Part shown: positions 1 through 38,544 of the stretch, one piece after another
Layout of the letters: every line of letters starts with the position of its first letter
Numbering within the stretch: the stretch's first letter is position 1
Virus record (IMG/VR): IMGVR_UViG_3300010412_000038
Coordinates: 1 to 38,544 of that record
DNA: 38,544 nucleotides
Strand: one strand, 5' to 3'
Origin: a virus
Position numbers and translations under genes: made by a program
The notes under the pieces: model-generated
What the model was told of the DNA's origin: nothing
Databases searched by the model: none
Seen by the model: the letters and a program-made list of their open reading frames with translations, nothing else

Positions 1-376
1 ACCCTACAGCAGGACTTGTTCACACAAGCCACTGCTAACTTCACTGCTTGGACGGAGATAACGCCGCCTCCGGGCGGTTGGCCGGACTACCTGTCGGGCT
101 GGCCGGGAGACGGTGGGGGGTTGATCCGCCTGATTTTTGCCGGAAAGGACGACACCGGCACCCTGACTGAAGCTCGTTTGTATTATGCCGAGCTGGAGTT
201 TACCTACTCTGACGCCAGTTACCGGCTGGCTCTTGATCTGCCAAACGTCATTCAATCCTACCCTGATGCGGCGGCGGAAGCGGGTAGCTACACACTCACC
301 GGTTCTGACGCGGACTTCAGCGTCGGCCTGACCATGCCCGCTGAGTCGGGGTCTTATTCCGTAACAGGATCAGCAG
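1..376. repeat. Left copy of terminal redundancy
   Basis: This segment matches 38169-38544 over its full length with six differences (positions 75, 99, 129, 174, 228, 237). It joins the two window ends into one unit of about 38,168 bp. All six differences fall at third codon positions of the tail gene and are silent. Confidence 0.9.
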
Positions 377-897
377 CCACACTGAAACCTGATTGGAACA
401 TAGACGCCGAATCCGGGTCGTACACATATACCGGGTTCCAGACCAACCTGCAGGGCGGTTCGGACTTGGCGGCAGAGGGCGGTGCTTATACCTACACCGG
501 CTCCGACGCCACTCTGGCTGCAGCCAAAACGCTGTCGGCGGAAGCCGGGTCATACGCTGCGACTGGCAGTGACGCTGACCTGTTCAAGACCTTCTCGCTG
601 GCAGCTGAAAGCGGATCGTATGCAGCAACAGGATCGGCAGCTGGGCTGAAGCTGGACATTGTCTTTCCGGCCAACGCCGGGTCGTATACCTGCACCGGGT
701 CTGATGCGGCACTCAATGCCACAATCGGAGCCATGTCCGCCGAAGCGGGCGCATATACATACACCGGGTCCGATGCAACTATTGAACGGACGTTCCAGCC
801 GTTGTCCGCAGAGGCAGGGGCATACACACTCACTGGGGCGGACCCCTATATTTTTACGACCGGGGTGACTACTCGACGGGTAATCATGATAGGATAG
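1..897 (+). CDS. Repeat-rich tail protein, C-terminal part (continues the gene at 36126)
   Basis: This is the end of a gene cut by the window boundary. Joined through the terminal redundancy to 36126-38168 it stays in frame and gives a protein of about 979 residues; this part supplies the last 298. It opens with the second half of a unique domain (Trp/Pro/Gly-rich, likely a beta-sandwich), then from about position 276 carries nine tandem repeats of roughly 20-22 residues with consensus E-A-G-S-Y-x-x-T-G-S-x-A-x-(L/F), ending at TAG 895-897. It lies just upstream of the lysis genes, where a host-contact tail or fibre protein is expected. A TTG at position 16 could look like a start, but the frame is open upstream and through the right end, so it is not one. 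The role in adhesion is inferred; the repeats are seen directly. Confidence 0.85.
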   Translation, partial: TLQQDLFTQATANFTAWTEITPPPGGWPDYLSGWPGDGGGLIRLIFAGKDDTGTLTEARLYYAELEFTYSDASYRLALDLPNVIQSYPDAAAEAGSYTLTGSDADFSVGLTMPAESGSYSVTGSAATLKPDWNIDAESGSYTYTGFQTNLQGGSDLAAEGGAYTYTGSDATLAAAKTLSAEAGSYAATGSDADLFKTFSLAAESGSYAATGSAAGLKLDIVFPANAGSYTCTGSDAALNATIGAMSAEAGAYTYTGSDATIERTFQPLSAEAGAYTLTGADPYIFTTGVTTRRVIMIG

Positions 898-903
898 CCA
901 GTA

Positions 904-1161
904 ATGTCTAATATGGACTATAGGGGGGCAGAACAGGAAATGCTCAACCTGATCATGGATGAAATCAGGTACATACGCCAGAAACTTGACGCTCACATTG
1001 ACGACGAAGACAAATCTGTAGAACGGGTCCGCAAAGACATTTCGCAGATCAGGGAAGAGCTGGCTCAGTACAAAACCAAAATCGGCATAATCTCCAGTGG
1101 TGTCGCGCTGTTTGTCGGCGGCATCATTTCTTGGATCGTTTCACATATGGGTATCAAATGA
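904..1161 (+). CDS. Putative XhlA-like holin
   Basis: This 85-residue protein has a charged amphipathic, coiled-coil-prone N-terminal part (about residues 8-58) and one strong membrane segment near the C-terminus (about 60-80), followed by a few residues. That layout matches the XhlA/haemolysin-type holin accessory family. It overlaps the endolysin start by four bases (ATGA), so the two are probably translationally coupled, and it is the first gene of the lysis block. The start ATG has a weak AGGA site about nine bases upstream. It could instead be an anti-holin or other small membrane protein; the lysis role rests on topology and neighbours. Confidence 0.6.
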   Translation: MSNMDYRGAEQEMLNLIMDEIRYIRQKLDAHIDDEDKSVERVRKDISQIREELAQYKTKIGIISSGVALFVGGIISWIVSHMGIK

Positions 1162-1499
1162 GGCTTGGACAGAAACAAGAGCTGTTCATGCGCCTGCTGC
1201 CGGTACTTATCGACAAGGCTCATGATCTGGGCTTTGAAATACGCGGCGGAGACCTGTTCCGAGACCCCAGAGTCCATGGCCACATGGGTGAAAAGGTAGG
1301 TTACTCTGCAGCTAATTCATGTCACAAACTGAAACTGGCTATCGATTTGCTGTTGTTCAGGGATGGGGTTTATCTGACGGATACGGAAGACTACCGAGAG
1401 CTTGGCGAATGGTGGGAGCAGGTGCATGAGTTGACCTGCTGGGGAGGAAGGTTCGCTGACGGGAATCATTTTTCCATTACACATGAAGGATCAAAGTGA
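1158..1499 (+). CDS. Endolysin, M15 peptidase family (VanY-like)
   Basis: The 113-residue product carries the zinc-peptidase pattern of M15 enzymes such as the phage T5 L-alanyl-D-glutamate endopeptidase: S-C-H-K-L-K-L-A-I-D at about residues 54-63 supplies the His and Asp ligands, and W-G-G-R-F-A-D-G-N-H-F at about 95-105 supplies the last His (about 104). M15 phage enzymes cut peptide links in peptidoglycan. No signal peptide is visible, so release should need the holin upstream. An in-frame start at 1131 would lie inside the holin gene; the ATG at 1158 that overlaps the holin stop is preferred. The next gene overlaps by one base (TGATG). Confidence 0.85.
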   Translation: MRLGQKQELFMRLLPVLIDKAHDLGFEIRGGDLFRDPRVHGHMGEKVGYSAANSCHKLKLAIDLLLFRDGVYLTDTEDYRELGEWWEQVHELTCWGGRFADGNHFSITHEGSK

Positions 1500-1858
1500 T
1501 GGCTAATTTTGCACAGATACCGCCACTGAGAATTGGAAGGAACCACCAGTGGCATCTTGAAGGAGACCTGATTTACGAGAGCGACCTTTGGCCTGAGCCA
1601 ATCGTAGTTCCGAAAGGGTTTGAAACTGATCTCGCCAGCATACCTCGCTGGTTCACACCGCTGGTGCCAGTCAATGGCGACCACCGGGCCAGCGCAATCG
1701 TCCATGATTATCTGGTGCGGCTGGAGGGCTTCCACCGTCCGCTGGCAGACCGTATTTTTCTGGAGGCCATGAAAGAATCAGGGGTGCCGGGTTGGCGCAG
1801 GTACATCATGTACTGGGCTGTTTCGATACTGACCATTGCCAAGGGGATCAGACGATGA
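1499..1858 (+). CDS. DUF1353 family protein
   Basis: The 119-residue protein shows the DUF1353 pattern: G-F-E-T-D-L-A-S-I-P-R at about residues 40-50, an H-D-Y-L motif near 69-72, and A-D-R-I-F-L-E-A-M near 83-91. DUF1353 proteins are common beside phage lysis genes and their biochemical role is not established. The start ATG overlaps the endolysin stop, and a GTG one codon upstream is an alternative. The C-terminal 25 residues are hydrophobic and could touch the membrane. The gene is in a tight four-gene lysis operon, so a part in lysis or cell-wall work is inferred. Confidence 0.8.
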   Translation: MANFAQIPPLRIGRNHQWHLEGDLIYESDLWPEPIVVPKGFETDLASIPRWFTPLVPVNGDHRASAIVHDYLVRLEGFHRPLADRIFLEAMKESGVPGWRRYIMYWAVSILTIAKGIRR

Positions 1859-2109
1859 AAATCATTCTGGCGTTGATCTTAGTGCTGATCCTGTCCGGCT
1901 GTAACATGTACAATATTCAGCGTTGCGAAGGCAATGTCTGCTCGACCGCTGAGATCAAATCGATGCGGAAGTTCAAGAGCATTGCTTTCAAATACAACGG
2001 TAGCGACCGGACGTTTGAACTGCAGGCAGGAGACGTCGGTACAGATGTTTCGGCTATCAACACTCTGGCCAGCGTCATACTGCTACAGGCTCAACAACAA
2101 GAAGAATAG
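1855..2109 (+). CDS. Small lipoprotein, possible outer-membrane spanin
   Basis: The 84-residue product begins with a short basic start, a run of I/L/V, then the lipobox L-S-G-C with the acylated Cys at residue 16, so it should be exported and lipidated. The remainder has a short C-E-G-N-V-C motif and no second membrane segment. The ATG overlaps the previous stop (ATGA); a longer frame from 1792 would hide the signal peptide and is rejected. As last gene of the lysis block it could serve as an o-spanin, but it lacks the proline-rich stretch of Rz1 and no i-spanin is evident, so this role is only a suggestion. Confidence 0.7.
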   Translation: MKIILALILVLILSGCNMYNIQRCEGNVCSTAEIKSMRKFKSIAFKYNGSDRTFELQAGDVGTDVSAINTLASVILLQAQQQEE

Positions 2110-2112
2110 TTT

Positions 2113-2200
2113 TTGCCGGAGCTTCCCCCCACTGCTCCTTTTCCCTCAATCCTGCAGTGGTCCGGCAATCGGCTCCCCCGACAGGGACGTTAGGGGAGCC
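2113..2200. terminator. Bidirectional terminator region between convergent operons
   Basis: Two structures fill the gap between the convergent operons. One nests the arms 2113-2120/2161-2168 (TTGCCGGA/TCCGGCAA) and 2129-2134/2155-2160. The second is a perfect 8-bp hairpin GGCTCCCC 2171-2178 / GGGGAGCC 2193-2200 followed on the + strand by two T-rich patches. It probably ends the lysis transcript and may also stop leftward transcripts. Confidence 0.55.
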
Positions 2201-2207
2201 ACCTCTT

Positions 2208-2438
2208 TTACGCTTTTTGCTGGTCCGCCAGATCGGCAAACTTTGCGCCCATCTTGCGGTAGTATTCCCTCAGTGGAAATGAAGTAGCATCGCGCACAAC
2301 AGTATCGAGTTGCTGCCGGTAGAACAGCTGCACTTCTTCATACGTTGCGAGTTCACCCAGCGGTTTGCCAAGGCTCAGGCCAATAGCCCGACGCTCATCA
2401 TCGTTGAGGTCCAAGGTATAGGTCAGTCTAATCTTCAT
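2208..2438 (-). CDS. Small unknown protein, last gene of leftward operon
   Basis: The 76-residue product begins M-K-I-R-L-T-Y-T-L-D and contains a helical E-E-V-Q-L-F-Y-R-Q-Q-L segment; I recognise no family. The start at 2438 is chosen because GGAGGGAG lies at proper spacing upstream, whereas the longer frame to 2465 has no such site. It overlaps the end of the upstream gene by 11 bases and ends next to the convergent terminator. Position in the operon with the exonuclease and annealing protein suggests an early function, but nothing in the sequence shows which. Confidence 0.7.
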   Translation of the reverse strand: MKIRLTYTLDLNDDERRAIGLSLGKPLGELATYEEVQLFYRQQLDTVVRDATSFPLREYYRKMGAKFADLADQQKA

Positions 2439-2646
2439 CGCGTTTCTCCCTCCGCATTGACACACTGATCAGGGTTCCGGTTGGGCGTCCGCCAAGGTCT
2501 GCAGGCAGGCAGGCGTCAAGGGCGTCTTCCAATGTCATGGGGTTGTCGGGTCGCTGCAGTTCCCAGCGCTCCCGCTGCAGTTGACGCACCGCCTGCTCCA
2601 GTTCGCTCAGGTTGACCCGGCCAACGATACGGTAATCGTATTTCAC
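2428..2646 (-). CDS. Small unknown protein
   Basis: This 72-residue protein starts with GTG that overlaps the upstream stop (GTGA). It has a predicted helix rich in L, E, Q and R at about residues 12-30 (S-E-L-E-Q-A-V-R-Q-L-Q-R-E-R-W) and an acidic tail. The beginning (K-Y-D-Y-R-I-V-G-R-V) could be a beta strand, giving a beta-alpha layout. No family is recognised. It is tightly packed between other early genes and is surely co-translated with them. Confidence 0.7.
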   Translation of the reverse strand: MKYDYRIVGRVNLSELEQAVRQLQRERWELQRPDNPMTLEDALDACLPADLGGRPTGTLISVSMRREKRDED

Positions 2647-2879
2647 CAGTCTACATCTCCGCCCATGGACTGCTGCTTCGGTGCCTGCGTTTCTTTCTCA
2701 AACACCGGGAACCAGCCGCCATCCGGGCCTATACCAAGGGGAATCGAGTCGAGCTTGATACGCAGTTTCCCCTCTGCGTTTTGAAACAAGGTACCACACT
2801 TGATCCAACGGGTCTTTTCATCACCGTCTTTGGTGGTGTATTTGCTTCCCGGGAACATGATGTCTCCAACTACGTTCAT
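2643..2879 (-). CDS. Conserved small phage protein, possible DNA-binding accessory
   Basis: The 78-residue protein contains G-S-K-Y-T-T-K-D-G-D-E-K-T-R-W and K-L-R-I-K-L-D-S-I-P-L-G, a beta-strand-rich pattern of small phage proteins that sit beside recombination genes. An OB-fold-like single-stranded DNA-binding role is conceivable but not shown by any motif I can name. It ends Q-S-M-G-G-D-V-D-W, reminiscent of the acidic, aromatic tips of phage SSBs, though this is only a resemblance. It overlaps the exonuclease gene by four bases. Confidence 0.65.
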   Translation of the reverse strand: MNVVGDIMFPGSKYTTKDGDEKTRWIKCGTLFQNAEGKLRIKLDSIPLGIGPDGGWFPVFEKETQAPKQQSMGGDVDW

Positions 2880-3499
2880 TCTACATCTCCTTTCAGTTGG
2901 TCGTACAGTGATTGAATTTTCTCGATGTGCGTTTGCAACGCCTGCTCCAGTGCGTCGGTGTACGAGTCCATTTCCACCAGAACCAACAGCGGTTTTAGTG
3001 GCGGGCAGTACGAGCAGAATACCGCCCTACATGGTTCGTCCATCATGAGCATCTGGAAGTGGACCTGCGCCCGGTGTTCAGGCGGCAGCGTACCGGCTTC
3101 CAGCCAGCCCATGTGGGTACTGGGCTTGGGGCATTTGATTTCCAGTGGTCCGTATCCCGGCAGGTCATTGACGATGCCATCCGGCGAGCAGCCAGCCCAG
3201 CCGCTGTCATCCATGATGAAACCCACCTCGATAATATCCCAGCCTTTTGCGAACGCAATCCAGTTGCGAGCCTCGGCTTCCATGTCGATGCCCCGGCTCA
3301 TCCACTCTGTCCGGTAGCCGACTTCAGGCTCTTGCAGCCCCAGCTTTTCGGCCAACAGGCGGTGCCGGATGGTGTCTGCACTGGACGACGGTCTGCCGGT
3401 GGGGGTCAGCAGGTTGGATGCGAGAGAGGCTGTAAGCAGGCCCCTCCGCATCTCAAACCATTCCGCGCTGCCCTGCGCTAGGTCGTTATAGACTTTCAC
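2876..3499 (-). CDS. YqaJ-type viral recombinase / lambda-exonuclease-like nuclease
   Basis: The 207-residue protein has the YqaJ family layout: Q-G-S-A-E-W-F-E-M-R-R-G-L-L-T-A-S near the N-terminus (about 9-25), the metal-binding Asp in G-C-S-P-D-G (about 104-108), the E-I-K of the PD-(D/E)XK core (about 120-122), and a helix with H-F-Q-M-L-M (about 147-152). This family degrades the 5-prime strand of double-stranded DNA ends so that an annealing protein can pair the exposed strand. The annealing protein lies two genes upstream in the same operon, forming a Red-like pair. The ATG overlaps the upstream gene by four bases. Confidence 0.85.
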   Translation of the reverse strand: MKVYNDLAQGSAEWFEMRRGLLTASLASNLLTPTGRPSSSADTIRHRLLAEKLGLQEPEVGYRTEWMSRGIDMEAEARNWIAFAKGWDIIEVGFIMDDSGWAGCSPDGIVNDLPGYGPLEIKCPKPSTHMGWLEAGTLPPEHRAQVHFQMLMMDEPCRAVFCSYCPPLKPLLVLVEMDSYTDALEQALQTHIEKIQSLYDQLKGDVE

Positions 3500-3903
3500 T
3501 GGGCTCTCCGCAATTTACCCAGTCGGCTGATCACACTGGTCCGGGTGCGGCAGTCCCTGATCCTGTCTTTGTGCTGATCCATAACGATGTCTGCCAGATA
3601 CGTCAGGCGGGCCTCTGGGTTGAGCTTCAGCAGCTTGAGCAGAAGCTCGTCTTCGCTCTGGGTATATCTGGGCCCCCGCTTGACCTTGCCGACTTTCTTT
3701 GCGGGCTTGGTGCCGCCGTTGCCCAGCGGATTCTTGCTCCAGATGATGTCGGGGCGATAGGCGGTATCAACATGCTCGTAAACACTAACGACCGCTTTGC
3801 CCTTGGAGTCCTCCACCAGTTCCTTGGCATAGAACTTGGCGCGGCCCTTGGCGCAGGAGTCCATGACGATCTTGCCGTCTGAAATGATGATGTACCGCTT
3901 CAT
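3496..3903 (-). CDS. Unknown protein with C-terminal helix-turn-helix-like segment
   Basis: The 135-residue protein has a beta-rich N-terminal half (about 1-55), a basic linker K-P-A-K-K-V-G-K-V-K-R-G (about 67-78), and a C-terminal helical region with R-Y-T-Q-S-E-D-E-L-L-L-K-L-L (about 80-93) that looks Myb/SANT-like. It could contact DNA between the exonuclease and annealing protein, between which it is encoded. No family assignment is secure. It overlaps both neighbours by four bases, so expression is coupled. Confidence 0.65.
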   Translation of the reverse strand: MKRYIIISDGKIVMDSCAKGRAKFYAKELVEDSKGKAVVSVYEHVDTAYRPDIIWSKNPLGNGGTKPAKKVGKVKRGPRYTQSEDELLLKLLKLNPEARLTYLADIVMDQHKDRIRDCRTRTSVISRLGKLRRAQ

Positions 3904-4487
3904 GATTTCTCTCCCTTCAGCATCTTGTAGGCTTGCGAATACTTCTCTTGCGAGAGGTCATCCAGCTTGTCGATGCCAGCCCACTTCATGAACTTGACCT
4001 CATCATGATCGGCCAGCAGTTTCTTCAGCTGTTGCAGCTGCAGATCGGTAATGGGCTTGCTCCATTGACCAACCGGGACCGTCGAGCCAGCGTCCCACAG
4101 GGACAGGCCCAGACCGGCGAAGGCCAGAGCCTTGACCAGAGCCCGCTGACGGTTGTCATTGATGTCCCGGGCGTTGGGGTTGCTGATGGCATTGAAGCGG
4201 TTATCCATCACCGCCAGTCGGGCGCAGGTGAAGACAGACTCTTCCGGGTCTCCGCCGCCTTTGGTGATGGTGACATGAACCTCGACCTCCATCGTACCGT
4301 CAGCAAAGACAACGTCTTCGCCATGGCGATAGGTGGACGCCGGGTAGTGGCGTTTCAGCAACAGCCATGCCTTGTGCCATGGCACATACGACAGGGATTT
4401 GGACTGACTGATGCTGATGGACTCGACATGCGGAGCAACGTCGATATTGGACAGGGTGTCCCAAACTTCTTGCGAAAACTGGTTCAT
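3900..4487 (-). CDS. Single-strand annealing protein, Sak3/DUF1071-like
   Basis: The 195-residue protein contains L-S-Y-V-P-W-H-K-A-W-L-L-L-K-R-H-Y-P at about residues 32-49, the signature of the DUF1071/Sak3 group of Rad52-like annealing proteins, followed by a beta-rich core and R-Q-R-A-L-V-K-A-L-A-F-A-G-L-G-L. Such proteins coat ssDNA and pair complementary strands, working with the YqaJ exonuclease in the same operon. It is the first gene of the leftward operon, with an AGAGGAG ribosome site that is a near variant of the shared early leader. It faces the XRE regulator across a 97-bp control region. Confidence 0.75.
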   Translation of the reverse strand: MNQFSQEVWDTLSNIDVAPHVESISISQSKSLSYVPWHKAWLLLKRHYPASTYRHGEDVVFADGTMEVEVHVTITKGGGDPEESVFTCARLAVMDNRFNAISNPNARDINDNRQRALVKALAFAGLGLSLWDAGSTVPVGQWSKPITDLQLQQLKKLLADHDEVKFMKWAGIDKLDDLSQEKYSQAYKMLKGEKS

Positions 4488-4584
4488 TGCAAATCTCCTC
4501 TGTTACAGGGTAAGTCTACCATAGTCAGCTGGCTACAGCAAGTTCCTTGTGATAAGCTATAGACAGCAACGGAGGTCAGAAAAA
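4488..4584. promoter_or_regulatory. Divergent control region with palindromic operator candidate
   Basis: This short gap separates the annealing-protein operon from the XRE regulator. It holds an imperfect 14-bp palindrome TAGTCAGCTGGCTA (4522-4535, one mismatched pair) and, for the + strand, an extended -10-like TG-T-GATAAG at 4548-4556 whose -35 zone would overlap the palindrome. That arrangement suits an operator for the regulator. Promoter calls by eye are weak. Confidence 0.4.
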
Positions 4585-4830
4585 ATGTATACGCCTAAAG
4601 ATGTACCGGGTCAGACGTACTCCAACAGGGTGCGTCGGAATGTCGCCCGAATCATGAGAAGTCGAGGAATGCCGGGGTCTGGCGGACTCCCGCACATGAC
4701 TTCTGCTGGTCTGTATAAATTCATGACTGGCCGGGTGGACATGACGATCACCCGGGTCCAGATGATCGCTGACGATCTGGGTGTCTCGGTCAACGAGTTA
4801 CTACAATACTGTCCTGACGATCAGGATTGA
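4585..4830 (+). CDS. XRE/Cro-type helix-turn-helix regulator
   Basis: The 81-residue protein fits a small Cro/CI-type DNA-binding domain: helix V-R-R-N-V-A-R-I-M-R (about 16-25), then M-T-S-A-G-L-Y-K-F-M-T-G-R (about 38-50) as turn and recognition helix, and V-Q-M-I-A-D-D-L-G-V-S-V-N-E-L-L (about 58-73). The start at 4585 has GGAGG eleven bases upstream; a longer frame from 4549 lacks a site. It lies divergent to the recombination operon with a palindrome between them, so it probably controls that promoter and its own. No integrase was found, so it need not be a prophage repressor. Confidence 0.75.
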   Translation: MYTPKDVPGQTYSNRVRRNVARIMRSRGMPGSGGLPHMTSAGLYKFMTGRVDMTITRVQMIADDLGVSVNELLQYCPDDQD

Positions 4831-5132
4831 TGGTCAGGCGCATCGCGAAAGTGGATGCGAATCAACGAGATATTGTTGACGCACTGAAAAAAATAGGCTG
4901 TAGTGTCACTAGTTTACATACCGTAGGCAGTGGTTGCCCTGATCTTTTGGTTGGATACCGGGGCATCAACCACCTGTTGGAGGTGAAAAATGTACGGGGA
5001 CGCAACAAGCACACAGACCTACAGAAAGACTGGTTTGCCCAATGGAAAGGCGCAGCACCCGTCACTGTCAGAAATCCAGAGGAAGCAATTCTGGCTGTAT
5101 CAGGACCAGCGCATGGGTCGGCTGATTCGTAA
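4830..5132 (+). CDS. VRR-NUC-like nuclease
   Basis: The 100-residue protein shows the compact VRR-NUC pattern: V-D-A-N-Q near residue 8, G-C-P-D-L-L-V-G at about 35-42 with the metal-binding Asp, E-V-K at about 51-53, and a following Gln (about 65). Phage members are thought to act as structure-specific nucleases, for example on branched DNA. The ATG overlaps the regulator stop (TGATG) and the gene is followed by another nuclease-like gene, so this + strand trio looks like a small recombination and regulation unit. Confidence 0.75.
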   Translation: MVRRIAKVDANQRDIVDALKKIGCSVTSLHTVGSGCPDLLVGYRGINHLLEVKNVRGRNKHTDLQKDWFAQWKGAAPVTVRNPEEAILAVSGPAHGSADS

Positions 5133-5415
5133 CGCTGCCCGGGGGCAGAACTGCTCGTTGCGCCTGCCGGGTTGTAAAAACGACACCTCGACGGTGGTGT
5201 TTGCTCATGCCCCATCGATAGACAACGGCATGGGGCTGAAGCAGGCCAAGGACTTCTGGGGTGCCTTCGCCTGCTCCAACTGCCATGATGTGGTTGATGG
5301 CCGGGTCTCTACCAGCGACCAGCGAGTGCTGATTCTGGAGCGCTGGCTCGCCGGTATTTACGAGACCCAGAAGAAGCTCATTGAAGCAGGTCTGATCCGT
5401 TACTCTGAGCGATAG
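5113..5415 (+). CDS. DUF1364 protein, putative HNH-like nuclease
   Basis: The 100-residue protein begins M-G-R-L-I-R-N-A-A-R-G-Q-N-C-S-L-R-L-P-G-C, a hallmark of DUF1364, and continues with A-H-A (His about 32) and A-C-S-N-C-H-D-V-V-D-G-R (Cys 54, Cys 57, His 58), giving a likely zinc site as in HNH-type nucleases. DUF1364 genes occur among lambda-type nin-region recombination genes. A longer start at 4990 would overlap the VRR-NUC gene by over 140 bases in another frame, so 5113, with AGGA upstream, is preferred. Its end overlaps the convergent gene on the other strand by 38 bases. Confidence 0.75.
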   Translation: MGRLIRNAARGQNCSLRLPGCKNDTSTVVFAHAPSIDNGMGLKQAKDFWGAFACSNCHDVVDGRVSTSDQRVLILERWLAGIYETQKKLIEAGLIRYSER

Positions 5416-5650
5416 AGTAGTCGATCATCTTGACCTTTTCCGTCGCCCACCAGAGCCGGTGATCGGTTTCCTGAATCTGCAGTAGCTTGCGGTCTATTTC
5501 CCGCAGAAGTTGTCGGGCCCGGTTGATGTTGTGCGCTTGCGGGTCCGGCGCTTCTGCCAGCTGCATGACGCTGCGGAGACACTGGTCGATGTCATCGTAC
5601 AGGCGGTCCAGCCTGCCCTGTTCAATCCTTTGCTCTTCATGGGCATTCAT
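5378..5650 (-). CDS. Small helical unknown protein
   Basis: The 90-residue product is charged and almost wholly helical (E-E-Q-R-I-E-Q-G-R-L-D-R-L-Y-D-D-I-D-Q, then R-A-R-Q-L-L-R-E-I-D-R-K-L-L-Q-I-Q), probably a short coiled coil. It overlaps the NinB-like gene by four bases at its start and overlaps the convergent DUF1364 gene at its end. No family is recognised. Confidence 0.65.
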   Translation of the reverse strand: MNAHEEQRIEQGRLDRLYDDIDQCLRSVMQLAEAPDPQAHNINRARQLLREIDRKLLQIQETDHRLWWATEKVKMIDYSIAQSNGSDLLQ

Positions 5651-6033
5651 GTTATTTCCTCGTTAGGTCTGGGCACCGTAATACCCAGAGTGTTAGCAGC
5701 CCAGCTTTCAATCCATTCCAGAAACCAGCTGAACTCTTTACGGGTGAGTTCGGACGAGCGCTTCATCGGGCGTTGGACAGAGTGCCCAAACACCTCGCTG
5801 TCTTTCCAGCCAAACGCCTCGCCCAGCAGGTACTCTTTCATTTCTTCCAGAGTGTACCCCGTTTCTTCAGACAGGATGCGCAGCGGCACCGCATGAAGAA
5901 ACGCATTCTGATCCAGAGACCGCCTCGGTGAATACACCTCAAGGCGCATCACCGAAGGCGGCTCCAGACGCAGGTGGCGAATCTCGTTTAAGGCCATGTT
6001 GCGCAAGTCTTCATTACGAATAACGATTTGCAT
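5647..6033 (-). CDS. NinB-like recombination protein
   Basis: The 128-residue protein has the NinB/Orf hallmark S-P-R-R-S-L-D-Q-N-A-F-L-H-A at about residues 35-48. Lambda Orf (NinB) helps load recombination proteins onto SSB-coated DNA; an equivalent job is inferred. The start at 6033 is fixed by the shared leader AGAGGAGAATCG just upstream; a longer frame to 6153 runs through the upstream gene and is unlikely. It overlaps the end of the PD-(D/E)XK gene by 20 bases. Confidence 0.7.
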   Translation of the reverse strand: MQIVIRNEDLRNMALNEIRHLRLEPPSVMRLEVYSPRRSLDQNAFLHAVPLRILSEETGYTLEEMKEYLLGEAFGWKDSEVFGHSVQRPMKRSSELTRKEFSWFLEWIESWAANTLGITVPRPNEEIT

Positions 6034-6583
6034 TACGATTCTCCTCTTCATAATCCATGACCCATTGATGCAGCGACTGGTCGGGCCAGAAAAACGCATC
6101 TTTGGGGTCGGGTGTATACCAAGGGCGCATGGTCGCCGGGTCGAAAAACACATGTCGCTTAGTCAGGTCGAACTCACCACCCTCGGGGTGTCGCTCCTTG
6201 CCGGTAAACAGCTTGGTCTCAATCGGGTCGGACATAACGTCATGCCAGACCCAGACGTCTTTCAAGGCACAAACCAACAGGACCGGTCGCTTGTTGCGCT
6301 CGCCGCCTTCCTTGAGCCCCATGTACTTGTACTCTGGGATGACCAAGCCACCCTCCCGCTCCATGAAGGACCGGGTGAATCGCTGGCGGCATTTGATTTC
6401 AAGATAGGCTACGATTTCATCATCGCACTCGCGCATCAATGCGACGTCGGGAACCACCCGGCCCTTGACCTCTTTGATCTTGCGACCATAGACCGGAAGC
6501 TCCCGCCGCTCGTTGTAGTAGCACATGAACTCCAGTGCTACCCGGGCTTCGCGAATGGCGTCTTCTCTCTCTGGTCTAGCCAT
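6014..6583 (-). CDS. PD-(D/E)XK nuclease-like protein
   Basis: The protein of about 189 residues contains V-V-P-D-V-A-L-M (Asp about 46) followed by V-A-Y-L-E-I-K (Glu about 62, Lys about 64), the spacing of a PD-(D/E)XK nuclease core. The rest is charged and rich in aromatic residues, with no other domain recognised. It directly follows the helicase gene (TGATG overlap), so helicase and nuclease may work together on replication or recombination intermediates. An alternative GTG start lies one codon upstream. Confidence 0.6.
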   Translation of the reverse strand: MARPEREDAIREARVALEFMCYYNERRELPVYGRKIKEVKGRVVPDVALMRECDDEIVAYLEIKCRQRFTRSFMEREGGLVIPEYKYMGLKEGGERNKRPVLLVCALKDVWVWHDVMSDPIETKLFTGKERHPEGGEFDLTKRHVFFDPATMRPWYTPDPKDAFFWPDQSLHQWVMDYEEENRNANRYS

Positions 6584-8013
6584 CACTGTCGCCTCTTGGC
6601 GTACCGGATGTCCCGGTGCTTGATCCAGTTGCGAAGCTCAGTGGAGGGTGCTGCCTGCCGCTCGACCATCTTGCGGGGCCAGACCCCGAAGATGTCCCGG
6701 TAGGTGTGTGCGACCCATCCATGACGGCGACCTTTCTCATCTGCAATGGCGAGTAACTGGGAGTATACATCCTGCTTCTCGACCATGCTGTTGCGGGCCA
6801 GCTTTCGTAATGAGCCTTCCCGCTCCTCGATCTGGTGCGGTTGGCGCGGCTGGAATCCGCAGGTAGGGCAGACCCCGGTGCCGGGTTGTACAACGGTCGT
6901 ACACTGAGGGCAGGTCCATGGGGTTGGCTCTTCCGGGTCGCGTCGATCAATGCTGCTGACACCCTTTTCCCTGTCGCACATCTGGGTCGGAAGTGGGTCA
7001 TCAGGAAATCCCAACCGGCCAATGTTACCGGCATGGTCTAGGATGATGGCCTTGTCCTTGCCGGGTGCGGTTCGGAGCAGGCGACCCAGCATCTGAATGT
7101 GCAGACTGAGGCTACGGGTTGGTCTGGCTACAATTCCTACCTCGATGTCAGGTTGGTCGTAACCTTTGATCAACACTTCGCAGTTGAACAGGCACTGAAT
7201 TTCGCCAGAGCGATACCTCTGAAAAACATCGAGACGTCGCTCATCAGAATCCTTGCCGCAGACGTAATCGGAAGGGATGCCGTTGGCGTTGAACAGCTCC
7301 GCCAAATGCTCGGCGTAACGGACGGTCGGGGTAAAGCCTATGGTCTTCTTGCCAATGCCATGTTTCCTGAAGTGAGTCAGGATGTCACCGGTAATGAACC
7401 CCATACGCTCTTCCAGATCGGTTACGTTGTAGTCGCCGTTGGAGTGGCGGACGCCGCGCAAGTCTGGCTGCGAAGGGCCGTATGCAACAAAGTTCGACAG
7501 GTACCCGTCCAGCATCAGCTGCTCCGTCGTTGCGCCAACGACCAGAGTTTCCCAGTGCCTGCCCAGCCCCCGGGTGAACGGGGTAGCGGACAGGCCCAGA
7601 AACTTGACCAGCCCCCATTTCTCCATCACTGTCGAAACAATACCGTAATGGGTATGCGCTTCATCAATGATGAACAGATTGGCTGGTGGCCAATGACGGC
7701 GCGGACGTCGCTGCAGGGTCTGAAGTGAAACCACCTGCACCGGCAGTTCGGGTCGATACAATGGGTGGTTTGACTGCACCACTGAAACCGGAATACCGGC
7801 ATCGATGAACTTGTCGATGGTCTGATCCAGCAGGGTCAGGCGGTCAACACAAAAGTTAATGCGCCGGTTATGCTTGAGGCCCTGTTTGATGACCTCGATG
7901 GCGATATGTGTTTTGCCAGACCCGGTGGGCAGCTGCAACATGACGCGGTTCGACTCGCGCAGTGCGGCATAGGTGTTGGCAATAGCGTCTCGCTGGTAGG
8001 GTCTAAGGGGCAT
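6583..8013 (-). CDS. DEAH-box superfamily 2 helicase
   Basis: The 476-residue protein has the full SF2 set: Q-motif region L-R-P-Y-Q-R-D-A at the start, Walker A P-T-G-S-G-K-T (about 29-35), D-E-A-H (about 117-120), S-A-T (about 142-144), and motif VI Q-M-L-G-R-L-L-R (about 307-314). A C-terminal zinc ribbon follows with Cys at about 368, 371, 382 and 385. This resembles phage and host helicases of the RadD/UvsW type that unwind branched DNA. It has a GAGGAGG ribosome site and overlaps the small gene before it by 11 bases. As the only helicase in the window and without a phage polymerase, it likely supports recombination-driven replication. Confidence 0.9.
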   Translation of the reverse strand: MPLRPYQRDAIANTYAALRESNRVMLQLPTGSGKTHIAIEVIKQGLKHNRRINFCVDRLTLLDQTIDKFIDAGIPVSVVQSNHPLYRPELPVQVVSLQTLQRRPRRHWPPANLFIIDEAHTHYGIVSTVMEKWGLVKFLGLSATPFTRGLGRHWETLVVGATTEQLMLDGYLSNFVAYGPSQPDLRGVRHSNGDYNVTDLEERMGFITGDILTHFRKHGIGKKTIGFTPTVRYAEHLAELFNANGIPSDYVCGKDSDERRLDVFQRYRSGEIQCLFNCEVLIKGYDQPDIEVGIVARPTRSLSLHIQMLGRLLRTAPGKDKAIILDHAGNIGRLGFPDDPLPTQMCDREKGVSSIDRRDPEEPTPWTCPQCTTVVQPGTGVCPTCGFQPRQPHQIEEREGSLRKLARNSMVEKQDVYSQLLAIADEKGRRHGWVAHTYRDIFGVWPRKMVERQAAPSTELRNWIKHRDIRYAKRRQ

Positions 8014-8155
8014 CGGAATCCTCCTCGCCCAGCACCTTGGCCTGAATGTCAGCCGGTACGTTCAGCAGGAACATTTCGAAGTTCTCAGACAGGTTGACGA
8101 TCTGCCAGTGCCCACAGGCTTTCGCCCATTGTATGAACTTTTCATACTTTTCCAT
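8003..8155 (-). CDS. Small unknown protein in front of the helicase
   Basis: The 50-residue product starts M-E-K-Y-E-K-F-I-Q-W-A-K and ends in an acidic tail. The start at 8155 is set by an exact shared leader (AGAGGAGAATCG) seven bases upstream of the core end. It overlaps the helicase start by 11 bases and may serve to couple helicase translation. No family is recognised. Confidence 0.7.
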   Translation of the reverse strand: MEKYEKFIQWAKACGHWQIVNLSENFEMFLLNVPADIQAKVLGEEDSDAP

Positions 8156-8189
8156 TTCGATTCTCCTCTGGTGGTAAAAAACAATAGCA
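8156..8189 (-). promoter_or_regulatory. Shared leader plus extended -10 promoter candidate for helicase operon
   Basis: On the minus strand the core AGAGGAGAATCG occupies 8169-8158. Upstream, TG-C-TATTGT (8189-8181) could be an extended -10, giving a start near 8174 and a very short leader. Unlike its sister copies this one lacks the small hairpin directly before the leader. Confidence 0.4.
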
Positions 8190-8352
8190 GTCAATTAAGA
8201 CGGGTTGTACCCCCGCACTTGCGTTCGCTGGCTGTTGTCGGCTGACCTGTATCGTCAGGCCCAGACGCCCCGGGCTTCCGCCCATCGCTGACTCTACTGT
8301 TACTCGGCGCGAAGTCAGGCCGCGCTAAACTTTACGCTGGTACAATGCTGCC
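8190..8352. other. Gene-free stretch with hairpins and a + strand promoter candidate
   Basis: No credible coding frame is seen. It contains short inverted repeats such as GGGC/GCCC around a TTCC loop and CTGAC/GTCAG. At 8338-8346 the + strand has an extended -10-like TG-G-TACAAT, which would start an RNA near 8353. Confidence 0.4.
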
Positions 8353-8505
8353 GTTTTGATCCGCCGTCTTGAAGCGGAACCAGCTAGGTGGGTATGCGTC
8401 ACCACCTCGCGACAGTGACCACACACAGACACAGGAAATACGCGCAAATAGCAGGAAATGCGCGGAAAGCTGGACAAAGCCAGCGGTAGGAGTGTATTCT
8501 TGTGT

Positions 8506-8521
8506 TGTGAGTGCTATCACA
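8506..8521. promoter_or_regulatory. Perfect CRP-consensus-like palindrome
   Basis: TGTGA-N6-TCACA matches the core of the enterobacterial CRP site exactly. It may bind a host CRP/Vfr-type regulator, or may only be one hairpin of the surrounding structured region. Confidence 0.3.
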
Positions 8522-8565
8522 CTTTAACCGTACTCGATGATCCCCCTGTTCGTCAAGTGCGGTTG

Positions 8566-8604
8566 AAAACCCCGGTTTCCTAGCAGAGTCGGGGTTTTCT
8601 TTTG
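8566..8604 (+). terminator. Intrinsic terminator
   Basis: A perfect 9-bp stem AAAACCCCG/CGGGGTTTT with a 15-base loop is followed by CTTTT on the + strand. Confidence 0.6.
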
Positions 8605-8613
8605 TCTGAAATA

Positions 8614-8622
8614 TGCTATTCT
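8614..8622 (+). promoter_or_regulatory. Extended -10 promoter candidate for the short RNA
   Basis: TG-C-TATTCT fits an extended -10 element. It would start transcription near 8629, just before a small hairpin and 50-70 bases ahead of the next + strand terminator. No convincing -35 is visible. Confidence 0.35.
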
Positions 8623-8628
8623 GAAAGT

Positions 8629-8708
8629 GGCAATAGTGCCATCCTTGGAAGCGCAAGAAGCAGATTCTCCTCTGCTGGAGAGCCCCCCATAACGGGGGGC
8701 TTTCTTTT
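8629..8708 (+). ncRNA. Candidate small RNA with anti-leader loop, about 80 nt
   Basis: The unit contains hairpin TGGCA/TGCCA (8628-8641), hairpin AGCAGA 8659-8664 / TCTGCT 8671-8676 with loop TTCTCC, and terminator AGCCCCCC 8681-8688 / GGGGGGCT 8694-8701 with a T-rich tail. Bases 8663-8674 are the exact complement of CAGAGGAGAATC, the ribosome-site leader shared by the early genes. It could be a trans-acting repressor RNA. On the other strand the same bases read as hairpin plus leader without a gene, so an empty leader cassette is the main alternative. Confidence 0.4.
8681..8708 (+). terminator. Strong intrinsic terminator
   Basis: An 8-bp GC-rich stem with loop ATAAC is followed on the + strand by TTTCTTTT. 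The minus strand side has no T-run, so the orientation is rightward even though no + strand gene precedes it. Confidence 0.75.
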
Positions 8709-8716
8709 GGGTAAGT

Positions 8717-8778
8717 GCCTGCCCGGAACCAAGATGACCTGAGCCATCGGGCAGGCGAGAGGAATGGCTCAGGGTTCC
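8717..8778 (-). other. Pseudoknot-capable structure on a stop codon
   Basis: Two perfect helices interleave: 8717-8725 with 8748-8756 (9 bp) and 8738-8747 with 8764-8773 (10 bp), in the order A5, B5, A3, B3 that defines an H-type pseudoknot. A third pairing GGAAC/GTTCC (8725-8729 with 8774-8778) could extend helix B. The stop codon of the small membrane gene (8769-8771) lies inside helix B. Confidence 0.5.
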
Positions 8779-8867
8779 AGCATAATCAGGGTGGCCCAGA
8801 TCATTGCCCAGCAGGCGAACAGTACAGCCCAGCCCAGCAACTCGCGCAGCAGTTCACCGATCTTCAT
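8769..8867 (-). CDS. 32-residue single-span membrane protein
   Basis: This tiny product has an amphipathic start (M-K-I-G-E-L-L-R-E-L-L) and one membrane segment of about residues 11-29 rich in W, A, L and I. The start at 8867 has a variant of the shared leader (GAGGAGATTCGC), in which the ribosome site lies in the loop of a short GCGA/TCGC hairpin. It overlaps the zinc-protein gene by 14 bases. The role is unknown; small phage membrane proteins of this type often alter host membranes or lysis timing. Confidence 0.6.
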   Translation of the reverse strand: MKIGELLRELLGWAVLFACWAMIWATLIMLEP

Positions 8868-9063
8868 TGCGAATCTCCTCGCGCAGCAGGCCACCTTCAC
8901 CACAGGCTTTGCAGCCATACCAGCCATAACCTTCCAGCCAGTTGCTGCCGCGCCCGCCGCAGCGAGGACACTTGACGATGCGGTAACGATGTCCGGGTGC
9001 GGGTTGCTCTTGGGCAAGCTCGCGCTGTTGCTCCCAGTATTCGTCATTCTGTTTGAGGCTCAT
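8854..9063 (-). CDS. Small zinc-finger protein, DnaJ-type motif
   Basis: The 69-residue protein contains C-P-R-C-G-G-R-G (Cys 32 and 35) and G-C-K-A-C-G-E-G-G (Cys 51 and 54), a paired CXXCG pattern like the DnaJ cysteine-rich zinc site. Such small proteins usually bind nucleic acid or protein partners; no partner can be named. The start ATG overlaps the previous stop by four bases. Confidence 0.7.
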   Translation of the reverse strand: MSLKQNDEYWEQQRELAQEQPAPGHRYRIVKCPRCGGRGSNWLEGYGWYGCKACGEGGLLREEIRNEDR

Positions 9064-9302
9064 GACAACCCCCGCAGGAGCGAGCGCTCCTTACAGCGGT
9101 GCAGCACAAAGCCCCGGGTCTGACGATGGCTGAGAATCCCAGCCACTGCTTTCTGAGAGACCAGCAGCTCCCGATTGAGCGCATAGGTCATAGGGTCCAG
9201 CTGATTAAACTCAACCATTTTCCACCAATGTTGGCGGGCAGCGTCCCGGTCGATGGAGACATACTGCAGGTTGGTCATCAGGTGGTGCAGTTTGTTTCTC
9301 AT
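9060..9302 (-). CDS. Small unknown basic protein
   Basis: The 80-residue product is rich in R, H, Q and W (D-A-A-R-Q-H-W-W-K-M-V) and has a basic tail; no family is recognised. Its start at 9302 follows an exact AGAGGAGAATCG leader and a small hairpin. It is coupled to the zinc-finger gene. Confidence 0.65.
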   Translation of the reverse strand: MRNKLHHLMTNLQYVSIDRDAARQHWWKMVEFNQLDPMTYALNRELLVSQKAVAGILSHRQTRGFVLHRCKERSLLRGLS

Positions 9303-9304
9303 TA

Positions 9305-9366
9305 CGATTCTCCTCTGGAAATGAGAGCGAAGTGCCCTCAGTCTAACCCCCTCCCTCCAGAGGGGG
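9305..9366 (-). promoter_or_regulatory. Leader cassette: two hairpins plus shared ribosome site
   Basis: In minus-strand order: stem CCCCCTC/GAGGGGG (9347-9353/9360-9366), small stem GAGAGC/GCCCTC with one wobble pair (9323-9328/9334-9339, 5-base loop), six bases, then AGAGGAGAATCG (9316-9305) and the start codon at 9302. Confidence 0.6.
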
Positions 9367-9380
9367 CTAGGTCAGGGTAC

Positions 9381-10139
9381 TTACGCAGCGATAGCTCGCG
9401 CAGGTATGAAGTTGGCCTGCTGGTCGCAGAGTGCCTGCAGGCCCATGGCGCGTTGGGGCAGTTCCTGAATGTTCATGCCCTTGTACGCCTCAGTCACCGC
9501 ATTGAACAGCCGCCAGACGGTGCGGTCGCCATGTTCGTAGGACGGTTCGTCCCACTCATTGACCACCTTTTCCACCCGGCTGGTGTTGATGACGCCTTCG
9601 CGCAACATGCGCAGGATCAGGTGATCAGCGTCCCGGTCGATCAGGCGCGTTTCGCGATAGGTTTCGAAACGAGCATCCTGTACGCCCTTGAACACATGCA
9701 CCTTTTCCATGGCAGCGTAGACCAGATTCGGCAGGTCTTTCAGGATGTAGGCGGTATGCTTGCGCTTGATTACGATTTCTCCGCCGAAGCAGAGATTCGC
9801 GCACACAAACACCTGCGACCCGAAGGCCAGACCGGCGGGAAAGCGCTTGTCGAGACTGTTGCGCAGGCCCAGCATCAGAGCGTAATCTGAATTAGGGGCC
9901 CCGTCGCGCAGTTCGACAACGCCAAAGTACCGCTTGCCGTCATGGCTCAGACCATGGTGCTGCTGACCGAAAACGAAGCCCAGATCGCGAGCGCTGTCTT
10001 CGGCAATGTCCAGCAGGTCGATGTGGCTGATCGGCTGGTATGTGTCGGTTGCCGGGGGCAGCTCGACGCCAATCAGTTCATGACGCTGTACGTCGTCGCA
10101 CTTGTACGCAGCCAGTGACATTACATGTGGGTTTGCCAT
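9381..10139 (-). CDS. DUF932-like protein
   Basis: The 252-residue protein carries the core pattern of DUF932 proteins: Y-A-L-M-L-G-L-R-N-S-L-D-K (about 86-98), G-L-A-F-G-S-Q-V-F-V-C-A-N-L-C-F-G-G (about 103-120) and R-K-H-T (about 126-129). DUF932 proteins are common in phages and plasmids and their function is not settled. The start at 10139 is fixed by an exact shared leader; the longer frame to 10211 crosses hairpins and is rejected. It is the largest gene of this cassette-type early region. Confidence 0.7.
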   Translation of the reverse strand: MANPHVMSLAAYKCDDVQRHELIGVELPPATDTYQPISHIDLLDIAEDSARDLGFVFGQQHHGLSHDGKRYFGVVELRDGAPNSDYALMLGLRNSLDKRFPAGLAFGSQVFVCANLCFGGEIVIKRKHTAYILKDLPNLVYAAMEKVHVFKGVQDARFETYRETRLIDRDADHLILRMLREGVINTSRVEKVVNEWDEPSYEHGDRTVWRLFNAVTEAYKGMNIQELPQRAMGLQALCDQQANFIPARAIAA

Positions 10140-10141
10140 TA

Positions 10142-10199
10142 CGATTCTCCTCTTGAGATACGGTGTCGAAAGTAACACCGGGTTGCCCCCGAAGGGGCA
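10142..10199 (-). promoter_or_regulatory. Leader cassette: two hairpins plus shared ribosome site
   Basis: In minus-strand order: TGCCCC/GGGGCA (10184-10189/10194-10199) closed by a TTCG tetraloop, then CGGTGT/ACACCG (10161-10166/10175-10180), then AGAGGAGAATCG (10153-10142) and the start at 10139. Confidence 0.65.
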
Positions 10200-10214
10200 G
10201 ACCGCTATCACCTC

Positions 10215-10580
10215 CTAGCCTGAGCCATGTCCGTCGCAGCGAATGTCATGCGGGTGGTCCGGCTTGTCCGGGTCCAGCAGGTCCATCTGGCCAGCGTCAG
10301 CCGCTGCCTTGGCGTACTCCTCGGCCTGTTTGGCCTCAGTTTCTTCCAGCTTGTGCTTGACCCAGCCGACATGGGCCGAGATAGCCCCGTCCCAGAACCC
10401 GTATTCGCGCTTCACTTCGCCATAGTCCCAGATCAGGTCCATGACGGTGCTGAACAGGTCGCTGTCGTACTTTTCGCCCAAGCTCAGTTTGCTGACGGCT
10501 TTGCAAATCTTGCCGTAGACAGACAGTTGGGTGTCATGGACGGTGCGCTGGTGCTGCATACGTTTCAGAATGTCGCTCAT
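10215..10580 (-). CDS. Unknown helical early protein
   Basis: The 121-residue protein is largely helical and charged, with W-D-Y-G-E-V-K-R-E-Y-G-F-W-D and a C-terminal E-E-T-E-A-K-Q-A-E-E-Y-A-K-A-A-A-D stretch, ending D-G-H-G-S-G. No family is recognised. It starts at 10580 behind an exact shared leader and a 6-bp hairpin. The C-terminal region is low in order and may be flexible. Confidence 0.7.
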   Translation of the reverse strand: MSDILKRMQHQRTVHDTQLSVYGKICKAVSKLSLGEKYDSDLFSTVMDLIWDYGEVKREYGFWDGAISAHVGWVKHKLEETEAKQAEEYAKAAADAGQMDLLDPDKPDHPHDIRCDGHGSG

Positions 10581-10582
10581 TT

Positions 10583-10650
10583 CGATTCTCCTCTAGTGGT
10601 AACGTACCTCGATGGTACGGTGTAGCCCTCTCAGAAGGTGAGAAGGCTAC
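10583..10650 (-). promoter_or_regulatory. Leader cassette: two hairpins plus shared ribosome site
   Basis: In minus-strand order: a long stem GTAGCC/GGCTAC (10622-10627/10645-10650) with inner TCTCA/TGAGA, a small stem CGTACC/GGTACG (10603-10608/10614-10619), then AGAGGAGAATCG (10594-10583). Confidence 0.65.
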
Positions 10651-10659
10651 GCCCTAACA

Positions 10660-10905
10660 TCAGATACCCCAATCCTTGCGGTCGCCAAAGCGCTCGGCCA
10701 GTTCGTACCCGGCCCAGTAGGCTCGACGCTCTTCGTCGGTCAGGTCAGTGACCCGCTCGCCATTGCCGGTACCTTCCGGCCACTTGTGCGGGTCTGGCTT
10801 GCGCCAGTAGTAATAATCGGCACCGCCCCGGTCAAAGGGCCCGCCATGGTAGGTGTACTTTGCCCACTTGGACGTAATGGCGTCATATTCGCTTGCACTG
10901 ATCAT
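10660..10905 (-). CDS. Unknown Tyr/Trp-rich early protein
   Basis: The 81-residue protein contains G-G-A-D-Y-Y-Y-W-R-K-P-D and D-E-E-R-R-A-Y-W-A-G-Y-E-L-A-E-R-F-G-D-R. No family is recognised. The start at 10905 follows an exact shared leader and hairpin, giving good support that it is expressed. It may bind a host protein, as many small early phage proteins do, but that is speculation. Confidence 0.7.
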   Translation of the reverse strand: MISASEYDAITSKWAKYTYHGGPFDRGGADYYYWRKPDPHKWPEGTGNGERVTDLTDEERRAYWAGYELAERFGDRKDWGI

Positions 10906-10907
10906 TT

Positions 10908-10964
10908 CGATTCTCCTCTGGTAATCAAGGCGAGATGCCTTGCAGTAGGGCCTCCTGACCCTAC
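10908..10964 (-). promoter_or_regulatory. Leader cassette: two hairpins plus shared ribosome site
   Basis: In minus-strand order: GTAGGG/CCCTAC (10945-10950/10959-10964), CAAGGC/GCCTTG with a 5-base loop (10926-10931/10937-10942), then AGAGGAGAATCG (10919-10908) ahead of the start at 10905. Confidence 0.65.
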
Positions 10965-10986
10965 GTCAAAGCGACTCAGGTGATCT

Positions 10987-11166
10987 TCACAACAGCAGCC
11001 CGTTGTCGCCATAGTTGCGAGCAATGTATGCCTCGGTTTCGGCGTCGGCTTCCTGCTCATAGGCCAGAGCCGGGTCATCGTATTCGGCATACGGGTCGTA
11101 CCCGGGTGGCGACAGGCGCGTCGGGCGGAAGGGTGAATGTGATCCGTTTGAACGGTTGTCACTCAT
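10987..11166 (-). CDS. Small acidic unknown protein
   Basis: The 59-residue protein starts M-S-D-N-R-S-N-G and has a proline/arginine-rich first half and an acidic helix A-L-A-Y-E-Q-E-A-D-A-E-T-E-A-Y. The start at 11166 is fixed by the shared leader; the longer frame to 11250 runs through the leader itself. It is the first gene of the leftward early block, next to the large structured gene-free region. Confidence 0.65.
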   Translation of the reverse strand: MSDNRSNGSHSPFRPTRLSPPGYDPYAEYDDPALAYEQEADAETEAYIARNYGDNGLLL

Positions 11167-11168
11167 TG

Positions 11169-11200
11169 CGATTCTCCTCTGGTTGCTGCAAAGGCGCAGC
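11169..11200 (-). promoter_or_regulatory. Leader cassette with one hairpin
   Basis: Small stem GCTGC/GCAGC (11185-11189/11196-11200, 6-base loop) directly precedes AGAGGAGAATCG (11180-11169) in minus-strand order. Confidence 0.55.
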
Positions 11201-11664
11201 GTAAAGCGCTCAGGGTGGCGACCATGGTCTGCGTAGGGGTTATTCGCCATTCGCAGTCGCCGGGTTTACCCGGGGCCTCTCACCCGGTGCCCTGAACGCT
11301 TAACGCTACACCCTCGAAAGGGTGCAACGCAGAGGGAGAAAGAATCGGCGGTGTTGTACACCGCTTCCCCCATCGTTGCCCGTCGCATAGACCGGGCCCG
11401 GTTTGGATCGGTATTCCGGGCGGATCATTGGGACTACCGCTTCCCGCATTCGGGCCAGTCCATCGGCCCGGGGCTCCCCCGGCACTTCCGCCTTCCGCCG
11501 GGGGTTCGTCACCCCACTGAGACCAGTGTACCACCGTACGCTGGTGATTGCAAATCCAGTTCAAATCCAGATTTGCAGCCACCTCGACGGGTCGCGGGAA
11601 CCCGCATGGCGCAACGCATACGCGCACATGAGGCGAGCCCCGGAACGGGGCGGAAAACGAAGTG

Positions 11665-11694
11665 TTTGCAATTCGCAGCGTAGGGGAGTACACT
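11665..11694 (+). promoter_or_regulatory. Weak promoter candidate inside the structured region
   Basis: TTTGCA (11665-11670), an 18-base spacer and TACACT (11689-11694) could start a + strand RNA near 11701, just at the two-tier hairpin beginning at 11698. Confidence 0.2.
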
Positions 11695-12137
11695 GTCCTT
11701 GGTGGGAGAGAAATCCCCCGGGTCGCCAAGCCAAGACCCTGAACCGGCCAAGCTAAGACGGTAGGCAAAGCGCCCAAAGAATTACATGGGAGCGGAGCGA
11801 AAGCCCCGGAACACCGAAAGGTTAAAGCGCTTCGCCGGAGAACCGGCGGCGGAACCCCCTCTGGCAGATGCAGGCCGGAGACCCGGGAGGCCCTTGGCAG
11901 CGGAACATACAGGCATCGACGAAATCGTATCAGCGATTCCCTACCCCAGCGGCAACGCCATTCGGCGGAGCAGTGACGGACGGGCAACGCATACGGAACC
12001 GGGCGCATACTGCGCTGAGACCTCCCCCAGAGTACCGGCTAGGCGGGAACGGGGGCTGCAGACCAGCGAGGGCGACCGGGGCCATTGCGGAACCCTGAAG
12101 ACCTGACCCGGCGGACGGTGGAGACAGATCAGCCCGG

Positions 12138-12195
12138 ACGGCAGACAACGGCATGGCCTAGCACATGCCAGCGGATGCCTGAACGGCAGACAACG
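12138..12195 (+). repeat. Short direct repeats near the 3-prime end of the structured region
   Basis: ACGGCAGACAACG occurs at 12138-12150 and 12183-12195. Nearby, ACCCGGCGGAC occurs at 12106-12116 and 12198-12208, and GCCATTGCGG at 12081-12090 and 12235-12244. The cluster of repeats hints at a duplicated module. Confidence 0.7.
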
Positions 12196-12242
12196 TCACC
12201 CGGCGGACCTCAGAGCGTAGCAGCCATGGCCAGAGCCATTGC

Positions 12243-12278
12243 GGTGCGCTTTGCACCTGTCGCAACAGAGGAGAATCG
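12243..12278 (+). promoter_or_regulatory. Leader cassette on the + strand
   Basis: Hairpin GGTGC/GCACC (12243-12247/12253-12257, loop GCTTT), nine bases, then AGAGGAGAATCG (12267-12278) directly before the ATG at 12281. It is the only + strand copy of the leader used by the leftward early genes. Confidence 0.65.
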
Positions 12279-12280
12279 AC

Positions 12281-12478
12281 ATGATGGCAGCACTGTACAA
12301 GACGAAGAAAGCGCTGAAAGAGAGCATTGGCGAGCCCCTGCGGTATCGGGAAACGTCACTGTTTGGCCCAGAGTACCGGGCGGACGGCAGCTTCTGCGTA
12401 GTCGGTCCTGACGCATACCAGCGCAAGTGGTTTGCTCAGGTGACCATGGCGGACGGCAAAATCGCCAAGGTCAGCTAA
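12281..12478 (+). CDS. Small unknown protein with early-type leader
   Basis: The 65-residue protein starts M-M-A-A-L-Y-K-T-K-K and contains F-G-P-E-Y-R-A-D-G-S-F-C-V-V-G-P-D and K-W-F-A-Q-V-T-M-A-D-G, suggesting a small beta-rich fold. No family is recognised. The start at 12281 has the exact shared leader. It is likely an early gene read rightward from, or co-transcribed with, the structured region. A hairpin pair follows it. Confidence 0.7.
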   Translation: MMAALYKTKKALKESIGEPLRYRETSLFGPEYRADGSFCVVGPDAYQRKWFAQVTMADGKIAKVS

Positions 12479-12514
12479 GGCTCAGTGCCTTGCGGCTAGT
12501 CCCTTCGGGGGCTA
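12479..12514 (+). terminator. Hairpin pair after the small gene
   Basis: AAGGC/GCCTT with a short loop is followed by TAGTCCC 12497-12503 / GGGGCTA 12508-12514 closed by a C(TTCG)G tetraloop. There is no T-run, so it may protect or process RNA rather than end it. Confidence 0.45.
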
Positions 12515-12620
12515 TCCAGAGGGCTCTGCAGACTCTCCCACCATGTCTCATGCCGCTGGGGCCAATTCGCGGGTTCACTTCCTTGATTCACCCACCTCAG
12601 AAAAGGTAATATCTAGGAAC

Positions 12621-13127
12621 ATGAATACAGGAAATGTAATTCGTACTTCGGAATCAGACCGGTATCGCTGGGGTTTCACCAAGGAGGGCAGGCCTCGACG
12701 CAAGCCCGGACCCAAGCCCGGGCAACCCCATTCGGGCCAGTTCAGGCCGGGTGATCCGCGCTGCGGACGCAAGAGGAAAACCAAGGAAATGAAAGAGTTA
12801 GAGGCGTTGTGCAGGGAATCGGCGGAGTCGGCGGTCAACCTGCTCAGGACCATCATGGCGGACCCCGATCAGCCTGCTCCGGCTCGGCTGCAAGCAGCCC
12901 GGGAATTGCTGGATCGGGGCTTCGGCAAGCCCATCGACCGGCAAGCGGTGCTGCAGATGAATGGCGGCACCAATGGCACCGAGGTTGAGGCCCTGACCGA
13001 GGCCCAGCTACTGCGCATTGCGAATGGCGCATTGGAATACGCGAATCACAGTTCGGGTGACCGGGGCCAAGTCATTGATTTGCGGGTGGTTTCCCGGGAC
13101 GAAGAGGGCGAAGGCCCCCCCGATTGA
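12621..13127 (+). CDS. Putative small terminase subunit
   Basis: The 168-residue protein has a basic, proline- and glycine-rich N-terminal part (R-P-R-R-K-P-G-P-K-P-G-Q-P-H-S-G-Q-F, about residues 21-38; then G-R-K-R-K-T-K), followed by helices with A-P-A-R-L-Q-A-A-R-E-L-L-D-R-G-F-G-K-P, a segment common in phage small terminase or terminase-associated proteins. Its place shortly before the large terminase supports DNA recognition during packaging. The start is uncertain: 12621 is chosen, with AGGA very close, while 12543 gives 26 more residues without a site. Confidence 0.55.
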   Translation: MNTGNVIRTSESDRYRWGFTKEGRPRRKPGPKPGQPHSGQFRPGDPRCGRKRKTKEMKELEALCRESAESAVNLLRTIMADPDQPAPARLQAARELLDRGFGKPIDRQAVLQMNGGTNGTEVEALTEAQLLRIANGALEYANHSSGDRGQVIDLRVVSRDEEGEGPPD

Positions 13128-13292
13128 ATTTAAAACGCGGGGTGTGAAATTTAACTAAGCACCCCCCCAAAATTTTCATTCTGAGGCAAATAGCCTACTA
13201 AACTACGCTTTATGCCTGTATCGCCGCCATATTAGAATCAACGACTTAGGTCGAAAATCCCGGGGATATATACTGGGGTTCAGGAGAGTACG
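13128..13292 (+). promoter_or_regulatory. Short intergenic with weak hairpin and promoter candidate
   Basis: GGGGTG 13139-13144 / CACCCC 13160-13165 forms a weak hairpin with A/T-rich flanks. TTTATG 13209-13214, an 18-base spacer and TAGAAT 13233-13238 could be a promoter for the packaging genes. Confidence 0.3.
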
Positions 13293-13337
13293 ATGGGATG
13301 TAAGAAGAAGGGTCGCGGGAAGGGCAAGGGCAAGTAG
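13293..13337 (+). CDS. 14-residue lysine/glycine micro-peptide ahead of the terminase
   Basis: The frame M-G-C-K-K-K-G-R-G-K-G-K-G-K has a strong AGGAGAG site at proper spacing, and its TAG shares its last base with the GTG start of the large terminase. Translation of the peptide would therefore deliver ribosomes to the terminase. Half of its residues are Lys or Arg. It may act only as a coupling leader, or as a nucleic-acid-binding peptide; no family is known to me. Confidence 0.55.
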   Translation: MGCKKKGRGKGKGK

Positions 13338-14875
13338 TGGACCCCAAGCTGGCTGCTCAGGAGTTGCTGCGGCGGTATGCAGCCAAGAGCGATATTCTGG
13401 AGTTTATTGCCTACTTGAGGCCGGAGGGGTTGCCGGATTTCCATCATCGTCCGGCGCGACATCACAAGATATTTGCGGATCGTATCAACCGGGTGCTGGA
13501 GTCGATTCATCAGCGCTCGGAGTCTGAGGACCGCAAGGCCATTTCGGTACCGCCGGGTGCTGCCAAGAGTTTCTATTTTTCGATTGTGGGTCCGACCTTC
13601 ATGTTGGCGGCTGATCCCAGTCTGAAGATCATTTGTGCCAATGCGGCGGAATCGTTGGCGGAAGATTTTGCCCGCAGGCGGCGACAGATCATGCTGACTC
13701 CGACATGGCAGCGTCTGAGCGGTACGTCGTTGTTGGCGGATGCCAAGTCTTTGGCCTTTCAGGGCACTCCAGAGGGTGGGGGTATTTATGCGGTGGGTGC
13801 GGGCTCGACCATTCAGGGCTTGCGAGCCGACTGTCTCATTGGCGACGACTTGGTAACCGGCCATGAAGAAGCGGGTAACCTGACCCAGCTCGACAAGAAG
13901 TGGAAATGGTACCTTTCCGAGGCGCGTTCGCGTCTGCGTCCCGGTGGGGCCGAATTGATGGTCGCCACCCGCTGGGCCCTGCTCGACCCGATTGGCCGGG
14001 TCTTGCGTTTGACCGAAAAAGGCGACGAAAACTGGGAGTATGTGCGGATTCCCATGCTCTGTGACGGCGACAACGACCCCTGTAACCGCCGACCCGGCGA
14101 CCGCCTGTGGCCGGAATACTTCACCGCCCGGATGGTCAACGACGCCAAACGCGACCCGCTGATCTGGCAAACCCTGTACCAGCAGAATCCAGCCGTCAGC
14201 GAATACTCTTGGGTGCCTCTGGACCACATTCGCTTTGACGACGCCAGTCAATTCCCAGAGCTGAAATACTACATCGGCTGCGACATCTCTCTGGGCGTCC
14301 AGAAAGGCGACTTCACCGTTTTTGCCGTCTTGGGGCTCTGCCCCCGCAAAAACCTGTATCTGGTGGACCTGTTCCGCAAACAGGCCGACCCCAACGAAAG
14401 CGCCCGGGTGTTTCTGCGCCTGTGCGAGCAGTATGAACCGCGCTACAGCTGGATCGAAAACGACAACACATCGGTCATGTGGGGCAAGATCGTAGACATG
14501 GAAGCCTCGCGTCTGGGCGTCCGCAACCGGCTGCGGCTGTCGAAAATGAAAAACCGCGATAAAGAGGTCCGCGCTTCGCATTTGCGACACCTGTTCCTGC
14601 AAAAACGGGTAATGATCGCAAAAGCTGAGTGGAATCAGGTCGTTCTGAAGGAACTGGCAGAGTTCCCAGATGGCCGAAATGATGATATCGTTGACGCGAT
14701 GGGTGTTGTGGCCAAAGAGCTGCAAAAAATCAGCGGGCCAAAGACGTTCGTTGAAGAACAGGCAAAGCCCATCGTAGGGAGTTTGTCCATGACGGAAGGG
14801 AAAATCCATACTACCCAACCACTGAAAGAATTATGGAAGCCAGCTGTATCGCTCTCCCGTAGAGGGCGCATCTGA
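13337..14875 (+). CDS. terL: Terminase large subunit
   Basis: The 512-residue protein has an ATPase half with a deviant Walker A P-P-G-A-A-K-S (about 72-78) and Walker B C-L-I-G-D-D (about 166-171), the latter followed by L-V-T-G. The nuclease half shows the RNase H-like acidic set: Asp in Y-I-G-C-D-I-S-L-G (about 316), Glu in W-I-E-N-D (about 374) and D-D-I-V-D-A-M-G (about 449-456). It pumps DNA into proheads and cuts concatemers. The GTG start overlaps the micro-peptide stop. The next gene overlaps by one base. Confidence 0.93.
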   Translation: MDPKLAAQELLRRYAAKSDILEFIAYLRPEGLPDFHHRPARHHKIFADRINRVLESIHQRSESEDRKAISVPPGAAKSFYFSIVGPTFMLAADPSLKIICANAAESLAEDFARRRRQIMLTPTWQRLSGTSLLADAKSLAFQGTPEGGGIYAVGAGSTIQGLRADCLIGDDLVTGHEEAGNLTQLDKKWKWYLSEARSRLRPGGAELMVATRWALLDPIGRVLRLTEKGDENWEYVRIPMLCDGDNDPCNRRPGDRLWPEYFTARMVNDAKRDPLIWQTLYQQNPAVSEYSWVPLDHIRFDDASQFPELKYYIGCDISLGVQKGDFTVFAVLGLCPRKNLYLVDLFRKQADPNESARVFLRLCEQYEPRYSWIENDNTSVMWGKIVDMEASRLGVRNRLRLSKMKNRDKEVRASHLRHLFLQKRVMIAKAEWNQVVLKELAEFPDGRNDDIVDAMGVVAKELQKISGPKTFVEEQAKPIVGSLSMTEGKIHTTQPLKELWKPAVSLSRRGRI

Positions 14876-16563
14876 TGGAGGCCCTGCTGGCCAGACTGCT
14901 GCGGCAGGAACCCGAACTCACCGAAGAAGAAGCGCAAGCGTTGCTCGCAGAACAGATGAGCGACGATCCGCTGGCTGAACTGTACAATTTCGGATCATCC
15001 ATCGTCACCGCCCCACTGGGCGCGACCTCACTGGTCGCTGAAGGGCTGCGGGCCACCGGTTTGTACGACGAACCCTCCGTCATCGAGGGCGTACCCGACT
15101 ACCGGCCCGGAGTGGAGGAATTTCCCGGCACCTACGAATGGGCCATGGAAAAGGTGGGGGCCGAACCCTACGCGCCCGAATCCATCGTCGGCAGCTTCAT
15201 GGACCCCGGAGCGCTGGCTACGGTCCTGCCCGCCAAGGTCATGGCGCAGGCTCTGCGGCAAGGCAAGATCGGCCAATACCCGACCACCACCGCTGGCCGT
15301 ATCCGCAACAAAACCATGGATCAGGGCGGCTACACCGTCAACCTGATGACCGGCGAGGTACCCACCGAAGGCATTATGATGGGCACCTATGCCAACGATT
15401 CGGGTAAAACCGGGGTGCTGCAGGGCCCGAAGGTCAAAGCCAAGGAAATCACCAGCTGGGTAAAACAAAACGCTGGCCCCTTGAGCCGCGTCAACAATCA
15501 TCTGGGCACATGGATCGACACCGCCGACAACAAGCTGTATCTCGACGTCGCCAAATGGTTCGCCCCGGACGAGTTGCGGCAGGCCACCAAGTTTGGCGAA
15601 AAGACCGCTCAAAAAGCCGGGTTCAATCTGGGCACCTTTGAAGAAACCCCGGTCGGCAACTGGCAGGAATTTATCCGCTCACCGGAATTTCAGGACCGTA
15701 TGTCGGAGATGGAAGCCATTGGGCGGGAATACCTGAGCAAACATGCCAACCCCGAATGGTGGGACATCCATGGCACCCTGTTCGAAGAAATCTACGGCAG
15801 CGAGCGACTGGCGCAAGTAGCGGGCTTTGTCGCTTCCACCTCACCCAGCACCGACCCCACCACCAACCTGCGGCTGGCCTCTGAATACATGCGCCGACTG
15901 ATCAAGGGCGAAGACATCCTGCAGCCCAACTGGCGCGTTCCCGAAGGCACCCAAACCCGCAACCCCGGCACCCAGCTCAGTCACCATGAAGGCATCGGCG
16001 GCGGAGCCAATCTGGAAAAAGCCGCCCGGGGCGATTATCGAGACCTGCAAGCCAACAAGGTCAACGACATGGCCAAAGCCATGATGGGCGACCCCGACGC
16101 TTCGGTACTGGACCGTTGGTGGACCCGGATTGCAGAAAAGCCGGAAGCTGGAATTTATACCGGAACGCAAGAAGGCGCATTCCTGAAACCGACCAAGGGG
16201 CTGAATCAGTATCAGGAATTGAAAAAAGTGGTGGCCGAAGCCGCCAAAGCCGCCGGACGCTCCGCCAGAGATTTTTCAGCAGACGTCTGGGCTGGAATGC
16301 GCGAAGTGGCGAAAAACACCGGGGAGCTGTTTGGCCAGAAGATGAAACCCGGAGCGATTGCCGGAGAGTCCAAAGGGCAGGCTGATATTCTCAACGATCT
16401 GGTGGAATCCAAGGCCAACTTTCTGGGGATTTCAAGAACAGAAATGATTGAGCGTCTAAAGCGCGGCGACGAGAACCTGCTGTCTCTGCTGCTGGCGACT
16501 CCGTTGGGCGCTTACCTGTACGCCCAGCTTCAGACTGGTGAAGATAATGCAGACGCTTTCTGA
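14875..16563 (+). CDS. Unknown large protein between terminase and portal, DUF7178-like
   Basis: The 562-residue protein contains Q-V-A-G-F-V-A-S-T-S-P-S-T-D-P-T-T-N and then a helix with A-S-E-Y-M-R-R-L-I, a pattern I associate with DUF7178-type phage proteins of unknown function. A Gly-rich region (about 370-380) and a C-terminal hydrophobic helix L-L-S-L-L-L-A-T-P-L-G-A-Y-L-Y-A follow. No enzyme motif is certain. It begins at TGATG with the terminase stop and precedes the portal, so it may be a virion or packaging-linked cargo protein. An ejected effector is an alternative. Confidence 0.6.
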   Translation: MEALLARLLRQEPELTEEEAQALLAEQMSDDPLAELYNFGSSIVTAPLGATSLVAEGLRATGLYDEPSVIEGVPDYRPGVEEFPGTYEWAMEKVGAEPYAPESIVGSFMDPGALATVLPAKVMAQALRQGKIGQYPTTTAGRIRNKTMDQGGYTVNLMTGEVPTEGIMMGTYANDSGKTGVLQGPKVKAKEITSWVKQNAGPLSRVNNHLGTWIDTADNKLYLDVAKWFAPDELRQATKFGEKTAQKAGFNLGTFEETPVGNWQEFIRSPEFQDRMSEMEAIGREYLSKHANPEWWDIHGTLFEEIYGSERLAQVAGFVASTSPSTDPTTNLRLASEYMRRLIKGEDILQPNWRVPEGTQTRNPGTQLSHHEGIGGGANLEKAARGDYRDLQANKVNDMAKAMMGDPDASVLDRWWTRIAEKPEAGIYTGTQEGAFLKPTKGLNQYQELKKVVAEAAKAAGRSARDFSADVWAGMREVAKNTGELFGQKMKPGAIAGESKGQADILNDLVESKANFLGISRTEMIERLKRGDENLLSLLLATPLGAYLYAQLQTGEDNADAF

Positions 16564-16671
16564 ATTTACCGTAAGCGCGACACACCATGTCTTCCCGCGC
16601 CTGAACAGGTATCCGCTCCAGAAACTTGATGACATCACCCATACCGTAAGTATACTATAGGCAGCGTAGCA
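16564..16671 (+). promoter_or_regulatory. Short intergenic with promoter candidate before portal
   Basis: TTGATG is followed after 19 bases by TATACT near 16650-16660, a suboptimal but possible promoter for the portal gene. TACCGTAAG is repeated at both ends of the gap. A minus-strand frame starting at 16642 reads plausibly for about 26 residues but then runs through the upstream gene. Confidence 0.3.
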
Positions 16672-18867
16672 ATGGAATCTGCAGAAATCATCGAATTGAA
16701 AGACGACGAACAGCCCCGGATGCGCCACAAATTCTGGGCGTCGGAAATTGCGTCGTCAGAGAAAATGCTGCGCAAGTGGCACAAACGCGGCACCAAGATC
16801 GTCAAACGCTATCTGGACGAGCGGGAAGAAACCGACAATTCGGACGTTTTTCGCCTCAACCTGTTTCACTCCAACGTCAAAACCATCACCGACATGCTGT
16901 ACTCCAGCCTGCCGAAGGTGGAAGTCAGCCGCGCCAACGCCGACGCTGCCGACGACATTGCCCGGGTTGCTGCCGAAGTGGCCGAACGGGTCATCAATCT
17001 CGATATTGCTGAGAATGGACAGGAATACGATTCTGTTTTGCGAGCAGTCCTGCAGGACCGGATGCTGCCGGGTCTGGGCTGCGCCCGGGTTCGCTACGAT
17101 GTGGAAATGGAAGAGGTGGAAGTTCCTGATCAGCTGACCGGCGAGATCACCATCGAACAACAGATTGTCAGTGAAGCGGCACCGGTCGATTACTACCACT
17201 GGCAGGACGTCATGTGGGGCTGGGGCCGGTCGTTTGCCGAACTGCCTTGGATTGCCTTCCGCTCGTACTTGAGCAAGCAGGAAGTGCGCGAGCGCTTCGG
17301 TGAAGAGTATTGCGACGATCTGGAGTGGGGTCGCCAGAAAATGGCCGACACCAAGGAAAGCGAATGGACCGACCCAGACAACGATTCGCCATGGGACCGG
17401 GCGGAAATCTGGGAAATCTGGGACAAGATCAGTCGCAACGTCATTTGGTTCTCTCCGGGGGCAGGGCGGCTGCTGGACGTAAAAGCTGACACCCTCCAGC
17501 TGAAGCAGTTTTTCCCCTGCCCGCCCTTTTTGCTGGCCAACCCCACCACTGCACTGTACCGCCCAACGCCGGACTTCATCATTGCGCAAGACCTGTATAA
17601 CTCGATTGACGAACTGCAAACGAGAATCAACACCATTACCGAAGCGGTGCGGGTCGTCGGCGTTTACGATGCGTCGGCAGATGGCGTCAAGCGGATGCTG
17701 CAAGAGGGCTGCGAAAACGAACTGATTCCGGTCGAAGAGTGGGCACTGTTTGCTGAATCCGGCGGGCTCAGGGGCAAGGTCGATTGGCTACCGCTACAGG
17801 ACGTTGTAGCGACTCTGGGCCAGTTGCAACAGATCAGAGACGAGCAAATCAAGCTGCTGCAGCAAATTACGGGTATGGCAGACGTTATGCAAGGCCAGCT
17901 CAACTCACCCTATGAAGGCGTCGGCCAGTCGCAGATGAAGGCACAATTCGGCTCCGTCCGGGTACAGGCCCTGCAGGACCAGTTTGCCCAGTTTGCCAGC
18001 GACCTGCTGCAACTGAAACTGGAGATCATCTGCCGTCATTTCGAAGCAGAAACCATCGTCACCCAGTCCGCCATGCAGTATTCAGCAGACGCAGAACTGG
18101 TGCCGCAAGCGGTACAGCTTCTGAAACAGCCGGAACAGGCGCGGTTCCGGGTGGTGGTCAGGCCAGAGACGGTGGCAATGGTCGATTACGCCCGACTGAA
18201 GGTAGAGCGCACCGAGTTCCTGAATGCCATGGCAACGTACATGCAGTCGGCGGCACCTCTGCTGGAACAGGATCAGTCAATGATGCCGTACCTGATCAAG
18301 ATGCTGCAATGGACCATGGCCGGGTTCAAGGGCTCGCAGGAAATCGAGGGTGTGCTGGACAAAGCCTTCGAACAGGCGGTGCAGAACCTGCAACAGCAGC
18401 AGCAGCAGGAAGAGCAGCCCGACCCAGAGCAGATCAAGCTGCAGGGCGAAATGCAGAAGATTCAGGCCAAGGCGCAGGCGGATATGCAGCTACGTCAGGT
18501 GGACGCACAAGCCGACCAGCAGACCATTCTGGCCACCCATCAGGCGAAGATGGCCGAAATCAAGGCGACCCATGTTGCCCGAATCACCGAAATCCAGCAG
18601 AAACTGCAGGCCGACATCTACAAAGAGCAGGTCGCTGTGCAGGGCGATATAGCCCAGACGCAGGCGTCTACTCAGGGTGAGATGGAGAAAGACGAGATGA
18701 ACCTTGAGCTGGAACTCGCCAAAGAGGCGGGCAAGGCCAAGATCGAGCTGGAAAAAGAGGCCAGTAAATCCGTCATGGACATGGACAAAATTCAAGAGGC
18801 GTCTGAACTGAAAATCAGGGAAATGATGGCCCAACCGAACGAGAGCGACAATGACGATGAAGACTGA
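16672..18867 (+). CDS. Portal protein
   Basis: The 731-residue protein has the size and order of podovirus portals: N-terminal helical segment with H-K-R-G-T-K-I-V-K-R-Y-L-D-E-R (about 37-51), F-H-S-N-V-K-T-I-T-D-M-L-Y (about 65-77), a wing and stem region through about 560, then a Gln-rich run (about 575-582) and a long charged coiled coil to the end. Portals form the twelve-fold vertex ring through which DNA passes. It lies downstream of the terminase and upstream of scaffold and capsid. The long Q/E/K C-terminus may form the barrel reaching into the head, as in P22-like phages. Confidence 0.88.
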   Translation: MESAEIIELKDDEQPRMRHKFWASEIASSEKMLRKWHKRGTKIVKRYLDEREETDNSDVFRLNLFHSNVKTITDMLYSSLPKVEVSRANADAADDIARVAAEVAERVINLDIAENGQEYDSVLRAVLQDRMLPGLGCARVRYDVEMEEVEVPDQLTGEITIEQQIVSEAAPVDYYHWQDVMWGWGRSFAELPWIAFRSYLSKQEVRERFGEEYCDDLEWGRQKMADTKESEWTDPDNDSPWDRAEIWEIWDKISRNVIWFSPGAGRLLDVKADTLQLKQFFPCPPFLLANPTTALYRPTPDFIIAQDLYNSIDELQTRINTITEAVRVVGVYDASADGVKRMLQEGCENELIPVEEWALFAESGGLRGKVDWLPLQDVVATLGQLQQIRDEQIKLLQQITGMADVMQGQLNSPYEGVGQSQMKAQFGSVRVQALQDQFAQFASDLLQLKLEIICRHFEAETIVTQSAMQYSADAELVPQAVQLLKQPEQARFRVVVRPETVAMVDYARLKVERTEFLNAMATYMQSAAPLLEQDQSMMPYLIKMLQWTMAGFKGSQEIEGVLDKAFEQAVQNLQQQQQQEEQPDPEQIKLQGEMQKIQAKAQADMQLRQVDAQADQQTILATHQAKMAEIKATHVARITEIQQKLQADIYKEQVAVQGDIAQTQASTQGEMEKDEMNLELELAKEAGKAKIELEKEASKSVMDMDKIQEASELKIREMMAQPNESDNDDED

Positions 18868-19432
18868 GCTAGCCCCGACAACCACCAACCAGATTGGGTT
18901 CGACTATGGCTGGCGGGACCTTGAAGGAACCATCGACACCAAAACCGGGTCCACTAACCCCACATGGACCATCATCGGCGCAGGGCCTTTTTATGCCTAC
19001 GCCTTTGACTACACCCCAACGCAGGACGAGGCATTCATCACCTACCACATCCCACATGACATCGTACCCGGCGCAGACATTCATTTTCACATCCACTGGA
19101 TGACCAATGGTACCAGCACCAATACGGTCAAATTTGAATGTACCTACACTTACGCCAAGGGCTTTGATCAGGAATCATTCAGCACCACCGGAACCCAGTT
19201 CAACTTGGAGCAGGCCGCATCCGGCACCGCATACCAACACATGGTTGTTGAATCCGATGCCGTAACTATCCCGGGACTGACCGAACCGGATGGGTTGATC
19301 CTGCTGCACTTTAAACGGGTCAGCAACGGTGGCACCGATAATGCCGATACTGTTTATGTGTTGGAAGCTGACATACATTATCAGTCAACCAACGCTTCAA
19401 CCCCGGGGCGAGCCCCTAATTTTTATGCGTAA
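18851..19432 (+). CDS. Beta-rich virion protein, family unknown
   Basis: The 193-residue protein is rich in T, aromatic residues and short strands, with the repeated pattern I-H-F-H-I-H-W near residues 76-82, typical of a jelly-roll or immunoglobulin-like virion domain. It overlaps the portal end by 17 bases. Placement between portal and scaffold suggests a head fibre, decoration or neck part; the specific role is not shown. Two starts (first and third codon) are close together. Confidence 0.65.
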   Translation: MTMKTELAPTTTNQIGFDYGWRDLEGTIDTKTGSTNPTWTIIGAGPFYAYAFDYTPTQDEAFITYHIPHDIVPGADIHFHIHWMTNGTSTNTVKFECTYTYAKGFDQESFSTTGTQFNLEQAASGTAYQHMVVESDAVTIPGLTEPDGLILLHFKRVSNGGTDNADTVYVLEADIHYQSTNASTPGRAPNFYA

Positions 19433-19733
19433 ATCATGGATACAAATCAACGGCAAGCTGATTCCAAAAGAGGAAGCGCACCTGTACGACAGCAAGGGCG
19501 TTATGATCCTGCCGGACATCGAGCCATTCGTATCACCCGTAACCGGGGAAGTTATCAAGGGCAGGGCGCACCTGCGCCAGCACATGAAACAGCATGGCGT
19601 CACTAACATTGGCGACTATTCGTCAGAGTATTTCCAGAAAAAACACATCGAGCGGTCTCGCGAGATACTGGGGATGACTAAAGAGGCCCGCCGCGAGCGG
19701 ATTGAAGAAATTAAACGAGCAATGGAGCGATAA
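19425..19733 (+). CDS. Small conserved head-region protein
   Basis: The 102-residue protein begins M-R-K-S-W-I-Q-I-N-G-K-L and includes G-R-A-H-L-R-Q-H-M-K-Q-H-G-V-T-N-I-G-D-Y and a basic helical tail. It resembles small phage proteins encoded between portal and scaffold, of unknown job. The start at 19425 overlaps the upstream stop; an earlier frame from 19329 lies inside the previous gene. Confidence 0.65.
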   Translation: MRKSWIQINGKLIPKEEAHLYDSKGVMILPDIEPFVSPVTGEVIKGRAHLRQHMKQHGVTNIGDYSSEYFQKKHIERSREILGMTKEARRERIEEIKRAMER

Positions 19734-19736
19734 TGT

Positions 19737-20744
19737 ATGGCAGATCAAGCCGAAAAACTGGAAGAAACCAGCCTGAGCGAGGATTTGGAAGCGTCAATCG
19801 ACATGCTGGAGGGCGGCGATGAAGAAGAGGGTCAGCCGCTTGAAACAGTTGAAAAAGAAACAGCGGAAGAAGAAGTTCTTGCAGAAGAAGCGGAAGAACA
19901 AGGAACTGTTCCCGATGTAAAGCCGCAGTCACCGTACAAAGCCCCCATCGACTGGTCGCCAACGCTCAAGCAGGACTTCAAAAACCTGCCTGAAAACGTA
20001 CAAAAAGCAATTTACGAGCGGGAACAATCGGTCAACAACCTGATGCAGCAGACCGCTCAAGAGCGGCGTACCGCCCAATCGTTCAACCATGTCGTTAATC
20101 AGTTTCGGGGCCTGATGGCGGCGGAAGGCATCCAAGACCCGCTGCAGGGCATCCAAGGCTTGCTGACCACAACGGCGCAGTTGGCCATGGGCAGCAAACA
20201 GCAACGCGCCAAGAAGATTGCCGACCTGATCCAGCATTACGGGGTAGACATCGAAACCTTGGACTCCATGCTGGCCGGTCAGTACAAGCCCAATGCGGAA
20301 GAGGATCGACTGCAGCAGTTGCTCGACCAGCGGATGCAGCCGGTCAATGAGCTGATCAACCAGATGAACCAGCAAAGGGCGTATCAGGTCCAGCAGGTTC
20401 AGAGCGAAGCCTATGGGTCCATTCATGAGTTCGCCGCCGACCCCAAAAACGAGTTTTTCGAAGATGTTCGCCTGAGCATGGCAGACTTTCTCGATCTTGC
20501 CGCCTCGCGCAACCAACACATGACATTGCAGGAAGCCTATGACCGGGCCTGCGCACTCCACCCGGAAATCAGCCAAATCATTGCGCAGCGACCCGGAAAG
20601 CAGGAAAGGATCGCCCAAAAGTCAGCTGCAGCAAGCAGTGTTTCAGGGCGCAGAGTGGCCGACAAGGTTGGCTCAACAGGCGAAGATTTGAGCATCAGAG
20701 ATGCGTTAGAGCGCTCTTTTAGTGACGCAGAGCGGAGAATCTGA
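19737..20744 (+). CDS. Scaffold protein
   Basis: The 335-residue protein has a strongly acidic N-terminus (about 10-55), a central helical region with many Q and R (L-M-Q-Q-T-A-Q-E-R-R and Q-P-V-N-E-L-I-N-Q-M-N-Q-Q), and a basic, disordered C-terminus ending S-F-S-D-A-E-R-R-I. Acidic, helical, Q-rich proteins directly before the capsid gene are typical scaffolds that guide prohead assembly and then leave. The basic tail would contact the capsid protein. The assignment follows from composition and place. Confidence 0.8.
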   Translation: MADQAEKLEETSLSEDLEASIDMLEGGDEEEGQPLETVEKETAEEEVLAEEAEEQGTVPDVKPQSPYKAPIDWSPTLKQDFKNLPENVQKAIYEREQSVNNLMQQTAQERRTAQSFNHVVNQFRGLMAAEGIQDPLQGIQGLLTTTAQLAMGSKQQRAKKIADLIQHYGVDIETLDSMLAGQYKPNAEEDRLQQLLDQRMQPVNELINQMNQQRAYQVQQVQSEAYGSIHEFAADPKNEFFEDVRLSMADFLDLAASRNQHMTLQEAYDRACALHPEISQIIAQRPGKQERIAQKSAAASSVSGRRVADKVGSTGEDLSIRDALERSFSDAERRI

Positions 20745-20950
20745 ATAGGCGAACTGTAATTCGCGAATCAAGGGTTTGAAAACAATAACGTATCAGCGTA
20801 TGATCGATTTAACCGCGAAGGGATTCCCGGCCCCGGTAGCAGAATCCTGCTGCGGTAGTGACCGTCAGCTCCCCAGCCTTTGGTAGCAGGAGTATGAAAG
20901 GGCGCGATTAGCAACCGTATCTTTTCATCCATAAGGCAGGAGGTAGTTGA
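20745..20950 (+). promoter_or_regulatory. Capsid promoter and structured 5-prime leader
   Basis: TTGAAA 20776-20781, a 17-base spacer and TATGAT 20799-20804 form the best sigma-70-type promoter in the window. The leader of about 140 bases has stems GGATTC/GAATCC, AGCAG/CTGCT and TGAAA/TTTCA and ends with the strong AGGAGG site before the capsid start. It should give extra capsid mRNA. Confidence 0.6.
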
Positions 20951-21952
20951 ATGGCCTTTGCAAACACCAACTACAGCGACATCCTTGCTACTACCATTGA
21001 AAATCGTAGCAAGAAAGTTGCTGACAACGTAACGTCCAACAATGCTCTGTTGGCGCGTCTCAAGGCTCGCGGAAAGGTTAAACCCTTTTCGGGTGGCCAC
21101 AAAATCATTCAGGAACTGAGCTTCGCAGAAAACGCGAACACCGGTTGGTACAGCGGATACGATCTGCTGCCGGTAGGTGTGTCCGACGTTATTTCTGCGG
21201 CAGAGTTCACCATCAAGCAGGCTGCGGTACCGGTCGTTATTTCCGGTCTGGAACAGCTGCAGAACTCTGGCAAAGAAGCGATGATCGACCTGATGGAAGC
21301 TCGCCTCAGTGTGGCCGAATCCTCGATGGCCAACCTGCTCTGCGACGGCATCTACTCTGACGGCACCGGCTCCGGTGGCAAAGAGATCGATGGTCTCAAC
21401 GCAGCAGTACCGGTTGACCCCTCGACCGGCACCTACGGCAACATCAACAGCGCGACTTGGACCTTCTGGCGTAATGCCGTCAGTGACCAGACTGCGGCCA
21501 ACGGTCTCAACGCAGCCAACATTCAGGGCTATTGGAACACCCTTTGGGCCAATCTGGTCCGAGGCTCTGATCGAGTTGACCTGATCGTCTGCGACACCAC
21601 CGTATGGGAGACGTACATCGAGTCTCTGCAGGCGCAACAGCGCTTCACCAACACCAACACTGCTGACGCAGGCTTCCCGTCCGTCAAGTTCATGGATGCG
21701 GATGTGGTGCTGGATGGCGGCATCTATACCGGTGATGTGACCGGTGCCGCTGGCGCACCGGCTGGTACCGCGTATTTCCTGAATACGGACTACATCTTCT
21801 ATCGTCCGCATCGGGATCGCAACATGGTCCCGCTCTCACCGAACCGTCGTTATGCGACGAATCAGGACGCCGAAGTCCAGATTCTGGCATGGGCCGGGAA
21901 CATGACCTGCTCGGGTCGCCAGTTCCAAGGTCGTTACGACGCCAACGGCTAA
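20951..21952 (+). CDS. Major capsid protein
   Basis: The 333-residue protein follows the scaffold gene, has its own promoter and the strongest ribosome site of the late region, and is followed by a hairpin, as expected of the most abundant virion protein. It shows A-F-A-N-T-N-Y-S-D-I at the start, S-S-M-A-N-L-L-C-D-G-I-Y-S-D-G-T-G-S-G near 117-135, and a beta-rich second half ending N-M-T-C-S-G-R-Q-F-Q-G-R-Y. Size and layout fit an HK97-fold capsid protein. Confidence 0.85.
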   Translation: MAFANTNYSDILATTIENRSKKVADNVTSNNALLARLKARGKVKPFSGGHKIIQELSFAENANTGWYSGYDLLPVGVSDVISAAEFTIKQAAVPVVISGLEQLQNSGKEAMIDLMEARLSVAESSMANLLCDGIYSDGTGSGGKEIDGLNAAVPVDPSTGTYGNINSATWTFWRNAVSDQTAANGLNAANIQGYWNTLWANLVRGSDRVDLIVCDTTVWETYIESLQAQQRFTNTNTADAGFPSVKFMDADVVLDGGIYTGDVTGAAGAPAGTAYFLNTDYIFYRPHRDRNMVPLSPNRRYATNQDAEVQILAWAGNMTCSGRQFQGRYDANG

Positions 21953-21960
21953 ACCGGATA

Positions 21961-21984
21961 GCCCCCCGAAAGGGGGGCCTTCCC
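21961..21984 (+). terminator. Hairpin after capsid gene
   Basis: GCCCCCC 21961-21967 / GGGGGGC 21972-21978 closed by a GAAA tetraloop is followed by CTTCCC. With few T bases it is probably a partial terminator or RNA stabiliser that lowers expression of later genes relative to capsid. Confidence 0.6.
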
Positions 21985-22003
21985 TAACTGGGAGAAGGAA
22001 AAC

Positions 22004-22444
22004 ATGACGGCAAAAAACAAAGCGACATACCTGCTGGATGCCGACCTGCTGCGCAACAGCGAGTACACCGGCACCCCGTTCACCGACGACGAAGGCTCCG
22101 GCACCTATGCCGACCCGCGTCTTGGCTGCAACAAGGCAGGCTCCAATGCACCGTTTATCGGTGTAGCCACCGGGATCAACAACCCCAGCTTCGGGCTGGC
22201 TACGGCAGACACCGCCGCACACCGGGGCCAGCACATTGGCCAGACGCCAGACGCAACGACCACCTTCAAGGTGGTACTGGGTGACGGCAGCACAGACGTC
22301 AACAACACCATTGCGTATGTGGCAGTGGACGTAGGCGGTGCGGCAGCGGATGCAGTAGCAGATGCGGCGACGGGTGCGCTCAATCGCACTGGCGCAGCCA
22401 CTGTTCAAGACGATGAAATCTGGGGAGAAATCCCCGTAGCGTAA
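22004..22444 (+). CDS. Small Ala/Thr/Gly-rich virion protein, possible head decoration
   Basis: The 146-residue protein is rich in A, T, G and D with short strands and no charged helices, as in capsid decoration proteins. It sits directly after the capsid gene with a good AGGA site. No family is recognised. A stabilising role at the head surface is inferred from place and composition. Confidence 0.6.
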   Translation: MTAKNKATYLLDADLLRNSEYTGTPFTDDEGSGTYADPRLGCNKAGSNAPFIGVATGINNPSFGLATADTAAHRGQHIGQTPDATTTFKVVLGDGSTDVNNTIAYVAVDVGGAAADAVADAATGALNRTGAATVQDDEIWGEIPVA

Positions 22445-22458
22445 GGAGGTAACGTATA

Positions 22459-23043
22459 GTGCTATCCACTGTTCAGCATGAAGACTTTGATCCTCGTTTG
22501 CAGAAACAGGCAGACGAGCAACTTTTGGTCAAATTTGAAATCAAGCCCAAAAAGGATGCAGAGGCTTCGCGCAAAGAAGGACGACCCATCTACCGGGATG
22601 TGGAGTACATCAACATCCGGGCCCCGGGCAGCTCAGACAACGTAGTACGACCAGCTACCGGCAGAGATCGGCAGCGCTTTGCTCGGCACTACGAAGCGTT
22701 CAAAAACCGGGTTGGGAACGAAGACCATATTGAGGGCACCCTGCTTTCGGAGTGGCCAGTATGCAATCGGTCTCAGGTAGAGGAACTGGCCTTTTTCGGT
22801 ATCAAAACCGTTGAACAGCTGGCCAACACTAGCGATGCCAATGGTCAAGCGCTGATGGGCTTTAATGGCCTGAAGCGCAAAGCCAACGAATGGCTCCATA
22901 CTGCAGCTCAGGGAGTCAAACTTTCTGAGATGCAGGCGGAGCTTGCAAAGCGCGATGAGCAGATTGCGGAACTGACAGCGAAACTGGACGAGTTGAGCAA
23001 AAAGCCGCCGCGCAAAAAGAAGGTGCAAACCAAAAAGGAATAG
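22459..23043 (+). CDS. Unknown protein with helical middle and Lys-rich coiled tail
   Basis: The 194-residue protein starts with GTG preceded by AAGGAGG. It has R-P-A-T-G-R-D-R-Q-R-F-A-R-H-Y (about 63-77), then a segment E-E-L-A-F-F-G-I-K-T-V-E-Q-L-A (about 108-122) that looks like a helix-hairpin-helix, a short coiled coil, and a tail K-K-P-P-R-K-K-K-V-Q-T-K-K-E. Similar proteins lie between capsid and connector genes in several podovirus-like genomes. The role is unknown; DNA or scaffold binding is possible. Confidence 0.65.
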   Translation: MLSTVQHEDFDPRLQKQADEQLLVKFEIKPKKDAEASRKEGRPIYRDVEYINIRAPGSSDNVVRPATGRDRQRFARHYEAFKNRVGNEDHIEGTLLSEWPVCNRSQVEELAFFGIKTVEQLANTSDANGQALMGFNGLKRKANEWLHTAAQGVKLSEMQAELAKRDEQIAELTAKLDELSKKPPRKKKVQTKKE

Positions 23044-23046
23044 TGA

Positions 23047-23805
23047 ATGGCAACTTGGCCCCCGCGCTTCACTGCTACTGCAAACGACATTCTGAATCAG
23101 GTTGGGGCTGAAATTGGGCTTGACCCGGTAGTCGATCCTTTTACGTCATCTGACCAAACGTACCGGCAGATGACGTTTTTGATCAACACTTGCGGCGAAG
23201 AGCTTTGCCACCTGCACCCTTGGCAGGCGTTTGAATCTGAATACGCTTTCGATCCAACCACACCGGTAGGCAGCAACGGTTCGCTGTCTGCGTATTACGA
23301 TTTGCCTGACGGCTTCCAATACATGATCAACCAAAGCGGTTGGGATGCAGACAATTCCAGACCGCTGCGGGGGCCTGTTTCGTCACAGGAATGGCAGTAC
23401 CTGATCAACGGCGGAAGTACGGGAATAGCGGGCGAGTTTGCATGGATGATCAGCAATGATTATCTGCACATTACGCCCAACCCGTCAGGGGTAACGACAG
23501 CGCTGACGTTCCGCTATCAAGACAAGCGTTGGGTCAATGACGCGACCGGCGGCGGTCTGGTGCGGGTAACCGCCATCAATGAGGGCGGCGACACCCCGCT
23601 TTTTGACCGCACCCTGATCAGCCGAATGCTGAAAGTCAAAATTCTGGAAGCCAGAGGCTTTGACACCAGCAAGGCGCAAGCCGATTTCAATCAAGCATTT
23701 CAGATGGTCATCGGACGAGAAAAAGGCGCACCCAAACTTTCAGCTGGCCGATACTCGTTCAACCCGTATCGCTTGAACATACCGGATACGGGCTATGGCA
23801 GTTAG
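23047..23805 (+). CDS. Head-tail connector / tail accessory protein
   Basis: The 252-residue protein begins A-T-A-N-D-I-L-N-Q-V-G-A-E-I-G-L and contains T-F-L-I-N-T-C-G-E-E-L, L-P-D-G-F-Q-Y-M-I-N, Y-L-H-I-T-P-N-P-S-G and L-T-F-R-Y-Q-D-K-R-W, the order seen in podovirus gp4/tail-tube-A type adaptors. These rings bind beneath the portal and seal the filled head. It overlaps the next gene by 11 bases. Confidence 0.7.
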   Translation: MATWPPRFTATANDILNQVGAEIGLDPVVDPFTSSDQTYRQMTFLINTCGEELCHLHPWQAFESEYAFDPTTPVGSNGSLSAYYDLPDGFQYMINQSGWDADNSRPLRGPVSSQEWQYLINGGSTGIAGEFAWMISNDYLHITPNPSGVTTALTFRYQDKRWVNDATGGGLVRVTAINEGGDTPLFDRTLISRMLKVKILEARGFDTSKAQADFNQAFQMVIGREKGAPKLSAGRYSFNPYRLNIPDTGYGS

Positions 23806-25441
23806 TCTCGCACCGCCTACTTCATTTCGGGCTCCGAAACAGCAAACGACGCAGGTCACCGTATTTCCTGCTCCGCTGCAGGGTATGGACGCCCGCATCC
23901 CGCTGGCAGCTGGCAACATGGAATCCTGCATCTGGGCCATCAATATGGTGCCTACGGAGTATTCCATGCGGGTCAGAGCCGGAACCCGGGAATGGACGGC
24001 ATCAGGACTGGGTGGCGCAGAGGTCAGGACCGTCATGCCGTTTATCGGTGACCGGATGGAGGGCACCGCAGATAAACTGTTTGTCGCCACCAAAGACGGA
24101 ATTTACGACTGTACGGGTGAAAGCGTTGACGGTGTGTTAATGCTGGCATTCGCAACCACAACGGGTGATGCTGGCTTCGGGGTGTACACCCAGTACATTG
24201 ACGAATCTGGCGAGACCATGATTTTTTACGCAGATCGCGAAAACGGTCTGTTCACCTACACCCCGGAAACCGGCACATGGCAGCAGGCGGAAAACATTTC
24301 CGAGGCACCCGGTAGCGTTGGAACACTGGACGTTACCAACATCTGTTTTGTTACTGTCCACAAGCTACGGATTTGGCTGATAGAAAAGAATGCCCAGAAG
24401 GCTTGGTATCTGGGCATCAGAGCTACGCAGGGTACGGCAGAGGAGTTCTTTTTTGCCGCCAAATTCAAACATGGTGGTGATCTGGTTGGGCTGTATAACT
24501 GGACGGTAGACGGTGGCTTGGGGCGCGACGACCATCTGGTTGCCATTTCAAGAGGCGGAGACGTCATCCCATGGACCGGCGAAGACCCGGCTGATGGGGT
24601 GACATGGTCGTCAACCGGTACGTTTTATGTCGGGCCGGTACCGCAGGGTCACCGGGTGGCGTCAGAGTATGGTGGCGAGCTGTACATCCTGTCCAAATAC
24701 GGAGTAACCAGCCTGACGCATTTATTGCAAGGGCAGTCGGTCTCAGACCCGTATTCCAATCAGATTGGGCATAAGGTTGCGCGTCTGCTGCGACAGGATT
24801 TGGAAGACTTGGGTAGTGACTGGGGCTGGGCCATCAAATTTGTGCCGAACATTGGGTCACTGCTGGTTTCTGTACCTATCCGCAGCGACGGCAGATACCG
24901 GCAATACGTCTATAGTCTGGCCACTCAGGGCTGGGGCTTGTGGCGCGATGTGCCGATGCTGTCGTCGGACACATGGAAAGGTGCATTGATGGTGGGTACC
25001 GCCGATGGCCGGGTGCTGCGCATGGACCAAAACCGCGACAACATTTCGTCGGCTGGCTCCATTGGCGACCCGATTGAATGGTTCCTGTTGACGTCATTCA
25101 GTCACTTGGGCAGTCCCGGCAATTACAAGCGGGCAAAGTTTATTCGACCCAACTTTGTTGCGGAAACAGAACCGCTGTACGAGGTTGAGGCGTATTGGGA
25201 TTATTCGCGTCGGCAGGGCAAAGCCCCGCAGGGCACTGTTGGTGACCCGACCGGAAACCGCTGGGATTTCGGTATTTGGGGTGAAGCGCTTTGGAGCTTT
25301 ACACAAGAGCAACCCTTCAACAGCTTACTGGGTGCGTCCGGCATTGGCAGGGCCATGGCTGTATCGCTGGTGGGGGCATCCAACACTGCTTGCGACTTGG
25401 TGTCGATTGACGTTATGTGGGACACCGGGGGCATGATTTGA
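23795..25441 (+). CDS. Tail tube or stabilisation protein (gp10 / tail-tube-B-like)
   Basis: The 548-residue protein is almost wholly beta strand with recurring G-x-D and W motifs (V-A-T-K-D-G-I-Y-D, V-A-I-S-R-G-G-D-V-I-P-W, V-G-T-A-D-G-R-V-L-R-M-D), a beta-propeller-like pattern found in P22 gp10 and T7 gp12-type tail proteins. Its place after the connector supports assembly of the short tail. Confidence 0.7.
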   Translation: MAVSLAPPTSFRAPKQQTTQVTVFPAPLQGMDARIPLAAGNMESCIWAINMVPTEYSMRVRAGTREWTASGLGGAEVRTVMPFIGDRMEGTADKLFVATKDGIYDCTGESVDGVLMLAFATTTGDAGFGVYTQYIDESGETMIFYADRENGLFTYTPETGTWQQAENISEAPGSVGTLDVTNICFVTVHKLRIWLIEKNAQKAWYLGIRATQGTAEEFFFAAKFKHGGDLVGLYNWTVDGGLGRDDHLVAISRGGDVIPWTGEDPADGVTWSSTGTFYVGPVPQGHRVASEYGGELYILSKYGVTSLTHLLQGQSVSDPYSNQIGHKVARLLRQDLEDLGSDWGWAIKFVPNIGSLLVSVPIRSDGRYRQYVYSLATQGWGLWRDVPMLSSDTWKGALMVGTADGRVLRMDQNRDNISSAGSIGDPIEWFLLTSFSHLGSPGNYKRAKFIRPNFVAETEPLYEVEAYWDYSRRQGKAPQGTVGDPTGNRWDFGIWGEALWSFTQEQPFNSLLGASGIGRAMAVSLVGASNTACDLVSIDVMWDTGGMI

Positions 25442-25911
25442 TGAACGTCGGTTTCAGGGCGTTTACCTCGGCAGATGCGCTTACGATTCGCAATGCGATG
25501 CCATTCAATTTTTCGCAAGACGTCAAGGGACTGGTGGCGTTTGACAAAGATAACTTCGAAACTCTTGCCGTACTGGTGGCTCAGGATTGGACGTTTACGA
25601 CTGTTCAGGTTCATCAGGTAATCCTGAAGTCCATGGTCATTCGGCATGGCTGGTTTCAGGAAATTGCCGATTGGCTGTTTCACCGGGCAAATCGTCTCAA
25701 GCTGCTGGCACCGATACTTTCGAACAACGAAGACGCCTTGAGTTTGAACAAAAAACTGGGGTTTGAAGAAGTGTTTCGAATCGAAAACGGATACGACTAC
25801 GACGTTGACATTATCCTGATGGAATTAAAGCCAGAAAATGCGAACGGCAAGCTCTGGAACCCAACCAAATTAAACGTCGTCACCAATGATATTCAGACGG
25901 AGGTCGCATAA
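25441..25911 (+). CDS. GNAT-family acetyltransferase-like protein
   Basis: The 156-residue protein ends with L-A-P-I-L-S-N-N-E-D-A-L-S-L-N-K-K-L-G-F-E and M-E-L, the typical C-terminal GNAT pattern (N-x-x-A-x-x-L-x-x-K-L-G-F). The usual acetyl-CoA loop R-x-x-G-x-G/A is not clear; M-V-I-R-H-G-W-F may replace it, so activity is uncertain. The start overlaps the upstream stop (TGATG). GNAT-like genes inside tail clusters recur in podovirus-like genomes, possibly as virion proteins. Confidence 0.65.
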   Translation: MNVGFRAFTSADALTIRNAMPFNFSQDVKGLVAFDKDNFETLAVLVAQDWTFTTVQVHQVILKSMVIRHGWFQEIADWLFHRANRLKLLAPILSNNEDALSLNKKLGFEEVFRIENGYDYDVDIILMELKPENANGKLWNPTKLNVVTNDIQTEVA

Positions 25912-27440
25912 TGGGCGGCAAAAGTGGACCGGCACCGGTTGATTATGAAGCGGCTGCGCTGGCCGAAGGCGAAGCTGCAAAAGAGGTAACCGCCCAACAA
26001 ACTTGGGCCAACCGGCCAATACAGGAAAACCCATGGGGTTCTGTCGGCTGGACAACCCAGCAGGTTATTGACCCGGGCACCGGCAAGCCCATGACGCAGT
26101 GGAAGCAGACAACGCAACTGGCTGACCCACTGAACGAAGCGCTATGGGCGCAAATGAATTTGCAAAACATGCGGTCCCAGCTTGGCGCAGGCATGATGAA
26201 TGCACTGCAGGGGCAATACTTCACAACGGACGAAGAAGGGAACACTGTTTATAACGCGCCAAACTGGGCTGGCGCGGGCGGCATGATGATGCCGGGTGAA
26301 CCCATCCATGTGACAATGCAGAACACCCCTGACAGGTGGGGTCATCTGCAATGGGATATACCGCAATACTCAACTGAAGGCGCAGTACGTCAGCTTGATT
26401 TTGGTCAGTTGCCCGGGATCAGCGACCCCCTAGCCGCCATGCAGAATTTGTACAACGTCAACACCCCACAGTACTCAATCGACCGGGCAGAACAAGCTCA
26501 TTTTGACCGCACTTTTGGACGCCTTCAGCAGCAATTTGAAGGTGAGCGGGCACAAATGGAAATCAAGATGCGCAATCAGGGCTTGAATCCCGGCGATGAG
26601 GCATGGGATGCGCAGATGATGTCGTTCAACCAGAAGTACAACGATGCGGTTCAAAATGCCCAGAACGAAGCCATCATGCAGGGCGGCAGAGAAGCGGAAC
26701 GGCTGTACGGGATGGAAATGGGGCTTCGCGGCCAAGGCTGGGACGAGATTCAGGGTGCTATCGGAATGCAGCAGGGAATCCGGGGGCAGTACGGGCAGGA
26801 ATTACTGGACCTTGGCAATTTTGCCAATGCTGCTGCACAACAGGATTTTATGCAGAAACTGCAAGCCGGAGCGCAAGGCTTTCAGGACACCCGGCAAGCT
26901 GCTGAGTTTCAGAACCAAGCCCGACAGCAGGCTATGCAGGAGCGTATGGCATTGATGGGGTTCAATACCCAACAAGGCTACCAGTACGCCGATTATTTCA
27001 ACAAGATCAGACAACAGCAGCTGAACGAATACCTGACGCAACGCGGCTTTACTCTGAACGAAATTCAAGCGCTGATGAACAACCAGCAGGTGGGTCTGCC
27101 GCAATTCAACCAGTTTACTGCAGCGTCGAAAGCGGATACTGCGCCGATCCTGCAGGGCGCTTATATGCAGGGCCAGCAGAACGCTGCCAACGCCAGCGCA
27201 GACAACGCCATGTGGAACAATTTGCTGGGCGGTGCCTCGTCCATTATCGGCATGGCCGGAATGTTTTCCGACCGCAGACTGAAGAGCAACGTCCGCAAGA
27301 TTGGCGAGCGCAACGGCATTAACTGGTACAGCTACGAAATCTTTGGTCGCCCGCAGATCGGTGTCATGGCCGACGAAGTGCCATGGGCGGCAGTTCAGCA
27401 CCCATCTGGGTATTTAATGGTCGATTACACCAAACTTTAG
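25911..27440 (+). CDS. Gln-rich virion protein with C-terminal S74 self-cleaving chaperone
   Basis: The 509-residue protein starts M-G-G-K-S-G-P-A-P-V-D-Y and has a long helical Q/A/N-rich body (about 185-440) like an internal or DNA-transfer protein. Its last 58 residues carry F-S-D-R-R-L-K-S-N-V (about 452-461), I-G-V-M-A-D-E-V and a Y-L-M-V-D-Y end: the peptidase S74 intramolecular chaperone, in which the Ser (about 453) and Lys (about 458) of S-D-x-x-L-K support self-release. S74 domains normally trimerise fibres, so its fusion to a helical protein is notable. Confidence 0.8.
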   Translation: MGGKSGPAPVDYEAAALAEGEAAKEVTAQQTWANRPIQENPWGSVGWTTQQVIDPGTGKPMTQWKQTTQLADPLNEALWAQMNLQNMRSQLGAGMMNALQGQYFTTDEEGNTVYNAPNWAGAGGMMMPGEPIHVTMQNTPDRWGHLQWDIPQYSTEGAVRQLDFGQLPGISDPLAAMQNLYNVNTPQYSIDRAEQAHFDRTFGRLQQQFEGERAQMEIKMRNQGLNPGDEAWDAQMMSFNQKYNDAVQNAQNEAIMQGGREAERLYGMEMGLRGQGWDEIQGAIGMQQGIRGQYGQELLDLGNFANAAAQQDFMQKLQAGAQGFQDTRQAAEFQNQARQQAMQERMALMGFNTQQGYQYADYFNKIRQQQLNEYLTQRGFTLNEIQALMNNQQVGLPQFNQFTAASKADTAPILQGAYMQGQQNAANASADNAMWNNLLGGASSIIGMAGMFSDRRLKSNVRKIGERNGINWYSYEIFGRPQIGVMADEVPWAAVQHPSGYLMVDYTKL

Positions 27441-27449
27441 GAGCAGAAG

Positions 27450-28070
27450 ATGAGACCAATGAGAAGTCAATTGCGGGGCCAGCGGTCATTCGCGCCAGCA
27501 AGTTCAACAGGAGCAACCAGCTCTGGGCCAATCAGCGCTGGTGGAACAGCCAGTGGAGGTGCGGGCTCCACCTTTATGCCCATGCCTGCGCCGACCCCGA
27601 CACCAATGCCTTTACAGAAACAAACGCTGAATCGGGGTGGACAACCGCTTCCGCAGCAAGCCAACGTCAACGCCAGAAACGCACAACGCGGCGGCACTTT
27701 CATGAAAGGTCGCCCAAACATTAATGCGAATCCCATGGCGAAGCAGCAGTATATGTCGCGTTTGCTGCGCAACATGCCGGGAAGTGGCGAACCGATGCCA
27801 ACAGGGCCAATCAGCGCTCCGGCCCCCATGCCGCAACCGATGCCAACAGGGCCAATCAGTGGCCCAAGCCCGGGAGGTTCGGGGCCGTATCCAGTCATGC
27901 CGCAACCTACCCCGCTGCCGGAGTATCCGGTGCAGCCGCCCCCGGGGGGCTCATATCCAGTCATGCCGCAACCGACGCCTCTGCCGGAGTATCAGGTGCA
28001 GCCGCAGCCGGGAACGGCACCATCACCATGGTCAGCGACGACGTCACCATGGTCATTGCCGACTAGGTAG
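27450..28070 (+). CDS. Proline-rich low-complexity virion-region protein
   Basis: The 206-residue protein is largely disordered. It carries duplicated P-M-P-T-G-P-I-S (residues about 115-140) and duplicated Y-P-V-M-P-Q-P-T-P-L-P-E-Y (about 147-182), and no folded domain is recognised. A strong AGGAG site precedes it. It may be a flexible linker or accessory of the adjacent ejection proteins. Confidence 0.65.
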   Translation: MRPMRSQLRGQRSFAPASSTGATSSGPISAGGTASGGAGSTFMPMPAPTPTPMPLQKQTLNRGGQPLPQQANVNARNAQRGGTFMKGRPNINANPMAKQQYMSRLLRNMPGSGEPMPTGPISAPAPMPQPMPTGPISGPSPGGSGPYPVMPQPTPLPEYPVQPPPGGSYPVMPQPTPLPEYQVQPQPGTAPSPWSATTSPWSLPTR

Positions 28071-28078
28071 GAAAGACA

Positions 28079-28585
28079 ATGTTGAGAGACGACAGAGACC
28101 AATTCGAAATACGATTTGCGATTATTCAGCAAATGCCGGAAGGTCCCGATAAAGAAGAAGCTATGCAGCAGCTCTTCCAAGACTATCCGGGCTTGATGGC
28201 AGACGCGCAAGATCGCATAGACAAAGGCTTTGAAATGGCCAGTCAGGGTATTGCGCAAGGTACGCTTGCTGGTCCTTCGTCTAATCCATTTACCCGGTAT
28301 GTGGGTGCCAGTCCACTGGAACATGCAGCCCGGGGGGTCGAAAAGTTCATGGGCCACAGGCAGATGAAGCAGGGTCGGGAAGAAAGAGCCCGGTTGTCAG
28401 AAGACAGGGCGGCTGCAACAAAAGCTCTGGGTTCTGCCGCGCTGCAGCAGGGACAGGCGCAAGCTCTCAGGGGCATGACACCCGGCGGAATGCCGATGAT
28501 TGACGACCCGGTTACGGGGCAGAAAAGGCCCATGACGAAAGAAGAAGAAGAGGAATACCGTCGCCGGTACGGTTTCGGGAGGTAG
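28079..28585 (+). CDS. Unknown helical protein, internal virion candidate
   Basis: The 168-residue protein is mostly helical and charged, with R-D-D-R-D-Q-F-E-I-R-F at the start, Q-M-K-Q-G-R-E-E-R-A-R-L-S-E-D-R-A-A-A-T-K in the middle and a Gly/Met-rich turn G-M-T-P-G-G-M-P-M-I-D-D before an acidic-basic tail. It lies in the ejection-protein cluster. No family is recognised. Confidence 0.65.
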   Translation: MLRDDRDQFEIRFAIIQQMPEGPDKEEAMQQLFQDYPGLMADAQDRIDKGFEMASQGIAQGTLAGPSSNPFTRYVGASPLEHAARGVEKFMGHRQMKQGREERARLSEDRAAATKALGSAALQQGQAQALRGMTPGGMPMIDDPVTGQKRPMTKEEEEEYRRRYGFGR

Positions 28586-28587
28586 CA

Positions 28588-30216
28588 ATGGAAAGATGGG
28601 TTGACGGTGTACGGCAGATTTTCATAGCTGGTATTGGCTGGAGAGACGCCGTAAATCAGTACCCTGAGCCTTCAGGAGAAGATGCCGCTGACGATTCCGG
28701 TGGCGGCTCCAGTAGCTCTGGTGGTGACGGCGGCGGTTCCAGTGGTTCAGGATCAGGATCGGGATCAGGATCGGGATCAGGATCGGGATCGGGATCGGGA
28801 TCGGGATCGGAAGAGTTTAATCTCAGAAATTATCTGGAAAGCCAATACGGTGTTTCCGGCCCCATCATAACCTCCACCCGGTTTGGCCGAACAATCGTAA
28901 ACACCAATAGGGGTGTATTCATTCTTGGAGACGACGGTCGTCCGACTGGCGGACCCATGACAATGGAGCAGTGGCAACAGCAGGCAGATGAGTGGCAGGT
29001 TGAAAAAAATCTGGCCAAGCTGTCTGAGGTTAATGCAACGGGGTACTACGATTGGGACAAAGGCAAGTACATCGTTACTGACGCTCAAGGACAAAAGTAC
29101 GAAACAGATCACTTTTACGGCAGCGGGGCATGGGCTGATTGGTGGGAAGCCGCTGGTTTACCATTGAACCCTTCAAACCCTTGGTATGGCGACGAGGAAA
29201 ACCCGGGCCCTTTAACAGTAACGCCGGAGTATCCCGATGGGGGTCCAATGCCGGGTGGGACCACCCCTCCTCCCGGTGGAGGAGATGACGGGACTCCGGC
29301 GGAGCCACCTCCACCCCCGATGACGCCAAACATGCCGCCCCCTCCGGGCGGAGACGATTGGTACGACAACATTACTCCCGGTGGGCCCCCGGCTGGTCCA
29401 TCTGCGCCCAACCCGGGCAATACTCCGGGCACCGACGCGGACGGAATGCCTGACTGGTGGGGCAATGGAACGGGTGGCGAAAATGGACAGGGCATGTTTG
29501 GGCAGGTACCGGGTGTTCCGATACCGGGCTTTCAGACACAAAACCCAAACTCGTTTTCGCCGTATGGCCAGCCAGTGTCGCCAATGAGCAATCAGGCTTG
29601 GTTTGGTGGCCTGCCTCGCAGCGTTGGTCCATGGGGCGAAATGGGTGGATACTATGGCGGAAATCCGTACACAGAACCGCCGGAAGGGTATAACCCGGGA
29701 ATGCCGTATCCGACACCGGGGCCTTGGGATATTACCGGTGGCCTGACTCCGCCCCCTCAGTGGCCATATTACGAACTGCCGCCTAATCCGTATCCGCCAG
29801 CAGGTGGTGGAATCCCCGGTGACGATACTGGTGGTGGCGATACTGGTGGTGGCGATACTGGTGGTGGCGATAGCGGGGCCATTTTTGATCCCAGCTTGTA
29901 TCCACCCGGGTCATTTGACAGCAGCAATATCCCACCGGGTTTCAACTACAAAGGCTACATAACTTATTGGGGTTTGGGCAACGATTGGCGCATTGGAGAC
30001 CCACCTCCGGCTGATGGCGGAGGCGGCGGTGGTGGCGGCGGTGGTGGCGGCGGTGGTGGCGGCGGCGAACAGCCCAACCGACCGCATTCTTATACCAACC
30101 CGGTCGCTCAGGCTTGGGCTGGTGCGCAACCCGGTACGCCAGCGACGAACCCGCAACAGATGCAGTACCTGCAAGCCGCTTATTTGAACGGCACATTGGG
30201 CAAGGTAACCAGCTGA
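28588..30216 (+). CDS. Gly/Ser/Pro-rich protein with three in-frame microrepeats
   Basis: The 542-residue protein has a short N-terminal segment, a (G-S)n tract (about residues 53-74), a more ordered Trp-rich part (about 75-205), then long Pro/Gly linkers, a G-G-G-D-T repeat (about 412-428), a poly-Gly run of about 17 and a short C-terminus. Tandem DNA repeats encode the tracts. The composition suggests an extended, flexible virion protein. The gene overlaps the next start (TGATG). Confidence 0.7.
   Translation: MERWVDGVRQIFIAGIGWRDAVNQYPEPSGEDAADDSGGGSSSSGGDGGGSSGSGSGSGSGSGSGSGSGSGSGSEEFNLRNYLESQYGVSGPIITSTRFGRTIVNTNRGVFILGDDGRPTGGPMTMEQWQQQADEWQVEKNLAKLSEVNATGYYDWDKGKYIVTDAQGQKYETDHFYGSGAWADWWEAAGLPLNPSNPWYGDEENPGPLTVTPEYPDGGPMPGGTTPPPGGGDDGTPAEPPPPPMTPNMPPPPGGDDWYDNITPGGPPAGPSAPNPGNTPGTDADGMPDWWGNGTGGENGQGMFGQVPGVPIPGFQTQNPNSFSPYGQPVSPMSNQAWFGGLPRSVGPWGEMGGYYGGNPYTEPPEGYNPGMPYPTPGPWDITGGLTPPPQWPYYELPPNPYPPAGGGIPGDDTGGGDTGGGDTGGGDSGAIFDPSLYPPGSFDSSNIPPGFNYKGYITYWGLGNDWRIGDPPPADGGGGGGGGGGGGGGGGGEQPNRPHSYTNPVAQAWAGAQPGTPATNPQQMQYLQAAYLNGTLGKVTS
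28746..28810 (+). repeat. Hexamer microsatellite (GGATCA/GGATCG)n
   Basis: About eleven copies of a 6-base unit encode alternating Gly-Ser. A change in copy number keeps the frame, so it would alter tract length only. Confidence 0.85.
29824..29871 (+). repeat. 15-base tandem repeat (GGGDT)
   Basis: About three copies of a 15-base unit encode Gly-Gly-Gly-Asp-Thr. Confidence 0.8.
30016..30066 (+). repeat. Poly-glycine codon run
   Basis: GGC and GGT codons alternate for about 17 glycines. It can vary by slippage without a frameshift. Confidence 0.8.
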
Positions 30217-31280
30217 TGAACGAATACGAATTGCTAATGGGTCTGGACCTGAGTGACGAAGAAAAACTTCGCATGATGGCGGAAAGTTTGCGAGGAAAGC
30301 AGCAGGCAGCTGATTTCTTCGCCCTGTCGTCAATTCCCGAAATTAGTGAGTCGGCCAACGCAAGACGAGATCAGCTGTACGAAACCGCAACGCGAGGCGG
30401 CATCCTGAAAAATGCACTGGCAGATCGGGAAAGCCGGGAGCAGGAAGGTGCGTTGAACCGGGCAAACATGCTGCAGCGGGCACTCGCTGGCGGAAGAAGC
30501 AGGGGCGGCAAGCAGTATTCGTATGTTCAATCGATGTTGGGCCCAGACGGGCAACCGGTGCTGATGGGGCTGAATGCAGATACCGGCGAAATGGAGCCTG
30601 TTGCCGGGTCCGAAGGGTACAAACCAGACCCACTGACCTCCAGCCAGATGGGCGGGCTGTTGGAGCGGGCGGACAAGCGTCTGGCCCCGACACTGGAACT
30701 GACCCAATCGGTCGAGCAGTTGGACAACCTGCTGGAAAACCATGCGGGCGGCGACCCCCGCAGTGTGCCCGGTTTGACCTTTGCTGAAAAAGCCCCCGGC
30801 ATTGGTGGTGTATTTAGATTGACCAGAGACGTATGGACCGGAAAGGGCGAGGCTGGATTGATCTACTCTGCGGTGCGCGGAGTTATCAACACCATCATAC
30901 GCAATCAGGCCGGTCTGACCCAGACCAACCGGGAACTGGCTAACGTCCGCGAACAGACGGGCATGGATGCGCTGTCAGACCCGCAGGTGTTTTTGGAAAA
31001 TCTGGACCGCATCAAAGACGCTTTGGAAATTGATCTGCAGCGGATTCGCAACACCATGGCTCCCGAAGTGGTTGATCAGATCGAATCTGAATTTGGAGCT
31101 ACTGGCCAGCAAAGCCCGTTCAATCACAAGTTCCGGCGACACCAGTGGGAGCAGCCAAAGGGTGGTGTCGATTCAGTCTGGGACGCCCTGAGCAGGCCCA
31201 TGATGCCAGAACAACAGGGCCCCAAGCCGATTGAAGAAATGACCGACGAAGAGATATTAAGGGAGCTGCAAGGTGGATGA
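30216..31280 (+). CDS. Internal virion / DNA-ejection protein candidate
   Basis: The 354-residue protein is mainly helical: D-E-E-K-L-R-M-M-A-E-S-L-R-G-K-Q-Q-A near the start, a central L-L-E-R-A-D-K-R-L-A-P-T-L-E-L segment and R-I-K-D-A-L-E-I-D-L-Q-R-I-R-N near residue 270. Helical proteins of this size before the tail fibre are typical DNA-ejection proteins of podoviruses. The C-terminus is acidic (E-E-M-T-D-E-E-I-L-R-E-L-Q-G-G). It overlaps the next gene by eight bases. Confidence 0.65.
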   Translation: MNEYELLMGLDLSDEEKLRMMAESLRGKQQAADFFALSSIPEISESANARRDQLYETATRGGILKNALADRESREQEGALNRANMLQRALAGGRSRGGKQYSYVQSMLGPDGQPVLMGLNADTGEMEPVAGSEGYKPDPLTSSQMGGLLERADKRLAPTLELTQSVEQLDNLLENHAGGDPRSVPGLTFAEKAPGIGGVFRLTRDVWTGKGEAGLIYSAVRGVINTIIRNQAGLTQTNRELANVREQTGMDALSDPQVFLENLDRIKDALEIDLQRIRNTMAPEVVDQIESEFGATGQQSPFNHKFRRHQWEQPKGGVDSVWDALSRPMMPEQQGPKPIEEMTDEEILRELQGG

Positions 31281-32775
31281 GCAACGCAGAGAAGCGTTAC
31301 GTCAGGAACTGCTGCGCCGGGAGCTGGAGCGTCGGCAGCAGGCAGCACCGGAGCCGGAGAAAAAAGAGCCCAACATCCTGACCAAGGCTCTTTCCCGGGT
31401 GCAGGATTTTTCAGAGGGCATCGGTGTTTCCGGTCTGGAAACGTATTACGGTATGAAAAACCTGATGGGCCTGTCGCAACCCAGTGACCGGCAAACTCTG
31501 GAGTCTTGGAAACGGGCTGCTGGCGAATCGGGTTTTGGTACCGCAGGACAGATTACCGGCGACATTGCCCAGTACATGTTGCCGGGGGCCATGATGGCCA
31601 AGGCGTCAAAGATCGCACCGCTGGTGGCGGACGTTACGGCGACGACAGCGATTGATGTTGCCAAACTGCCAGAATACGGCGAGTCCCGTCTGGACAACGC
31701 CAGACAGGGCGCAATGGCGGGCATGGGCGGGCACATATTGGGTAAGACGCTGGGCGTTGCCGTAACCGGCGTCAAAGGCACTCCGGCAGCTGAACGTCTC
31801 AGGGACATTGGTGCAAAGCTGACCCCGGGTCAGATGAAAGAAGGGCTGCTGCGCAAAGCTGAACACTGGACAGAAGCAGCAATACCGTTTGCATCAAAGG
31901 CGGTCAGGGAAGCAGAAAAGCGCAGTGGGGCGTCAGTATCCAAGGCGTTAATCCAGAAAGCAGCACCGCCAACACCTCAATCGTTGTTCAGCGGCAAACC
32001 GGTACCAGCGCAGGTCGAGACCATGGAGCAGCTGAACAAGGCATACGACGACGCTTATGAGGCGGCATGGTCCAGCACCGATGATCTGGCCGAAGGCGTT
32101 TTGAATGACAGCATCGATGCGGCATACAAAAAAGTCGCCATCAAAAAGGACCAGAACACACTGAGCAACATAGTCCAACAGATGGAGGATGTTCTGAACA
32201 AACCCGGGGCCAGCGCAAGCGAAATGGACCAAATGCTGAGAAAGCACATGCGCCCATTCAAAGATGGAAAAAACAGGGTATGGAACGAAGCCATCGATGA
32301 ATTGCGCACCGGACTGAAAAACTCCATGCCTGCTGAAAACCGGGAAGCCATCAAATTGGTCAACGCCAACTACGGCAAACGCGAAGCTCTTGGTTACGCA
32401 GCACAATCTGCATCAGGTGTACGGGGTAAAGGCATGTCTCCCGAATCACTGACCAGCGGAGTCAAGCGGTCATCCGGCGAGCGGGCATTGGAAGAAGGCA
32501 GGGGTAATTTGCAGCAAGAGCTGCAGGATTGGTCGGAGGTGGTGGGTGACCCGGCTGGCGTTATTCCACTGCTGAAACGACGCCTCATTCAGGGGGCCCC
32601 GTCTGGTGGGCTGCTGCAATACCCTGCTGACCTCGTTGCCGGTAATTACAAGTATCAAGCGGCTGCAAGAAAAGCAATGAACTCACCCGGCGGAAAGATG
32701 TTGAAAATGACGCTTTCGCCGTATCGGACTGCGGCTGCGGTCGGCCATGGACTGGAAGATGAAGAGGAATACTGA
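31273..32775 (+). CDS. DNA-ejection / internal virion protein
   Basis: The 500-residue protein starts with GTG and a basic coiled helix (E-A-L-R-Q-E-L-L-R-R-E-L-E-R-R-Q-Q). It has a Gly/Ala-rich hydrophobic part (about 92-165) that could insert in membranes, then the recognisable L-T-P-G-Q-M-K-E-G-L-L-R-K-A-E-H (about 182-197) shared by many phage ejection proteins, and a helical C-terminal half. It probably leaves the virion with the DNA to form a channel across the envelope. Confidence 0.7.
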   Translation: MDEQRREALRQELLRRELERRQQAAPEPEKKEPNILTKALSRVQDFSEGIGVSGLETYYGMKNLMGLSQPSDRQTLESWKRAAGESGFGTAGQITGDIAQYMLPGAMMAKASKIAPLVADVTATTAIDVAKLPEYGESRLDNARQGAMAGMGGHILGKTLGVAVTGVKGTPAAERLRDIGAKLTPGQMKEGLLRKAEHWTEAAIPFASKAVREAEKRSGASVSKALIQKAAPPTPQSLFSGKPVPAQVETMEQLNKAYDDAYEAAWSSTDDLAEGVLNDSIDAAYKKVAIKKDQNTLSNIVQQMEDVLNKPGASASEMDQMLRKHMRPFKDGKNRVWNEAIDELRTGLKNSMPAENREAIKLVNANYGKREALGYAAQSASGVRGKGMSPESLTSGVKRSSGERALEEGRGNLQQELQDWSEVVGDPAGVIPLLKRRLIQGAPSGGLLQYPADLVAGNYKYQAAARKAMNSPGGKMLKMTLSPYRTAAAVGHGLEDEEEY

Positions 32776-34349
32776 TGTCTAGAGATGGATCAGGCAATTA
32801 TACGCTACCACTGCCGGACGTAATTACCGGTACCGTAATCGAAGCGTCATGGGCCAACAGCACCCTTGGCGACATTGAAACAGAAATGACGGACAGCCTG
32901 TCCCGGTCAGGGTCCGGCGGCATGACCGCGCCATTGAAAATCATTGATGGCACTGAGAGCTTGCCCGGATTGTGCTGGAGCAGTGAAGCAAACACTGGCC
33001 TTTATCGATTTAGCGCAAACGAAATCCGCATGACGGTTGGCGGCGGCGACATGTTTCGATGGAGCGTTGCCAACGGGGTGCAGGTATACGAGTCAGGGTC
33101 ATGGCGAAACATCACTCAACCCGCTGGCGGAGCCAACAACGAAACCATTCGTTACGACAGCGCGACCCAGAAATGGGTGGCCAATGTAAACGTCACTGCA
33201 ACTGCGGCTGGCGACTTTACGGCACTGGGCGACGTCCAAACCGGCGACCTGACCATTGGCGACGGCAATGGCCTTGTTTCTCGCAGGCTGACATGGGACA
33301 GGGGCCAAACAACTGATACCTACATTGACGTCAACGGCGGCACCACTGATTTCGAAATAGGATCGGATGCAACCCAGTTCCGTATGTTTTGGAATGGAAC
33401 GACCATGTGGACCTGCAATTCGCAGGCAAACTGGACTATGTACGGGTACGTTGTAACCGATTCGTACATGAGCGTCGAGAAGGAATACCGTTTCAAAGGT
33501 GATCAGGCGACTGATCCGATTGTTGTGGCTGGGGTGTCGCACCTGTACACCAAAGATGATGGGGGCGGAACGTCGGAGCTATGGTTCCAGCCGGACGCCG
33601 GAACCGCTGGCATAGTGCTGGTCGAGGGTGCCAGCGGATTCGATTTGCAATACAGCAATGTAGTCAACGCGGGCAACATAACTTCGGCTGGGAATATCAC
33701 TACGACGGGTGGCAATATCACTACGTCGGGTGGCAGTATAAGCGCAGCCGGTACGGTTACAGGCACTGCTGGCCTTACAACAAACACTTATTTGAGGCTA
33801 GTAGGCGACCAAGCCGGTGACCCAACCCCAACAGCTGGCTCATCACATTTGTACACAAAAGATAATGGTGGTGGTGAATCCGAGCTATGGTTTCAGGGCG
33901 ATGCTGGAACGGCAGTAAACCTGTCGTCCACAACCTCACTGCTGTCTGGGTCGTTTTCGCCAACCATTCAAGACGGTAGCCACAGCAATTCCGAAGGGCA
34001 AACCTATTCAAGCCAAAATGGCCGGTTTAACAAAAACGGCGACATGGTGTGGTTCAGCATGAGCATAATATGGACCAGCTTGGGAACGCTGAGTGGGGCG
34101 CTGAAGATAGCCGATTTGCCGTATACGGCGAGGGCTGGACAGAATGTTATGGTGAATGTTGCAGGCACCTGTTTCGATAATACGGGAACGTACACTGCTG
34201 GGACCGTAGTAACGGGCTACATACAGGGCGGAACCAACAGGATTGAACTGCAAAAGTGGACGGGTTTGACAGGCATTGAGCAACTGCTTCGCACAGATGT
34301 TTATGATGGCGCGGCAACGCTGTTGATTAGCGGAATGTACGAAGTGTAA
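32775..34349 (+). CDS. Tail fibre protein with T7-fibre-like N-terminus
   Basis: The 524-residue protein begins M-S-R-D-G-S-G-N-Y-T-L-P and continues G-T-V-I-E-A-S-W-A-N, a common N-terminal virion-attachment pattern of phage fibres. Two copies of a motif G-D-Q-A-x-D-P ... S-H-L-Y-T-K-D-(D/N)-G-G-G-x-S-E-L-W-F-Q (near residues 239-275 and 342-378) flank an N-I-T-x-x-G repeat stretch. The C-terminal 120 residues form the likely receptor-contacting tip. It starts at TGATG with the ejection gene. Confidence 0.8.
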   Translation: MSRDGSGNYTLPLPDVITGTVIEASWANSTLGDIETEMTDSLSRSGSGGMTAPLKIIDGTESLPGLCWSSEANTGLYRFSANEIRMTVGGGDMFRWSVANGVQVYESGSWRNITQPAGGANNETIRYDSATQKWVANVNVTATAAGDFTALGDVQTGDLTIGDGNGLVSRRLTWDRGQTTDTYIDVNGGTTDFEIGSDATQFRMFWNGTTMWTCNSQANWTMYGYVVTDSYMSVEKEYRFKGDQATDPIVVAGVSHLYTKDDGGGTSELWFQPDAGTAGIVLVEGASGFDLQYSNVVNAGNITSAGNITTTGGNITTSGGSISAAGTVTGTAGLTTNTYLRLVGDQAGDPTPTAGSSHLYTKDNGGGESELWFQGDAGTAVNLSSTTSLLSGSFSPTIQDGSHSNSEGQTYSSQNGRFNKNGDMVWFSMSIIWTSLGTLSGALKIADLPYTARAGQNVMVNVAGTCFDNTGTYTAGTVVTGYIQGGTNRIELQKWTGLTGIEQLLRTDVYDGAATLLISGMYEV

Positions 34350-34807
34350 TGGCCCACCGTTTCCCAATATACCGGTCCAATGAGTACAATCTGCGCAAGC
34401 AGATTATGGACATACTTGATTACCTCGGAAAATTTCCGGTAATCAAGACAACGGTAGATACAGGGGATTCGGTGGTGGTGCCAGCAGGATCGCAACTGAT
34501 CGTATACGAAGCCTTTTCGATTGCTTCAGGCGGTGTGCTGTTTCTCGATGGAGACTTGGTGGTATTGGGCGGTGCCTATCGCGACGAGCAGACGCATAGT
34601 CCATACTTCGGCAACCTCAATCAAGGCAACTACCTGATGAGCGGGGCGGATGCTAGGATTGCTGCGAGTCTGATTGTGCAGGCGGATGCGGGCTCGTATG
34701 CGGTGACAGGGAGCGCAGCCACATTGTCAAGTGACGAACATTTTCTCCCGTCAGATTCGGGATCGTATGCAGTGACTGGCAGCAACGCCACACTGACAGG
34801 ACCATAA
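34349..34807 (+). CDS. Tail-associated protein with two AGSY repeats
   Basis: The 152-residue protein has a folded N-terminal part with V-I-K-T-T-V-D-T-G-D-S-V-V-V-P-A-G-S-Q-L (about 31-50) and a beta-rich G-G-V-L-F-L-D-G-D-L-V-V-L-G-G. Its last 40 residues carry two copies of the D-(A/S)-G-S-Y-A-V-T-G-S-x-A-T-L repeat found in the large tail gene at 36126. It overlaps the fibre stop (TAATG). Shared repeats suggest assembly with the large protein or a common source. Confidence 0.7.
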   Translation: MAHRFPIYRSNEYNLRKQIMDILDYLGKFPVIKTTVDTGDSVVVPAGSQLIVYEAFSIASGGVLFLDGDLVVLGGAYRDEQTHSPYFGNLNQGNYLMSGADARIAASLIVQADAGSYAVTGSAATLSSDEHFLPSDSGSYAVTGSNATLTGP

Positions 34808-34808
34808 T

Positions 34809-35288
34809 ATGAGCGGAATCATTCTGACAGAAGACCCGGCACCGGGCACTCCACTAACCGGACGGGTGGTGCTGTACGCAAAAAGCGACGGGCTGCTGTA
34901 CGTCAAAAACGACACCGGCAGCGAGATGGTGGTGGTCGGACAGAAGGACTCTGAACAGCGCTCGGTGTTGCTGGAGCTGCCCACTGCGTCAGAAGACATA
35001 ACACTGTTTTTCATCGACGTCGATATTACGATTTACAAAATGCACTGCGTTCTTTCTGGCGTTACGCCGTCACTGACATGGACAGTGCGGCATGACACAG
35101 ACCGCAGCGCGACCGGGACGGAAGTGGTGACAGGAGGTACCACTACGACCAGCACTACCACTGGTGACACCATCACCACTTTTGACGATCCGACGATTCC
35201 AGCCAGTTCCCATGTATGGTTCGAAACAACAGCCAGATCAGGGTCGGTGGAAACCGTTAGTTTGACTCTTTTCTACAACGAGGACTAG
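34809..35288 (+). CDS. Beta-rich tail-region protein
   Basis: The 159-residue protein is rich in T, V and S, with P-L-T-G-R-V-V-L-Y-A-K-S-D-G-L-L-Y-V-K-N-D-T-G at about 15-37, a motif frequent in phage tail and fibre proteins, followed by a beta-sandwich-like domain with a Thr-rich loop (about 110-118). The role is likely a tail tip or baseplate-like part; no family is certain. Confidence 0.65.
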   Translation: MSGIILTEDPAPGTPLTGRVVLYAKSDGLLYVKNDTGSEMVVVGQKDSEQRSVLLELPTASEDITLFFIDVDITIYKMHCVLSGVTPSLTWTVRHDTDRSATGTEVVTGGTTTTSTTTGDTITTFDDPTIPASSHVWFETTARSGSVETVSLTLFYNED

Positions 35289-35290
35289 TA

Positions 35291-35731
35291 ATGGCAACAT
35301 ACAATAAGTTCAACCAGTTTGTTGAAGACCTTGCGCATGGGGTCTACAACTTTTCGTCAGACACCACCACCACTCTGACGGTGGCGCTGACCACTGCCGC
35401 CAACGCTCCGGTGGCCACCAACAGCATCCTGACGAACCTGACGCAAATCAGCTACACCAACCTGTCGAGCAGGGTAGCCAGCGTAAGCAGCAGTGGCCAG
35501 ACCACCGGCACCTATACGCTGGTGCTGAATGACCTGACGCTGAATGCGACGGGTACGGTAGCGACGTTCAGATACGTTGTGCTGTACGACGACGATCCGA
35601 CCTCGCCTGCTGATCCGCTCATTTGCTGGTGGGATTATGGCTCAGACCTGACGCTTCAAAACGGTGAGTCTTTGACCATTGATTTCGGCGCAGACGCTGG
35701 GACGACAGGTACGCTCTTTACGTTGGCGTAA
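35291..35731 (+). CDS. Thr-rich phage tail-region protein
   Basis: The 146-residue protein starts M-A-T-Y-N-K-F-N-Q-F-V-E-D-L-A-H-G-V and continues as a Thr/Ala-rich beta domain with W-W-D-Y-G near residue 117. This start pattern is widespread in small phage structural proteins of unknown role that occur beside tail fibres. Function is inferred only from the setting. Confidence 0.7.
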   Translation: MATYNKFNQFVEDLAHGVYNFSSDTTTTLTVALTTAANAPVATNSILTNLTQISYTNLSSRVASVSSSGQTTGTYTLVLNDLTLNATGTVATFRYVVLYDDDPTSPADPLICWWDYGSDLTLQNGESLTIDFGADAGTTGTLFTLA

Positions 35732-35742
35732 GGTGGGACGAC

Positions 35743-36126
35743 ATGCCTATTGGCATTGAGTTCCACAAGGTCAGTACAGATGAGTGGGTGTCATGGAATG
35801 ACCGCGACCCCGCTGACGAGGATGGTTTGCGCCTGCTCGCACCACCTCCGGTGGGTACCCGGGAGGTCATGTATGTAGACATACCGGGCAATAGCTGGAA
35901 CCAAAACCGCCTGAACAAGATGGCAGAACGGGCCAATGAGCTGCTGGTGTACCGCCAGCCGCTGGCGTCATTGCCGGACGACGACCCCGACAAAACCACA
36001 GACCCGAACAACTACCCTTGGTTGTACTGGGACGGGGGTGATTTGTGTTCGCGCACCGTCGAAATAAAATACCCCCGCTTTGAAAACGGTCAGCTATATT
36101 TCACCATTGGTAGGGTTATTCCGTAA
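35743..36126 (+). CDS. Small unknown protein before the large tail gene
   Basis: The 127-residue protein contains D-E-W-V-S-W-N-D-R-D-P-A-D-E-D-G and W-N-Q-N-R-L-N-K-M-A-E-R-A-N-E-L-L near residue 52, and ends in strands. No family is recognised. Its stop overlaps the start of the large tail gene (TAATG), so both are probably made together and may assemble together. Confidence 0.65.
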   Translation: MPIGIEFHKVSTDEWVSWNDRDPADEDGLRLLAPPPVGTREVMYVDIPGNSWNQNRLNKMAERANELLVYRQPLASLPDDDPDKTTDPNNYPWLYWDGGDLCSRTVEIKYPRFENGQLYFTIGRVIP

Positions 36127-38544
36127 TGGCATTTAATTCCCGCTGGTGGTTTACAGGTGGCGAAGATGGTATCGGCTATTACGATATCTACGACTACACT
36201 GGAAATTTAAGCGCAACCAGTACAGGGCTTCGTACCGGCGCTTTAGGTAACTATGCGTTAGCTGTTGGTACAGCCCAGACCACTGTCCGGTGGGACACCA
36301 GTATTTTTCCATCAGGTGGTCAGAATGCCCATATTCGCTTGTGGGCGAAAATGGACACCACTTTTTCCGATGCGTTTCGCGTTTTTTCGGAAATTACGTC
36401 AACCGGCAATACAATAGGGCTGCATTTCAATGCTAATGACGACAGCATTGACCTGTACGATAATTCAGGATTAAACACTTCAAGCAGTACCAGTGTCTGG
36501 CCCAGCGACGGCACATGGTTTGAAATCTATGCCATTCTCCCGTATGCCGCCACCGCATCCGGCACCGCCAAGGTGTACATTGATGGCACTGAAGTTATCA
36601 GTGTCACTGATTTTAATCTCGGCGCAAATAATATGCGGTGGCTTGGACTTCAGGTGCAAGCCGGTGCTGGAACCCTGTATGCAGACGACATTATCAAGGG
36701 GATTGGCTCCACCTCTAGCGATACCTCGTATGTAAGCGCCGATATTCATGTCGTTCAATACCGCTCTACGTTAGCAAGCTCCACTGGCGATTTTGGCGGA
36801 TGCACTCTTACATCCGGGAACTGGTCAGACAATCAGAACATACCGTTTGGTGGCGGCAACACCTTTATGGCGAGTACCACCGGGTCGGCCACCTCAAACG
36901 ATTACAGTGGTGTCATCACCAACGATGCGGGTGGGGCGGACGGCAGTGGCGGACCCAGCGGGGATTCGTATGTAAGTAACACCTACAGTCTGTTATCCCA
37001 CAGGTACATGTTTCGGGGTAACAGGACCAATGGCTCTAGCCCAACGTCCTATGGGCTGAACGCAGGTAGTTACGATTCGTCATATGCCAATGTTGAGGCT
37101 ATCGACGGTGGCACACTAACCACTTCGCTTGGTCAGTATTTTGTCGATGCGGCAAGTGACTCTACCAATGCTCCGACAAGCTCAACCTTTGGCGCGTTAG
37201 GTTATTACCATACCGATGATGGCGGTCGCGATATACAAATGGCCGACTTCATGTATATGACGACGTTGGAGGTCGTCTCTACAGGTAATACGCTTTCCGC
37301 TAACGCAGGATCATACACACTCACTGGCGCTGCCGCTGATTTTGACGTCGGGATGGACGCCAATTCCGGGTCTTATTCCTATACTGGATCGGCAGCAAAC
37401 TTCAATCTGGGCGTAACTCTCGCCGCCGAAGCGGGTAGCTACACCTATACAGGATCGGCAGCAGAGTTTGCCAATGGCTGGGCAATACCAGCAGAGGCCG
37501 GATCGTATACCCTGACAGGATCGGCAGCTGACTTCGACGTCAGCATGGAAGCCGAAGCCGGAAGTTACACCTATACCGGCAGCGCAGCGGATTTTGCGTT
37601 GAGCAAGAGCCTGATGGCAGAAGCTGGCAGTTACGCCGTCACCGGGTCTGCTGTCGATTTTTACAATGGGTACGCCATTGCTGCCGAAGCGGGCTCATAC
37701 GCCTACACTGGGTCTGCCGTTGAGTTTCCCAGCGACGTCACCCTGTCAGCCGATGCCGGATCATATACCCTCACCGGCAGTGACGCTGACCTGCTTGGTC
37801 AATTCTATCTAGGAACATCAGTCACCGGAACTGAAACGGCGTACTTTGCCGACTGGACAGAAGACCCCACCAAGGGCTGGCTCAACGATCAAAATGCTGC
37901 GGACGGCAATACAAACACATATGCCTACACCACCAGCGAAGGCAACTGGGATGCGGATTATGCAGTAAGCTCCAATCCGTTGCCTGCGGCACCTTGGCTG
38001 AAAACCCTATGGCTTGATCAGGCTATACCGCCAGCCAATGGCGAAGCAACGCACATCTCAAAGGTCAGGTATCGGGCCAAGATTCAGGTAACGGGTACTG
38101 GCACCCCGCAGATGCAGGTGTCGGTGATTGACCGAATGTCGTTTGGCATTGGGGGCAACCGGTACGTTACCCTACAGCAGGACTTGTTCACACAAGCCAC
38201 TGCTAACTTCACTGCTTGGACGGAGATAACGCCGCCTCCGGGTGGTTGGCCGGACTACCTGTCGGGGTGGCCGGGAGACGGTGGGGGGTTGATCCGTCTG
38301 ATTTTTGCCGGAAAGGACGACACCGGCACCCTGACTGAAGCGCGTTTGTATTATGCCGAGCTGGAGTTTACCTACTCTGACGCCAGTTACCGGCTAGCTC
38401 TTGACCTGCCAAACGTCATTCAATCCTACCCTGATGCGGCGGCGGAAGCGGGTAGCTACACACTCACCGGTTCTGACGCGGACTTCAGCGTCGGCCTGAC
38501 CATGCCCGCTGAGTCGGGGTCTTATTCCGTAACAGGATCAGCAG
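36126..38544 (+). CDS. Large repeat-rich tail protein, N-terminal part (continues at 1-897)
   Basis: The frame is open to the window end and joins 1-897 through the terminal redundancy, giving about 979 residues. The first 230 residues form a laminin-G/concanavalin-like beta-sandwich (S-R-W-W-F-T-G-G-E-D-G, A-H-I-R-L-W-A-K-M-D, A-K-V-Y-I-D-G-T). A second beta-rich part follows, then eight repeats of E-A-G-S-Y-x-x-T-G-S-x-A-x-F (about residues 393-555). A unique Trp-rich domain (about 560-760) separates these from nine more repeats. The layout suggests carbohydrate binding at both folded regions, linked by repeat rods. The start overlaps the previous stop. Confidence 0.8.
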   Translation, partial: MAFNSRWWFTGGEDGIGYYDIYDYTGNLSATSTGLRTGALGNYALAVGTAQTTVRWDTSIFPSGGQNAHIRLWAKMDTTFSDAFRVFSEITSTGNTIGLHFNANDDSIDLYDNSGLNTSSSTSVWPSDGTWFEIYAILPYAATASGTAKVYIDGTEVISVTDFNLGANNMRWLGLQVQAGAGTLYADDIIKGIGSTSSDTSYVSADIHVVQYRSTLASSTGDFGGCTLTSGNWSDNQNIPFGGGNTFMASTTGSATSNDYSGVITNDAGGADGSGGPSGDSYVSNTYSLLSHRYMFRGNRTNGSSPTSYGLNAGSYDSSYANVEAIDGGTLTTSLGQYFVDAASDSTNAPTSSTFGALGYYHTDDGGRDIQMADFMYMTTLEVVSTGNTLSANAGSYTLTGAAADFDVGMDANSGSYSYTGSAANFNLGVTLAAEAGSYTYTGSAAEFANGWAIPAEAGSYTLTGSAADFDVSMEAEAGSYTYTGSAADFALSKSLMAEAGSYAVTGSAVDFYNGYAIAAEAGSYAYTGSAVEFPSDVTLSADAGSYTLTGSDADLLGQFYLGTSVTGTETAYFADWTEDPTKGWLNDQNAADGNTNTYAYTTSEGNWDADYAVSSNPLPAAPWLKTLWLDQAIPPANGEATHISKVRYRAKIQVTGTGTPQMQVSVIDRMSFGIGGNRYVTLQQDLFTQATANFTAWTEITPPPGGWPDYLSGWPGDGGGLIRLIFAGKDDTGTLTEARLYYAELEFTYSDASYRLALDLPNVIQSYPDAAAEAGSYTLTGSDADFSVGLTMPAESGSYSVTGSA
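37302..37790 (+). repeat. First array of AGSY repeats (8 units)
   Basis: Eight coding units of about 60-66 bases encode (E/N/D)-(A/S)-G-S-Y-x-x-T-G-(S/A)-x-A-x-(F/L). Nine related units lie at 276-870 and two at 34675-34800. Confidence 0.85.
38169..38544. repeat. Right copy of terminal redundancy
   Basis: This matches 1-376 with six silent substitutions and continues the same gene in the same frame. Confidence 0.9.

Follow-up and report, generated by a model that had tools for sequence, protein, structure and literature searches.

The closest known systems to the locus described here are the start-associated repeats (SAS) of Cluster K mycobacteriophages and the c4-type phage antisense RNAs. 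According to the accessible parts of two reports (PMC3203893, PMC12699233), SAS/ESAS is an exact sequence of 12-13 bases found a few bases upstream of many non-structural genes; it combines a Shine-Dalgarno core with invariant bases that do not pair, has inverted repeats upstream at about half of the sites, and occurs in one reversed copy distant from gene starts. In the same parts, the authors of the 2011 work saw little evidence of hairpins in the mRNA at ESAS (PMC3203893), and no RNA partner for SAS is proposed (PMC3203893, PMC12699233). The repeats were described in 2011 (PMC3203893), and experimental verification of their role was still called for in 2025 (PMC12699233). The c4 RNA of P1/P7 is, in the available text of PMC12197685, a small phage antisense RNA acting on the ant mRNA.

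The window, i.e., the whole 38,544-nt stretch of phage DNA analyzed here, contains eight exact copies of AGAGGAGAATCG, seven on the minus strand and one on the plus strand; simple arithmetic predicts, with both strands counted, approximately 0.005 exact occurrences for any one 12-mer. All 12 columns are identical in the eight copies and the flanking bases vary, with the sole exception of the A preceding the ATG in seven of them. The leader carries a Shine-Dalgarno core, and its invariant AATCG extends past the Shine-Dalgarno pairing. The exact copies are confined to 6036-12278, and the structural genes have none. The original prediction of eight identical leaders, with variants before the starts at 4487 and 8867, was thus borne out on both strands, each variant having two mismatches. 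It had placed the leader directly before the start codon, which needs a minor correction: 2 nt intervene between leader and ATG in all eight copies, on either strand. This fixed position, together with the Shine-Dalgarno core, supports its proposal of a reusable translation cassette. Judged from the sequence, the leader appears best explained as a start-associated extended ribosome-binding site common to eight early genes, or ten counting the variants. The leaders are as follows.

6036-6047, minus strand: exact leader of gene 5647-6033 (NinB-like)
8158-8169, minus strand: exact leader of gene 8003-8155 (orphan)
9305-9316, minus strand: exact leader of gene 9060-9302 (orphan)
10142-10153, minus strand: exact leader of gene 9381-10139 (DUF932)
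10583-10594, minus strand: exact leader of gene 10215-10580 (orphan)
10908-10919, minus strand: exact leader of gene 10660-10905 (orphan)
11169-11180, minus strand: exact leader of gene 10987-11166 (orphan)
12267-12278, plus strand: exact leader of gene 12281-12478 (phrog_37117, a family of unknown function)
4490-4501, minus strand: variant leader, two mismatches, of gene 3900-4487 (Sak-like annealing protein)
8870-8881, minus strand: variant leader, two mismatches, of the small ORF 8769-8867

SAS is an asymmetric repeat of about 13 bases; like it, the leader recurs close to many start codons, has a Shine-Dalgarno core, and in its exact copies keeps to the non-structural genes. The SAS consensus is GGGATAGGAGCCC, whereas the leader reads AGAGGAGAATCG and comes from a phage group other than Cluster K. 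The leader would therefore work like SAS without being a member of it. ESAS, moreover, has 17-base inverted repeats with a common consensus, whereas the stems near the present leaders differ in sequence from leader to leader but pair.

A single one-mismatch copy of the leader exists in the window, at 8662-8673 in non-coding DNA, and was absent from the original prediction. The plus strand at 8663-8673 is an 11-nt perfect complement to all eight leaders, and its core, UUCUCC, caps a 6-bp stem as the apical loop, with an unpaired probability of 1.0 in the predicted fold. No other leader copy presents its core in the loop of an enclosing 6-bp stem. Of 2000 shuffles, 6 yielded a match of 11 nt within non-coding DNA, in a test made after the match was seen. 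The hairpin is adjoined by a terminator-like site (8683-8699, plus strand) within a longer stem, as is typical of trans-acting small RNA genes, which have an intrinsic terminator at the 3' end; the region 8609-8717 folds with a z of -4.7. The features around this copy are given below.

8659-8676, plus strand: anti-leader hairpin AGCAGA-TTCTCC-TCTGCT with a 6-bp stem, by folding
8677-8708, plus strand: terminator-like hairpin (full stem) with T-tract, adjoining the anti-leader hairpin on its 3' side, by scan and folding
8614-8622, plus strand: possible extended -10 element TGC-TATTCT of the candidate anti-leader RNA, seen by eye and missed by the consensus scan, with no -35 element found
8471-8603, plus strand: second candidate small-RNA unit, comprising a promoter-like site (8471-8500), a hairpin (8526-8564), and a terminator-like site (8565-8603)

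The consensus scan found no -35-bearing promoter for the candidate anti-leader RNA, and the number of promoter-like sites was no higher than in shuffles; the promoter-like site at 8471-8500 lies upstream. The copy at 8662-8673 was also considered as the leader of an 85-codon TTG ORF (8399-8656). This assignment was rejected: with -0.333 log2 odds per codon, against a minimum of -0.050 among 69 coding segments, the ORF looks non-coding, and the spacing is 5 nt with TTG, versus 2 nt with ATG elsewhere. The copy may still stem from a decayed gene.

The reversed copy points to regulation in trans by RNA. In the mechanism that we propose from sequence and modeling, and to which we give about an even chance of being correct, the common leader would make the eight early genes one translational regulon. 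A candidate small RNA, which we infer to be transcribed rightward across about 8629-8708, would present UUCUCC in its apical loop. The loop would pair in trans with AGAGGAGAAUC of every leader over 11 bp, hiding the Shine-Dalgarno sequences and lowering the translation of the early genes jointly; its role would probably be early shut-off. The predicted duplex energies between the candidate RNA and the eight leaders range from -20.6 to -29.8 kcal/mol. Besides the promoter scan and the search for relatives, which found none with this leader, further observations count against this reading: three of the 34 other starts, all three lacking the leader, reach the same energy range, and the final G of the leader is invariant yet left unpaired by the candidate RNA. 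If the mechanism is true, a single RNA locus would switch the whole early gene set at the translation level, and scanning hairpin loops for a leader in reverse would uncover further regulons of this sort. The matching loop RNA also offers a concrete and cheap test of the role of start-associated repeats.

Small RNAs of this general kind are known. The sar RNA of P22 is a small phage RNA whose loops are complementary to a ribosome-binding region and which blocks translation, and in Xanthomonas sX13 and the alphaproteobacterial 'cuckoo' RNAs a C/U-rich apical loop pairs with purine-rich ribosome-binding sites. The candidate RNA resembles the latter in its C/U-rich apical anti-Shine-Dalgarno loop, but those RNAs act on host genes at varied sites, whereas the targets here are identical 12-mers within the same phage genome. 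As in c4-type RNAs, the loop is complementary to the ribosome-binding region (11 nt, predicted to be unpaired). c4 targets the ant mRNA in the available text of PMC12197685, whereas one loop here fits eight separate genes through the repeated leader; C4 homology was not seen, C4 being absent from the 17 weak Rfam matches to 8150-8780. No Rfam family reached the gathering threshold. The second candidate unit (8471-8603) overlaps a full-length match to ErsA/Pseudomon-1 RNA (RF01719; 8494-8611, plus strand) of 25.5 bits, versus a gathering score of 50, and has no outstanding 10-nt complement at the phage gene starts.

The original prediction had also placed hairpins before six leaders, with compensatory differences between copies. 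All six named stems exist, but the structure is uneven, being strong in four gaps and weak or absent at the other leaders. When the 75-nt stretch upstream of each leader was compared with 200 shuffles, four consecutive intergenic gaps (75-81 nt; before 9302, 10139, 10580, and 10905) outfolded the shuffles strongly, with z of -3.7, -2.7, -6.3, and -3.3; 0, 2, 0, and 0 of the 200 shuffles, respectively, folded equally well. The folds before 12281 (3/200), 4487 (12/200), and 6033 (15/200) are weaker, and no fold beyond the shuffles was found before 11166 (42/200), 8155 (61/200), or 8867 (91/200). A 5-6 bp stem alone is frequent in shuffles: P for the best upstream stem is 0.04 (10139), 0.06 (10580), 0.04 (10905), 0.20 (11166), and 0.34 (12281), and the proximal stem at 9302 depends on a G-U pair and does not come up as a Watson-Crick stem. 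Given how little the remaining leaders fold, a hairpin does not belong to every cassette. As the gaps are no homologous copies of each other, and no leader-bearing relative was found, the compensatory changes are not confirmed. The structures are as follows.

9303-9380, minus strand: gap with tandem hairpins (9344-9369, 9323-9339), by folding
10140-10214, minus strand: gap with tandem hairpins (10184-10199, 10161-10180), by folding
10581-10659, minus strand: gap with tandem hairpins (10622-10650, 10603-10619), by folding
10906-10986, minus strand: gap with tandem hairpins (10945-10964, 10926-10942), by folding
11185-11200, minus strand: weak stem upstream of the 11166 leader, within the shuffle range
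12243-12257, plus strand: weak stem upstream of the 12281 leader

The tandem hairpins may represent a separate intercistronic layer serving insulation, stability, or processing. A role as minus-strand terminators was also considered and is not supported, the minus-strand sites that the scan gave there all being weak (e.g., 10192-10178). The RNase III sites of T7 are intercistronic hairpins between early genes, as are the hairpins in the window. Processing of this type, which is the idea of the original prediction and by which the hairpins would be cut and each leader placed at a fresh 5' end, would be compatible with the strong, long, irregular stems of the four gaps, where windows reach z of -3.8 to -6.4. 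We nevertheless regard it as improbable: many coding windows fold equally well, the stretches before 8155, 8867, and 11166 do not outfold shuffles and those before 4487 and 6033 do so little, and the invariant element, unlike in T7, is the 12-mer rather than the stem.

The leader may instead be no more than a standard ribosome-binding site of high strength that recombination at gene boundaries has spread as a linker cassette, 8662-8673 being a dead leader of a lost gene within a chance hairpin. Repeated leaders do occur in phages G002 and Tunturi_1, two of the four repeated-leader phages met, in which no anti-leader was found; this counts against the anti-leader reading, and on the minus strand 8662-8673 sits 3' of a hairpin, as do other copies. 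Yet the ORF behind this copy is non-coding, it is the only copy whose core is exposed by an enclosing stem, the adjacent hairpin has its T-tract on the plus strand, and the invariant AATCG exceeds what Shine-Dalgarno pairing involves. We thus consider the linker cassette rather unlikely. T4 RegA is a translational repressor, and T4 RegB cuts GGAG in early mRNAs. A similar RNA-binding protein or endoribonuclease of the phage could recognize the leader, which includes GGAG and marks early genes; several small early genes have no known family. The early proteins scanned, however, gave no hit named as RegA or RegB, and such recognition would not explain why a reversed copy sits in a hairpin loop. 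We consider it very improbable.

The anti-leader reading was also compared with Cluster K. The reversed SAS copy forms a hairpin loop in six of the 18 records examined, with G-U pairs that fit a plus-strand RNA; the loop is absent at that place in the other 12, which counts against the reading. By analogy, one exact leader on many early genes and one RNA with a matching loop might be a general design, which SAS would share in at least one subgroup, its reversed copy being an anti-leader RNA; we offer this tentatively. No publication on an anti-SAS or anti-leader RNA was found in the literature searched, which is mostly open-access.

A scan of relatives for the leader, proposed together with the original prediction, yielded no leader-carrying relative; the terminase, the DUF932 gene, the portal, the helicase, the gene 10215-10580, and the Sak-like gene were used to seek them. 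Portal relatives reach up to 54% identity. A single one-mismatch leader copy was present in three of 24 records, one of the three having been chosen for a hairpin-like match rather than for its portal. Leader plus ATG was present, in one copy each, in nine of 369 whole genomes, a class that was chosen via a single well-matched bacterial portal relative and may not hold the host; the DNA of 8440-8730 gave merely short, weak matches, in four of the 369. The anti-leader hairpin pattern was found in 10 viral stretches, and in none of these is a leader repeated. The exact pattern of leader plus ATG was found in 54 viral stretches, one copy each, which we took as background; L039, which is among them, carries two more copies of the shorter AGGAGAATCG. 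In G002, the repeated leader belongs to six genes, and the repeat also covers the end of the upstream gene.

The original prediction that eight early genes share an identical 12-base leader was confirmed: AGAGGAGAATCG occurs in eight exact copies in the window, and all 12 columns are invariant across the eight copies. The leader is not directly adjacent to the start codon as had been claimed, but its position is constant, since two bases and then ATG follow each copy. The adjacent columns are near background except for the base before the ATG, which is A in seven of the eight copies. No clear paralogy was detected among the downstream genes (best pair, E 0.35). The copy at 12267–12278 lies on the opposite strand with its spacing to the start unchanged, indicating that the leader tracks the start codon rather than the DNA strand. 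This favors a role within messenger RNA and makes the proposed reusable translation cassette a reasonable reading. The leader contains the Shine-Dalgarno core GGAG plus AATCG, and the latter is not accounted for by pairing to the 3' end of 16S rRNA. The leader followed by ATG was found in nine of 369 genomes of one proteobacterial class, with a single copy in each, and in 54 stretches of viral contigs, again one copy apiece. The multi-copy leader thus appears particular to this phage within what was searchable, in collections that may omit records very near the window.

The sole one-mismatch match to the leader in the window is a reversed copy (8662–8673, minus strand), which has no ATG at the usual leader distance. 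The only ORF that it could serve (8399–8656, TTG start) scored −0.333 log2 odds per codon in codon usage and is thus non-coding. The lowest score of 69 coding segments was −0.050, and the exact-leader genes ranged from +0.13 to +0.43 (n = 7; the eighth, 9381–10139, was left out as part of the training set). On the plus strand, the same site reads GATTCTCCTCT, an 11-nt perfect complement to every exact leader, which reaches 12 nt at the five of eight leaders preceded by C. This complement sits within an AGCAGA-UUCUCC-UCUGCU hairpin, whose loop is predicted to be unpaired with a probability of 1.0. A 12-bp hairpin with a T-tract (8677–8708) abuts it without a gap and has a terminator-like score on the plus strand only. 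The fold of 8609–8717 has a z of −4.7 (0 of 200 shuffles as good). An 11-nt leader match arose in 6 of 2000 trials with shuffled non-coding phage DNA, in a test devised post hoc with the match already seen. Duplex energies between the hairpin region and the eight leaders, ignoring intramolecular folding of the partners, were −20.6 to −29.8 kcal/mol, a range also reached by three of 34 leaderless starts, which are our own selection of likely genes. We regard this anti-leader RNA as a candidate and as the best-supported addition to the leader observation; the chances that the proposed mechanism operates in the phage seem about evenly balanced.

A common leader would make all early genes addressable by one RNA. 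First contact between UUCUCC and GGAGAA would open the short stem and allow pairing to extend to 11 bp, and the duplex would cover the Shine-Dalgarno sequence and block 30S binding. We infer repression, its timing, and a possible chaperone requirement. Early shut-off in the lytic cycle seems a likelier use than immunity, since searches of the record turned up neither a tyrosine integrase (PF00589) nor a large serine recombinase (PF07508).

Among described elements, the closest is the Start-Associated Sequence (SAS) of Cluster K mycobacteriophages, likewise a repeat before non-structural genes with a Shine-Dalgarno core and extra bases. The published account describes SAS as a 13-base repeat in which AGGAG is joined by conserved bases without rRNA pairing (PMC3203893). 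The window leader is not an SAS member by sequence, but its design works like that of SAS. The right half of Adephagia carries 15 SAS-like sites (two mismatches at most) in one orientation and one reversed; the retrieved left part has just one forward copy (29744), which also falls within the right-part coverage. In the gp92–gp93 gap, the reversed SAS caps a very strong hairpin as its 10-base apical loop, CCUCCUAUCC; this hairpin is the second of the very strong ones in 28600–28740 of the Adephagia locus L163 (z −6.6). We examined 18 Cluster K records out of 177 matching this gap. Six (Adephagia, CrimD, Stinson, Anaya, LastHope, and SgtBeansprout) keep the anti-SAS loop, six (Cain, Phrank, Unicorn, Amgine, Shandong1, and TClif) have a hairpin at this position whose C/U-rich loop does not match SAS, and six (Yuna, MacnCheese, Keshu, MarkPhew, KiSi, and Chris) have other structures. 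Read on the plus strand, the stem of each of the six keepers contains G-U pairs (one or two), and a minus-strand reading would turn these into mismatches. This points to a plus-strand RNA; one plus-strand mismatch is also present in two of the six. On the terminator side, the keepers are less clear-cut than the window. Cluster K thus lends support to the anti-leader idea in one subgroup and argues against a general rule for SAS.

Repeated leaders were also found in Tunturiibacter phage Tunturi_1 (L159 and L226), with TCTGGGAGGATTC or close variants before several small genes, and in G002, a portal relative (contig of L092), where six early genes are preceded by CAGCACCGGGGAGG or close variants (minus strand, 9077–10972). 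The G002 gene-boundary repeat also extends into the ends of upstream genes. No reversed copy was found in non-coding DNA of the retrieved part of Tunturi_1 (all but ~1.1 kb) or of G002, and G002 has no complement of at least 10 nt elsewhere. Judged from these sequences, therefore, the use of repeated leaders recurs among phages, with a matching loop RNA in only some cases.

The six stems predicted before the leaders exist, but stems of 5–6 bp are not rare alone, and several leaders lack structure above shuffles. Four consecutive intergenic gaps of 75–81 nt each hold two hairpins between stop codon and leader, and the 75-nt folds were as follows:

Before 9302: z −3.7, 0 of 200 shuffles as good
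Before 10139: z −2.7, 2 of 200 shuffles as good
Before 10580: z −6.3, 0 of 200 shuffles as good
Before 10905: z −3.3, 0 of 200 shuffles as good

In a fold scan of 5130 windows, z −3.5 was reached by 1.4%; the minus-strand windows that cover these gaps attained −4.6, −4.1, −6.4, and −3.8, respectively, values that many coding windows equal. Upstream structure is intermediate at leaders 12281, 4487, and 6033 and not above shuffles at 8155, 8867, and 11166. The compensatory differences claimed between copies did not hold up as covariation: the gaps are not homologous copies, and the differing stems thus represent recurrence of structure. RNase III-type processing of the gap hairpins is a candidate reading.

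A second candidate small-RNA unit lies upstream of the anti-leader hairpin:

8471–8611, plus strand: promoter-like sequence (8471–8500), hairpin, and terminator-like sequence (8565–8603)

It aligned to the Pseudomonas ErsA model from end to end with 25.5 bits, below the gathering score of 50. Promoter-like sites in the region were not above shuffles (3 vs a mean of 3.9).

The portal of the window is Mx8-like (41.8% identity to Mx8). The portal, major head, and terminase genes are on the plus strand, and the early block on the minus strand encodes a Sak-like annealing protein, a RecE-like exonuclease, NinB, a helicase, a DUF932 protein, and orphans. The record, classed as linear, ends in a direct repeat of 376 bases (1–376 and 38169–38544, six mismatches), and given this repeat the genome may be complete. 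Between the divergent leader genes, a 1.1-kb stretch (11167–12280) has no coding-like ORF (scores of 0 or below) and no useful Rfam match; with strong local structure around 11506–11595, it may serve as an origin or give rise to a non-coding RNA. The 65-aa product of 12281–12478 shares 80% identity with a Tunturiibacter phage protein, far above any other early protein searched.
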